A DNA stretch of 64,000 nt from Megaustenia siamemsis. Its lineage: Eukaryota > Mollusca > Gastropoda > Stylommatophora > Ariophantidae. The stretch covers positions 67,722,087-67,786,086 of the forward strand of contig JAVIAB010000073.1 of the NCBI GenBank assembly GCA_032433765.1, in the 5' to 3' direction. Under the pieces are notes generated by a model that was given only the letters and a program-made list of their open reading frames with translations, was not told the origin of the DNA and did not search any database. Positions within the stretch are counted from its first letter, which is position 1. Every line of letters begins with the position of its first letter. Positions 1 to 64,000 of the stretch are shown in pieces. The position numbers and the translations under genes are program-made.

Positions 1-235
1 TTTTCTATTGATACTGCAACAATTTTGAAACACAATTTCGACTGTATAGAATTGATATGCAAGGATGAGCTTGTGAAGGTATCCAACAAGCAATTGAAAT
101 AATCTCCGTGCTCACACGTTGTTGATAGCAACTAAGTATTTATGAGTTTGTCGGAGTGCAGCGCGCAAGGTCAACTTAAACAAGGAATAATAATAATAAT
201 AAACAAACAATGTTACAAAGTCTAGCAAGGTTTAG

Positions 236-960
236 TACTCTATATTCTTCTTCTTCTTCTATCCTTCCTCCATTGCCGTTGGTGTAGAGAGGAGATACAA
301 TCTGCGATTCCTTGCTCTTCTGTTGGCATGTTCTGGTGACTCTAGTATTCCTTTTTTCCATATCTTTCTCGGTCTTCCTTTTAATCTGGCGTTTTCGATC
401 GTTTGTTTATCGCTCTTTGAGTCATTATTAGTTCTTTTTGTGGGGACTGGTTGGTCTCGAGGCAAGACTCCGGCTTCGAGACAGAGAGGTTGTGGGTTCA
501 AATCCCTGCTACACCGTTTGGAATTTTTATTTATGATTTCTTTCTGCGGCAACCACCCTTGGTCTCAGCAGCGCTGTCCGGCTTGAAATGTCAATTACTC
601 ATCGACGGAAAAAAATATGAGTACCTCCGAAGTCGGAGTTATCTGCCTGTGCGGCGAGGGACCCTATGCACACGGCTGCCATGGAAAAATGGATTAACAC
701 GCAAAATTCAGTTCCTAGTCTCTAGGGACTCCGTCAGAGGTAAAAGCTGGCGAATGAAAAAAAAACAAGTTCTTTTTGTCTTGTTATGTGACCGAACCAA
801 TTTATCTGTTGTTTCTTTATGTATTCGATGGTTGGTTCAATTTCGAGTTTCTTCCCCAGGTCAGTGTTTCTTACTCTGTCCCTTAAGCTATTTCCTGTCA
901 GTGTTCTGACATTTTATTTCGATGGTCGCTATCTTTAGTACTCTATCAGAGTTGGTATAA
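236..960 (-). mobile_element. LINE (family U-like) 3' end, split by a SINE
   Basis: Read on the minus strand, 960-780 and 429-242 together form the end of a LINE reading frame (KGRPRKIW-type basic C-terminal motif near 350-390), finishing in a (GAA)n tail at 247-261. The two halves are separated by the SINE at 442-767. The tail type and the motif order resemble the LINE at 39965-40660. Many stops are present; it is a dead, 5'-truncated copy. Family assignment is inferred by eye. Confidence 0.6.
442..767 (+). mobile_element. tRNA-derived SINE (family alpha), complete copy
   Basis: A 326-bp insertion flanked by a perfect 12-bp direct repeat, agttctttttgt, at 430-441 and 768-779. The head contains a tRNA-like B box (gggttcaaatccc, about 495-507). 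The body has a conserved core (gcaaccacccttggtctcag around 549-568; cagttcctagtctctaggga around 710-729). It ends in an A-rich tail at about 755-767. A second copy in the opposite orientation lies at 54737-55045. Head, TSD and A-tail are directly seen; Pol III transcription is inferred. Confidence 0.82.
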
Positions 961-1022
961 CGACTTTTGCAAACACCGTCTAGCGACAAATAAGTTTAGA
1001 GGTTGGTAACTCTTGCCTGTAG

Positions 1023-1232
1023 AGAATTTGGTTCTGGCCCGGGGAGGAAACATTCACGACCTGTTCTCTTGTGTTGTCACCAGTCTTCTCACAGAATGGC
1101 AGGAGCTGAAGGAATGCAAAAGATGTTGCCCGAAGCACACCCGAAAAGAAAACATCCACTGCACCCTCTGTGTGCAAGAACAGCTTTCAGCTGTAATAAA
1201 TTGTTCTTATTTTGTACGCGCTTGTGTTTCTG
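1023..1232 (+). CDS. weak candidate exon, Cys-rich peptide
   Basis: A GC-richer island in AT-rich DNA has an acceptor-like ctgtag before 1023, an open frame of about 70 codons and a strong donor gtaagt at 1233. The frame is Cys-rich (ECKRCCP, HCTLC). Two neighbouring frames faintly recall the N-terminal Cys region of the Sep15/SELENOF family (CREFG in one frame, ECKRCC in another), which would mean a frameshifted or pseudogene exon. No other exon of such a gene was found. It could equally be chance or a repeat; treat as a lead only. Confidence 0.22.
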
Positions 1233-1240
1233 GTAAGTAC

Positions 1241-3050
1241 CCGAAGTCACCCTAAACTAACTCACTGACTGACTATGTGTGACTGACTGCTACGACCAAG
1301 ACTTAGACTTAGACTACCCACCGACTGTTTAACAGTAATAATATAATGATGTCGTTGTAGAAATATTGAATTAATGTGATTAATTGATTTTGTTAGTAAC
1401 TTTAAACTAAATAATGATTAATGGAAAGGGAATTAGTAGATCTTCTGAGTCAACCGTTTCTTTCCAAAGTTACAAAGTAATATTATTAATAATTAATTTA
1501 AATTATTATTTATTATCTCAGCTGACTAGTGACATCAGTCATCAACAAGCTACACAATTATGACAATATTATACTTAAAAAAAGAACATTATGTTCAGTT
1601 TATATAATATATAATTTTTTATTAATGAGTTATGTTATTATAATAATTATTAAACGTCAAACGATATGCACATTGATTAATTTTAATTGATATTTTTACA
1701 ATGAGTTTCTCAGTTTCTCAAATTTTAACGTTAACGATTAAAATTTATATAATAATAATAATTCAACAAATTTGGGGGAATTTCTGCTCTCATTTTATTT
1801 GTAAAAAAAAATAATTCTATTTGCAATAAAATTCACATTTGATCATTTTAGAAAATAAGACAAAAATCTAATAATATTCATTTTAGTGTTAACTCTTATA
1901 AGTCCTTGGTTTTTTAAAAGTATTTTGGGATATTTCAGGTTCATTTTTGTGGACAACCAAAGTCAATCTTTAGTTTAATCCTAAGCTTATTATATATTTC
2001 TGAATAGGGAATTGGATTAACTTCTGTGTAGTGTTCATATTTTTGGAATTAGAATATGTTTGCTTAATAATGTGATGTAGTTTCTTTGTTACTAAAAATA
2101 AACGCTGACCTAAAAACATACACCATACATAAATGTTACCAAGAAGCAAAAGTATGAAGATTATTATCATGAAAATCTTTATAACATTCATTTTTTACAT
2201 AAATTAATTAAAACAAATTGGAAAAAAATTTTAAAAATATGTTAGTAGTACACATTTGTAAAAAGGCATATAAAATTGACAAATTATAGTCAAATTGCTC
2301 TCTATAATACAGACACATTTTTAACAATACATCTAATGTTAGAAAGGATGGATACCATATATTTCATTTTAAAAGAAATTAAAACATCAGCTGTCAACAC
2401 TTCCTAGGCTGTGCCAAAGCTGTATATCCTGACGCTTTTTTATGCTCTTAAAAAAATATAAAAGCATTAACTCTAGCTATGTCTATAAAATTATAAAATA
2501 AAATTTCCCAGCACTTATTCAAATTGGTTGCCCTAAGGGATTTGTTTTTAGAAATTAATTGATCAGACCCTATGTTCTCCTCCCACATCACTGATAACAA
2601 CTGGCAGGTCAACATTTATTTCTTCAAAGATACTATGACATTTTGTTCAACATGTGCATGATGTTTCAGAATTTAAATATTGGAGCATAGTGGTAATCAT
2701 ATTAACAGTTTTATTATCCTTCTACTGAATAATCTCTATATTGTCCCTTCTAACCTATCTCATCAGATATCTTGCACTTTTTCCTGGTTCCACATATTTA
2801 TAACCCTGCTGGAGACCGCTATGATTAGCTAAAGTGGTGCCTCAGGCTAATGTTTTTCCTTTTTAAATAAATTGATTAATAAATAAACGGAAGTAAAATA
2901 ATTATCCATAAACATTCTATATCCCTGAATGAAGAGACTTTTATATAGTTTCATAACAATGTCAAATCCTAAACCTTGTTTTTGAGGAACTGAATCTTTC
3001 CCAGTGTATACTTCAAAGTTGTATGTATATCCTGTTACTGCATCTATGAT
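1241..3050. other. AT-rich non-coding DNA, nothing recognised
   Basis: Very AT-rich, with TTA/ATT simple sequence and no open frame with protein-like composition on either strand. No tandem array and no recognised transposon. Confidence 0.6.
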
Positions 3051-3052
3051 CT

Positions 3053-3950
3053 GCTTCTTCTTCTTCCTTTCCCTGTGGAGCCTAGGTCTTCAACAAACAC
3101 TTTCCAAGCCGTTCTATTTCTTGCTATTCTTTTAGGATCATTCTATGTCTTCTCCATCATTTTCATTACTGCTTTCCTCTGTCTTCTTTAACAATATTTT
3201 GGTCTTTTTCTTTGTCTTTTTCCTTGGGGATTAAAAAAAAAGGCCTTTTGTGTAATACTCTCAGATGGCTTCTGCAGTGTGTCCAGCCTTCATCTTCACT
3301 GTATCTCTTTATCCACTGGTATTTGACTGGTACATTTCCATAATTCTATGTTAGTGATTTTGTCCTGCCATTTCCATCCTTTTATTCTGCGTGAGAATCC
3401 ATTAATGAAAGTCTGTATCTTCATGATTGTCAATTTTGTTATTCTCCATGTTTCACAGCCATATAATAGTTGCCCTTGTTTTGGTATCATTCTCTGTTCC
3501 TCCTTCTTTGTCTATATTACTGCCCAGATATGTGTAAGATTGTATGTCTAGTGAAGGTATTTTTCCTAATGTTAATTGGTTATTGCCAACTTCATTAATT
3601 CTCATAATTTTGGTCTTATTTATTTTCAGTTCCACGTTTTTGTGATCTCTCATTAAGTATGCTCATTTTATCTTGCATCTGTTGATGGTTATATGATAGG
3701 AGAGCTATGTCATTAGCAAAGTCTTAAGTCTTTAAGTTGCTTGGTCAGTGACCACTGGATTCAATTTCTGTTGTTCTGATTTATTTTCATATTCCAATCT
3801 CTGGCTAGTAGAAGAGAAATGGAGATAGAATACACCCTTGCCTTACTCCTGTTCTTATTTCAAATGCTTCTATAAGCTGCCCTTTGTTCACAACACTACA
3901 TTTCATTCCTTCATACATTGTTCTTAACAGGTTAAAAAACTTTATAACTG
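3053..3950 (-). mobile_element. LINE family X, 3' part (copy 1)
   Basis: The minus strand from about 3950 down to a (GAAGAAG) tail at 3053-3066 encodes broken pieces of a LINE C-terminus: the block after the reverse transcriptase (LLYGCETWRITKLTIMKIQ near 3410-3465; RRIKGWKWQDKITN near 3345-3390) and the downstream KCTSQIPVDKE block near 3300-3330. The same blocks recur at 27310-27700 (+) and 63661-63978 (-). The copy is 5'-truncated with several frameshifts and is not functional. Confidence 0.75.
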
Positions 3951-4059
3951 TCTAAATGTTCATCAGTATAAGAGTGAAACTTCTGAGTCACATAAACAGG
4001 TGGTTGAATGCTGAGAGCTTTGTTGATAAACAAATAAATAAGCGCTTATTCATTTATCA

Positions 4060-4935
4060 TCATTATCATGTGTCATACTGGTTGGCATAGGCAGTCATGT
4101 CCTTCCACAATCTTCTATCTACAGTGCATCGTATCAGTTCTGTTGTTGACTGTTTTCCATGCCATGACACCAAGCTATCCAGTATTTTCTCTCTTTGGCG
4201 TCTGCGATCTCTTCTTTCTTGTATTTTGCCAGTTGTAACCACATGATTCCAACTTTCCTCTTCTCATGATGTGCCCGAAAAATGTTGATTGTTTCTTTCT
4301 GATGTTTTTTAGGAGTTCCATTTTTGTGTTGGCCTCTTTGAGAATTTCCTCATTGGTCTTTTTTACTGTCCAGGGAACTTTCAACATTCTTCTGAGAAAT
4401 CCCATCTCTGTGGCCTCTAATCGTCTTTTCATTTGTTTGTCTACTGTCCATGATTCGCTTCCATAGGTCAGAATTGGTTATATATATATATATATATATC
4501 ACAGATGAACTCTCTTTCTCGCTTCTATTGACATAGATTTGTTGCATAAGATATTTTTCATTTTCTGAAATGCTATTTTGGCCTAAGCTATTCTGATTTT
4601 CATTTCTGTGGTGCATCTTCCATCTGATGTTATTATTGTGCCCAGGTATTTGATGCGTTGCACTTGTTTCAGATTTGACCTGTTTATTTGTATGCTGCAT
4701 GATGATGATGACTGTTTCTTTCATATGACCATTACTTCTGTTTTCTTACTATTCAGACTTAGACATTTTTTGTTGCTTTCTTTTACTATTATGTCTATTA
4801 TTTCTTGTAGTTCATTCTCTGTCTCTGCTATTAAGACTGTGTCATCCGCATATCGCAAATTATTTATGTTGGGGCTGTTGACTTCAATTCCTTTTTTGTC
4901 TACTATTGATCTCATCTTTAATATTTATAGTGAGA
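4060..4935 (-). mobile_element. LINE family Y, RT end to 3' tail
   Basis: On the minus strand 4915-4721 encodes the reverse transcriptase catalytic region (LRYADDTVLIAETENELQE, with the YADD box). This is followed by the post-RT segment (4350-4432, FLRRMLKVPWTVKKTNEEIL) and a 3' end near 4060-4075 with an ATGATG-type tail. A (TA)n run at 4478-4499 interrupts it. Frames are broken at several places. This family tail recurs at 12.4, 14.9, 18.6, 33.6 and 35.0 kb. Confidence 0.8.
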
Positions 4936-4984
4936 TTATTTTAAGATCCATAAAGGGGCATGCGTGGAATAACAATCGGTGGAT

Positions 4985-5765
4985 CTAAGGTATGCTGATG
5001 ATAGTCTTAATCTCTAAGAGTGAAAATGAGTTACAAGAAATGTTAGAAATTATAGTGAAAGAAAGCAAAAATAAAGGACTCAGCCTTAGTAGAAAAAAGA
5101 CAGATCTAATGGTAACAACAACAAAAAAATCACCTCAGTGCAAAATAAAGACAATTGGAACAATATTAAAACAGGTAAATGAATTTAAATATTTGGGAAC
5201 TTTGTTAACCTCAGATGGAAGATGTACAAAAGAGGTGAGATGCAGAATGGCTCCAAGCAAAAGCAGCTTTCCAAAAATGAGGAAGATACTATGCAATCCA
5301 TTTTTGACAATAGAAACTAGAAAAAGAGTTCATAAATGTTTTATAGAGCCAGTCTTAACATATGGATGTTAATCATGGACAATAGGACAACAGACAAGAA
5401 AATCACCGGAGTCTGTAGAAATGTGGTTTTACAGAAAAATGTTGAGAGTACCATGGACAGCTAAGAAGAGTAATGTAAACATTCTGAAAGAGGCCAAAGC
5501 AAAAAGAGAGCTAATTTCCAATATTAGGAAGAAACAATCATCATTTTTTGGCCTTATAATGAGAAGAGAACAGCTGAAATATATAGTAACTACTGGGAAA
5601 ATTGAGGGACGAAGAGAATTGAGGGATGAAGAGATAGAGGGAAGCAAATAGAAAAGATACCCGACAGCTTAATAGAATGGCTTGGCAGAAGGTCAACAAC
5701 AGAAATGATAAATAACTGTTGAGATCGAAAGTTGGGGAGAGACATGACTAATATTCTTTGTACAA
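4985..5765 (+). mobile_element. LINE family Y, diverged copy, head-to-head with 4060-4935
   Basis: Plus-strand frames at 4992-5372 and 5421-5651 encode the end of the reverse transcriptase and the following segment (FKYLGTLLTSDGRCTKEV; MLRVPWTAKKSNVNILKEA). Stops lie between the frames. The YADD box itself is degraded at the left edge. This copy and the minus-strand copy just to its left point away from each other with about 50 bp between. They belong to different subfamilies, so a single twin-primed insertion is unlikely. Confidence 0.78.
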
Positions 5766-5934
5766 TATTATATACTTACTCATTACTAGATCAATATTTA
5801 CTAACAAAAGCTACAAATTGTATTCTATTAGAAAAAAAGTATTACTGGATAAAATCTAAATAAATGAATTCTTCTAAAAATGTATTGTAAGTATAAATTG
5901 CCTGGTTTATCATTATGATTGTAAAATAAAAAAC

Positions 5935-6350
5935 AAGACTTCTGGTCAGTATGGCGGATAGGCGGCAGGAACCATTGAGGCTTAGTGTTCATTTTTACAG
6001 TTTCTTCATATTCAAAGTCCGGTTTGTTCCTGGAGCTACTGAGTTTAGTGCTCTGTGCACACCGTGAGCTATGTTTATCATTGGGATCATGTTTCGATAT
6101 TCCGATTGCTTACGATGAATGATATCGCATGGCAAAGGACAGTTCAGCTGCATTCACTTTCAGTGCTTCTTAGCCTTATATCGTTTGGCGTATGCTGTAG
6201 CTGCTATAATGGGGACTGCAGCTGCCTTTCTTTCTTTGGATCCTTCAGTGAGATAGTTTTAATTTGGATGGTTCCACTGGCATGGACGGTTGAGCAATTG
6301 TGGATTTTAATTCATTTGCAGTGATACCGGGGTCTTCAATCTATTTATAC
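5935..6350 (+). repeat. dispersed repeat, probable LINE 5' leader
   Basis: About 400 bp beginning acttctggtcagtatggcgg (5938-5957) with no stable open frame. The part from about 6030 is repeated with roughly 85% similarity by eye at 18005-18320 (shared blocks include gctgtagctgctataatggg and gcagctgcctttctttc). The start resembles the 5' end of the family Z LINE read on the minus strand near 9990-10010, so a LINE leader is likely but inferred. Confidence 0.5.
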
Positions 6351-6633
6351 AAATTCTCATGCATGTTGAGACATCCAATGAAAGACTGATTCCAAAATCC
6401 TGCATTGGAATGGCTTAAAATAAGCAGTTTTACCAACCAAGCCAAACGAATTTGTAGACAAACACCAGACATACCAAGAGTTGTCAGCCTCCTACTGCCC
6501 ATACCAGAACTGACCCCTAATGATAATAATTAAACCACATCATTACAAAAACAGAATACAAACGAACACAACTGGAGTTTAAAGGAAGATAGATTTGACA
6601 CACTAGCAGGAAACATATTTTTAATCATCATCA

Positions 6634-9600
6634 TCATCGTGTGCCTTCTCCGCAACGAAGGTTGGCTACCATGGATCGCCATTCTACTCTGTTTCTTGCT
6701 TTGATGGTGCAGGCTGTCATAGATTGACTTGTCCATCTTTTGATGTTACTCGTCCATGTTAGTCTTGGTCTGCCTCTGCCTCTTTTACCTTGTATTTTTC
6801 CTTCCAATATTACTTTTAGTAGGCTGTTGTGTCTTTTAACATGCCCCAAAAATTTCATTTATCTTGTCTTGATTGTATTTAGCAGTTCTCTTTTTATTTT
6901 CAGTTGTTTTAAAACTGTATCGTTTGTTATCTTTTGTTTCCATCCAATTCTACCTATTCTTCTATAAATCCACATTTCAAAGGCTTCAATTTTCTGTTCT
7001 GTTTTCTTGTCTAATGTCCATGTTTCTGCACCATACAGGAATATTGAGAAGATGAAACATTTTGCCATTCTTAGTTTCAGTCCTGCTGATATTTGTTTTG
7101 TTGTTAGTATATTTTTCATGGCATTAAAATTACTTGTTGCCATACCTATTCTTTTGTTTATTTCAGTTTTGCATTTTCCATCATTGGTTTATAGTTTGTC
7201 CCAGGTAGTTGTAACTCTGGACTGTCTCCAGATGTATTCCCTCAACTGTGATATTTAATTGTAGGTCTTGAGAATTTTCTTTGTTTATGATCATAGTTTT
7301 AGTCTTTTTGATATTCATTTCTAGTCCATATTTTTTGCTTGTTATGTTTATCACATTAAGCAATTGTTGTAGGTCTTTAGGATTTTTTGCTAGTAGAACA
7401 GTATCATCAGCATATCTCAGGTTATTGATTATCTTTCCATTAATGTTTAGGCCTGGTATCTCTGAGATGTTTTTAAAGATTTGCTCAGTGTATAGATTGA
7501 ACAAGCTTGGTGATAGGATGCATCCTTGTCTTGCTCCTCTTTTTATGTCCATGGGTGTAGAGTTCTCCTTGTTATATCTTATTATTGCTGTTTGCTCCCA
7601 GTATAAATTACATATTAGTCGTATGTCTGTGTCGTCTAGATTTATATCCTTTAGGCAGTCTATAAGTTGGTTATGGTGTATTCTATCGAAAGCTTTGGTG
7701 TAGTCTGTAAAGCAGGCATATATTGGTTTGTTTACTTCTGTGTACTTTTCAATCAATGTTCTCATGCTGAATATGGCTTCTTTTGTCGCACTGTTTTTCC
7801 TGAATCCAAACTGTTGCTCATCTAATTCAGTATTGATTTTATTCTGAATCCTTCCCTGTACTTTTAGTAAAATTTTTGTTACCTGGCTCATTAGGCTTAT
7901 TGTTCTGAAATCACAGCATTCAACTGCACCATTCTTTTTAGGCAATGCAATGAAAGTTGATGTTTTTAGATCATTTGGTATGAATCCTGTATGGTATATG
8001 TCATTGCATATGTCTGTGATCACTTCGACGCCAATCTGTGATCACTTCGACGCCAAACTCTTCTAGAGCCTGTATCATCTCTATCAGTATATTGTCAGGC
8101 CCTGCTGCTTTTCCCTTTTTCATTGTTTTTATAGCTTTTTCTACTTCAGATTTCAGGATTTTATAGTTGTACGTACATTTTATGTCTGGCTTTTTGTCCC
8201 TTTGGTCATGAAATAATTCTGTTATATATTCTTGCCATCTATCTATTATATCTTTGTTGTCTGTTAGCATTCTTCTTTCTTTGTTTGCAATACATCCGTT
8301 TTCTGCAGCTTTTTTGTCTTTATTCGTCATTCTCTTTATTTCTGTGTGCATCTCTCTTAAGTTTTGTTTACTTTCCATAGTTTCGACTTCTAGACATCTT
8401 TGGTTGAGCCAGTCTTCTTTTGCCTTTTTGCACATTCTCCGTATTTCATTGTCTATATCATTGTATCTGGCAGTGTTTTTCGCTTGTCTTCTTTCTTCCA
8501 TTTTTTCTAAGATTTTGTCAGTTATCCATTTTTGTTTTTTGTTACTTTCCTTTTTGGGCAAGGTGTTGCAGGATTCTTGCATGCTGTTTTTTATGCATTG
8601 CCATTTTGTTGTGACTTTTTCCTCAGGATTTTCTCTTCTGTACTGCTCAATCCCCTCTTCTAGTAGCTTCTGATATGTGTTCTTTACTTGTACAGTATAA
8701 GTTTCTTGTACATCTTTCTGGTTTAATGCTGTTATATCTATTGGTGGTGCTGAATTAGTTTTTTGTTTGTTTCTCTTTAATTTGATTTTCATTTTTATCA
8801 TTACAGGATTGTGGTCTGAATTAATGTCTGCTCCTGGGTAGGTTTTGGCTTTCTTGACGCTGTTTCTGAATCTGTCTTTTATCATTATGTAATCTATTTG
8901 ATTTCTCTTCTTGTCTCCAGGCTTTTCCATGTGTATAATTTCCTTTTCTCTTGCTCAAAGAAGGTGTTGCATATTATCAGTCTGTTTTCTTCACAAAATT
9001 GTATTAATCTTTCTCCTCTGTTATTCCTTTTTCCTAGATCATGATTTCCTATTATGATCTTATATTTACCTTTTCCTACTTTAGCGTTCATATCACCCAT
9101 TATAATCAAGATGTCTGATGATTTCACTTGCTTCATAACTGTGTTTAGATCTTCATAGTATGCCTCTATTTGTTCGTCTGTATAGTTTTGTGTAGGTGCG
9201 TATGTCTGTATTATTGCTATGTCGAATGGTTTTGCCTTTATTTTTATTAGTATATTCCTATCATTATATGTCAATTGAGTATTTATATATTTTTGTAGCT
9301 CTCGTTTTATTAGAATGCCTACTCCTCTTTGATGTTCTTTTGTGTTACCTGAATATATAAATGTATATTTATCGTCTTGTATGTATCCACTTTCGATCCA
9401 TCTTGTTTCTGATATGCCTAAGATATCTATGTTTAATCGTTCTGCTTCTACCATAAGATTTTCTAGTTTTCCTTGTTTGTATAAGGTCCTAACATTCCAT
9501 GTAGCTATTTTTATTTCGTTCCTAAAACAGTAGTTAGAATTTCTCTCCATGGCTTTCTTTGGATTGTTACGTAATGAGGCTCCAATCTCTTTCACGGTGG

Positions 9601-9832
9601 TCTGCCATATTCGCCTTTCATGTTCTGAATATACCTCATGTGTACCACACACTTTGCTGTTTTCGCTTTCTGAGCCGTTGATTATTTCAAATTCTTCCGC
9701 CCCATCCGCCGTCGCAGACTTTTCACATACGGGTTGAACACACCCAACTACCGATGACATTGTTGTCGAACCATGTGCTTGCCTATCGAACCGCGAACAC
9801 ACGACACAAAGGAAGAATAAATCATATTCCAC
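6634..9832 (-). pseudogene. RTE-type LINE polyprotein (endonuclease + reverse transcriptase), broken
   Basis: Encodes an AP-like endonuclease followed by a reverse transcriptase; in life it would nick DNA and copy its RNA at the nick. Endonuclease motifs seen in order: IATWNVRTLYKQGKLENL (near 9460-9520), ISETRW, TYAPTQ, IIMGDMNAKVG, and SDHNPV near 8815. Reverse transcriptase motifs: GFRKNSATKEA (near 7790), FTDYTKAFDRIHH (near 7690), GARQGCILSPSLFN (near 7520) and LRYADDTVLLA (near 7400). Four lesions are visible: a one-base frameshift at about 8900-8930, a 22-bp tandem duplication at 8013-8056, a one-base insertion near 7180, and a TAA stop at about 6859 where the copy at 12.9 kb has GAA. 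Otherwise the frames are well preserved, so inactivation looks fairly recent. Confidence 0.88.
8013..8056. repeat. 22-bp tandem duplication inside the LINE Z RT
   Basis: Two perfect adjacent copies of a 22-bp unit beginning tctgtgatcacttcgacgcc, at 8013-8034 and 8035-8056. As 22 is not a multiple of three, it shifts the reading frame between the linker and the RT. Confidence 0.92.
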
Positions 9833-10029
9833 TTAAATATAGATAAAGTTCACAGTCCATCCTCCAGTCAGAAGTAAAACATTACACCAAATGGAGAATA
9901 GCAACACATAATTTCACAACTAGACTGTCGCGTACATCATTTAAATATCTCAGCAAGAGCCGAATTATAAAAACAACAACACGTAGTCGCCATGACACCG
10001 GAAACCTTGTTTTTTAAATTTTTAATAAA

Positions 10030-10110
10030 ATCAGTTAACAGACAGCTGACTTCATGAGAGAGTCTGGAATCCTACTCTGATTGAGTCTTGATCGCAGAGA
10101 GAGAGAGTTA
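10030..10110. repeat. short dispersed repeat shared with 26815-26890
   Basis: The block containing ggaatcctactctgattgag and the following GA-rich run is nearly identical at both loci. No coding capacity. It may be the edge of a LINE leader, since LINE sequence follows at both places. Confidence 0.6.
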
Positions 10111-10111
10111 A

Positions 10112-11700
10112 CATTTTAGCAGAAGTCCATGCAGAAATTAAACAGAAGACAGAGGTGACCATAACTTATGCTTTGGAAAGATAAAACTAAATTTGAAAAG
10201 CCCAACACAAGAAACCTTACCTTCAGAAGATATATATTCCCAAAGTGAAAGATGAGAACATCAGTAGAAACTGTAACCAGGAACTCAGTAACTGTTATGC
10301 AGTGCTTGGTGATCACTAGATGAGCTTAGATGAAATAATAGAATAAACAGGATTTAGAAAAGGTAAAACTGTCTTCATCAGATTTTCACCCTCAAAATTA
10401 TGTTAGAGAAACTTAAAAAAAACAGGAACCATTTGTACTAAACTATATTGAACCTCAAAAAGGCTTTCAATAGCGTAGATATGGGCACATTGTGGAATAT
10501 ATTGAGACAATAATGAAAACACCAAAAATCATCTTCATCAGGATATGTACGATGCCTTCTCTTGTGCATTTTGCACTGTGGCAGGACTGAATGAATGATT
10601 CCAGATTGAAACCAGAGTGAAACAAGTTAGTATTTGATCCCCCTTGTTATGTGGAATTGCCATCAACTTCATAATGCAGAAATGGAGGCAAAGGCGCGTC
10701 TCCTAGCACCAGGGCTGGAAGTTGTCAGCGACCCACAGCTGATGGCTTGTGCCAGGATCGGTGAACCAAAACCATGCAGACCCTGCTCCACCTCTCCGCG
10801 GTGCCTCTTGTAACAGACTAATCTGTCTAGTCTGGCCAAGCGAGCAGGGATTGAAGAGGGAAGACAACCCAGTACTCAAAAATGTCGTGCTGAAGTCGGA
10901 TGTGTTGGGCCAAAAGGTGCAAATATAACAGTTATGCTGCAAACCACAACACAATGCAGACACGCCCACTTAACGTCCTTTTAAGGACAGGTGACGAAGA
11001 GGAATTCTACAGTCTATGAATACTCTAGAATAATTTAGTCATCGGGCAAACGTAAACAAGCAAGCATAATGCAGAAATGCTGCTCAGGTAAAGGCATTAG
11101 ATGGACTCTTGGGTGCTAAAAATATCAGTAGCACATGAATATGATGCCTTGTCATCAATGGCTACCAAAATTGAGATCAACCAAGAAAAGACAAAAGTTG
11201 TGAAAATTGAAATGTGTCCAAAAGAAAACATATACATATAATGAAAAACAATGGAAGAAGTAGATCACTTTGTATATTTTGGGAAGTTGCATAGATCAAG
11301 AAGGAGTGTAAAGAAAGAAATTAAAATCAAAATAACAAAGGCAGCAATGACTTCCAGAAACCTTGATAAAATCTTGATATGGAAGTCACAATTACTAAGC
11401 ACAAAAACAAAGTTCAGGATTTTCAAATCAAAACCTTACTTAAGCCTGTGAGAGCTAGAAAACAACCTCAGAAATAGAAAACAAATTAGAGGCATCTGAA
11501 AACAGATGACTTTGGTGAATACTTTATATCATGGAATGAATTCAACACCAGTGCACAGGAGTCAGAGAAATTGCCCTACATCCAGTATCTATAATCAAGA
11601 AAAGTTGGTGGACATATGTCAGCTTTGTGATGAGAAAAGACAAGGGAATCTTAAAGCAAGATATCTAGAAACAAGGTGAAAGAAAAAAGAAACCAACCTA
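10112..11700 (+). mobile_element. LINE family W, RT region to 3' part, split by a SINE
   Basis: Plus-strand fragments show reverse transcriptase pieces: GFRKGKT (near 10350), a degraded KKAFNS-like block (near 10455) and a PLLCGIAINF-like block (near 10640). After the 381-bp insertion at 10685-11065 come the RT thumb-like segment (11251-11440, MEEVDHFVYFGKLHRSRR) and a C-terminal part. Numerous stops. Related minus-strand pieces are at 35336-35610 and 37735-38345. Confidence 0.65.
10685..11065 (-). mobile_element. SINE-like retroposon family V, complete copy
   Basis: A 381-bp insertion in LINE W with a perfect 14-bp target-site duplication, ataatgcagaaatg, at 10671-10684 and 11066-11079. On the minus strand it carries the family hallmarks gacgttaagtgggcgtg and tttggcccaacacatccgac. 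Other copies: 13796-14060, 21085-21440, 52980-53260, 53520-53640 (+) and 62370-62735 (-). No open frame is conserved and no clear tRNA head is visible, so the origin is unknown. Confidence 0.82.
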
Positions 11701-12059
11701 GAGAAAAGAATACTGATGCAAGAAGAAATAACAGTTTAACCTTATTATAATAATAATGTAATGGATAAATGGGCAGGTGGAAGGATGGACAGATCAACGC
11801 CAAGAAGTAGATAAGAAGGCTAGCCAAAGAAAATTCCAGAATACGTTGAATAAGAAGAGTTGGTTATTTGCAAGTTAGTGCCTGAAGAAGAACATTGTCC
11901 GTTTGGGGAGAACAAACATTAGGATTTGATCTTTATAATTTTTAAACTCCTTGACAGTTAAACATAGTTTACTTTGAGCAGTTTGTGCAACAAATTGTAA
12001 GAGAAAATCCAGTTTTCTTTAACTGAAGAATTTATATTGGAAATTGTTATGGTATATGA

Positions 12060-12485
12060 GTGAATCATATGGAAGCGAATCATGGACAATAGGAAGGACA
12101 ACAGACAAGAATATCACTGGAGTCTGTAGAAATGTGGTTTTACAGAAAAATGTTGAGAGTACCTTGGACAGGTAAGAAGACTAATGAAGATGTTCTGAGA
12201 GAGGTCAGAGCAAAAAGAGAGCTAATTTCCAATATTAGGAAGAAACAATCATCATTTTTTGGCCATGTAATGAGAAGAGAACAACTGGAATATATTGTAA
12301 CAACTGGGTAAAATTGAGGGACAAAGAGATAGAGGGAAGCATAGAGAAAAAAATAACAAACAGCTTAATAGAATGGCTTGGCGGAAGGTCAACAACAGAA
12401 ATGATAAATAGCTGCTAAGATCGAAAGTTGTGGAGAGACATGATCACCTACGCCAGCAGGCCTGGTACTTGATGATGATATGAGT
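12060..12485 (+). mobile_element. LINE family Y, 3' end
   Basis: Begins at the post-RT segment (tggttttacagaaaaatgtt) and runs to the family tail acttgatgatgata. 5'-truncated, with a frame break near 12310. Closely matches 5395-5750 and 34655-35020. Confidence 0.75.
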
Positions 12486-12679
12486 GAAGCAGAAGAATCA
12501 ATTTCACAAGTAGAAAAAAAGAAAAATGAAAATAGCTTGTCTAAAAATGGTCACAACACTAGATTTAGAGAATCCTTAGCCAATTTAAATGATTTGCTGA
12601 GCTGATAGACCCTTCTTAACTAATGACTTAGGGACTTCATAAACTGCACTAAAAGTTCAAAATGTGTGTCATGGAATTC

Positions 12680-13165
12680 TGAGAGTACCCAATATATGAT
12701 CCCTAATGAAGATTGAAACACCAGGGCTAAAACTAAGAGTAACAAAATCTTATATCTTCTCAATATTCCTGCATAATGCAGACAAGAAAACAGAACAGAA
12801 AATTTAAGCCTTTGAAATGTGGATATATAGAAGGATAGGTGGAATTGGATGGAAAGAAAAGAGAACAAATGATGAAGTTTTAAAACAACTAAAAATTAAA
12901 AGAGAACTACTAAATACAATTAGAACAAGAGAAATGCGATTTTTGGGCCATGTTAAAGACACAACAGCCTACTAAAAGTAATATTGGAAGGGAAAATACA
13001 TGGTGGCAGAGGCAGACCAAGACTAACATGGACGAGTAGCATCAAAAGATGGACAAATCAGCCTATGACAACCTGCACTATCAAAGCAAGAGACAGAGCG
13101 GAATGGCGCTCCATGGTAGCCAACCTTTGATGCGGAGATGGCACTCAAGGACGATGAATGAAGAT
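12680..13165 (+). mobile_element. LINE family Z, 3'-only copy
   Basis: Matches the last ~480 bp of the element at 6626-10017 in opposite orientation, including the C-terminal basic segment and the final gatggcactcaaggacgatg block. It retains GAA where the longer copy has a TAA stop, which identifies that lesion. Several stops and a small deletion near 12960. Confidence 0.75.
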
Positions 13166-13169
13166 TAAT

Positions 13170-13795
13170 CTGACAACAAGCAGTTTTACATAACTAAATT
13201 TGAATAACATGTTCAAATAACATTTCTGACAAAAATGATATTAATGCAAGTGTGTATTCATATATTTGGCTAGTCTGTCTGTAGGAATAATAGAATGGCA
13301 CAAAGAATGAGATTATAGAATTGATGGTGAGGAAAGCAGCATAGTTTTCCTAGGGGAATATGATGGATGATATCCCCCCATACGTTGATATTTAGAATAG
13401 CAGCCATGGAGAGAAAATGGCAGACTATGAGAATATTGTTCAAGGTAATTACATGCAACATGAAATGCAGTGCATGATGCAATAGGAACAGAGACCTTGA
13501 TATGAAATAAATGCAGACTGATCGTATTTGGTAAGATTATGCTGTTTTTTGTGTGATGAGAAATCAAATGGGTGTTTTACTAAAAAAAATAAATGTCTGA
13601 GGAAGATTCAGAATAGAGAAAAAAGTGAAGCATATATTACAAGAACCTCACATATGCAGTTAGGAGTCCAGAAGTATCCCTCTAAGGCTTTTAAAATAAA
13701 GGAATTCATTATGTTTGTGTGCTTTGATAAGTCTAGCAAACACAGCGGCATTAAATTGTATTGTATGTTAAACTGTTTGTTTTTCTGTCTGGTGT
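13170..13795. other. no gene or repeat recognised
   Basis: AT-rich, short open frames only, without protein-like motifs or tandem structure. It separates a LINE Z tail from a family V SINE. Confidence 0.5.
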
Positions 13796-14060
13796 TCACC
13801 TGACGACTACTCTTTATCATCTGGCCTTAAAAGGACATTAAGTGGGCATAAATGCTTTGTATTGAGGGTTTACAGCAAACTATATTATTTGCACTTTTTG
13901 GCCCAATACATCCAACTTTGGCATGCACTTGTTTTGTACTAGGTTGCCTTCCATTTTCAATCCTTACTGCTGGATTGGTTAGTCTGTTTCCAGAGGCACT
14001 GCATGGAGATTGAGTAGGGTATTGATTTGGGCCGAAGCTCACAGGCTTGTAGATCCATAA
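13796..14060 (+). mobile_element. SINE-like family V, diverged copy
   Basis: Shares the order cctgacgactactc, ggacattaagtgggcataaa, then ttggcccaatacatcc with the complete copy at 10685-11065. Its 3' third diverges and no target-site duplication could be found. Confidence 0.65.
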
Positions 14061-14239
14061 AAACAGTACGGTATTGATCAGTAGTTGATGCCGCTGGTCC
14101 CAATGCTGTAGAGGTGTCTTAATCTTCTGTTAAACAGTTTAATATTTGCTTTACATCTATAATTAAATTCTTTTAAAATTGAGGCTCATTGACTTGTTAA
14201 TTTTGTTTTAATTTTTGTATTTGCACATTATCTGAATGA

Positions 14240-14942
14240 CTTAGTAGGTCTCAGTCTGAATAGTAAGAAAATAGAAGTAATGGTCATATAAAAGAAACAA
14301 TCATTACCATCAGGCAGCATAAAAATAAACAGGACAAATCTGAAACAAGTGCAGCACGTCAAATACTTGGGTACAATAATATCAGATGGAAGATGCACCA
14401 CAGAAATAAAAATCAGAATAGCTAAGGCCGAAAAAGCATTTCAGAAAATGAAAAATTTCTTATGCAACAAATCTATGTCAATAGAAGTGAGAAAGAGAGT
14501 TCATCGGTGATATATAGAACCAATTCTGACCTATGGAAGCGAATCATGGACAGTAGACAAACAAATGAAAAGACGATTCGAGGCCACAGAGATGGGATTT
14601 CTCAGAAGAATGTTGAAAGTTCCCTGGACAGCTAAAAAGACCAATGAGGAAATTCTCAAAGAGGCCAACACAAAAATTGAACTCCTAAAAAACATCAGAA
14701 AAAAACAATCAACATTTTTCGGGCACATCATGAGAAGAAGAAAGTTGGAACCATGTGGTTACAACTGGCAAAATATAAGAAAAAAGAGATCGCGGACGAC
14801 AAAAAGAGAAAATACTGGATAGCTTGGTGTCAAGGCATGGAAAACAGTCAACAACAGAACTGATACGATGCACAGTAGATAGAAAATTGTGGAAGGAAAT
14901 GATCGCCTATGCCAACTGGTAAAGCACATGATGATGATGATG
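14240..14942 (+). mobile_element. LINE family Y, RT end to (ATG)n tail
   Basis: Contains the RT thumb (LNSKKIEVMV-like near 14250), the post-RT segment in an open frame at 14565-14822 (MGFLRRMLKVPWTAKKTNEE) and a clean acatgatgatgatgatga tail ending at 14942. It is the close sense-strand relative of the minus-strand copy at 4060-4935. Confidence 0.8.
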
Positions 14943-14944
14943 AG

Positions 14945-15680
14945 TAATCTTTCTTGATTTCCTAAAAATTGCCTTCTATTGTATAATTTATTATATTGTC
15001 CAGCGAGCAGTATAAATGTTTAGAGCATCATATGGCCTTTGACCTCTTGGCAGACAGTCTGTAGCAAGCAATCAATAAATGTCAGCAGATCTTTTCAGGT
15101 GCATTTTTTATGAACACCTCTCTTGGCTGAATCGCCCATATCTTTAGCAAGATGTAGTTGTACTTTTAGAGCATATTCAAAATGTATTGGGCAGTGGAAA
15201 TATTCCTTGACAGCACTAGAGTTATATTGTCCATCATGGTGATGTTATTATTGCATGAATTGGTACTGAAAATCATCAAGTGCAATTCTTGCTGGAATAA
15301 GTGATCATGTATTAAGGGAGGGAAGACAAAAGGGAAGCAATTCAGGCCAAATTGTAGAGGTAGAGATAAATGATATTGGTCAGACCTGGCATCCTGTGAA
15401 GAATGGCTACAGACCGCTTGAAGTTGAGAAATATTGTGTTGACCTACAAGATGCTGCAAGTCTTATTACTGACAGCTTTATCGGTCTGGCCAGGAAAGAA
15501 GAATGTGCTCTGATAAGTGCTGTTTTTTTTTTTAAAAACATAAATTTATTGATTGTTGATTAATTCTTCTCCATTCGCCTCAAAACCACTAATTTTCACT
15601 ATCTGTCATTAAAACGATGCCATGTGACGCTCTGTAACGCTAGTTTATAGCAAGCCTTCCAGCCCAACACTTTTTATTTG
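14945..15680. other. no gene recognised
   Basis: Open frames up to 97 codons occur but lack recognisable motifs. A T9 run lies at about 15524-15532. No repeat structure until the minisatellite at 15682. Confidence 0.45.
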
Positions 15681-15681
15681 A

Positions 15682-16876
15682 CATAGCATTTTTGAGTATC
15701 GGTTGTCTCATAGCATTTTTGAGTATCGGTTGTCTCATAGCATTTTTGAGTATCGGTTGTCTCATAGCATTTTTGAGTATCGGTTGTCTCATAGCATTTT
15801 TGAGTATCGGGTTGTCTCATAGCATTTTTGAGTATCGGGTTGTCTCATAGCATTTTTGAGTATCGGTTGTCTCATAGCATTTTTGAGTATCGGTTGTCTC
15901 ATAGCATTTTTGAGTATCGGTTGTCTCATAGCATTTTTGAGTATCGGTTGTCTCATAGCATTTTTGAGTATCGGGTTGTCTCATAGCATTTTTGAGTATC
16001 GGTTGTCTCATAGCATTTTTGAGTATCGGTTGTCTCATAGCATTTTTGAGTATCGGTTGTCTCATAGCATTTTTGAGTATCGGGTTGTCTCATAGCATTT
16101 TTGAGTATCGGTTGTCTCATAGCATTTTTGAGTATCGGTTGTCTCATAGCATTTTTGAGTATCGGTTGTCTCATAGCATTTTTGAGTATCGGTTGTCTCA
16201 TAGCATTTTTGAGTATCGGTTGTCTCATAGCATTTTTGAGTATCGGGTTGTCTCATAGCATTTTTGAGTGTCGGGTTGTCTCATAGCATTTTTGAGTATC
16301 GGTTGTCTCATAGCATTTTTGAGTATCGGGTTGTCTCATAGCATTTTTGAGTATCGGGTTGTCTCATAGCATATTTGAGTATCGGTTGTCTCATAGCATT
16401 TTTGAGTATCGGGTTGTCTCATAGCATTTTTGAGTATCGGTTGTCTCATAGCATTTTTGAGTATCGGGTTGTCTCATAGCATTTTTGAGTATCGGGTTGT
16501 CTCATAGCATTTTTGAGTATCGGGTTGTCTCATAGCATTTTTGAGTATCGGGTTGTCTCATAGCGGGTTGTCTCATAGCATATTTGAGTATCGGGTTGTC
16601 TCATAGCATTTTGAGTATCGGGTTGTCTCATAGCATTTTTGAGTATCGGGTTGTCTCATAGCATTTTGAGTATCGGGTTGTCTCATAGCATTTTTGAGTA
16701 TCGGGTTGTCTCATAGCATTTTTGAGTATCGGGTTGTCTCATAGCATTTTTGAGTATCGGGTTGTCTCATAGCATTTTTGAGTAGTCTCATAGCGTATCG
16801 GTTGTCTCATAGCATTTTTGAGTATCAATTGTCTCATAGCATTTTTGAGTATCGGGTTGTCTCATGGCATTTTTGA
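15682..16876. repeat. 27/28-bp minisatellite, about 43 units
   Basis: Tandem unit starting catagcatttttgagtatcg followed by gttgtct (27 bp) or ggttgtct (28 bp). The 27-bp form dominates the left third and the 28-bp form the right, with mixed runs between. Truncated units sit near 16560-16575 and 16783-16800. The open frames over it (repeating MRQPILKNA or SIGCLIAFL) shift whenever a 28-bp unit occurs and are not genes. Confidence 0.95.
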
Positions 16877-17530
16877 ATTCAGAGCTATGTCATTTCCTTC
16901 ATTAATTTAGGTCATTATTTCAGTAGAGGTTCTTATGGTTAACAATAGGGACTATCAGTACAAAATGTCACTCTCTAACTCTTTTCCCCTTGTCTCAATC
17001 AGGCATTCCTCCCTCATTTGTTTTCAATTACTTTCCCTATGTTACTTATATTTTTAGAAAATGTAAATTTGTTCCAGATGGACTTATATTTTTTTCATCA
17101 ACGAAGATATTTGTATAATTGTGTAAGTTTAAATTAATTACGCAACACTTTCCTGACATTTTCATGTGTTATTTCAGCCACTGTTTTTGGTTAATTTTCT
17201 GATATTTTAGATAACTTCATGAGCATGTTTTTATTTTCTTGGTTGTTAGTGTTCAGCTCGAATGCCCACCTCATTAGTTAATGGAATAGATGGTTTGGAA
17301 GGAAGTCAGTCTATAAACTGCTGCCAAGTGCCAAGAGAAAAAAGAGGGGATGGGGGGGGGGGCACTCTTGCCAACAGTAGCTAAGACAATAGAGACAAAG
17401 AGATGGTATTAATGAATAATGTTAAAATAGAGAGTAGTGCTCAGAACATCCACCCTTTTAGCATTTTTTTTTTTAAGCTTATTATACTCTCTTTTATACA
17501 GTGTTATGCAACCTATCTTTATCAATGGAA
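16877..17530. other. AT-rich spacer, nothing recognised
   Basis: No protein-like frame. It contains a G10 run around 17351-17362 and short T runs only. Confidence 0.5.
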
Positions 17531-17534
17531 ATTT

Positions 17535-17940
17535 TAAAAAAAATTAGCTTTTCAGAGTTATATGGGGCTAGTCTTGACTTGTAGATACAAATACTGGACA
17601 ATTTAATAATGGTCAAGAAAATCATTTTTAGAGGTCACAGAAATATGGTTTTACAAAAAAATGTTGAGAATAGAATGTATTGTTTAAAAAAAAAAAAAAA
17701 AGTAATGACGTTCTAAACTAGGCCACAGCAAAAACAAAGCCTATTTCCAACATTAAGAGGAAACAATCATCGTTTGATGATGTTTTGAAAAGGGAACAGC
17801 TAAAATAAATCGAGGCAATAGAATAAATTGAGAGATGAAGAGATAGAGAGAAGCAGAGAGAAAAGATACAAAATAGTAAGTGAGTGGTTTAGTAGGAAGT
17901 CAACAACAGAATTGATAAACAGCTGTAGACTGAATAATCA
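17535..17940 (+). mobile_element. LINE family Y, degraded fragment
   Basis: The block tggttttacaaaaaaatgtt (17645-17664) and the following text to about 17935 match the post-RT part of family Y, but with many substitutions and an inserted A17 run at about 17684-17700. It is among the oldest looking Y copies here. Confidence 0.6.
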
Positions 17941-18004
17941 CATCAATAGAATACAACAAAACCAAACTCCAGCATGTTCACTCTGTGAACATTTGCTTGA
18001 AATA

Positions 18005-18320
18005 GTAGAACATCACCTGAGTTTAGCTCTCTGTGCACACTGTGAGCTGTGTTTTTCATCCGGATTGTGTTTCGATGTTCCAATTGCCTACAATGAATGA
18101 TGTTATTATATAACGGACAGTTTGGCTGTATTCACTTTTGGTGTGGCTACGCCTTATGTCTTTTGGAGTGTGCTGTAGCTGCTATGATGGGGACTGCAGC
18201 TGCCTTTCTTTGTTTGAATCCTTGAATGAGATGAGATATTAATTTGAATGATTCCACTGGCACGACAGTTAAGCAATTATGGATTTTATGTTTGGAGTGA
18301 TGCTGAGGCTTTCGACTAAC
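18005..18320 (+). repeat. dispersed repeat matching 6030-6350
   Basis: Shares long blocks with 6030-6350 (for example ggggactgcagctgcctttc). It has no open frame of note. Probably a LINE leader relic. Confidence 0.6.
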
Positions 18321-18504
18321 TGTAACTATGACTGTTTGAATGTCCAGAGCTGACTGACATCAGAGCAACCATACTTCATTAAAAAAACATGATAAATGGA
18401 ACACCTTTCACGAAACTACAAGGGAACTCAGAAATACCTACAGACAGGACGTTGGTGTCGAGGGGTGTCAGCTCACAGGCTGCTGGATCTGTAACAACAT
18501 AAGC

Positions 18505-18825
18505 AGTTCTAGAGATAGAAAGTTGAGGAGAGTCATGATCACCTACACTAGCAAGTATAGTACTTGATGATGATGTGGCCATGACAAAAATAACAAATTT
18601 TCCTTATAATTAGAAGGAACCAAATGAGGAAGAACAGCTGGCATATATTGTGGCAACTGGAAAAATTGAGGAAAGAAGAGACATATGGGAAGCAGAGCAA
18701 GAATGTCTGAAACTGTTTAAGAAAATAACATGGTTGGAAGTCAAAAACTGAATTGATAACAATTATAGAGAGAAAGTTGTGTAGAGACATGAACATCAAC
18801 AGGTGTGTGAAGTGCATGGACATTT
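18505..18825 (+). mobile_element. two LINE family Y 3' ends in tandem
   Basis: 18505-18575 ends in the family tail (gtacttgatgatgatgtgg). 18620-18800 repeats the preceding C-terminal part (ggcatatattgtggcaactg through agagagaaagttgtgtagag). Both are short and broken, and suggest successive insertions or a rearrangement. Confidence 0.55.
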
Positions 18826-18834
18826 ATAGTACGC

Positions 18835-19434
18835 TTGGCAGGCAGAATAGTCTACGAAGACAGTGGTGCTTACGTCATGACCACGAGTAGCATGACAATG
18901 GAGGTGATGGCAGTGACCAAGGTATTCAAATGGTTAGAGTCACAAGACTACATCCACGCATGTATACTGAGTGATTCGATGAGCATGATAAAAAAAGTGG
19001 AGGCGGGCTCTGTACGCATGCAATGGGTAGAGTCGTTGCAGAAATCCAAAATACGTAAGGTCACCTTTGTCTATGTCCCTGGACATGCGGGAGTACGGGG
19101 AAATGAAAGAGCGGACAGGTTGGCTAGCTGCGCTGTCGTTGAGGATGGGCAACCAATGGATCGGGCGGACATCATCAATGCCCTCCAAGATGTGGGAAGA
19201 GCACAGGACTTCGACAAACACAGATCCACGTCACATCTTCGGATGATGGAAATGGGAGTTAAGATGGGCACAGCCAGAAATGAGAAATTTAGTGGCCATG
19301 TAAGAAGACTTATCAACCAACACAGAACTGGAGTCGTCAGTCGCTGGACACTGTGGGAATTGCTGAGGAGGGGATCTGAGCACCTATGGACATGTTCGGA
19401 GTGCAATGATGATGACCCGCAAATAACTCAATAA
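18835..19434 (+). pseudogene. LINE-encoded RNase H domain and C-terminal tail, partial
   Basis: A 200-codon open frame with the core of a retrotransposon RNase H, which would degrade the RNA strand of the RNA-DNA hybrid. Seen: the glutamate motif in SMTMEVMAVTKVFKWLE (residues 20-36), the aspartate in ACILSDSMSMI (residues 43-53) and the final block YVPGHAGVRGNERADRLAS (residues 79-97) with its His and Asp. The first catalytic aspartate block is missing, and an upstream stop cuts off the N-terminus, so it is a 5'-truncated LINE. After the domain comes a tail with a Cys/His-like stretch (LWTCSEC). A related but more degraded copy lies at 51200-52076 (-). Confidence 0.82.
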
Positions 19435-19732
19435 TATGGCAATTTATTTTCACAGCTGTAAGATTATAGTTTTTCAATGAAAGTATAGATTTATATTATA
19501 ATATATACAAGTTATCAGATAATGAATTGTTCTCAGAATTAGCTTGCTATTTTCTTTGTCCAATGAACCATTACTTTCAGTCTATTTAAACTGACATCTC
19601 ACCAAAGACTACAAAAAAGTTGTCACAGCATGCCATCAGTTTGTTTAAGGAGTAATTCAAATTCTTTTTAATAGATGTGTTTTAATAGTTGAATTGTTAA
19701 AATACAAATAATAAATAGCATTGAAGAAGAAC

Positions 19733-19996
19733 GGGGAAGCCGCGATAGCTCAGTGGTTAGTGAACTGGACTACAAAGGACAAGGGGTAGGGTTCGATTCC
19801 CAACCGACGGCTTCCTGGTTCACCCAGCCTCAAATGGGTACCAGATTTTTTTCTGGGAAAGTAAAGCAGCACGGGCGTAATACCGACCACATTACCCCAA
19901 AAATCATGTGCTGAAGGTCTGTAAAATATAGGGTCACTAACACCATATTTCCCTATACGCCACTTGGCATGACGGGGGTACTTTACTGTTTTTTTT
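19733..19996 (+). mobile_element. tRNA-derived SINE (family beta), complete copy
   Basis: A 264-bp insertion with a perfect 13-bp target-site duplication, attgaagaagaac, at 19720-19732 and 19997-20009. The first ~80 bases are tRNA-like: an A box tagctcagtgg at about 19746-19756 and a B box ggttcgattcc at about 19791-19801, inside a plausible acceptor pairing (ggaagccg with cggcttcc). It ends in a T-rich 3' terminus. A second complete copy is at 35867-36124 (-). Confidence 0.88.
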
Positions 19997-20123
19997 ATTG
20001 AAGAAGAACACTAGTAGTCCCCATCACTTTCAAATGCTGTGGTAAAGTAAAGCTTAATACTACTTCACTTCCCTACAACATTAAAATATATCACTGAACA
20101 ATCTTCTTTCTTTATACTTTGTG

Positions 20124-20500
20124 GCTTAAACTAATTGCTGATGTATTTTTTTGTCTAAACTAATTGCTGATGTAATTTTTTTGTCTAAACTAATTGCTGA
20201 TGTAATTTTTTTGTCTAAACTAATTGCTGATGTAATTTTTTGTCTAAACTAATTGCTGATGTAATTTTTTTGTCTAAACTAATTGCTGGTGTAATTTTTT
20301 TGTCTAAACTAATTGCTGATGTAATTTTTTGTCTAAACTAATTGCTGATGTAATTTTTTTGTCTAAACTAATTGCTGATGTAATTTTTTTGTCTAAACTA
20401 ATTGCTGATGTAATTTTTTTGTCTAAACTAATTGCTGATATATTTTTTTGTTTAAACTAATTGCTGATGTATTTTTTTGTCTAAACTAATTGCTGATGTA
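20124..20500. repeat. 30-bp minisatellite, about 13 units
   Basis: Unit of about 28-30 bp beginning gtctaaactaattgctgatg followed by taa/ta and a T6-T7 run. Length variation sits in the T run. Flanks are AT-rich. Confidence 0.93.
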
Positions 20501-20509
20501 CCTTCAAGA

Positions 20510-21084
20510 TAGATATGATTATTTCCTCGTTTGATACATTTCTTTTTGTTATTTCTTCCTGTTGCTTCTTGTCAAAATAAAATCTGTGTAGAGTTAAAGA
20601 AGGAAAAATTGTATAGATTTTAATTTTAAAATCAAACTGGTTTTTTTTTCTTTTAATTAAAAGGTATGTTTCTAAAGAGAACAGAAAACTAACGGATGCA
20701 AGAACTAAAAAAGTTAATTCAGTATGGAATGATTTGTTTTCTCAAAGATATTTATATATTCTATCATTGAGTTAAATTTTTTGCATAAAAAGTGTGAAAA
20801 TAATTGTTTTTGTAGGGGAATATATTAATTAATGACATTTAAGACTTGCAAATTATAATTTGTATACCATTTGTTATGTTTGTTGTATTTTTGTGAGTCT
20901 GTGAGAGTATCAGTAAAAAAGTGGTTAGCATTTAAGCTTGATGATAAAGTAGATGTGGAGTATATTCACAGTCTGGTAGTTGCCAGTCAACCCAGCTGTA
21001 ACAAAAAAAGCATGGATGCTGGACTTGCTGCGTTTGCTATTGTATTAATACAGAGGAAGGAAGAACATCAACTTCATTTTTGCT
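20510..21084. other. AT-rich DNA, no gene recognised
   Basis: An open frame at 20871-21104 runs into the SINE-like copy and has no recognisable motif. No splice-flanked, protein-like segment was found. Confidence 0.45.
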
Positions 21085-21440
21085 TGCTTGCGTACGCCCG
21101 ATGACTAAAGGAGTACACCTCTTCATCATCCGCCCTAGAGAGGACGTTAAGTGGGCGTGTCTGTGTTGTGTTGTGGTTTGCAGTATAACTGTGATATTTG
21201 CGCTTTTTGGCCCAACATATCTGACTTCAGCACGACTTTAGGTTTAAATGCTGTTGCGGGAGGTCAAGATGCCCACTAGCAACTGAGCTGAAAGTAGTCA
21301 GTGACACAGAGCTGATTGTGTGCATCAGGACAAACATCAAAGCTGATCAAGTCCACCTCTTATTGGTCCTCCTGAAAGCAGACTACCCTTTCTGGCCAAG
21401 CGAGTAAGGATCAAAGAGGGAAGGCAACCCAGAAAGTAAT
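21085..21440 (+). mobile_element. SINE-like family V copy
   Basis: Begins near gcccgatgactaaagg and contains gaggacgttaagtgggcgtg and tttggcccaacatatctgac, in the same order as the complete element at 10685-11065. It lies about 350 bp upstream of a tetraspanin exon, within the presumed intron. Confidence 0.75.
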
Positions 21441-21787
21441 AGCATTCTAAACTAAGCCAAATAAAAAAATTAAGCTTATTTCCAACTTAACATCCTTGTA
21501 AGAGATGTATGATGAAGAGAGAACTATTCATTCCTGTACTAGTCATCAGGTGAATGCTAGAAATAAAGAAGAAATGTTGTGGCTTAGTGCAGTGAAGTTA
21601 AATACTTAACTCACTCCCCAACAATTTATAGTATAAGACATTTCTTACCTTTTTTGTATGAGTCATAAATATGTATCTTATAATAGTGTTTGTTTGTGGC
21701 ATGTGTGTGTCTACTTTTCTTTAATCATTTTTTTTTTTAAATCTAGGACAAGACCGTATGATCTTATTGTGCATTTTTTTCTTTCAG

Positions 21788-21973
21788 TTTGTTGGTATCA
21801 TCTTAACGGCTATTGGAGTTCTTGTAGAGTTGCACAGGGACAGCATTGATCCAGTGAACAACCGTCTGGCTGTTCCTACAGCCCTCCTCATTGTCGTGGG
21901 TCTTATCATTGCTGTCAATGCTTTATGTGGAATGGTGGGAGCCATCCTGGAGAAGCCTTTGCTCCTCAAAGTG
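21788..21973 (+). CDS. tetraspanin, internal exon (end of TM1, small loop, TM2)
   Basis: An exon of 186 bp (62 codons, phase 0 at both ends) bounded by a polypyrimidine tract with ttctttcag and by the donor gtaagta. It encodes the end of a first transmembrane segment (FVGIILTAIGVLVEL), a short polar loop (HRDSIDPVNNRLAV) and a second transmembrane segment ending in NALCGMVGAILEKPLLL. This is the place where tetraspanins carry a conserved Cys-containing segment between TM2 and the intracellular turn. Tetraspanins are four-pass membrane organisers of partner proteins. The next exon at 30055 continues in frame with TM3. The first exon (N-terminus and start of TM1) was not found upstream in the window. 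Confidence 0.85.
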
Positions 21974-22514
21974 GTAAGTAACAATGTTGTCTATTTTGAA
22001 TATGGGAGGCTGGTATTCAGTAGGTCGTCTTTAGGTATGTTTAAGAAACAGCCATTTCATACAATGTCTCTGACAGTAGAAATCATCCTTCATGAATGCA
22101 AATCCTTTCCTTCGTGCTATAGGATAAACCAGTGTTCTTCAATGATACCTATGGGAGAAGTTGCTTAGAGACCTCATTGCACTTAAAACAAAAGTGCAAC
22201 TCATATCTGAAATCTGATTTGGAGTGTGAAAATAATGCATTTTCAAAATACTTATGTTTTAGTCACATTTTAAGTTCATTACAGCATATCTTTTGGTTAA
22301 CCTCAAACAGGTTTAATTTTCTTTAATAAAATAATAATATTGCAGCACGGGCAATAAAACAAGGCAACAAAACAGCACAAGAATCGTGCAATAGCATGTA
22401 TCACTAATGGAAAGAATAATTCTTTTAAGTAACTATTTAATTATATTTTATGTATATATTTTTGTTTATTGTAAATGAACGAAGAAGAGAAAGAGGGAAA
22501 CAGATAGGAAAGAT

Positions 22515-24035
22515 AATGTAAAGTACAAATATTTATGTAAGTTACAGATATTTATGTAAAGTACAAATATTTATGTAAAGTACAAATATTTATGTAAGTT
22601 ACAGATATTTATGTAAAGTACAAATATTTATGTAAAGTACAAATATTTATGTAAGTTACAGATATTTATGTAAAGTACAAAAATTTATGTAAGTTACAGA
22701 TATTTATGTAAGTTACAGATATTTATGTAAAGTACAAATATTTATGTAAGTTACAGATATTTATGTAAAGTACAAATATTTATGTAAGTTACAGATATTT
22801 ATGTAAAGTACAAATATTTATGTAAGTTACAGATATTTATGTAAAGTACAAATATTTATGTAAAGTACAAATATTTATGTAAGTTACAGATATTTATGTA
22901 AAGTACAAATATTTATGTAAAGTACAAATATTTATGTAAGTTACAGATATTTATGTAAAGTACAAAAATTTATGTAAGTTACAGATATTTATGTAAGTTA
23001 CAGATATTTATGTAAAGTACAAATATTTATGTAAGTTACAGATATTTATGTAAAGTACAAATATTTATGTAAGTTACAGATATTTATGTAAAGTACAAAT
23101 ATTTATGTAAGTTACAGATATTTATGTAAAGTACAAATATTTATGTAAGTTACAGATATTTATGTAAGTTACAGATATTTATGTAAAGTACAAATATTTA
23201 TGTAAAGTACAAATATTTATGTAAGTTACAGATATTTATGTAAAGTACAAATATTTATGTAAAGTACAAATATTTATGTAAGTTACAGATATTTATGTAA
23301 AGTACAAAAATTTATGTAAGTTACAGATATTTATGTAAGTTACAGATATTTATGTAAAGTACAAATATTTATGTAAGTTACAGATATTTATGTAAAGTAC
23401 AAATATTTATGTAAGTTACAGATATTTATGTAAAGTACAAATATTTATGTAAGTTACAGATATTTATGTAAAGTACAAATATTTATGTAAGTTACAGATA
23501 TTTATGTAAGTTACAGATATTTATGTAAAGTACAAATATTTATGTAAAGTACAAATATTTATGTAAGTTACAGATATTTATGTAAAGTACAAATATTTAT
23601 GTAAGTTACAGATATTTATGTAAAGTACAAATATTTATGTAAGTTACAGATATTTATGTAAAGTACAAATATTTATGTAAGTTACAGATATTTATGTAAA
23701 GTACAAATATTTATGTAAGTTACAGATATTTATGTAAGTTACAGATATTTATGTAAGTTACAGATATTTATGTAAAGTACAAATATTTATGTAAAGTACA
23801 AATATTTATGTAAAGTACAAATATTTATGTAAGTTACAGATATTTATGTAAGTTACAGATATTTATGTAAAGTACAGATATTTATGTAAAGTACAAATAT
23901 TTATGTAAAGTACAGATATTTATGTAAAGTACAGATATTTATGTAAAGTACAGATATTTATGTAAAGTACAAATATTTATGTAAAGTACAGATATTTATT
24001 TAAAGTACAAATATTTATGTAAAGTACAAATATTA
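22515..24035. repeat. 19-bp satellite, about 80 units in two variants
   Basis: Two interleaved 19-bp variants: gtaaagtacaaatatttat and gtaagttacagatatttat. Their order repeats in longer blocks (for example 22660-22960 recurs at about 22960-23270 and 23280-23590), which shows higher-order structure near 310 bp. Both edges are sharp. The right edge abuts LINE X. Confidence 0.95.
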
Positions 24036-24747
24036 TAGAAAGGAGAATCAAATTGACTGTAAATGTATTAATAATAAGTTTAAGTCATCCTTACAGGATG
24101 TAAAAGTATATAGAGGAGCAGTTGTGGCTTCAGATCATCATCTTCTGCTAGTCAAACTTAAACAATATACTACAATGAATAAGGGTAGGAAGTATTTCAA
24201 TGTAGGGTTTCTTAAAGAACAAGGAATTAAAGATAAATTTGCAGTCACAATATCAAACAAATACCAAATCCTGCAACAGCTAGAAAATACAATAAATATA
24301 GAAGATCATTGGAAACAGGTAAAGGATATATGGAAAGAGACATGCGAAGAAACACTGGGGAAAAGAGAATGCCAGAATAAGGTATGGATGACAGCAGAGA
24401 CCTGGATAAAATTAAAGAAAGAAAGAATAAGAAAACAGATATAAATAAAAGCAACACGAGAAGTAATAAAACCAAGACACAGAGGTAACAAAGAAGTAAG
24501 AAGATGCATTAATAAAGATAAAAAGAAATATATAGATGAACTAGCTAAAGAGGGAGAGGAAGCAGCAAATAAAGGAAATATGAAAAAACTGTACAACAGC
24601 ACAAAGAAATTAAGAGGAAAATACAAACAGATCAATGCCTTTATTAAAGATAAGAAAGGAAATCTGCTTAGTAATATAAGGGAACATATGGAGAGATGGA
24701 AAGAGCACTTTGAAGAACTTTTGAACAGACCCGGCTCAAATAATCCT

Positions 24748-25060
24748 AAAATAAAAAAATGGTATGTAAGAAGCTTTACGTGACAAGTGGACGACACAGA
24801 CTAAACAACGTTTCGGCTCAATAGGCCTTCATCAGGAACAAACAAAAACACACACACACACACAAAACATATATTTATGTAAAGTTTTTCCTTTACTTAG
24901 TTTTGTGTGTGTGTTTTTGTTTATTCCTGATGAAGGCCTATTGAGCCGAAACGTTGTTTAGTCTGTGTCGTCCACTTGTCACGTAAAGCTTCTTACATAC
25001 CATTTTTTATTTTTCCTTATATTCAGCTTTACTGCAGCTTCGCATTTTTATGCCTTAACC
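24748..25060. mobile_element. foldback insertion with 13-bp TSD
   Basis: Inserted in the LINE X linker, flanked by a perfect 13-bp repeat, ctcaaataatcct, at 24735-24747 and 25061-25073. The inner structure is an inverted repeat: arm 24748-24864 against arm 24903-25013, about 38 bp apart, nearly perfect by eye. A unique 47-bp tail (25014-25060) makes it asymmetric. Each arm contains cctgatgaaggcctattgag followed by ccgaaacg, which resembles a hammerhead ribozyme core. A CA/GT microsatellite lies at the inner end of both arms. Confidence 0.85.
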
Positions 25061-26092
25061 CTCAAATAATCCTCCAGATATACAACCAGCAGAAGAAGAG
25101 TTACACGTTAACTGTGGAAAACCAAGCAAAGAAGAAATAATGAAAGCCATCAAACTATTAAAAAATGGTAAAGCCACAGGACCACATGAAATTCCTTTGG
25201 AAGCCATCAAAGCAGATATTAACAACTCTACCAAGATGTTACATATTCTATTAGATAAAATTTGGGAAATGCCTAAAGACTGGAAAGAAGGTTATATGAT
25301 CAAACTACAAAAGAAAGGAAGTTTACAGGAGTGCACAAATTATAGGGGAATTATTCTACTATCAGTGCTAGGAAAAATATTAAGCAGAATCATTCTGGTG
25401 AGACTAAAAGAAGTCATAGAGAAACATTTGAGAGATGAACAAGCAGGTTTTAGGAAGAACAGATCATGCGCTGATCAAATAACTACCCTACGTATAATAG
25501 TTTAACAAAGTTTAGAACTACAGTCCCCACTTTATATTGGATTCATAGATTACGAAAAGGCATTTGATAGTTTCGACAGAGGAATGCTTTGGAAGTTGCT
25601 GAGTCATTACGGAATCCCCACAAAGTTGATTAAACTGATAAGAACAATGTATGAAGGAATGAAATGTAGTGTGATGCATGAAGGACAGTTTACAGAAGCA
25701 TTTGAAATAAGAACATGAGTAAGGCAGGGATGTCTCTATCTCCATTTCTCTTTCTACAGGCCATAGATTGGCTTATGAAAATAACTCAAAACAACAGAAA
25801 TGGAATCCAGTGGTCACTGACCAAGCAACTTGATGATTTAGACTTTGCTGATGATATAGCTCTCCTATCACACAACCATCAACAGATGCAAGATAAAATG
25901 AGCATATTTGATGAGAGATCACAACAGATGGGACTAAATATAAATTTAGAGATAAGACCAAAATTATGAGAATTTATGCAGTTGGCAATAACCAAATAAA
26001 AATAGGAGAAATATCTCTACTAGACGTACAATCTTTCATATATTTCTGGGCAGTAATAGTTTGCAAAGTGATACAGGGCCTTCCATAACCAA

Positions 26093-26545
26093 ATCTTTGT
26101 GTGTGTCTGTGTTTAGTCATATCTCATATCTTAGTGTGCATCTGTGTTAGTCATGTGTCATATCTTTGGGCATGCATGTCTGTGTTAGTCATATCTCATA
26201 CCTTTGTGTGTGCATGTCTATGTTAGTCATGTCTCATATATTTGTGTGTATGTCTATGTTAGTCACATCTCCTATCTTTGTGAGTGCATGTTTATGTTAG
26301 TCATGTCTCATATCTTTGTGTGTTTGTGTTTAGTCATATCTCATATCTTAGTGTGTGTGTATCTGTGTTAGTCATATATATTTTATAGTGTGTCTGTGTT
26401 AGTCACATCTCATATCTTAGTGTGTGTGTCTGTGTTAATATCTCATATTTTGGTGTGTGTCAGTGTTAGTCATGCCTCATATCGTTTTGTGCATGTCAGT
26501 GTTAGTCACATCTCATATCTTTGTATGTGCATATCTGTGTTAGTC
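26093..26545. repeat. degenerate minisatellite of about 35-40 bp
   Basis: About a dozen imperfect units built on tgtgttagtcatatctcata with tg-rich spacers of variable length. It sits within LINE X copy 2. Confidence 0.75.
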
Positions 26546-26890
26546 ACCTCTAGTGACTCGGGCAGATGGTGCTCGTAAACCTGGGAGGGCCGACCATCCA
26601 TCTAAGGGCAGAATCCCCTACAAAAAAGACAATCTGCTGTCTTGCAGGAAGATTGGGGACAATCAAAGGCTGAAGAAAAGCAAACCTGAATAAAATGCTG
26701 GCTGAAATCGGATGCACTGGCACAGAACACAGTGCAACGTTTTAACAGGTATTCAATCAGAGTGGATCTAAAAGACTCTAATTATGATGTTCTGTCTGTG
26801 GGGTCGATCAATTCACTTAAACAGACAGCTGTCTTCATGTGAGAGTCAGGAATCCTACTCTGATTGAGTCCTGATCACAAAGAGAGAGAT
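26546..26890. repeat. dispersed repeat, possible LINE leader
   Basis: Non-coding, with a higher-GC block (26560-26660). Its end (26815-26890) matches 10030-10110. It separates the minisatellite from the resumed LINE X text. Confidence 0.45.
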
Positions 26891-27065
26891 ATAGACAAAG
26901 AGGGAGGAACAGAAAATGATACCAAAATAAGGATATCAAAAGCAAGAGGAGCTTTCGTTGCATTGTGAAACATATGGAAATACAAAGAAATTAGGTTAAA
27001 TACAAAAATAAAAAGTTTCAACTCCAGTGTTAAGTTAGTCTTATTATATGGCTGTGAAATATGGA

Positions 27066-27310
27066 GTGTGTTACCGGGGCCTCATTATGAGGGAGGTAAA
27101 GAATAGTGACACTGTGACCTTCCAGGCATGTCATAAGAGGCGACTAAGGAGGTTGATCGATGGCATGACAAGCTGTCATTGTAAAAAGTATTGTTATGGA
27201 AACAGCGCCATAGATTTTAGAGCAGTGATCTCTGCAATATGTGCCATTTCGGCATGCACAGTTTCTGTTATTGAGATTGTAGTAGAAAGAAGAGATTGTT
27301 GTAGAGAGAA
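27066..27310. mobile_element. unidentified ~245-bp insertion in LINE X
   Basis: LINE X reads continuously up to the ctgtgaaatatgg block (about 27050-27065) and resumes at aatcatgaagatacagacat (about 27321). The copies at 3410-3440 and 63940-63980 have no such insert. The inserted text (ttaccggggcctcattatga onward) has no frame or tRNA head that I recognise. Confidence 0.55.
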
Positions 27311-27708
27311 CAACAAAAATAATAATCATGAAGATACAGACATTCATTAATGATGCTTATGCAGAATAAAAGGATGGAAATGGCAGGACAAAATCACTAA
27401 CATAGAATTGTGGAAAAGTACAAGTCAAATACCAGTGGATAAAAAGATACAGCGAAGACGATGGCGCTGGATAGGACACACACTTCGGAAGCCAACTGAG
27501 AGTATTACACAACAGGCCCTTTTTGGAATCCCCAGTGAAAAAGACAAAGAGGAAGAGCAAGGAATTCTTAGAGAAGACAGATAAAAGCAGAGATAAAGAT
27601 GATGGGGAAGCCATGGAACGATCTTAAAAAATGGCAAGAAACAGAACAGCTTGGAAGGTGTTTGTTGAAGACCTATGCTCCACAAGGAGCTGAAAGGTAG
27701 AAGAAGAC

Positions 27709-27797
27709 AAATATTTATGTAAAGTACAAATATTTATGTAAGGTGCAGATATTTATGTAGAGTACAGATGTTTATGTAAAGTACAAATATTTATCTA
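27709..27797. repeat. residual 19-bp satellite units
   Basis: Four to five units of the same 19-bp satellite as 22515-24035, placed directly between the LINE X tail and the mariner left end. Confidence 0.85.
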
Positions 27798-27802
27798 CTG
27801 AA

Positions 27803-29129
27803 GGGAGGTCAAAAAGTAATGCACACCAATTTTTTTCTCGGAAACTATTCGGGCAAAATGTGTGAAATTTTCACAGATTGTAGCTGAACATCCCCTTCAC
27901 ACTACCTATTTTTCAACATAATCTCCGTCCAAGCGTATTGCCTTACGCCAACGCGAAACTAGGTCATGAATGCCTCGTTGTACCAAGTTTTGTCCTGCTC
28001 GCGTAGCCATTTTTTAACTGCACGGATCACATCCTCATCATTGTCAAAGTGTTTCCCACGCAGGAATTTTTTGAGTGGTCCAAACAGATGGAAATCTGAG
28101 GGAGCCAGATCAGGGCTGTAAGGAGGATGGGGCAGTACAGTCCAACCAAATTTGTTGATTGCTTCCCGTGTTACCAGACTTGTGTGAGGGCGTGCATTGT
28201 CATGTTGAAGCAACAAATCTGCAGATGGCTTATTAGGCCGAACTCTGTGGAACCGATTTTTGAGTTTTGTCAGTGTATTGATGTAAGCTGTCGAGTTGAT
28301 TGTCTCACCTCTTGTCATTACATCAACAAGAATCACACCATCAATGTCCCAGAAGACAGTGATCATCACCTTTCCGGCTGATGGAGATGTTTTGAATTTT
28401 TTTCTTTTGGTGACTGCGGATGATGCCATTCCATTGACTGCATTTTTGTTTCAGGCTCATAATAATGTGCCCATGTTTCGTCACCGGTAACAATTTTTGA
28501 CAAAAACATTTCTCCTTCAACACCGAAACGCTCCAACAATTCAGAACATAATGTTTTCCTTTGAACTCTGTGATCATTTGTTAGGCACCGAGGAACCCAT
28601 CGAGCGCAAATCTTTGAATATCCGAGAGTTTTAAAAATTGCGATTGCACTTCCCTTGCTGACTGTAAGCTGCAATGCCAATTGCTGACTAGTGATACGCC
28701 TATCCTTACGAATAATGGCATCAGCCGGTTTAACATGTCTGTGCTGGTAGCCGAGGCAACACGTCCAGAATGCGGTAAATCATGCAGCTCCACTCGTACA
28801 CTTTCTGCAGCTTTAATTCTCTGAACCCAGCGACTAACTGTGCTCCTATCGACTGCAGAACATTTGTACACTGCACACAGTCGTTTATGAATGTTTGCCA
28901 CAGTTTCTTTTTCCGCAACCAGAAATTCTATGACAATTCGCTGTTTGTAACGGACATTGTTGACAAGCTCCATTTTAACGGTTCATAGATTGCGTAATAT
29001 TTATCAGAATGCTGTGCAATTTGGTGCACATAATTGGAACATGTCATATTCCAAGTGTGCAAAATTTCATATTCCTATCTTTATTATTAGCCGAGAAAAA
29101 AATTGGTGTGCATTACTTTTTGACCTCCC
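27803..29129 (-). mobile_element. mariner-family DNA transposon, 1327 bp
   Basis: Bounded by perfect 39-bp terminal inverted repeats (27803-27841 and 29091-29129), each starting gggaggtcaaaaagtaatgc. The right end is followed by TA (29130-29131), as expected for the mariner target duplication. The left flank is AA, a mutated TA. Length is normal for the family. The transposase lies on the minus strand and is broken. The perfect termini suggest recent mobilisation, or mobilisation in trans. Confidence 0.93.
27959..28973 (-). pseudogene. mariner transposase, two frameshifts
   Basis: Would cut and paste the element at TA sites. Starts at 28973 (MELVNNVRYKQR). An N-terminal helix-turn-helix region spans 28600-28970 in two frames. 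The DDE-type catalytic core shows GDETW (near 28485), HDNARPHTS (near 28195) and YSPDLAPSDFHLF (near 28090). Exactly 34 residues separate the second and third catalytic aspartates, the D34D signature of mariner. One frame break lies near 28730; another lies near 28405 in an A-rich run. The final part to 27959 is intact, ending with the W..EQDKTWYNEAF block. Not functional as it stands. Confidence 0.93.
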
Positions 29130-29149
29130 TACGTATGTTTGTCTGTAGA

Positions 29150-29265
29150 TGTGGTCTGACTTTGTACTGACCACAGGACCCATAAATGTGCTATCGGTCA
29201 TTGAAAAATGTAGACAGTAAGACCATATTCCCCATATGCCTTGAGACTTGGAGGGAGTCTTACTT
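29150..29265. repeat. SINE beta 3'-like fragment
   Basis: Contains actgaccacaggacccataa and a downstream block ending in ggagggagtcttactta that resemble the 3' half of SINE beta (19860-19990) and the fragment at 30255-30345. No tRNA head is present. Confidence 0.4.
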
Positions 29266-30054
29266 ATTTATCTATAGTGTCCCTTTTCTGTAGATATCTC
29301 ATATCTCACAAGAACATTTTAAAGTCCAGCTGAAAAAAGTTTGTGTGTCGGGCTAAAACCTTAAGCTACTGTTACAAGCTACTGTTAAAGTTAATTACAT
29401 GCTCTAGGGCAGGATTTTTTTAAATAAGGGTTCTTTCGTTTTCTTTTTTAATCCTTCTCACACAGTTGAACAAAAATGAAAAGGTTATGGTGGTTGTTTT
29501 TGTGCGTGTGTTCAAATTGGAAGTTTGTTTCTAATAAAATTGTTTACCCTTTTGCTGTGTTCCTGTTCACTACATAATCTTTAAAGCTGGGGGCAGTGGT
29601 TATGACAGGCTAGAAGGTTTCAGGATTTGTCTACAATTTTTTTTAGATTTTAGACCAGCATGTCTCCAGAGTTCACCTATGCTTCTAAAAATGGGTACTA
29701 GTGATATATTTTACAATAAAAAAAGTTAGTTGACCTAGTGTGATACTGACCACAACACTAATAAAAAATTTGCTTTTGGTCATTAAAAACGTAAAAAATA
29801 TGTGTACTGATACCATAGAGGAAGCCCAACTTTCTCTTTTCCTTCATAATCTTGGACATTTTAAAAAGTCATTGATATTTTGTTTCTGATTTCTGAAGTT
29901 TTATGTAATGTTTTATATCTGATGTTGTATGCCTCATGCATTCTATTTTATGTTTTATGCCTAATATTGGTTTTTGACTTGTGTCTAATGCATTTTATCA
30001 ACGGTTTTATATCATGTGATTTATGTGTAATTATTTATGTTGTTATATTTTCAG

Positions 30055-30129
30055 TTTTTGGTGACTACTGTAATTTGCTTCCTCCTCCAAGTTACCATTG
30101 GAATAATTGCTTTTGTTTACAGAGAAGAG
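30055..30129 (+). CDS. tetraspanin, next exon (TM3)
   Basis: An exon of 75 bp (25 codons, phase 0) between ttttcag and gtgagtg. It encodes FLVTTVICFLLQ followed by VTIGIIAFVYREE, a hydrophobic third transmembrane segment ending in the short charged turn that precedes the large extracellular loop in tetraspanins. It joins in frame to the exon at 21788-21973. The exons for the large loop (with its CCG motif) and TM4 were not found to the right in this window, so either the next intron is very large or they escaped detection. Confidence 0.85.
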
Positions 30130-30254
30130 GTGAGTGAGATTGTGCTTTTATGGATGTTTTTAGTATTCTGCTTCAGTGCTCCAATATTATCTGTCAAATT
30201 TCAACTCTATTTTTTCACATATTTTTGTAAGAGAACACTAAATGTAATAGTTCC

Positions 30255-30345
30255 TTCTCTGCCCTGATAGACGTATGGGGAATATTGTGTTAGTGACCAT
30301 AACAAGTGGCACATTTATGGGTTTTGTGGTCAGTATCTCACCAAC
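30255..30345. repeat. SINE beta 3'-like fragment
   Basis: The block acgtatggggaatattgtgt and following text matches the 3' half of SINE beta (compare gcgtatagggaatatggtgt at 35900-35919). No tRNA head. Confidence 0.45.
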
Positions 30346-31750
30346 CTGCCTTTCTATAGACTTTCCAGCTGGAGACGGCATATAGTACAGAAATTCTAGA
30401 CTCTCCATGTCTGATGGTCTTTACTTTTAAGTGCCAGACCATTTATAGGATCCACATTGTATCTTACTACATGTCCCTGTTCTGGTCAAGCCTCTCCACC
30501 TTAACAAGAGAGCTGATGCCCAGTGTTGTTGCTTCTCATTTCAGTGTAGGCCGCCTTTACTTACAATAAAATCTGTGGTACCTATTTTTAGAGGCTGGAT
30601 GAAACCCGAAGACTTCGAGAAAAATAAAGTACCCAAACTTTTGTGATCAGTAGTAAGTACACAAATCATCCAGTCACTTGGGCTTCAGGAGAGCAGTGTA
30701 GGGGTAGTAAATATGCACAAATGTGTTTTTATTCATTGTTTGCCTTGAGAATGCTGTTTGCTACAGCTTACAATGAAGATGAACCAACACATCAATTGTT
30801 TGCCTTCGCTCTTCAATCACTCTACTCACCTGACTGGACTGAATTTCTTGTTTCTGAGCCAGCATTATAAATCAGTTTTACTGACTATCATATCAGTCAG
30901 CTATGTGTTGCTGAAAGTTTCAGCTTGTCAGCCTATAAAAAATCTTACACTAGAGACTTATCATCATCAAATGCCATGCCTTCTGCAGGATGATGTCTCT
31001 CTACAATTGTCTGTCTACAGTTGTTTATCACTTCTGCTATTGACATCATGACCATGCTGTTCTCTTAAGCTGGCTGGTCAAGTTTTCTCTCTGAGTACAG
31101 TTAAGATTTGTCATCATAGAACCATAACATTCACAATTTTTATTTCCAATAAGAGCAGTTGCCATGTCAAATGTTGTTCATTTTGTAAAGGTGATTCCCA
31201 TCCCAGAGTACATGTAGCTTCTGGGGTTTGATGATGTGAAAAGGCATTTATCTGTATTTCAAGAAATTGGAATCAAAGTGCATAAAGACATACAAGACAA
31301 TGTGTGTAAGACAAGACAACATGTGTAAACAGGATAACAAGGCAAAGGTTGTGACATTGATTGTTCTAACAAACTAGCACACAGTTACGCTTGGACCCCA
31401 AAGTGATATTTTAGTGAAGCTCCTTGTGTCCTTATTTATTGATGAAGGTTCTACTACATTTCTTTTACATGAAAGAGACTCTTTTTTTATGGAATTGGTT
31501 CCATACACACACCATAATGTAAATTATCTAGCTTGTGTGATAGTTATGTTAAAAAAGTAATGCTCATTGTGAGAAACTATTTGAACGATTGGAAAATTTT
31601 TGCAATTTGTAATGTGAAATATTTCTTTTTCTACCACAAAAGTTAATTAAATTGACTCTCTAACTTCAAATAATTTTAAATGTACAAAGGAAGAGTCATA
31701 TGCATGTTATATTTTTCAAATTGGCAAGACAACTAAAATATCAGTAATAA
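30346..31750. other. non-coding DNA, nothing recognised
   Basis: Only short open frames without motifs. Presumed downstream tetraspanin intron. Confidence 0.45.
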
Positions 31751-31754
31751 ACAG

Positions 31755-32075
31755 TAGGGTTTTTAACCTCAAGAATAATTCAATAATATTTTGCTAATAA
31801 TATAATAATAATGATATATAATATAATTATAATAATATATAATAATATATAATAATGATATATAATATAATTATAATAATATATAATAATGATATATAAT
31901 ATAATTATGATATATATATTAATGATATATAATATATAATAATGATATATAATATAATTATAATAATAATATATAATAATGATATATAATATAATTATAA
32001 TAATATATAATAATGATATGTAATATAATTATAATAATATATAATAATAATAAAATATAATATAATAATAATTGC
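31755..32075. repeat. AT-only microsatellite
   Basis: Irregular repeats of ataatgatatataatataat over about 320 bp, almost free of G and C. Confidence 0.93.
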
Positions 32076-32079
32076 AATA

Positions 32080-32670
32080 AAACAGTTCAAGGCAACCACT
32101 TTTAAAGACTGAAATGTGTGGGTCTACAGCTCATGGAGACTTCAAACCTTTATTGATATTTTAGCTTAGCCACACAGTATTGTCTTGATCACATGGTGAC
32201 CATAATGGTCATATAGTGATCCATTACTGTATTGATCACACAGCAGTCCACAATAATGAAAGCTTGGGGGATTAAACATTGACAGAGGCTGATGGATGAA
32301 CACACTAAATGAACATCTTTCAAATAATGACATGGCAACTGGTTAAGAAGGAATCAGCAAAAAATGTGGAATAAAATTATTTATTTTGTTGTCTGCTTCT
32401 TGAGCTGTATTGGGGAAATGTAACCAAGGTAACAAAATATTTCTCACTTTCTTCATATCTGCTTTGAAGAGATGAATCTGTTTATATACTTGTAGGCTGA
32501 ATTTTTACTTTATTTGTATTATGCAATTACAACTATTGATTAAATATGTGATTTCTAATGTGTACAGCTCCCAAGGGTGTCACCAAGTATTTTCTGGGAA
32601 ATTACAAGGATTATTTTGTAATTGCAATTAGTTTAACATGATGTTTTGCCATGATTGATTTGAACATGTT
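32080..32670. other. non-coding DNA, nothing recognised
   Basis: No protein-like frames or known repeats. Contains short duplicated phrases about a cacagt/atcacatgg block only. Confidence 0.45.
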
Positions 32671-32675
32671 TTATT

Positions 32676-34215
32676 TCAGTTGGCTGTTGTATAAGAGAGT
32701 TGCAGTTTAGTTGGCTATTATAAAAGGAAGTTGTAGTTTAGTTGGCTGTTGTATAAGGGAGTTGTAGTTTTTTGGCTGTTATGAAAGGGAGTTGTAGTTT
32801 AGTTGGCTATTATAAAATGGAGTTGTAGTTTAGTTGGCTATTATAAAATGGAGTTGTAGTTTAGTTGGCTATTATAAAAGGGAGTTGTAGTTTAGTTGGC
32901 TATTATAAAGGGAGTTGTAGTTTAGTTGGATATTATAAAAGGGAGTTATAGCATAGTTGGCTATTATAAAATTGAGTTGTAGTTTAGTTGACTATTATAA
33001 AATGGAGTTGTAGTTTAGTTGGCTGTTATAAAATGGAGTTGTAGTTTAGTTAGCTATTATAAAAGGGAGTTGTAGTTTAGTTGGCTATTATAAAAGGGAG
33101 TTGTAGTTTAGTTGGCTATTATAAAATTGAGTTGTAGCATAGTTGGCTATTATAAAAGGGAGTTGTAGCATAGTTGGCTATTATAAAATTGAGTTGTAGC
33201 ATAGTTGGCTATTATAAAATTGAGTTGTAGTTTAGTTAGCTATAATAAAATGGAGTTGTAGCATAGTTGGCTATTATAAAATTGAGTTGTAGTTTAGTTG
33301 GCTATTATAAAATGGTGTTGTAGTATTAGTTAGCTATTATAAAAGGGAGTTGTAGCATAGTTGGCTATTATAAAATGGTGTTGTAGTATTAGTTGGCTAT
33401 TATAAAATGGTGTTGTAGTATTTGTTGGCTATTATAAGATGAGGACTTTCTTAAAGATGCCAACACAAAATGGGGGCTACTTGATTACAACTGATAAAAT
33501 ACAGGGGAAAAAGATACGGACGAAAAAAAGAGAAGGTACTAGATAGCTTGGTGTCATGGCAGGGAAAACAGTCAACAGCAGAACTGATGCGATGCACTGT
33601 TAATAGAAGAGTGTGGAAGGACATGATCGCATACGCCAACTGGAATGGCACATGATGATAATGATGATTATATAATGAAGTTGTAGCATAGTTGTCCATT
33701 ATAAAAGGGAGTTGTAGCATAGTTATCCATTATAAAAGGGAGTTGTAGCATAGTTATCCATTATAAAAGGGAGTTGTAGCATAGTTATCCATTATAAAAG
33801 GGAGTTGTAGCATAGTTATCCATTATAAAGGGGGGTTGTAGCATAGTTATCCATTATAAAAGGGAGTTGTAGCATAGGTATCCATTATAAAAGGGAGTTG
33901 TAGCATAGTTGTCCATTATAAAGGGGAGTTGTAGCATAGTTGTCCATTATAAAGAGGAGTTGTAGTATATGTATCCATTATAAAGGGGCGTTGTAGCATA
34001 GTTGTCCATTATAAAGGGGAGTTGTAGTATAGTTGTCCATTATAAAGGGTGGGGGGGGTTGTAACATAGTTGTCCATTATAAAGGGGAGTTGTAGCATAG
34101 TTGTCCATTATAAAGGGGAGTTGTAGCATAGTTGTCCATTATAAAAGGGAGTTGTAGCATAGTTGTCCATTATAAAAGGGAGTTGTAGCATAGTTGTCCA
34201 TTATAAAAGGGAGTT
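32676..34215. repeat. 31-bp minisatellite in two subtypes, split by a LINE
   Basis: The left part (32676-33436) is built on ggctattataaaagggagtt plus gtagtttagtt. The right part (33672-34215) is built on tccattataaaagggagttg plus tagcatagttg. A 232-bp LINE Y fragment lies between. The two sides have been homogenised to different subtypes, with a few right-type units (gcatagttgg) within the left part. Confidence 0.93.
33437..33668 (+). mobile_element. LINE family Y 3' end inside the minisatellite
   Basis: Starts at gatgaggactttcttaaaga and ends in the family tail gcacatgatgataatgatga. It matches 14680-14942. Severely 5'-truncated. Confidence 0.78.
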
Positions 34216-34254
34216 ACTACTTCACTTCTGCATCCACAATTAAAAGGTTGTTCA

Positions 34255-34450
34255 AGTAATTGTCATATTTACATCAAGTTACTGTTTCTGACTTCATTGT
34301 CATATTTACATCAGGTTACTGTTTCTGACTTCATTGTCATATTTACAGCAAGCTACTGTTTCTGACTTCATTGTCATATTTACAGCAAGCTACTGTTTCT
34401 GACTTCATTGTCATATTTACAGCAAGCTACTGTTTCTCGCTTCGTTGTCA
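34255..34450. repeat. 37-bp minisatellite, about 5 units
   Basis: Units built on cattgtcatatttacagcaa followed by gctactgtttctgactt. The last unit is degraded. Confidence 0.9.
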
Positions 34451-34649
34451 TGAAGCTAATGTTTCAGCATGGCATTTTTTAAGGAGGGGAGGGAGGAGTA
34501 CCTTCTCTCTTTGACCCACACACTCTTAACCTGACTGATTATTCATTAAACACACATTTTTTTGAGGCTACCATGGGGAGTAACTCTTTCCTTTCCTACT
34601 TTTGTGTTAAAATCCCCTAGAACTATGGTGTTTTCATGTGTTTTGTTTA

Positions 34650-35030
34650 ACTAAAAAATCACTGGAGTCTGTAGAAATGTGGTTTTACAGAAGAATGTTG
34701 AAAATACCATGGACAGCTAAGAAGAGTAATGAAAATGTTCTGAAAGAGGTCAAAGCACAAAGAGAGCTCATTTCCAATATTAGGAAGAAATAATCATAAT
34801 TTTTTGGCCATGTAATGAGAAGAGAACAACTGGAATATATTGTAACAACTGGGAAAATTGAGGGACGAAGAGATAGAGGGAAGCAAAGAGAAAAAAAATA
34901 CCAGACAGCTTAGGAGAATGGCTTGGCAGAAGGTCAACAACAGAAATGATAAATAACTGTCGAGATCGAAAGTTGTGGAGGGACATGATCACCTACACCA
35001 GCAGATAATGATGATGGGGAGTAATCGATT
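34650..35030 (+). mobile_element. LINE family Y 3' end
   Basis: Matches 12110-12480 and 5395-5750, from gtggttttacagaagaatgt to the ataatgatgatggg tail. Contains an in-frame stop in the conserved RKK(Q) block near 34790. Confidence 0.75.
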
Positions 35031-35034
35031 AGTT

Positions 35035-35335
35035 CCTGTTCACTGTTTCTGATGATAACAGTCAGCTCTGAGTTGGTGACTTTTCATATTTTATGCACAT
35101 TATGGAACAATGGGTCCCTGAATGAAGATGAGTTGTGGGGGGATACTGATATCATGGCTCTCCTGAAATCATATGAGAGTTTAAATGAACTGCACTAACA
35201 TAGGGATGATGACAAATTGTGCAGATAATTAGTATAAAAATGATGCAGATGCAAGTCATTAAATAAGAATATTGCAGTCAATAACATTATAATATAGGTG
35301 CCAATTAAGTTATAATAAGGTGTCAGGTGTTCGAT
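35035..35335. other. non-coding DNA, nothing recognised
   Basis: No frames with motifs and no tandem repeats. Confidence 0.45.
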
Positions 35336-35610
35336 ATCTAATGAGTCTATGCCTGCCAACTGTGAGCTCTTATAAATGTTCTTTTTAGTGTCTCTTTAGG
35401 TCTTCCTCTTCTTCTGTATCCTGATTGTTCCAATAGAAGAGCCTGTTTTGGAATTCTCTTGTTGTCTCTTCTCATCACATGACCAACATATGACCACCTT
35501 CTTCTCTTGTTGTCTCTTCTCATCACATGACCAACATATGACCACCTTCTTCTCTTGTTGTCTCTTCTCCTCACATGTCAGACATATGCCCATCTTCTTT
35601 CCTTAGTATA
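35336..35610 (-). mobile_element. LINE family W 3' fragment with an internal 48-bp triplication
   Basis: The minus strand encodes RRGRPKETLKRTFI (near 35385) and the block RRDNKRRRWSYVGHVM, repeated in tandem because a 48-bp unit (16 codons) is present about 2.5 times between 35452 and 35575. The related copy at 37735-37915 has only one unit. Confidence 0.7.
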
Positions 35611-35866
35611 ATATACTGATGTGAAAGTAAATAATCCATTGACTTCCAGTAGAAGGCGCCAGGTGTCATTTGGTCTCAAAATGATCAGCAACTCATACAT
35701 AGTTGACTGTTGATGTCAAGATCAGAGAATAAGAACTGACCAAGCTCCTTGGTGTTTCATTCTTTATTGTTCTCCAGTGTTTAAATCTACACAAAAGAAC
35801 CAGTTTTCACATATTTCTGGTTTATTTTTTTTATATTTGCAATAGTAGGATCTCCAAACATGGATT

Positions 35867-36124
35867 TGTAAAAAGTAAAGTACCCCCGTCACGCCAAGTA
35901 GCGTATAGGGAATATGGTGTTAGTGACCATACATTTTACAGACCTTCGGCACATGATTTTTGAGGTAATGTGGTTGGTATTACGCCCGTGCCTCTTTACT
36001 TTCCCAGAAAAAAATCTGGTACCCATTAAAGGCTATGTGAACCAGAAGCCGTTGGTTGGGAACAAACCCTACCTCTTGTCCTTTGTAGTCCAGTTCACTA
36101 ACCACTGAGCTATTGAGGTTCCCT
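35867..36124 (-). mobile_element. tRNA-derived SINE (family beta), complete copy
   Basis: A 258-bp insertion with an 11-bp target-site duplication, aaacatggatt, at 35856-35866 and 36125-36135. On the minus strand the head carries a diverged A box (tagctcagtggtt near 36095-36108) and B box (gggtttgttccc near 36055-36066). The 3' half matches 19860-19990. Confidence 0.85.
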
Positions 36125-36139
36125 AAACATGGATTAGGT

Positions 36140-36830
36140 TGATTCTATCTCTTGATACCCCCCCCCCCTTTTTTTTTCTCAAATCCCCCTATGTTTGCAG
36201 ATTTGTAGAACCTGTCATAACTTCATTGATAACTTTTGAATCTGTCAAATATCTCAAGCAACAAATACTCGCCTTGTGAATGTTAAGATATTTTCTTGGT
36301 TAGTTTTGATCTATTTCATGGAAATGGTGATAATTTTTATAGATTTTTGGAGCTTTTAAGATTTTCAGACATTGAAGCAGCGCAGTAAATATGTGATTGA
36401 TAGCTTTGTTCAGTGTCTTATTCCTTGAGGACAGTAAATGTGATCAAAAATGGAGCAAGTAACATGCTTGGTATTGAAGTGATGGTAACATTATTTGAGT
36501 TCAGCCACTGAGCATCAATTGATTCTCTGATGATCAGCGCTTGTACAGTCCCCTGCCCAAATACACAGCCTCACAATCATTTCATTCCACTAATGAGTCC
36601 AATTTCCTGAAGCTAATGAAACTTTGCATAAGTTCAGTCCCTTGAATATTGAATGTGACATTTAAAAACCAGTAGGGGCCACTGAACTTAACATTGGTCT
36701 GTCAGTATTACAATTCACATACTTTTTAAATTGCATCTTCTGTAACATTTTGCGTATGTGTTTCACATTACTTATTTATTACAGGTGTATCTTCTCATAT
36801 TATGATGTTGCTATTTTTCTCTTTACAGCA
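36140..36830. other. non-coding DNA, nothing recognised
   Basis: C9 and T10 runs near 36159-36178, then AT-rich text without motifs. Confidence 0.45.
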
Positions 36831-36834
36831 AATA

Positions 36835-37645
36835 AATACCAACATTCTAATCTAGTCTATAATATCACCAGTTCTATCCTTAGCCCTGTCTAAAATATCT
36901 CAAATAAATACAAACATTCCAGTCCTGTCTAAATTATCACCAATTCTATATTTAGTCCAGTCTAAAAGAACACCAATTCTATTATTAGTCCATTCTAAAA
37001 GAACACCAATTTTATCCTTCTATCTAAAATATCACAAATACAAATATTAGTCCAGTCTAAAATATCACAAGTGTTAGCCCTATTATTAGTCCAGACTAAA
37101 ATGTCACCAATTCTATCATTAGCCCTATTATTAGTCCAGACTAAAATGTCACCAATTCTATCATTAGCCCTATTATTAGTCCAGACTAAAATGTCACCAA
37201 TTCTATCATTAGCCCTATTATTAGTCCAGACTAAAATGTCACCAATTCTATCATTAGCCCTATTATTAGTCCAGACTAAAATGTCACCAATTCTATCATT
37301 AGCCCTATTATTAGTCCAGACTAAAATGTCACCAATTCTATCATTAGCCCTATTATTAGTCCAGACTAAAATGTCACCAATTCTATTATTAGTCCAGACT
37401 AAAATGTCACCAATTCTATCATTAGCCCTATTATTAGTTCAAACTAAAATGTCACCAATTCTATCATTAGCCCTATTATTAGTTCAGACTAAAATGTCAC
37501 CAAATTCTATCATTAGCCCTATTATTAGTCCAGACTAAAATGTCACCAATTCTATCATTAGCCCTATTATTAGTCCAGACTAAAATGTTACCAATTCTAT
37601 CATTTGCCCTATTATTAGTCCAGACTAAAATGTCACCAATACCAA
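36835..37645. repeat. 45-bp minisatellite, about 13 good units plus degraded edge
   Basis: Homogeneous from 37070 to 37640 with units starting ccaattctatcattagccct (45 bp). Decayed units extend left to about 36835. Since 45 is three times 15, an open frame of 155 codons spans 37071-37538 with the repeated peptide LALLLVQTKMSPILS. This is a by-product of the unit length. Confidence 0.92.
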
Positions 37646-37734
37646 CATTCTTGATCCTTCCTGCCCTGTGTGACGTCGCATATGGTTTGTTGTGTTTTTC
37701 GCCACCCATCTTTATTCTGGGTGATTTGTTCGAT

Positions 37735-38345
37735 CTCATCTAATGAGTCTATGCCTGCCACCTTTGCTTCTCTTATAAATGTTTTTAGTGTCTCTTTAGG
37801 TCTTCCTCTTCTCCTCTATCCTAATTTTTCACATAGAAGAGCCTGTTTTGAAATTCTCTCGTTGTCTCTTCTCATCACGTCAGACATGTCCATCTTCTTT
37901 CCTTAATTGTTGGTGAGATCTTTGGTTGAATGGCCTTTTCTCTTATTTCAATATTAGTCTTGAATTCATTCCATTGTATACAGAGTATTTTTTTTTTAGG
38001 CATTTGTCTTCAAAAGCGTTTAGTTTTTTCTCAATCTCTTTTGATGTTTTCCAGCTTTCACATGCATAGTTAAGTGTTGATAATACGTTTGAGTTGAATA
38101 TTCTGAGTTTGGTTTTCTTGCACATCATTTTTTATTTCCATATTTTGCCCAGGTTTTTAAAATTCGATGTTGCTTTAGCTATCCTGCTTGTGATCTCTTT
38201 CTTTGTTTCACCTTATTGATCTACCAAGATTTATATAGTGGTCTACTCTTTCCGATGTCTGGTGATTGAGATATATATTGCCTTCTGTGGTTATTATTTT
38301 TGTTTTATCCCTGTTGATTTCAAGTCCTATTTTTTTCCCACCATG
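37735..38345 (-). mobile_element. LINE family W, RT end to 3' part
   Basis: Minus-strand blocks: KKIGLEINRDKTKIITTEGN (near 38270-38330, end of the RT), ERVDHYINLGR (near 38220-38250), TKLRIFNSNVLSTLNYACES (near 38060-38120), then the RGRPK-type basic end (near 37800). Same order as in 11160-11460 (+). Many stops. Confidence 0.7.
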
Positions 38346-38689
38346 GACGATAAGGTAGGTAGGTATTTGTGACATTTTGCCAACTAAGCAACCTTGTACT
38401 GTAATGCACATTCTATCGTGGCAAGGTGTAGTGTCGGGGAGTACGGGTTAGATCTTATTTTGGGCTGTCAACTGTTCTTTGCTTTGTTTTCTCTTGTTGA
38501 TTATTTGTGAATATTTTCCGCGTATTTTAAACATTCCTCTTGCCTTGAAATGATTCGCTGTTACGACGACCACAGGTCAGAGACGTTTAAGCTGTGGCAG
38601 CCTGGGAGCATCCATCACCCACAGATGCTGCAAAATTTCCAGAATTACAATGAAAAATAAAACTAGGGAACAGACAAGTAATTGCAGTG
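38346..38689. other. no gene recognised
   Basis: A GC-richer block at 38550-38640 has no open frame of note. No repeat identified. Confidence 0.4.
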
Positions 38690-38840
38690 CTGCGGTAAAG
38701 CTGGTAGCAAGGAGCCAGTTGTGGGGTATGATTACACTCCTACAAGGTCTGGTGATAGCTTTACAAAAAATGGAAACACAACAAAATACTGACGTTTCGG
38801 CCTACATGCGGCCTTCTTCAGAAGACTAGGACAACGAGAA
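38690..38840 (-). repeat. repeat fragment with hammerhead-like core
   Basis: On the minus strand it reads ctgaagaaggccgcatgtag followed by gccgaaacgtc (38790-38821). This fits CUGANGA, then a GGCC/GGCC hairpin, then GAAA, a pattern seen in ribozyme motifs of Penelope-like and related retroelements. No clear stem I or cleavage site was found. Fragment boundaries are uncertain. Confidence 0.4.
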
Positions 38841-38984
38841 CAAATGGTGAGGCACAAATACCTTTTGCTACATCTAGGATGATTAAGTTAGGGAGAAGTG
38901 GAGAGAGATGGGATGATGAGATGCGAAAGCTACTTTGAGATGAGAACAATAATTTTCTTCCATTCATTTTCATCTTGAGCAGAA

Positions 38985-39290
38985 GACCGCTCATAGGGCG
39001 GAAGTCATAGTTCACGATTGGCATTGTGCTGCTAGTACTCGTAGTTCTTGGTTGTTTCCTAGTGCCATGAGCATAGCATCTCTTGGTCTTGCTTGTTTTC
39101 TTTTACCAGATGGTTCCCAACTGATGGGGAAGTCTTTATTCATTTATTCACAGCATGTGACCAATGTGTCTACAGCGCCTTCTCATAAAGCTGGTCACGT
39201 AATAATCTTTAGATTCGTCTTTTTATTAGTTCGTGTGAAGTGTATTTTCCTGCTTGTGTTTGAGATCATTCGTAGACAGTCAGCTGTGTA
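38985..39290 (-). mobile_element. probable LINE C-terminal fragment
   Basis: The minus strand gives MRRRCRHIGHML followed, after a stop, by RLPHQLG and a basic KKTSKTKRCYAH stretch. This is the layout of the C-terminal end of LINE polyproteins. The family is not determined. Confidence 0.5.
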
Positions 39291-39294
39291 AATT

Positions 39295-39960
39295 ATTTCC
39301 CCCCCCCCCCCCTTTTCCCATCCCATAAAAACAGGCCCGCACAGGTGCTCCAACGGTTTACATTTTTCTCAGCCTTCAGTCATCACAATAATGATTGTTT
39401 TATTAATTGTGTGTGTATGCTGCTTCTAATCAAGAATCTACTAAGTGACCGTCGATCTCCTATTTTGAGCAGTAACCTAGTGTCCGTCACACATCAACCT
39501 CAACCCTTGATTTCCCTATCACCGGGAACCGACAGCTCATCCGTGGCGGCGCGGATGTCAATAATTGGGACGGATATTCGTTCTAGTCTCAGTTACCGTT
39601 GCAATCGCTAGTCACCATGGCAACGTGATTCATTATAGTGACTCGGAAAACTCCCTGCTCTTTGTTCCGGTGCAAGGGTCAGTTTAACGGCTGCGTCATA
39701 TTTTCATTCATTACAGCGTGCCAGGGAAGCGCTTTGTCTCCCGGTCTTTTGATGTTCTCTCTAATGGATTTTTCAGCCTGTCGTAGTCCTGCCAGCTTTT
39801 GAAGGTCACACGTACACAGAGATGTGTATAATGAGCTAAGCACTGCCTGGCTTACGTCGTGTGTGTTTGATAGTGAAGGATCACTACTGAATGTATGTAA
39901 TGAAGCTTTCTATAGAGTCTAGAGATTTGCAACGTGAAGCATTCTGGTCATCGGAATAGT
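39295..39960. other. non-coding DNA, nothing recognised
   Basis: C14 run at 39299-39312. GC-richer text (39480-39760) with an open frame (39345-39611) without motifs. Confidence 0.4.
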
Positions 39961-39964
39961 TCGG

Positions 39965-40660
39965 TCAAGTGTAATGTCTTCTTCTTCTTCTCTCCATCCT
40001 CATTTGCCTTTCAGTTTCGGGGGGGGGGGGGGGGGTGTCATTTGAGGTCTTGTGCTCTTCTGTTCGCCACTGCTGCTGTTTCCTTGTGTTTCTAATATTT
40101 AATAAACCCATCTTTTCCGTGGTTGGCCTTTGTGTCTGGAGTTCACGCAAAATATGTTTTTTGAAGGTTCATTGTGTTGTGTTTTGAACTTTCTACCTTG
40201 TCATGTGGCCAAACCAGTTTATCTATTATTTCTTTATATATTATATGGGCGGGGAGGGCATATCCTAGGGTTTTTTTCCTTATGAATTCTTTATTTCTGA
40301 TCTTGTTTCTCGCGCTGTTTCTTGTCGTTCGTCTAACACATTTAATCTCAGTAGAGGTTATTTTTCTGATTATTCTTGCATCCAAGGTCCAGGACTGGTA
40401 TTGGTAGCACAACGTTGGGGTGAAGATTGTATTGTATAGTGCTCGTTTTGCCTCGAGTTATTTACTTGTTGATCAATAGTGGTGATAGCTGTCCAATGAT
40501 TTGGCTAGCTTTTTTTTGCATCTTGGATCTATTTCTGCTGTTTGTGAATTGTCGTTTGCCACTACACTTCCTAGGTATTAAAATTTCTCTACTTGTTTTA
40601 GTTGTCTGCCGTCTATAGTTATGGGGTGAAGTTCTGCTTCTCGTTTGCGATATTCATGAC
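39965..40660 (-). mobile_element. LINE family U, 3' half (target of the palindrome)
   Basis: Minus strand, from the insertion point: ANEKQNF, then (shifted frame) TIDGRQLKQVEKF (near 40580-40620), SWTLDARIIRKITSTEIKCV (near 40330-40390), PAHIIYKEIIDKLVWPHDKV (near 40195-40255), and a (GAA)n tail at 39977-39986. A G16 run interrupts it at 40020-40035. Its 5' half lies on the other side of the palindrome at 50243-50740. The two halves join in the same frame when the insertion and one TSD are removed. Confidence 0.78.
40655..40660. repeat. 6-bp target-site duplication, left
   Basis: catgac immediately before the palindrome, identical to 50237-50242. Confidence 0.85.
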
Positions 40661-40863
40661 AGTAGTATATATGGCTGTGACCCACCCCAAAAGTGCACGT
40701 GCATGCACCGAAAGACAATAGATTTGGCACCGACTTTGCACGAAACATGCACCAAAACCGTGCAAAAAAAAAAATTTTTTTTTTCTTTTCGAATTCGCTA
40801 TTTTTTCGAACTTCATTATTTTTTTGCGGGGACAAATTTTTTTTTTTTTTTTGGGGTTCGTCA

Positions 40864-41875
40864 GTTTGTCGAAACGGTCTACTGTGTCTGAGAGATTAAC
40901 GCAGGTAAATTCAAAGGAGACTCGGTGCTAATCGGCTTATAGAGCGGGGGTCGTCTCTCGCTGTGTGTTAGATGAAAATATTTGTGAAAGAGTATTTTAA
41001 AAGAGTATATGTGTGAAAGTAAAAATTCAGAATTATTTAAAAAATATGTATTTGTGAAAGTAAAAAACTCAGAATTATTAAAAATAAAAAATAAAAAATA
41101 AATAAAAACAATAAAAAGTCTCCCTTCAGGATTCGAACACGAGGTACTGTACGTGACAGGAGGCGACATGTAAAAAAAATGCTGACAAGCAATGACGTTG
41201 AAGGTTAGTTTGTCGAACGGTGTACTGTGTCTGAGAGATTAACGCAGGTAAATTCAAAGGAGACTCGGTGCTAATCGGCTTATAGAGCGGGGGTCGTCTC
41301 TCGCTGTGTGTTAGATGAAAATATTTTGTGAAAGAGTATTTTAAAAGAGTATATTTGTGAAAGTAAAAATTCAGAATTATTTAAAAAATATGTATTTGTG
41401 AAAGTAAAAAAAACTCAGAATTATTAAAAATAAAAAATAAATAAAAACAATAAAAAGTCTCCCTTCAGGATTCGAACACGAGGTACTGTACGTGACAGGA
41501 GGCGACATGTAAAAAAATGCTGACAAGCAATGACGTTGAAGGTTAGTTTGTCGAACGGTGTACTGTGTCTGAGAGATTAACGCAGGTAAATTCAAAAGAG
41601 ACTCGGTGCTAATCGGCTTATAGAGCGGGGGTCGTCTCTCGCTGTGTGTTAGATGAAAATATTTGTGAAAGAGTATTTTAAAAGAGTATATGTGTGAAAG
41701 TAAAATTCAGAATTATTTAAAAAATATGTATTTGTGAAAGTAAAAAACTCAGAATTATTAAAATAAAAATAAATAAAAACAATAAAAAGTCTCCCTTCAG
41801 GATTCGAACACGAGGTACTGTACGTGACAGGAGGCGACATGTAAAAAAAATGCTGACAAGCAATGACGTTGAAGG
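40864..41875. repeat. three ~340-bp tandem units, left arm
   Basis: Units at 40864-41207, 41208-41545 and 41546-41875, each from gtttgtcgaa to gcaatgacgttgaagg. On the minus strand every unit carries a tRNA-type B box (gtgttcgaatcct) followed about 12 bases later by a T5 run, a Pol III-style arrangement. No A box was found at the expected distance. Confidence 0.9.
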
Positions 41876-42256
41876 GGTATTGTTACGAAAAGAAAAATAC
41901 GACTAGCTCGCGGGCGGGAATGAGTTGGTTGACACAGGTGTGTTATTGTAGTATCGCTAACATCATGTGTCGTGTAGTAAGGTGTGCTAATATTAAATAG
42001 TGACGCTCGCTCTTTCTCATTCAATGTAAGCAAAACAAAATTCTATATTTCACAATTGTATTAATACATCATATAGTATCGCTAACATCATGTGTCGTGT
42101 AGTAAGGTGTGCTAATATTTAATAGTGACGCTCGCTCTTTCTCATTCAATGTAAAGCAAAACAAAATTCTATATTTCACAATTTTATTAATACATCATAT
42201 ATATATATATATATATTACTGTCCGGATGCTGATAATTTTAAACCGTCTGGGTTTC

Positions 42257-42505
42257 CTACACAACCGCCCTCCATTTTGACAAAACCTTGATCAAAGCTG
42301 GAATAGGTAATCGGTGACTTTGCTGAACATCCTGGGCATCCACACTGGCTGCCGGAGCTGTCGTCTGATTAACAAGAGTGAGGTCCCCTTGGTTAACAAA
42401 AAAAGGGCGTGTAGTTGATGTTAGCATAAGCGTTTTCAAGACTGCCTTAACGCCATGTGCCACCCTCAACACCATCATCATCCCTTCATGGCCTATCATC
42501 AGCAT
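42257..42505 (-). pseudogene. internally deleted capsid-protease relic, left arm module 1
   Basis: The minus strand carries the short capsid-relic block KTLMLTSTTRPF (near 42410-42450). After a few dozen novel residues it passes directly to the segment that follows the protease relic in module 2 (RLPIPALIKVLSKWR, near 42262-42310). Everything between, including nearly all recognisable capsid and protease text, is missing. It is thus a deletion form of 43374-43962. Confidence 0.7.
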
Positions 42506-42930
42506 GTGCCACCCTCAACACCATCATCCCTTCATGTCCTATCATCATCATGTGCCACCCTCAACACTAGCATCATGTGCATCAACACTATCATCATGTG
42601 CCACCCTCATCATCAACCTTCATATCATCATCTTGTGCCTCAACATCACCCTTCATGTCCTATCATCATCATGTGCCACCCTCAACACCATCATCCCTTC
42701 ATGTCCTATCATCATCATGTGCCACCCTCAACACTAGCATCATGTGCCTCAACACTATCATCATGTGCCTCAACACTATATTCATCTGCCTCAACACTAG
42801 CATCATGTGCCTCAACACTATCATCATGTGCCACCCTCATCATCAACCTTCATATCATCATCATGTGCCTCAACACTATCCCTTCCAACACCACCATCAA
42901 CCCTTCATGTCCTATCATCATCATCATACC
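42450..42930. repeat. CAT/ATG-rich low-complexity block, left module 1
   Basis: Irregular repetition of catgtgccaccctcaacacc with catcat runs. It gives His/Ser/Pro-rich open frames that are not genes. Inverted counterpart at 48000-48460. Confidence 0.85.
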
Positions 42931-43373
42931 ACACAAAGTTTCAAACCGATTATTATTCACCGGCGGTGGGCATGTGAGGTGGAGGGGCGGGTAATAGGCA
43001 ACAGGAGGCGGCATGTAAAAAAAATGCTGTCAAGCAATGACGTTGAAGGGGTATTGTTAGGAAAAGGATTAGATAAATACGACTAGCTCGCGGGCGGGAA
43101 CGAGTTCGTCGGCACAGGTGTGTTATTGTAGTATCGCTAACATCATGTGCCAGGATAGCGGCTCTTGAGGAAAGATTATTGGTCGTGGGTGTTATCGCTA
43201 CCAACATCATCATGTGTCGTGTAGTAAGGTGTGCTAATATTAAATAGTGACGCTCGCTCTTTCTCATTCAATGTAAAGCAAAACAAAATTCTATATTTCA
43301 CAATTTTATTAATACATCATATATATATATATATTACTGTCCGGATGCTGATAATTTTAACCGTCTGGGTTTC

Positions 43374-43607
43374 CTACACAACCGCCCTCCATTTTGACAA
43401 AACCTTGATCAAAGCTGGAATAGGTAATCGGTGACTCTGCTGAAACATTCCGGGTTCGTGGGCAGGGTCGGTGTTTATGACAAAGGCCGCGGTCGCCGTT
43501 GGGTCGATGCTCGGCGGTAAGTGGTTTCGTGGAATGACACTATCAAGGGAACAACGTCGAACGAAAATATCCGACATCAAAAGGTTGTAAATCTCCCTCG
43601 TGTTCAT
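43374..43607 (-). pseudogene. adenovirus-type cysteine protease, N-terminal fragment (left arm)
   Basis: An open frame of 77 codons starting at an ATG about 23 bp after the capsid relic stop. The first ~56 residues (MNTREIYNLLMSDIFVRR, then a short linker, then AAFVINTDPAHEPG) fit the N-terminal region of the maturation proteases of Polintons and adenoviruses, up to just before the catalytic His. The catalytic His, Asp/Glu and Cys are absent: after the Pro-Gly the frame continues with unrelated residues (RLPIPALIKVLSKWR). The family call is by recognition of pattern only. Enzymatically it would be dead. Confidence 0.58.
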
Positions 43608-43629
43608 ATTCTTCTTCTTTTTTTCTCTC

Positions 43630-43962
43630 TCAAACGGCGAAGTCTGTTAGAATCTGCCTTGTCTTGGACACCTCGAGCACCGAGTCCAACTCGGCGTAGA
43701 CGATAACTTGTAGGGGAGTAGTGGTGGGAGCCGCAAACTTGAGTTCTATCGACAAGGGTCCGCTTGTGGCTAGCTCAAAATGGGAGCAGTCCAGTAGGCT
43801 GGACGAGAGGTCAAAACCAAATAACCTGATCTGTCGTCTGATTAACAAGAGTGAGGTTCCCTTGGTTAACAAAAAGGGGCGTGTAGTTGAGGTTAGCATA
43901 AGCGTTTTCGAGACTGCCTTAACGCCATCTTTAGACAATGGAACTACCCCCTCTGCATTCAT
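43630..43962 (-). pseudogene. Polinton-like jelly-roll capsid protein, C-terminal fragment (left arm)
   Basis: About 110 codons in one open frame with a natural stop at about 43630. Residues ~45-110 (IRLFGFDLSSSLLDCSHFEL, GPLSIELKFAAP, PLQVIVYAELDSVLEVSK) have the alternating strand pattern and the final VIVYAEx(D/N)SVLEV-type block found at the end of the Polinton major capsid-like proteins. The N-terminal four fifths of such a protein are missing; upstream is CAT-rich simple sequence. The following gene is the protease relic, a compact virus-like spacing. Assignment is from pattern, not from a search. Confidence 0.58.
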
Positions 43963-44159
43963 GTCCTATCATCATCATGTGCCACCCTCAACAACATCAT
44001 CAACCCTTCATGCCTATCATCATCATCATCATGTGCCACCCTCAACACCATCATCAACCTTCATGTCCTATCATCATCATCATCATGTGCCACCCTCAAC
44101 TCCATCATCAGCCCTTCAGGTCCTATCATCAAACCACACAAAGTATCAACCAGCGAAAT

Positions 44160-44191
<32 letters not shown>

Positions 44192-44195
44192 ACAT
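43950..44195. repeat. CAT-rich block plus (CT)n, left module 2
   Basis: CAT-rich repeats at 43950-44140, then a (CT)n run at about 44159-44190. They replace the missing upstream part of the capsid relic. Inverted counterpart at 46737-46990. Confidence 0.85.
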
Positions 44196-44376
44196 TCATG
44201 GTAAACCAAAACAAAATAAATCACTAAGATTTTTACCACCATAACACACAAATTTAGGGTCATATTAAAAAAAAGTCAACCTTAAAACCATACAAATCTA
44301 CTCCCATACTCATAAAGTTAGACACATCAAACAGATAATTACTTCCAAACTCCAAAAAGTTAGACCAAATCACGCC

Positions 44377-44705
44377 TCGATCGTTCTTTAACATTGCCTC
44401 CAGCGTTCTGTAACATTGCCTCGATCGTTCTTTAACATTACCTCGAGCGTTCTCTAACATTGCCTCGATCGTTCTTTAACATTGCCTCCAGCGTTCTCTA
44501 ACATTGCCTCGATCGTTCTATAACATTGCCTTCAGCGTTCTGTAACATTGCCTCGATCGTTCTTTAACATTACCTCGAGCGTTCTCTAACATTGCCTCGA
44601 TCGTTCTTTAACATTGCCTCCAGCGTTCTCTAACATTGCCTCGATCGTTCTTTAACATTGCCTCCAGCGTTCTCTAACATTCCCTTGCTCGTTCTCTAAC
44701 ATTTT
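44377..44705. repeat. 22-bp alternating minisatellite, left arm
   Basis: Two 22-bp forms alternate: gcctcgatcgttctttaaca(tt) and gcctccagcgttctctaaca(tt). Read on the minus strand, the right edge merges into LINE-like text (TKKATQRLQLMKML near 44700-44750), so the array may have grown from LINE sequence. Confidence 0.88.
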
Positions 44706-45029
44706 CATTAGTTGGAGTCTTTGTGTTGCCTTCTTAGTGAGATTCTCTACGTGTTTCTTCAGGCTCAATTGTCAGTCTAGTTGTATTCCTAAAAATCTAC
44801 TTCCATACTGATACTAGTTAGACACATCGATCAGATAGTTACATCCAAATCGCAAACATTTTACCCCAGAACACAAAAATTTAGGGTCATACTCAAAAAG
44901 TCGACCTAAAAATCCCAAAAAGCTACTCACATAGTCATACTAGTTAGACACAACGAGCAGGAAGTTATATTCAAGGTCCAAAATGTTGGACTTTTTCGTG
45001 GTCGACAGTTGGGTCTGGTGTTCTCACAA

Positions 45030-45215
45030 CATTTTGCTGAAGGCTCGTTGTGTTTTTGATCTGTCTGCCCTGTCACCTAGCCAAACTATTTTATCTGTTG
45101 TTTCCTTATATATTCTATGATGGGGCTATTCCTAGCTTTCTTCTCAGTTCTTCATTTCTGAGCTTATCTCTCAGACTGTTTCATGTCATTCGTCTAACAC
45201 ATTTCATCTCTGAGA
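45030..45215 (-). mobile_element. LINE U scrap inside the left arm
   Basis: On the minus strand it has the same text as 40184-40350 of the target LINE (blocks gtcattcgtctaacacattt and ttatctgttgtttccttata on the + strand). The element therefore carries a piece of the same LINE family into which it inserted. Confidence 0.7.
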
Positions 45216-45388
45216 TCACAAAAATTTAGGCACATACTCAAAAAGTCGACCTCAAAACCATAAAAAGCTACTCCCACATTCATCTAAAAGTTACACCAAA
45301 ACCGCACCAGATTTGCAACGTGCAAAAACATGCACAAGTTTGACACGCGAACCAGTTTGGCACGCGAACCAGTTTGGCACAATGCACC

Positions 45389-45477
45389 TTCGTAAGGGTG
45401 TAACAATCAACATTCGTAAGGGCGTAACAATCATAAAAGTGATTATCAAAGTAATTTTTGGTATGGGGATGTCTATT
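45389..45477. other. palindrome spacer (89 bp)
   Basis: The only single-copy part of the element. It contains two direct copies of ttcgtaagggYgtaacaatca (about 45389-45409 and 45413-45432). No coding motif. A loop of this size would cap a 4.7-kb hairpin. Confidence 0.8.
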
Positions 45478-45659
45478 GGTGCATTGTGCCAAACTGGTTC
45501 GCGTGCCAAACTGGTTCGCGTGCCAAACTGGTTCGCGTGTCAAACTTGTGCATGTTTTTGCACGTTGCAAATCTGGTGCGGTTTTGGTGTAACTTTTAGA
45601 TGAATGTGGGAGTAGCTTTTATGGTTTTGAGGTCGACTTTTTGAGTATGTGCCTAATTT

Positions 45660-45880
45660 TTGTGATCTCAGAGATGAAATGTGTTAGACGAATGACATGA
45701 ACAGTCTGAGAGATAAGCTCAGAAATGAAGAACTGATAAGAAAGCTAGGAATAGCCCCCATCATAGAATATATAAGGAAACAACAGATAAAATAGTTTGG
45801 CTAGGTGACAGGGCAGACAGATCAAAAAACACAACGAGCCTTCAGCAAAATGTGTGAGAACACCAGACCAACCTGTCGAC
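45660..45880 (+). mobile_element. LINE U scrap inside the right arm
   Basis: Inverted counterpart of 45030-45215. Confidence 0.7.
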
Positions 45881-46185
45881 CACGAAAAAGTCCAACATTT
45901 TGGACCTTGAATATAACTTCCTGCTCGTTGTGTCTAACTAGTATGACTATGTGAGTAGCTTTTTGGGATTTTTAGGTCGACTTTTTTGAGTATGACCCTA
46001 AATTTTTGTGTTCTGGGTAAAATGTTTGCGATTTGGATTGTAACTGTCTGATCGATGTGTCTAACTAGTATCAGTATGGAAGTGATTTTTAGGAATACAA
46101 CTAGACTGACAATTGAGCCTGAAGAAACACGTAGAGAATCTCACTAAGAAGGAAACACAAGACTCCAACTAATGAAAATGTTAGA

Positions 46186-46560
46186 GAACGAGCAAGGGAA
46201 TGTTAGAGAACGCTGGAGCAATGTTAAAGAACGATCGAGGCAATGTTAGAGAACGCTCGAGGTAATGTTAAAGAACGATCGAGACATGTTAGAGAACGCT
46301 GGAGGCAATGTTAAAGAACGATCGAGGCAATGTTAGAGAACGCTCGAGGTAATGTTAAAGAACGATCGAGGCAATGTTTACAGAACGCTGGAGGCAATGT
46401 TTATAGAACGATCGAGGCAATGTTAGAGAAGCTGGAGGCATGTTAAAGAACGATAGAGGCAATGTTAGAGAACGCTCGAGGTAATGTTAAAGAACGATCG
46501 AGGCAATGTTACAGAACGCTGGAGGCAATGTTAAAGAACGATCGAAGGCGTGAACGTGAT
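46186..46560. repeat. 22-bp alternating minisatellite, right arm
   Basis: Inverted counterpart of 44377-44705, with about two more units and several single-base losses. Confidence 0.88.
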
Positions 46561-46731
46561 TTGGTCTAACTTTTTGGAGTTTGGAGTAATTATCTGTTTG
46601 ATGTGTCTAACTTTTATGAGTATGGGAGTAGATTTGTATGGTTTTAAGGTCGACTTTTTTTAAATATGACCCTAAATTTGTGTTTCTGGTGGTAAAAATC
46701 TAGTGATTTATTTGTTTTGGTTTACCATGAA

Positions 46732-46736
<5 letters not shown>

Positions 46737-46781
<45 letters not shown>

Positions 46782-46990
46782 TCGCTGGTTGATACTTTGT
46801 GTGGTTTGATGATAGGACCTGAAGGGCTGATGATGGAGTTGAGGGTGGCACATGATGATGATGATGATGATAGGACAGAAGGGTTTGATGATGGTGTTGA
46901 GGGTGGCACATGATGATGATGATGATAGGCCATGAAGGGTTGATGATGTTGTTGAGGGTGGCACATGATGATGATAGGACATGAAGGCAG
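46737..46990. repeat. (GA)n plus ATG-rich block, right module 2
   Basis: (GA)n at 46737-46778 followed by ATG-rich units to 46990. Inverted counterpart of 43950-44195. Confidence 0.85.
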
Positions 46991-47041
46991 AGGGGTAGTT
47001 CCATTGTCTAAGATGGCGTTAAGGCAGTCTCGAAAACGCTT

Positions 47042-47314
47042 ATGCTAACCTCAACTACACGCCCCTTTTTGTTAACCAAGGGGACCTCACTCTTGTTAAT
47101 CAGACGACAGATCCGGTTATTTGGTTTTGACCTCTCGTCCAGCCTACTGGACTGCTCCCATTTTGAGCTAGCCACAAGCGGACCCTTGTCGATAGAACTC
47201 AGTTTGCGGCTCCACCCTACTCCCCTACAAGTTATCGTCGGTGCTCGAGGTGTCCAAGACAAGGCAGATTCTAACAGACTTCGCCGTTTGAGAGAGAAAA
47301 AAAGAAGAATATGA
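47042..47314 (+). pseudogene. Polinton-like capsid C-terminal fragment (right arm), frameshifted
   Basis: Inverted copy of 43630-43962. It reads correctly through GPLSIEL (near 47190-47210), then goes out of frame because of small indels near 47205-47220 and a 17-bp deletion near 47240. Confidence 0.58.
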
Positions 47315-47583
47315 ACACGAGGGAGATTTACAACCTTTTGATGACGGATATTTTCGTTCGACGTTGTTCCCTTGATAGTGTCATTCCACGAAACCACTTA
47401 CCGCCGAGCATCGACCCAACGGCGACCGCGGCCTTTGTCATAAACACCGACCCTGCCCACGAACCCGGAATGTTTCAGCAGAGTTACCGATTACCTATTC
47501 CAGCTTTGATCAAGGTTTTGTCAAAATGGAGGCGGTTGTGTAGGAAACCCAGACGGTTAAAATTATCAGCATCCGGACAGTAA
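47311..47583 (+). pseudogene. adenovirus-type protease N-terminal fragment (right arm)
   Basis: Inverted copy of 43374-43607 with a Ser to Thr change (LLMTDIF) and a His to Tyr change after the conserved part. It starts at 47311 and is cut off before the catalytic His in the same place as the left arm. Confidence 0.58.
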
Positions 47584-47999
47584 TATATATATATATGATG
47601 TATTAATAAAATTGTGAATATATAATTTTGTTTTGCTTTACTTGAATGAGAAGAGCGAGCGTCACTATTAATATTAGCACACCTTACTACACGACACATG
47701 ATGATGTTGGTAGCGATAACACCCACGACCAATAATCTTTCCTCAAGAGCCGCTATCCTGGCACATGATGTTAGCGATACTACAATAACACACCTGTGCC
47801 GACGAACTCGTTCCCGCCCGCGAGCTAGTCGTATTTATCTAATCCTTTTCCTAACAATACCCCTTCAACGTCATTGCTTGTCAGCATTTTTTTTACATGT
47901 CGCCTCCTTTTGCCTATTACCCGCCCCTCCACCTCACATGCCTACCGCCGGTGAATAATAATCGGTTTGAAACTTTGTGTGGTATGATGATGATGATAG

Positions 48000-48460
48000 G
48001 ACATGAAGGGTTGATGGTGGTGTTGGAAAGGGATAGTGTTGAGGCACATGATGATGATATGAAGGTTATGATGAGGGTGGCACATGATGATAGTGTTGAG
48101 GCACATGATGCTAGTGTTGAGGCAGATGATGATAGTGTTGAGGCAGATGATGATAGTGTTGAGGCACATGATGATAGTGTTGAGGCACATGATGCTAGTG
48201 TTGAGGGTGGCACATGATGATGATAGGACATGAAGGGATGATGTGTTGAGGTGGCACATGATGATGATAGGACATGAAGGGTGATGTTGAGGCACAAGAT
48301 GATGATATGAAGGTTGATGATGAGGGTGGCACATGATGATAGTGTTGAGGGTGGCACATGATGATGATAGGACATGAAGGGATGATGGTGTTGAGGGGTG
48401 CACATGCTGATGATAGGCCATGAGGGATGATGATGGTGTTGAGGGTGGCACATGGCGTTA
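48000..48460. repeat. ATG-rich low-complexity block, right module 1
   Basis: Inverted counterpart of 42450-42930, with units such as gtgttgaggcacatgatgat. Confidence 0.85.
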
Positions 48461-48640
48461 AGGCAGTCTCGAAAACGCTTATCATCAACTACTCGCCTTT
48501 TTTTGTTAACCAAGGGACCTCACTCTTGTTAATCAGACGACAGCTCCGGCAGCCAGTGTGGATGCCCAGGATGTTTCAGCAAAGTCACCTATTCCAGCTT
48601 TGATCAAGGTTTTGTCAAATGGAGGGCGGTTGTGTAGGAA
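48430..48640 (+). pseudogene. internally deleted capsid-protease relic, right arm module 1
   Basis: Inverted counterpart of 42257-42505, with further small indels that break the frame. Confidence 0.65.
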
Positions 48641-49012
48641 CCCAGATGGTTAAAATTATCAGCATCCGGATCCGACAGTATATATATATATAATGATGTA
48701 TTAATAAATTGTGAAATATGAATTTTGTTTGCTTTACATTGAATGAGAAAGAGCGAGCGTCACTATTTAATATTAGCACACCTTACTACACGACACATGA
48801 TGTTAGCGATACTATATGATGTATTAATACAATTGTGAAATATAGAATTTTGTTTTGCTTTACATTGAATGAGAAAGAGCGAGCGTCACTATTTAATATT
48901 AGCACACCTTACTACACGACACATGATGTTAGCGATACTACAATACACACCTGTGTCAACCAACTCGTTCCGCCCGCGAGCTAGTCGTATTTTTCTTTTC
49001 GTAACAATACCC

Positions 49013-50036
49013 TTCAACGTCATTGCTTGTCAGCATTTTTTTTACATGTCGCCTCCTGTCACGTACAGTACCTCGTGTTCGAATCCTGAAGGGAGACTTT
49101 TTTTGTTTTTATTTATTTTTTTATTTTTAATAATTCTGAGTTTTTTTACTTTCACAAATACATATTTTTTTTATAATTCTGAATTTTTACTTTCACACAT
49201 ATACTCTTTTAAAATACTCTTTCACAAATATTTTCATCTAACACACAGCGAGGACGACCCCCGCTCTATAAGCGATTAGCACCGAGTCTCTTTTGAATTT
49301 ACCTGCGTTAATCTCTCAGACACAGTACACCGTTCGCAAACTAACTTCAACGTCATTGCTTGTCAGCATTTTTTTTTTACATGTCGCCTCCTGTCACGTA
49401 CAGTACCTCGTGTTCGAATCCTGAAGGGAGACTTTTTATTGTTTTTATTTATTTTTATTTTTTATTTTTTAATAATTCTGATTTTTTTTTACTTTCACAA
49501 ATACATATTTTTTAAATAATTCTGAATTTTTACTTTCACAAATATACTCTTTTAAAACATGTACTCTTTCACAAAATATTTTCATCTAACACACAGCGAG
49601 AGACGACCCCCGCTCTATAAGCCGATTAGCACCGAGTCTCCTTTGAATTTACCTGCGTTAATCTCTCAGACACAGTACACCGTTCGACAAACTAACCTTC
49701 AACGTCATTGCTTGTCAGCATTTTTTTTACATGTCGCCTCCTGTCACGTACAGTACCTCGTGTTCGAATCCTGAAGGGAGACTTTTTATTGTTTTTATTT
49801 ATTTTTTTATTTTTTATTTTTAATAATTCTGAGTTTTTTACTTCACAAATACATATTTTTTAAATAATTCTGAATTTTTACTTTCACACATATACTCTTT
49901 TAAAATACTCTTTCACAAATATTTTCATCTAACACACAGCGAGAGACGACCCCGCTCTATAAGCCGATTAGCACCGAGTCTCCTTTGAATTTACCTGCGT
50001 TAATCTCTCAGACACAGTAGACCGTTTCGACAAACT
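49013..50036. repeat. three ~340-bp tandem units, right arm
   Basis: Inverted counterpart of 40864-41875, with units at about 49013-49343, 49344-49695 and 49696-50036. B boxes are on the plus strand near 49075, 49410 and 49760. Confidence 0.9.
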
Positions 50037-50236
50037 GACTCCCCAAAAAAAAAAATATTTCCCCCCCCCCAAAAAAAATAATGAAGTTCGAAAAAATAGC
50101 GAATTCGAAAAAAAAAATTTTTTTTTTTTTGCACGGTTTTGGTGCATGTTTCGTGCAAAGTTGGTGCCAAATCTATTGTCTTTCGGTGCATGCACGTGCA
50201 CTTTGGGGTGGGTTCACAGCCATATATACTACTACT

Positions 50237-50242
50237 CATGAC
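50237..50242. repeat. 6-bp target-site duplication, right
   Basis: catgac immediately after the palindrome, identical to 40655-40660. Confidence 0.85.
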
Positions 50243-50740
50243 TTCTGTTTGGTTAATATTGCTTTTCATGTTGTATTTTGTGCCTGTGCTGTTGAGTGTA
50301 TTAAGTGTTCTTGTAGTCTTCTATTTCCCATGTATTAGTGCCTGATCGTCTGCAAATAGAAGCTCGTAGATCTCCTCTGTCTCTGATGGGTTTGCTAACT
50401 AGCATATATTAGTCCATTTATGTAATAACAATAAGGGGATAGTACGCACTCCTGGTCTAACTTCAAAGTGGTCTGTGCAGTATGCTACTGTTGATATACA
50501 GACTTTTAATTAGGTTGGTATATATGTTGGCTTATTCCGTATTTTGCTAGTATCTCCTACGGTTGTCCTATGTTTGGCTGGGTCGAATACTTTTTCCATC
50601 TGTGGTTCTATTATTGTTCTCAGTCTTTTTCCCCACAAATTTTGGCATATAATTTTCCTATATGGCTGATATATCTCTATATTGATTGAAGTCTCTCTTG
50701 CTACCTTGATTATTTCAGCCACGTACACATAGGTCTATGA
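50243..50740 (-). mobile_element. LINE family U, reverse transcriptase part (other side of the palindrome)
   Basis: Minus-strand blocks: an RT segment in 50510-50728 (PQMEKVFDPAKHRT), then the catalytic box ELLFADDQAL (near 50340-50385), then INQTEVM at the palindrome edge (near 50240-50262). With 39965-40660 it forms one LINE cut by the insertion. Broken by stops. Confidence 0.75.
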
Positions 50741-51199
50741 GTACAGCTGTTTGTAAGAACCACAAGTGGAGAATGCCAGAGTTACCGTAAAAATGCCTAC
50801 TACCAGCTCAGCAGAAAAGGAAAAAAAATAATCGTTCAATATTCAAAATAAGACTTAATAGATAAAGTATCATTAACACAATAAGACAAAACAAACCAAG
50901 TATCATTAACATTTAAAATATGAACATAATATATTAAGTAGGAGAAATATTCATAATAAGACATAACAGATTAATTAGCACATATCCAGCCATTTTAAGG
51001 ATTGGAACCTCGGATGAATGTGACTGCCATTGGTTAAACAGAAAATACTGCCGGACATCTACTAATGATTTTAGCAAGAAATGACGAACAGGGAAGGCTC
51101 TCAATGCCGCCAGCCTGGACAATCTGTATGGAGGTGTCACCAACCTTGAGATTAACAATACTTTCTTAGATCGTATTTAGTCTTTAGTTCCGACTGGTA
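50741..51199. other. no gene recognised
   Basis: A minus-strand open frame (50934-51158) contains PPYRLSRLAALRAFPVRHFL, a protein-like but unassigned stretch, perhaps another LINE scrap. Confidence 0.35.
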
Positions 51200-52076
51200 T
51201 CACAACTGTTGGGGCATTCCCATATCCGCTCTGTCGCCCGTTCCAGCTACTAAGTGTTCGTCTACTGATTGTTCATGTCCTGCATTGATTAAACATGTTG
51301 CGTTCATTTCCGCTGAGGATGCTTTCCTGCTTTTGCCTTTCTTGATTCCTCGTTCTACCATTCCTTTGACGTGTATCCCCCGCCTTGTTGTCGCCTTCCT
51401 GTGAGTAATGTTCTCTCCTTGCAATATCGTACATGACCATTTTAAGGTATCTAGTGTAATGTCAGACCCCATTAACCTGTTGGCTATCTCTTTACCACAA
51501 ACTCCCACCTGCCCAGGGTAATAATATATCCAAGTTTAGCTGTTAACATGAGACATGTCGAGTAGGTGTATCTACTCTCTACTGAGTGTTAGTCAATCCG
51601 ACGAGGCATACTTTGTGAGTCAGTAAAGATGACCGCATGTGTTGTTGGTCTCCAGCCAGATGAAAGCTTCCGTCACAGCCTCAATCTCCATGAGTGTACT
51701 GGAGGTTGTAGTTGGTTAGCTCCTTGATGTTGTTAAGATTGACTAAGAGGATATGCACCGATTTTCTACGATCACGACTCTGACTGAGATGATAGATTCT
51801 CATATCAATTCTGCTGTTCAGTTTCAGGGTTTCAGTTACACCGTACAGGTTCTCTTCCAGGGTAGTGGCGTTGGCCGCGTTATCTTCCTTAAGTCTGGGC
51901 ACTGGCGGCCAGTATTGTAGAATGTGTTTTGCTGTCTTATCAGCTAGAGTGAAGTAGCACAGACCGGTGGCACCTATCTTGTGTTTGTGTGGCGACTTAT
52001 CCACTGTGGACATTGCGGAAGCAGAAAATGATAACTTCGTCTCTCCGTAATAGTTCGTAATATCCATTACCCTCAT
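51200..52076 (-). mobile_element. LINE RNase H and zinc-knuckle-like pieces, rearranged
   Basis: The minus strand at 51680-51420 carries RNase H text: an E-motif block MEIEAVTEAFIWLE (near 51650-51690), a degraded D-motif, and the final block PGQVGVCGKEIANRL (near 51475-51520). There the usual His of the PGH motif is Gln and the usual Asp is Asn, so it is inactive. The frame at 52076-51681 holds TGLCYFTLADKTAKHILQ, like the Cys/His tail that normally lies downstream of RNase H, but here it lies upstream. Two copies have been joined in the wrong order near 51720. Confidence 0.65.
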
Positions 52077-52975
52077 TGTATTATATATGGTCTTGTTTTC
52101 ACTTTACATAGTTTCGCTTCTTTGGTGGATTTAACTTTTTCAAAGCTGACTAGCCAAAGAAAGAGCAAAATTACCACAAGAAGATGCGCATACTAAACAA
52201 CAAGTTTCTATATATCTATTGACCTTTCGAGCCGTAGCCCTAGATAGGGCGTAGACCTATATTCTCTTATCTAAATTTTTATTCTAGCAGTTTTCAATTC
52301 TTTAAAAATGTATTTGATCAAATCTCGCCATTTGTCTCTGTTCTGTGCAAGAAGCCTCTATCTCATTGAGGGAGCCGATTACAAGTTTACAGGAACATTA
52401 TTATGATATCCCATAACAATTGTGATAAGACAGGTCTTCAAAGCCTCGGTGACTTTTTACTATCTGATTTAAAGAAACTGGACACCTTTCAGTTGCCCTT
52501 AAGTGCAGTGAGATTGGCTCTGCTATTTGATTGACTACAAGAGACATTCTTCGGTGTCATGGAACTGAGCTGTTTTGGGTGGAATGCTGCTTCCAATAAT
52601 ACTGCCATTAATACAACGCGACCGGAGTACAGATCAACGGTGACGTCACGTGGGCGTTGTGTTTGTTCCACGGTTGTAGAGACGTGTACTCAATCGACAG
52701 GATTGTGTGCACCCTTTTATTAGCCCGCATCGCATCGTAACTTATCATTCTCCCACTCTCAACCGACAAGCACTTTTCTCCCTATTTACAACACCCCACC
52801 CCCTTTCCAAACATTTCCTCTTCCGTGTAATCGCGCGATCTATGCAACACGCCCACTCGCATGACTTATGTTTATTGTCATGTTTATATTCATACGCCAG
52901 TTTCAACTTCAAACATAGCTTGTTTGAGCCAGGCCATAACGGACATTTGCTTTCTTTCTTATTTCTTTCTTTCTT
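52077..52975. other. no gene recognised
   Basis: A mixed-composition spacer. Open frames at 52489-52671 (-) and 52707-53057 (+) lack recognised motifs, and the latter runs into a SINE-like copy. Confidence 0.4.
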
Positions 52976-52979
52976 TCTG

Positions 52980-53260
52980 CGTGCACCCGACTACTTCTCT
53001 TCTGTATCGTCCGCCCTAAGAAGAACGTTAAGTGAGCGTAGATGCGTTGTGTTGTAGTTTGTGCTGTAACTTTGGTATTTGCTCCTTTCCGGCTAACACA
53101 TCCGATTTAAACACGGCATTGTAAGCACGGGATTGCCTTTCCTCTTTGACCCCTACTCGCTTGACCAGAAAGTCTGTTTCCAAGGACACCGTAGCGATGT
53201 AGAGTATGACCTTCTCCGACCCTGACCCAAACAGTCAAGTCTGGGTTTGGCTGACCACTC
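52980..53260 (+). mobile_element. SINE-like family V copy
   Basis: Has tcgtccgccctaagaagaac, gttaagtgagcgtagatgcg, and a degraded form of the block gctaacacatccgatttaaa, in family order. Confidence 0.75.
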
Positions 53261-53519
53261 TAATCTCATTTACTGGTGGATGTCTTAAACTGGCATTTAA
53301 ATTATAGTCCCATAAAAGTTTTGAACGCTCGAGATATGTCCCCCCCCCCCTTTTTTTTTTTTTTAAATACGCTTCCTTTCTTCCAAAATGCTTCGATTTG
53401 ATTGATATCGCGCCTTTGTGTGTTCGTCACATGACACAATTAGTGATCCACGTTAAATAGATTGCGCACTTTGTGTTGAGAAACAAGTCTTAGATATCTT
53501 CTTTAGCATTCGCACGATT

Positions 53520-53640
53520 ACTTCTCTCTATCGTCCGCCCTTTAATTAAGGAAAGAAGTGGGCGTAGTTTGGTTGTGTCGTAGTTTACAACACGATGCTA
53601 TATATGCGTCTCTCGGCCCAATAATATGGCTTCAGCAGAG
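53520..53640 (+). mobile_element. SINE-like family V, truncated copy
   Basis: Only the first ~120 bp of the family (ctatcgtccgccctttaatt to cggcccaataatatggcttc). It lies about 260 bp after another copy in the same orientation. Confidence 0.65.
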
Positions 53641-53644
53641 AATG

Positions 53645-54130
53645 CTTTCTTCACTGTTTCTTATAGGGGATATGAGTCTGTAATCATTTACCTGTTTTGA
53701 AATTGCCAATTCTTCTCGTAAATAAATGAATCAATGATTCAAAGAACAAAATAAAAAAAATAATTGCGTGATTTTGTTCCCTCACCAGAATTATTTGTTA
53801 TATTTTAACATTAGTTTCATCTGCATTTGATTTAACATATTCTCAGGACTTTCTGCTGTAGACAGGATCATGGCAACTAAAATACCCATGACAAGCGTTT
53901 GTGAAAAATGGTCTGCGGAATTTCCGCTTGACAGGCTTGTCGCTGACTCATCGTTTTAGGCTGCTGTCTGTAACAGGCTTTTTCAGTTTGGTTGTTGAAC
54001 CGTTGGGCACCCGTGAGAAACGGCAATTACCGCAACACGGAAATTAGAAGTGAATGTACAAGCCAGGCCTTACATGGAGATACAGAGAATCATTGGTATA
54101 TTTGTTATTTGGAAAAAAATATTATCCAAT
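53645..54130. other. no gene recognised
   Basis: AT-rich, without motif-bearing frames. Confidence 0.4.
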
Positions 54131-54134
54131 TTCC

Positions 54135-54595
54135 GTGAGGTTAAACCATTTTAGTTGGGAATAAGCAACTTATGATTGTGAATCATGGACATCATCGCAA
54201 ACAGCAAAGAAGAAAATAGATTCATTCGAAACAAAATGCTACAGAAAAATCCTTAAGATACCTTAGATAATGAAAAAGAGCAATGAAGACTTACTAAAAG
54301 ATTTAAACATTAGAAAGAACTGGTTTATAAATACCACTCTACGGAGGAAATTAAAATGCTGTGGCCACGTCAAAAGACACAGCGGGCCGGAAAGAATAAT
54401 AATGGAAGGTATGGTTTCTGGACGACGCACCAGGGGCAGACCAATAAAAAGGTGGTTTCAAGACATAAAGAAGACCGTGAACATGTCAACATAAGCAGTA
54501 GGGGATCTGGCTAGAGACATATTCTTTCAGACAGACTGTGGTGAATGCAATGTTCTGCAAACGACATGAAACCTGATGATGAGTTGGGACGCAAA
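54135..54595 (+). mobile_element. LINE C-terminal fragment (family T)
   Basis: Plus-strand text encodes AKKKIDSFETKCYRKILK (near 54205-54258), RRKLKCCGHVKRHSGPERI (near 54340-54395) and GRRTRGRPIKRWFQDIKKT (near 54418-54474), the standard LINE C-terminal order. It ends in cctgatgatgagttggg. Stops near 54265 and 54495. Confidence 0.72.
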
Positions 54596-54736
54596 AGTGA
54601 CAGCAAACGTGGCTAGCAAGTGACCCACAGATCACAAACTAGCCACCGAGACCAGATCAGAGTAAAGGGATGGCAAAACCGAACCGACGGGAATTATGTA
54701 ATATTCTTTATTTATGAACAATTAAGACTTATTTTA

Positions 54737-55045
54737 AAAAAAATTTTCCCGTGTGCCAGCTTTTGCCTCTGGCGAAGTCCCCAGAGACTAGGAACTGAAT
54801 GTTGCCTGTTAATCAGTTTTTCCCTGACACAGGGGTCCCTCGCCGCACAGGCAGATAACCCCGACTTCAGAGATGCTCATTTTCTCCGTCGAAAAGTAAT
54901 GACGTTTAAAGTCAGGCCACACTGTTGAGACCAGGGGTGGTTGCCACATGGAGAATCACAAATAAAAATCCAACTGGTTCAGCCAGGATTTGAGCTCATA
55001 ACCTCTCTGTCTCGAGACCGGCGTATTGCCTCCAGACTAATCTCT
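54737..55045 (-). mobile_element. tRNA-derived SINE (family alpha), second copy
   Basis: The reverse complement matches 442-767 along its length, including the B-box block gagctcaaatcctgg, the gcaaccacccctggtctcaa block and cagttcctagtctctgggga. An A-rich tail lies at the left end. The head starts near 55045, beside a C-rich run. A target-site duplication was not found. Confidence 0.82.
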
Positions 55046-55246
55046 CTGTCTCTCCCCCCCCCCCCACACCCCCCCCCCAAAAAAAAAAAAAAGAAGTTTA
55101 ATTACATAAATATATTGAGCTTACCACTATTCTTCAATGATAGATTGCATTCAAATTGTCGGAGAACATAGACATGGCTGTACTTCGTCTCGATTGTACC
55201 AGGATTGTTTTTCCCTTGACGTCATCTTACATAGCAAATGTCGGTC

Positions 55247-56356
55247 TTTCAACGCCTTCATCTTCTCACACTCCACATGGCACAACTTGTGATGTAATAC
55301 AATGCTAAACAAATCACATGCCTCCTTCAACTTCTCACACTCCACATGACACAACTTGTGATGTAATACAATGCTAAACAAATCACATGCCTCCTTCAAC
55401 CTCTCACACTCCACATGACACAACTTGTGATGTAATACAATGCTAAACAAATCACATGCCTCCTTCAACCTCTCACACTCCACATGACACAACTTGTGAT
55501 GTAATACAATGCTAAACAAATCACATGCCTCCTTCAACCTCTCACACTCCACATGACACAACTTGTGATGTAATACAATGCTAAACAAATCACATGCCTC
55601 CTTCAACTTCTCACACTCCACATGACACAACTTGTGATGTAATACAATGCTAAACAAATCACATGCCTCCTTCAACTTCTCACACTCCACATGACACAAC
55701 TTGTGATGTAATACAATGCTAAACAAATCACATGCCTCCTTCAACCTCTCACACTCCACATGACACAACTTGTGATGTAATACAATGCTAAACAAATCAC
55801 ATGCCTCCTTCAACCTCTCACACTCCACATGACACAACTTGTGATGTAATACAATGCTAAACAAATCACATGCCTCCTTCAACCTCTCACACTCCACATG
55901 ACACACTTGTGATGTAATACAATGCTAACAAATCACATGCCTCCTTCAACTTCTCACACTCCACATGACACAACTTGTGATGTAATACAATGCTAAACAA
56001 ATCACATGCCTCCTTCAACTTCTCACACTCCACATGACACAACTTGTGATGTATACAATGCTAACAAATCACATGCCTCCTTCAACTCTCACACTCCACA
56101 TGACACAACTTGTGATGTAATACAATGCTAAACAAATCACATGCCTCCTTTAACCTCTCACACTCCACGTGACACAACTTGTGATGTAATACAATGCTAA
56201 ACAAATCACATGCCACCTTCAACCTCTCACACTCCACATGACACAACTTGTGATGTAATACAATGCTAAACAAATCACATGCCTCCTTCAACCTCTCACA
56301 CTCCACATGACACAACTTGTGATATAATACAATGCTAAACAAATCACATGCCTCCT
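55247..56356. repeat. 69-bp satellite, about 16 units
   Basis: Unit of 69 bp starting cacatgcctccttcaacctc. On the minus strand it encodes a 23-residue repeat (RLKEACDLFSIVLHHKL, then CHVECE) that stays open for 251 codons (55151-55906), as 69 is a multiple of three. Single-base losses at about 55905, 55929, 56053 and 56086 break the frame in the right third, which argues against selection on a protein. The edges are partial units. Confidence 0.95.
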
Positions 56357-56577
56357 CGATATCGATATAAGACTATCGGTTATGATTTATTATTGGCCAA
56401 TATTAAAGAATATTTTTTTTAATTCGGGACAAGAATTGACACGTCTTATTACAACGACAGTACGGTCGAAAATAACAAATACTGTCTCGTTCAAAACACT
56501 ACACATGGGCAGCCTAAAATTCAAACTCCCCTCGGCGCTGAAGGGTAATTAGGGATCGTACCCACGTCTGCCTTATT
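56357..56577. other. spacer between two satellites
   Basis: About 220 bp without recognisable features. It contains tatcgatataagactatcgg and AT-rich text. Confidence 0.5.
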
Positions 56578-57580
56578 GTAACTCAACCATCGCTTCCCAG
56601 TATTGATATTGGAACTCAACCATTGTCTATCATTTCCCCGGCATTGATATTGGAACTCAAACCATTATCCATCATTTCCCCGGCATTGATGTTGGAACTC
56701 AAACCATTATCCATCATTTCCCCGGCATTGATATTGGTACTCAAACCATTATCCATCATTTCCCCGGCATTGATGTTGGAACTCAACCATTATCCATCAT
56801 TTCCCCGGCATTGATGTTGGAACTCAAACCATTGTCTATCATTTCCCCGTCATTGATATTGGAACTCAAACCATTATCCATCATTTCCCCGTCTTTGATA
56901 TTGGAACTCAAACCATTATCCATCATTTCCCCGGAATTGATATTGGAACTCAAACCATTATCCATTATTTCCCCGGCATTGATATTGGAACTTAACCATT
57001 ATCCATCATTTCCCCGGCATTGATGTTGGAACTCAAACCATTATCCATCATTTCCTCGGTATTGATATTGGAACTCAAACCATTATCCATCATTTCCCCG
57101 GCATTGATGTTGGAACTCAAACCATTATCCATCATTCCCCGGCATTGTTATGGAACTCAAACCATTATCCATCATTTCTTCGGCACTGATATTGGAAATC
57201 AAACCATTATCCATCATTTCTTCGGCACTGATATTGGAACTCAAACCATTATCCATCTTTCTTCGGCACTGATATTGGAACTCAACCATTGTCTATCATT
57301 TCCCCGGCATTGATGTTGGAACTCAAACCATTATCCATCATTTCCCGGCATTGTTATTGGAACTCAACCATTATCCATCATTTCTTCGGCACTGATGTTG
57401 GAACTCAAACCTTATCCATCATTTCCCCGGCATTGATATTGGAACTTAAACCATTATCCATCATTTCCCCGGCATTGATGTTGGAACTCAAACCATTATC
57501 CATCATTTCCCGGCATTGATGTTGGAACTTAAACCATTATCCATCATTTCCCCGGCACTGATATTGGAACTCAAACCATT

Positions 57581-57840
57581 AAAGGTAAAGTAAAGTACGA
57601 GACTTGAACCGGCGTCTTAACACGCGAGTTTACACCCATATGTGCTCGCCGCCTATCCAGAATGTTCGGAGATTTCTGGATAGTGTCGCTTCAAGCATCG
57701 AAACTCAGATGCGAGGCGACATTCCTCACCTTCTCAGGGTAGTACCCTGGTACCCATTTTTGCCAACGGCTGGGTCGACCGTGGGGGGTATTTGTTTTTT
57801 CCAAACACGAGTACAATTAACACTGCTTCCAGCGGGAATC
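57581..57840 (-). mobile_element. SINE gamma, head-deleted copy 1 in the 42-bp satellite
   Basis: A 260-bp insert entering at ...aaaccatt|aaaggtaaagtaaagtac and leaving at ccagcgggaatc|atcatttccc. Compared with 61268-61597 it lacks the tRNA head. Confidence 0.85.
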
Positions 57841-59421
57841 ATCATTTCCCCGTCATTGATATTGGAACTCAAAACATTATCCATCATTTCCCGGCATTGA
57901 TATTGGAAATCAAACCATTATCTATCATTTCTCCAGTATTGATATTGGAACTCAAACCATTATTCATCATTTCTCCAATATTGATATTGGAACTCAAACC
58001 ATTATCCATCATTTCCCCGGCATTGATATTGGAACTCAAACCATTATCCATCATTTCCCCGTCTTTGATATTGGAACTCAAACCATTATCAATCATTTCC
58101 CCGTCATTGATATTGGAACTCAAACCACTGTCTATCATTTCCCCGGCATTGATGTTGGAACTCAAACCATTGTCTATCATTTCCCCGGCATTGATATTGG
58201 AACTCAAACCATTATCCATCATTTCCCCGGCATTGATGTTGGAACTCAAACCATTATCCATCATTTCCCCGGCATTGATGTTGGAACTCAAACCATTATC
58301 CATCATTTCCCCGGCATTGATATTGGAACTTAAACCATTATCCATCATTTCCCCGGCATTGATATTGGAACTCAAACCATTGTCTATCATTTCCCCGGCA
58401 TTGATATTGGAACTCAAACCATTATCCATCATTTCCCCGGCATTGATATTGGAACTCAAACCATATCCATCATTTCCCGGCATTGATGTTGGAACTCAAA
58501 CCATTATCCATCATTTCCCCGGCATTGATATTGGAACTTAAACCATTATCCATCATTTCCCCGCATTGATATTGGAACTCAAACCATTGTCTATCATTTC
58601 CCGGCATTGGTATTGGAACTCAAACCATTATCCATCATTTCCCCGGCATTGATGTTGGAACTCAAACCATTATCCATCATTTCCCCGGCATTGATATGGT
58701 ACTCAAATCATTATCCATCATTTCCCGGCATTGATGTTGGAACTCAAACCATTATCCATCATTTCCCCGGCATTGATGTTGGAACTCAAACCATTGTCTA
58801 TCATTTCCCCGTCATTGATATTGGAACTCAAACCATTATCCATCATTTCCCCGTCTTTGATTTTGGAACTCAAACCATTATCCATCATTTCCCCGGAATT
58901 GATATTGGAACTCAACCATTATCCATTATTTCCCCGGCATTGATATTGGAACTTAAACCATTATCCATCATTTCCCCGGCATTGATGTTGGAACTCAAAC
59001 CATTATCCATCATTTCCCCGGCATTGTTATTGGAACTCAAACCATTATCCATCATTTCTTCGGCACTGATATTGGAAATCAAACCATTATCCATCATTTC
59101 TTCGGCACTGATATTGGAACTCAAACCATTATCCATCATTTCTTCGGCACTGATATTGGAACTCAAACCATTGTCTATCATTTCCCCGGCATTGATGTTG
59201 GAACTCAAACCATTATCCATCATTTCCCCGGCATTGTTATTGGAACTCAAACCATTATCCATCATTTCTTCGGCACTGATGTTGGAACTCAAACCATTAT
59301 CCATCATTTCCCGGCATTGTTATTGGAATTAAATCCATTATCCATCATTTCTTCGGCCTGATATTGGAACTCAACCATTATCCATCATTTCTTCGGCACT
59401 GATATTGGAACTCAAACCATT

Positions 59422-59681
59422 AAAGGTAAAGTATAGTACGAGACTTGAACCGGCGTCTTAACACGCGAGTTTACACCCATATGTGCTCGGCCGCCTATCC
59501 AGAAATGTTCGGAGATTTCTGGATAGTGTCGCTTCAAGCATCGAAACTCAGATGCGAGGCGACATTCCTCACCTTCCCAGGGTAGTACCTGGTACCCATT
59601 TTTGCCACGGCTGGGTCGACCGTGGGGGTATTTTTTTTTTTCCAAACACGAGTACAATTAACACTGCTTCCAGCGGGAATC
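59422..59681 (-). mobile_element. SINE gamma, head-deleted copy 2 in the 42-bp satellite
   Basis: Same junctions as copy 1 on both sides, 1841 bp away. It is therefore a duplicate of it and not a new insertion. Confidence 0.85.
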
Positions 59682-61267
59682 ATCATTTCCCCGTCATTGA
59701 TATTGGAACTCAAACATTATCCATCATTTCCCCGGCATTGATATTGGAACTCAAACCATTATCTATCATTTCTCCGTATTGATATTGGAACTCAAACCAT
59801 TATTCATCATTTCTCCAATATTGATATTGGAACTCAAACCATTATCCATCATTTCCCCGGCATTGATATTGGAACTCAAACCATTATCCATCATTTCCCC
59901 GTCTTTGATATTGGAACTCAAACCATTATCCATCATTTCCCCGTCATTGATATTGGAACTCAAACCACTGTCCATCATTTCCCCGGCATTGATGTTAGAA
60001 CTCAAACCATTGTCTATCATTTCCCCGGCATTGATATTGGAACTCAAACCATTATCCATCATTTCCCCGGCATTGATGTTGGAACTCAAACCATTATCCA
60101 TCATTTCCCCGGCATTGATATTGGAACTTAAACCATTATCCATAATTTCCCCGGCATTGATATTGGAACTCAAACATTGTCTATCATTTCCCCGTCATTG
60201 ATATTGGAACTCAAACCATTATCCATCATTTCCCGTCTTTGATATTGGAACTCAAACCATTATCCATCATTTTCCCGGAATTGATATTGGAACTCAAACC
60301 ATTATCCATTATTTCCCCGGCATTGATATTGGAACTTAAACCATTATCCATCATTTCCCCGGCATTGATGTTGGAACTCAAACCATTATCCATCATTTCC
60401 TCGGTATTGATATTGGAACTCAAACCATTATCCATCATTTCACCGGCATTGATGTTGGAACTCAAACCATTATCCATCATTTCCCCGGCATTGTTATTGG
60501 AACTCAAACCATTATCCATCATTTCTTCGGCACTGATATTGGAAAATCAAACCATTATCCATCATTTCTTCGGCACTGATATGGAACTCAAACCATTATC
60601 CATCATTTCTTCGGCACTGATATTGGAACTCAAACCATTGTCTATCATTTCCCCGTCATTGATATTGGAACTCAAACCATTATCCATCATTTCCCCGTCT
60701 TTGATATTGGAACTCAAACCATTATCCATCATTTCCCCGGAATTGATATTGGAACTCAAACCATTATCCATTATTTCCCCGGCATTGATATTGGAACTTA
60801 AACCATTATCCATCATTCCCCGGCATTGATGTTGGAACTCAAACCATTATCCATCATTTCCTCGGTATTGATATTGGAACTCAAACCATTATCCATCATT
60901 TCACCGGCATTGTTATTGGAACTCAAACCATTATCCATCATTTCTTCGGCACTGATATTGGAAATCAAACCATTATCCATCATTTCTTCGGCACTGATAT
61001 TGGAACTCAAACCATTATCCATCATTTCCCGGCACTGATATTGGAACTCAAACCATTGTCTATCATTTCCCCGGCATTGATGTTGGAACTCAAACCATTA
61101 TCCATCATTTCTTCGGCACTGATGTTGGAACTCAAACCATTATCCATCATTTCCCCGGCATTGTTATTGGAATTCAAACCATTATCCATCATTTCTTCGG
61201 CACTGATATTGGAACTCAAACCATTATCCATCATTTCTTCGGCACTGATATTGGAACTCAAACCATT

Positions 61268-61597
61268 AAAGGTAAAGTAAAGTACGAGACTTGAACCGGC
61301 GTCTTAACACGCGAGTTTACACCCATATGTGCTCGGCCGCCTATCCAGAAATGTTCGGAGATTTCTGGATAGTGTCGCTTCAAGCATCGAAACTCAGATG
61401 CGAGGCGACATTCCTCACCTTCTCAGGGTAGTACCCTGGTACCCATTTTTGCAACGGCTGGGTCGACCGTGGGGGGTATTTTTTTTTTCCAAACACGAGT
61501 ACAATTAACACTGCTTCCAGCGGGAATCGAATACGGGTTGTCCGAACAACGGTAGTCCAGTCGAGTGGTTTTCCCCAACTAGGCTAACGAGGCCCCT
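61268..61597 (-). mobile_element. SINE gamma, full copy with tRNA head
   Basis: Same left junction as the other two, 1846 bp further on. The right side continues past the gaatc where the others stop and adds ~75 bp that on the minus strand form a tRNA-like head: A box tagcctagttggg (near 61576-61588) and B box tattcgattccc (near 61524-61535). Confidence 0.85.
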
Positions 61598-62066
61598 CAA
61601 ACCATAATCCATCATTTCCCCGTCATTGCTATTGGAACTCAAAACATTATCCATCATTTCCCCGGCATTGATATTGGAAATCAAACCATTATCCATCATT
61701 TCCCCGTCATTGATATTGGAAATCAAACCATTATCTATCATTTCTCCAGTATTGATATTGGAACTCAAACCATTATCCATCATTTCTCCAGTATTGATAT
61801 TGGAACTCAAACCATTATCCATCATTTCCCCGGCATTGATATTGGAACTCTTAACCATTATCCATCATTTCATCGACATTGATATTGGAACTCAAACCAT
61901 TATCCATCATTTCCCCGGCATTGATATTGGAACACTTAACCATTATCCATTATTTCTCCATTATTGATATTGGAACTCAAACCCTTATTCATCATTTTCC
62001 CGCCATTGATATTGGAACTCAAACCATTATCCATCATTTCTCTATTATTGATATTGGAACTCAACA

Positions 62067-62369
62067 AAGGCACACATCAGCACCGGTGCAAAAAATGTCA
62101 GCGACTCATAGCGGGCTGTCTATGTCAGGATCATTATTAAATCAGAACTTTCCAGATCCTCTACCATCTCTCGATGGCTTCCTTGAAACATTTGTCAGTC
62201 TCGCCTATAGAGTCAAGATCAGGTGGGATGATAATCCGCTACTAAAAAACGGCGTTCTGATTTCGAATGTTTAGAGTCAAAATGCGTAAGCAACATTTGC
62301 TGCCAACCACAACACAACATACCTACAGTGTTTTGACGATGAAGATGACAATTTATTCCTTTAGACGAG
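62067..62369. other. spacer, no gene recognised
   Basis: Follows the satellite. An open frame continuing to 62274 has no motif. Confidence 0.4.
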
Positions 62370-62735
62370 GGCCAAAACGCCCATTCAGCAACTGAGCTGA
62401 CTGTCGGTTGACGACCCACAGCTGACTGCATGTGTCAAGGTCGCGAATTGATCAAGACCTAATCCACCTTCCAGAGGTGCTTCTGGAAAAAAAGATAATC
62501 CAGTCTGGCCAAACGATTGGAGACCAAAGAGCGGAAACAACCCGGTACTCAAAAATATCATGCTGAAGTCGGATGTGTTGGTCCGCAAAGCGCAAATATC
62601 ACAACTTAGATGTAAATCGCAAGACAATTCATCTACGCCCACTGAACGTCCTTTCAGTGGCGGACGACGAGAGAAAAGCATTCATTCCTTTAGTAGTCAT
62701 CGGGTTAATGCCAGAAAGACAAATATTCATTTAGT
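62370..62735 (-). mobile_element. SINE-like family V copy
   Basis: On the minus strand it has cgatgactactaaaggaatg, gaaaggacgttcagtgggcg and gaccaacacatccgacttca, in family order through to the 3' block near 62380-62440. Its length agrees with the 381-bp complete copy. Confidence 0.75.
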
Positions 62736-62739
62736 CGTC

Positions 62740-63090
62740 GGATGATCGGAAGAAAAAAAAAGAAATTCGAGAATGTAAAATAACTTTTCATGTTAGAAAT
62801 CGACTATCCCTTCCCTAATATCGAAATGTTTGACCAATTAGACGTTCATTCACTCAATGCATCATGTTCATTCTGCGGATAGATCTGACTGTTCAATATT
62901 GGCAGATTCAGCCACGAGAGAAGATGTCCAGCATAAGACACTAATATTTTACCAAACTACTGACTTATCATGATTGCTTGCTACCAACCGTCTGTCAAGA
63001 CACCAAGGGCCATATATATTTATTCTGAGCAATTCCGTCTTACTACAGCAGATACAATCGAGACCAGAATAAAATATAGCATCTGTCACG
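62740..63090. other. no gene recognised
   Basis: AT-rich, no motif-bearing frame. Confidence 0.4.
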
Positions 63091-63091
63091 T

Positions 63092-63092
63092 T

Positions 63093-63137
<45 letters not shown>

Positions 63138-63283
63138 TCTCTCACGACACACACATCCCCTATTTTTCTCTCTCTCTCGCTCGCACTCACACACACAGAG
63201 AAGTTATCTCTCTCTCACGACACACATACATACGCACACACATTCTATCTCTTACTCTCTTGCACTTACACACACAGATAAGG

Positions 63284-63330
<47 letters not shown>

Positions 63331-63335
63331 GTCTC
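63092..63335. repeat. (CT)n / CA-rich microsatellite
   Basis: Long tctctc runs at 63096-63142 and 63284-63326, with CA-rich text between. Purine-pyrimidine asymmetric strands. Confidence 0.95.
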
Positions 63336-63564
63336 TGTATGTGTGTCGACAACTTACCCTTTCATTAATACCATGTATGTTAGTCATTTCTGCAACAGAT
63401 GTTTGGCTGTAATTATTTTTTCTGTGATAAAAGCTAGTCACGAGAATGTTAAACAGTACAGCCCTCCTGTAATTTGGGGATCTCTCTAATCTAAGATTCA
63501 AATCTTTGCTTCTCAGTCCGGCCTCTTATTCTCCAGATAATGTCCGAAGAGATTCTTTCAGCAC

Positions 63565-64000
63565 AACACCTCTTCTTCTTCTACCTTTTAGCTCCCGGTG
63601 GAGCATAGGTCTTCAACAAACACTTTCCAAGTCGTTCTGTTTTTTGCCATTCTATTAAGATCATTCCATGTCTTCCCCATCATCTTCATCTCTGCTTCTA
63701 TCTGTCTTCTCCAATGATTCCTTGGTCTTCCACTTTGTCTTTTCCCCTGGGATTCCAAAAAGGGTCTGTTGTGTAATACTCTCGGTTGGCTTCCGTAGTG
63801 TGTGTCCTATCCAGCGCCATCGTCTTCGCTGTTTCTCTTTATCCACTGGTATTTGACTGGTACATTTCCATAATTTTATGTTAGTGATTTTGTCCTGCCA
63901 TTTCCATCCTTTTATTCTGCGCAAGCATCCATTAATGAAAATCTGTATCTTCGTGATTGTCAATTTGTTGTTCTCCATGTTTCACAGCCATATAATAGGA
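63565..64000 (-). mobile_element. LINE family X, 3' end (copy 3), runs off the window
   Basis: The minus strand at 63978-63661 encodes, in one frame, LTITKIQIFINGCLRRIKGW, KCTSQIPVDKEKQRRRWRW and IGHTLRKPTESITQQ, ending in a GAAGAAG tail at about 63572-63581. It is the best preserved X C-terminus here, with 105 codons uninterrupted. It continues beyond 64000. Confidence 0.82.

What the first reader, a model, noticed from the sequence alone, without database searches (positions are those of the whole stretch)
40661..50236. A 9.6-kb whole-element palindrome integrated with an exact 6-bp target duplication
Both arms (4728 and 4759 bp) are inverted copies around an 89-bp spacer. catgac flanks the element on both sides, and the LINE it sits in reads through once the element and one duplication are removed (INQTEVM joins ANEKQNF on the minus strand). 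Normal Polintons have TIRs of hundreds of bases around a unique 15-20 kb body. Here the whole element is inverted repeat. The likely explanation is a snap-back genome, as known for defective forms of protein-primed viruses, integrated by a Polinton-type integrase acting in trans. I do not know of a described class of palindromic Polinton derivatives.
Basis: partly seen in the sequence, partly recalled or inferred. Interest (0 to 1): 0.92.

Follow-up and report, generated by a model that had tools for sequence, protein, structure and literature searches.

The report
Mirror-image Polinton transposon family
This is a jumping element related to a family of virus-like transposons, but nearly its whole length is one sequence followed by its own mirror image, and the same genome holds more such mirror-image copies, one of which can be traced base by base to the end of an ordinary gene-carrying copy turned back on itself.

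Summary
The element is Polinton/Maverick-derived: both arms carry the junction of a Polinton capsid gene (C-terminus) and an adenovirus-type protease gene (N-terminus), found by profiles built from relatives only. Its tip occurs at 265 places in its own 2.6-Gb genome. Of 15 copies read with both tips, 14 have exact 6-bp duplications and 8 are at least 80% palindromic; ordinary same-tip copies carry Polinton genes. One palindrome, L059, is one end of a gene-carrying copy turned back on itself at a junction found once in the genome. The window's centre recurs in 4 of 7 other palindromes and in 10 of 10 further centres read, so this palindrome is inherited, not a fresh snap-back. Arms resemble each other more than arms of other subgroups (0.4% against a median 13%), though close copies mix. 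Fold-back replication is the best mechanism; end-joining of two fragments is not excluded. Four literature searches listed no such elements.

The parts
40655..40660 (.). target-site duplication CATGAC, left copy
40661..45388 (+). left arm of the palindrome
40661..40768 (+). left tip; begins AGTAGTATATATGG (two AGT units); family tip found at 265 places in the genome at up to 3 mismatches
40863..41875 (+). three tandem copies of a 338-bp unit, left arm
43449..43607 (-). N-terminal fragment of an adenovirus-type (Polinton) cysteine protease gene, transcribed towards the tip
   Evidence: E 6.7e-8
43639..43941 (-). C-terminal fragment of a Polinton capsid gene, directly upstream of the protease fragment; best matched stretch 43642-43824
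   Evidence: E 1.4e-15
44374..44703 (+). 22/44-bp minisatellite, left arm (copy number differs from its mirror 46177-46545)
44991..45210 (-). fragment of a LINE 3' region captured in the arm (73% to the flanking LINE)
45389..45477 (.). 89-bp spacer at the centre; homologous centre in other palindromes
45478..50236 (-). right arm of the palindrome
45671..45890 (+). mirror of the captured LINE fragment (71%)
47012..47311 (+). mirror copy of the capsid fragment, frame disturbed
   Evidence: E 5.4e-4
47314..47472 (+). mirror copy of the protease fragment
   Evidence: E 1.0e-7
49011..50036 (-). mirror of the 338-bp tandem units
50129..50236 (-). right tip; read inward it begins AGTAGTAGTATATATGG (three AGT units)
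50237..50242 (.). target-site duplication CATGAC, right copy

Best explanation
The element is a non-autonomous, wholly palindromic derivative of a Polinton. SHOWN: it carries Polinton gene fragments in both arms; its arm begins like one end of a gene-carrying Polinton (L057: tip, repeat, truncated protease, capsid end); the family shares one tip and 6-bp duplications; another palindrome (L059) has an inversion junction that turns one parent end back on itself and occurs once in the genome; palindromes sharing the window's centre exist at other sites; in the 15 centre-sharing elements compared, the two arms of a copy always belong to the same subgroup of the lineage. INFERRED: a linear, protein-primed Polinton molecule stalled or broke, its strand folded back and was copied to its own end, giving a molecule with two identical functional ends; the integrase of helper Polintons inserted it with a 6-bp duplication. 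The palindromic molecule can be mobilised again, and passage through a hairpin form (one arm copied or repaired against the other) keeps arms equal over the life of a lineage; after insertion they decay separately.
For: Gene fragments in native order: profiles from relatives only give E 1.4e-15 and 6.7e-8 over 1129 window ORFs; next hits outside the element 0.4 and 0.67. The capsid match does not depend on the motif used to find the relatives (E 5e-15 in L033). 14 of 15 both-tip copies have exact 6-bp duplications, 15 of 15 AGTAGT at both ends (window). ORFs of L057/L070/L059: rve (7.8e-13), chromo, Peptidase_C5 (5e-4), A32/IVa2/FtsK-type ATPase (about 6e-4 to 3e-3), 491-aa capsid ORFs. L057 1-1584 matches window arm 1-3163 in patches of 89-97%, its right end in patches of 71-88%. 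L059 = rc L070 8887-5226 joined to L070 4327-8887; L070 and L057 run unbroken through both breakpoints; the junction pattern hits the genome once. Centre boundaries at 0-1 mismatch in the window and 14 copies chosen for sharing it; in these 15 both arms lie in the same subclade, median difference 0.43% within against 12.8% between elements. In 70 of 82 windows along eight palindromes the own arm is closer than the median other copy.
Against: L059's junction shows no microhomology, so joining of two broken molecules fits as well. No PolB among 24 of the 39 ORFs (110 aa or more) of L057, L070 and L059, so protein-primed replication of this family is inferred from the class. Arms are strict sisters in only 5 of 15 elements; the own arm is the closest of all in 3, ties with another element's in 7 and is beaten in 5, the window among them. 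Along eight palindromes the own arm beats the closest other copy in 49 of 82 windows, ties in 7, loses in 26; in the window element it wins 5, ties 1, loses 8. Large gaps in one arm remain in L053, L054, L056, L061 and L074.
Confidence: 0.7

Rival explanations
1. Foldback/Galileo-like growth of terminal repeats: ordinary TIRs were lengthened stepwise in the chromosome by gene conversion and unequal exchange until almost nothing unique was left.
For: Galileo shows recruitment of internal sequence into TIRs and internal tandem repeats, up to about 1.26 kb, in non-autonomous copies (PMC3573991, passages). The window arms hold tandem repeats of differing copy number. L070 and L075 have inverted repeats of about 0.9 kb. 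TIRs of hundreds to thousands of bases are reported for Polinton-like viruses (PMC12220804, passages).
Against: L059's arms of 3.7 kb end at one sharp junction and its 895-bp centre is single-copy parent sequence contiguous with one arm, as a single event gives. Inverted repeats are about 0.1-1.0 kb in the six non-palindromic copies and 1.8-4.6 kb of aligned arm in the eight palindromic ones (biased sample).
Confidence: 0.2
2. Inverted dimer by end-joining: two broken copies of the same Polinton end were ligated inner end to inner end as extrachromosomal molecules, then integrated through their two intact tips.
For: Blunt L059 junction without shared bases; unequal break positions in the two halves give the single-copy centre.
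Against: Does not by itself explain why both arms of each copy of the shared-centre lineage stay in one subgroup while subgroups diverge by about 13%; needs two breaks of the same end.
Confidence: 0.25
3. Arms are equalised only after insertion by chromosomal gene conversion between arms, or the lineage is simply a few recent bursts from master palindromes whose arms happened to be equal.
For: Would give much of the same contrast; near-identical copies whose arms mix fit recent bursts.
Against: Gaps of 0.25-0.75 kb (2.4 kb in L053) in one arm only remain uncorrected in 5 copies. Bursts alone do not explain equal arms in three subclades that share a centre.
Confidence: 0.3
4. Assembly artefact (missed adapter or folded read).
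For: Arms of the window copy differ mainly by one-base indels, as raw-read errors would.
Against: The inverted repeat ends at the duplication with different flanks; seven other elements with other flanks are also at least 80% palindromic; minisatellite copy numbers differ between arms.
Confidence: 0.03

Closest known systems
Polinton/Maverick (polintoviruses)
   Same: 6-bp duplications, terminal inverted repeats with reiterated ends, capsid-protease gene pair in conserved order; same-tip copies with rve integrase, packaging-type ATPase, protease and capsid genes
   Different: Known ones are 15-20 kb transposons with a set of conserved genes (PMC4028283, abstract and passages); here nearly the whole element is inverted repeat, 9.6 kb, no intact gene
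Polinton-like viruses with long TIRs
   Same: inverted repeats of hundreds to thousands of bases and 5-6 bp duplications (PMC12220804, passages)
   Different: those are 14-40 kb elements that encode capsid and other proteins between the repeats
Foldback / Galileo elements
   Same: long, internally repetitive inverted repeats with little or no unique middle, non-autonomous
   Different: 7-bp duplications and P-type transposase for Galileo, TIRs up to about 1.26 kb (PMC3573991, passages); no capsid or protease genes that I know of
Snap-back genomes of adeno-associated virus
   Same: self-complementary defective genomes
   Different: a parvovirus, free particles (PMC8235507, start of abstract in the listing)
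ODIRA-type inverted fragments in yeast
   Same: linear inverted molecules made by a template switch at a fork
   Different: chromosomal origin, native telomere ends, integration by homologous recombination (PMC10766183, abstract)
IS3EU/GingerRoot
   Same: 6-bp duplications
   Different: TA..TA, occasionally TG..CA termini (PMC10045372, passages); here AGT..ACT

Membership tests
Polinton/Maverick | 6-bp target-site duplication | tested here: met
   14 of 15 both-tip copies exact, L053 one mismatch (window); 6 bp for Polinton in PMC10045372 (passage)
Polinton/Maverick | capsid and adenovirus-type protease genes | tested here: met
   fragments in both window arms; long ORFs in L057 and L059, split ones in L070
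Polinton/Maverick | rve integrase | tested here: met
   only in same-tip relatives: 2 of 24 ORFs of L057/L070/L059 (members not named by the tool); none found in six arm ORFs of the window element
Polinton/Maverick | protein-primed PolB | tested here: not met
   no ORF above 200 aa in the window element; none among 24 of 39 ORFs of L057, L070, L059. Longer tip pairs of about 13 kb were not read and a genome search for PF03175 did not complete, so this is filed as a non-autonomous derivative, not a complete Polinton
Polinton/Maverick | unique body between TIRs, 15-20 kb | tested here: not met
   95% of the window element is paired and identical; 9576 bp
Polinton/Maverick | reiterated bases at the ends, as in protein-primed genomes | tested here: met
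   AGTAGT at both ends of 15 of 15 copies; reiterations in TP genomes, PMC4974454 (passages)
Galileo/Foldback | 7- to 9-bp duplication | tested here: not met
   6 bp in 14 of 15; 7 bp for Galileo, 9 bp for Foldback recalled
Galileo/Foldback | long internally repetitive inverted repeats | tested here: met
IS3EU/GingerRoot | TA..TA termini | tested here: not met
   termini AGT..ACT
Snap-back (fold-back) molecule | both arms from one parental end, single-copy loop contiguous with one arm | tested here: met
   L059 against L070/L057. For the window only the arm's likeness to one L057 end was seen; its own parent junction was not
Snap-back (fold-back) molecule | intrastrand origin | not testable with these tools
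   junction has no microhomology; sequence cannot separate it from joining of two molecules

The most novel reading that the evidence does not exclude
Palindromic Polintons are a stable mode of life: self-complementary satellites of gene-carrying Polintons that replicate through a hairpin, re-equalise their arms and are integrated by helper integrase, a germline fossil record of defective genomes of a protein-primed virus. Such palindromes have arisen more than once in this genome (the window's lineage and L059).
Probability: 0.4. Interest if true: 0.9.

Novelty: new variant of a known kind. Interest (0 to 1): 0.82.

Why it matters
The free, linear, protein-primed stage of Polintons is, as far as I know, inferred from their genes. 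Whole-element palindromes with a base-resolved fold-back junction record such a stage in the chromosome and let it be studied by comparing copies. They also show a way in which a virus-like transposon makes non-autonomous derivatives other than by internal deletion and, in L059, doubles long capsid and protease ORFs in mirror image.

Tried and rejected
Pfam, NCBIfam and PDB searches with the short gene fragments alone gave nothing. AlphaFold models of the two fragments were poor (mean pLDDT 34.6 and 64.6), so no fold search was run. The fragments had no relatives in viral contigs. The stricter motif found nothing in viral contigs or genome contigs; the looser one gave 7 and 36 loci, most of them chance hits by eye. 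Of these 43 I used six for the capsid alignment (L023, L026, L032, L033, L037, L039) and five for the protease alignment (L023, L026, L032, L033, L037); L002, L007, L027, L039 and L042 also look like such proteases by eye but were left out of the latter. The genome contigs records are filed under bacteria; I take them to be eukaryotic or viral contaminants, untested. The capsid profile itself finds nothing in the PDB, and Pfam's double-jelly-roll domain matches 1 of 7 members at only 0.028; 'capsid' rests on the gene order and on my recall of Polinton proteins. The tip does not recur significantly at the centre (20 and 58 of 500 shuffles reach the score). A greedy count of paired bases under-counted L054, L061 and L074 and was replaced by direct arm alignment for nine elements, with centres that I set. 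An earlier count said 11 both-tip copies in the first 20 stretches; the right number is 10. Rfam and tRNA searches of the window found nothing. Searches for the unbroken parent sequence and for PolB in the genome did not complete.
Full report
OBSERVATION. The window holds a 9576-bp element at 40661-50236 that is one inverted repeat around an 89-bp spacer, flanked by CATGAC on both sides. Arms are 4728 and 4759 bp. Over 4599 aligned positions there are 35 mismatches (21 clean) and 94 indel events; 57 are clean single-base indels, 40 of them bases missing in the right arm. The arms of L059 and L060 show 5 and 11 gap openings, so I read the excess here as local consensus error. Minisatellite copy numbers differ between arms, so the arms are two separate sequences. 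The LINE reads through in one frame across the repaired site.

WHAT THE ARMS CARRY. The arms are mostly non-coding repeats: three 338-bp units, minisatellites, duplicated blocks and a captured LINE fragment 71-73% identical to the LINE outside. On the strand read towards each tip lie two short coding remnants, which by eye looked like a Polinton protease start and a capsid end. A motif scan of prokaryotic genome contigs gave 36 loci, a few of which are Polinton-like. The capsid remnant, which played no part in the scan, matches L033 at E 5e-15 and L026 at 2e-9, and in L033 and L023 capsid and protease lie next to each other as in the window. In ten ORFs of L023, L026 and L037 Pfam finds rve in L026 (with a chromodomain) and, below its curated cut-offs, rve in L037 and PolB, A32 and IVa2 in L023. 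Profiles from these relatives alone, run over all 1129 window ORFs of 30 aa or more, pick the left-arm remnants (1.4e-15 and 6.7e-8) and their right-arm mirrors (5.4e-4 and 1.0e-7); the next hits are at 0.4 and 0.67. The protease alignment matches Pfam Peptidase_C5 in 4 of 7 members (best 6e-6) and, as a profile, solved adenain (5.8e-6) and the S273R protease (3.4e-10). The capsid alignment has no such outside support.

THE FAMILY. When the genome search answered, the window was placed in an unnamed 2.59-Gb assembly of 155 contigs. The tip AGTATATATGGCTGTGAACCCACCCC occurs 133 + 132 times at up to 3 mismatches, the window's included, the reversed control 0 + 0; the first 100 places were listed. 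I fetched 20 stretches chosen by closeness to the window's tip, and 4 short tip pairs. Ten of the 20 and 4 of the 4 hold a tip pair more than 300 bp apart; with the window that makes 15 elements of 2.2-9.6 kb. All have AGTAGT at both ends. Fourteen have exact 6-bp duplications of 13 different sequences (CACATT occurs twice); L053 has one mismatch. Of nine elements aligned arm to arm, eight are at least 80% palindromic in identical paired bases: window 95, L056 91, L060 91, L054 89, L059 88, L061 83, L062 80, L074 80%; L053 51%. L052, L057, L070, L072, L073 and L075 are not (inverted repeats of about 0.1-1.0 kb). The sample is biased towards the window's lineage.

PARENTS. L057 and L070 (8.8-8.9 kb) are ordinary in layout. 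I gave Pfam 24 of the 39 ORFs of 110 aa or more of L057, L070 and L059: rve and chromodomain in 2 each (7.8e-13, 1.1e-6), Peptidase_C5 in 2 (5e-4), A32, IVa2 and FtsK in 2 (6e-4 to 3e-3), PC4 in 1 (4.5e-7), no PolB; the tool gives tallies, not members. The capsid profile finds a 491-aa ORF in L057 (E 4e-127), split ORFs in L070 and, in mirror image, two of 491 aa in L059; two 169-aa protease ORFs also lie in mirror image in L059. L057's left end 1-1584 matches the window's arm 1-3163 in the same direction in patches of 89-97%, with blocks duplicated in the window; the innermost patch, 975 bp at 96.6%, holds the truncated protease and the capsid end. L057's right end matches only in patches of 71-88%. 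The window's arms therefore look like one parental end.

A RESOLVED FOLD-BACK. L059 positions 3738-8328 run along L070 4327-8887; positions 1-3737 are the reverse complement of L070 5226-8887. L070 and L057 both run unbroken through 5226 and through 4327, so the junction in L059 is derived. No bases are shared at the joint. The centre of about 895 bp is single-copy parent sequence, 98.1% identical. The junction occurs once in the genome at up to 3 mismatches, at L059 itself, so this event is separate from the window's lineage. A strand that started at the right end, stopped at 4327, turned and went on from 5226 back to the end gives exactly this; so does ligation of two broken right ends.

INHERITED PALINDROMES. 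The window's centre is not private. L054, L056, L061 and L074 have a homologous spacer and both boundaries. A pattern for the centre finds 18 places, the window's included; I fetched 10 others, and all 10 are palindromic around it over 0.4-1.3 kb, L083 with an interruption near the centre. Spacers are 89-141 bp through copies of a short repeat. L052 shares the centre on one side only and looks like a deletion product. L060 and L053 look centre-deleted; L062's centre holds 542 bp that are 98.9% identical to L070. Among the copies read, only L052 has the centre outside a palindrome.

ARE ARMS KEPT EQUAL? In the innermost 480 bp of 15 centre-sharing elements the two arms of one element differ by a median 0.43% (0.0-2.7) and arms of different elements by a median 12.8%. 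The tree has three subclades, and both arms of every element lie in the same one (read from the tree). Against a simple reading: strict sisters are 5 of 15 (label shuffles mean 0.43, maximum 3); the own arm is closer than any other element's in 3, ties in 7 and is beaten in 5, the window among them. In 300-bp windows along eight palindromes the own arm beats the closest other copy in 49 of 82 windows, ties in 7 and loses in 26, and beats the median other copy in 70 of 82; in the window element alone it wins 5, ties 1 and loses 8 against the closest (6 windows not comparable). Had the arms evolved apart since a common palindrome, left and right arms would form two old groups. They do not, so arms have been equalised between the split of the subclades and the recent bursts, or the fold-back has recurred at one hairpin. 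One-arm gaps of 0.07-2.4 kb persist in five copies, which fits separate decay after insertion.

MECHANISM. Protein-primed genomes have reiterated ends; adenovirus has GTAGTA and initiates by jumping back (PMC4974454, passages). The ends here are AGTAGT, in the window's right end AGTAGTAGT, and 6 bp is the Polinton duplication length (PMC10045372, passage). The simplest chain is: linear Polinton DNA, fold-back copying of one end, integration by helper integrase, re-mobilisation as a palindrome with hairpin-mediated equalisation of arms. The turn-back in L059 and the 6-bp integration rest on sequence; the polymerase, the hairpin stage and helper action are inference.

NOVELTY. Literature searches for Polinton with palindrom and TIR (17 papers, all listed), Polinton with non-autonomous terms (33, 20 listed), polintovirus/adintovirus/Maverick with palindrom or foldback (247, 25 listed), and protein-primed palindromes (27, 10 listed) listed no title on palindromic Polintons; I read titles and abstract starts, and passages of the papers named above. 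The library holds open-licence papers only; the original Polinton descriptions were not seen. Long palindromes formed by intrastrand annealing in Streptomyces linear replicons are recalled, not found here.

Noticed in passing
L059:1531-2037 and 2041-3513 with mirrors 5837-7309 and 7313-7819: A palindromic element carrying two mirror-image copies of a 491-aa capsid ORF and a 169-aa protease ORF, arms 99.5% identical.
   Followed up: partly
L057: Left 1.2 kb resembles the window's lineage and carries only the protease N-terminus, while the rest matches L070: looks like a chimera of the non-coding and the gene-carrying lineages.
   Followed up: partly
L062, centre (element positions 2860-4212): A 542-bp piece 98.9% identical to gene-carrying L070 sits in the centre of a palindrome.
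   Followed up: partly
L064:9702-9843, L065:9763-9903, L069:9341-9526: Tip pairs only about 0.1-0.2 kb apart inside longer inverted repeats: possible miniature relatives or tips embedded in other repeats.
   Followed up: no
window 44991-45210 and 45671-45890: LINE 3' fragment inside both arms, from a family related to the LINE into which the element inserted.
   Followed up: partly
window 22516-24034, 55255-56356, 56587-62064: Long tandem arrays in the same window.
   Followed up: no
window 27959-28450 (-): Mariner-type transposase fragment (Pfam Transposase_1, E 1.5e-14).
   Followed up: no
L033 and L023 (and other loci): Polinton-like gene pairs on contigs filed under bacterial genomes, one of them from a tubeworm endosymbiont bin: probable host contamination.
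   Followed up: no
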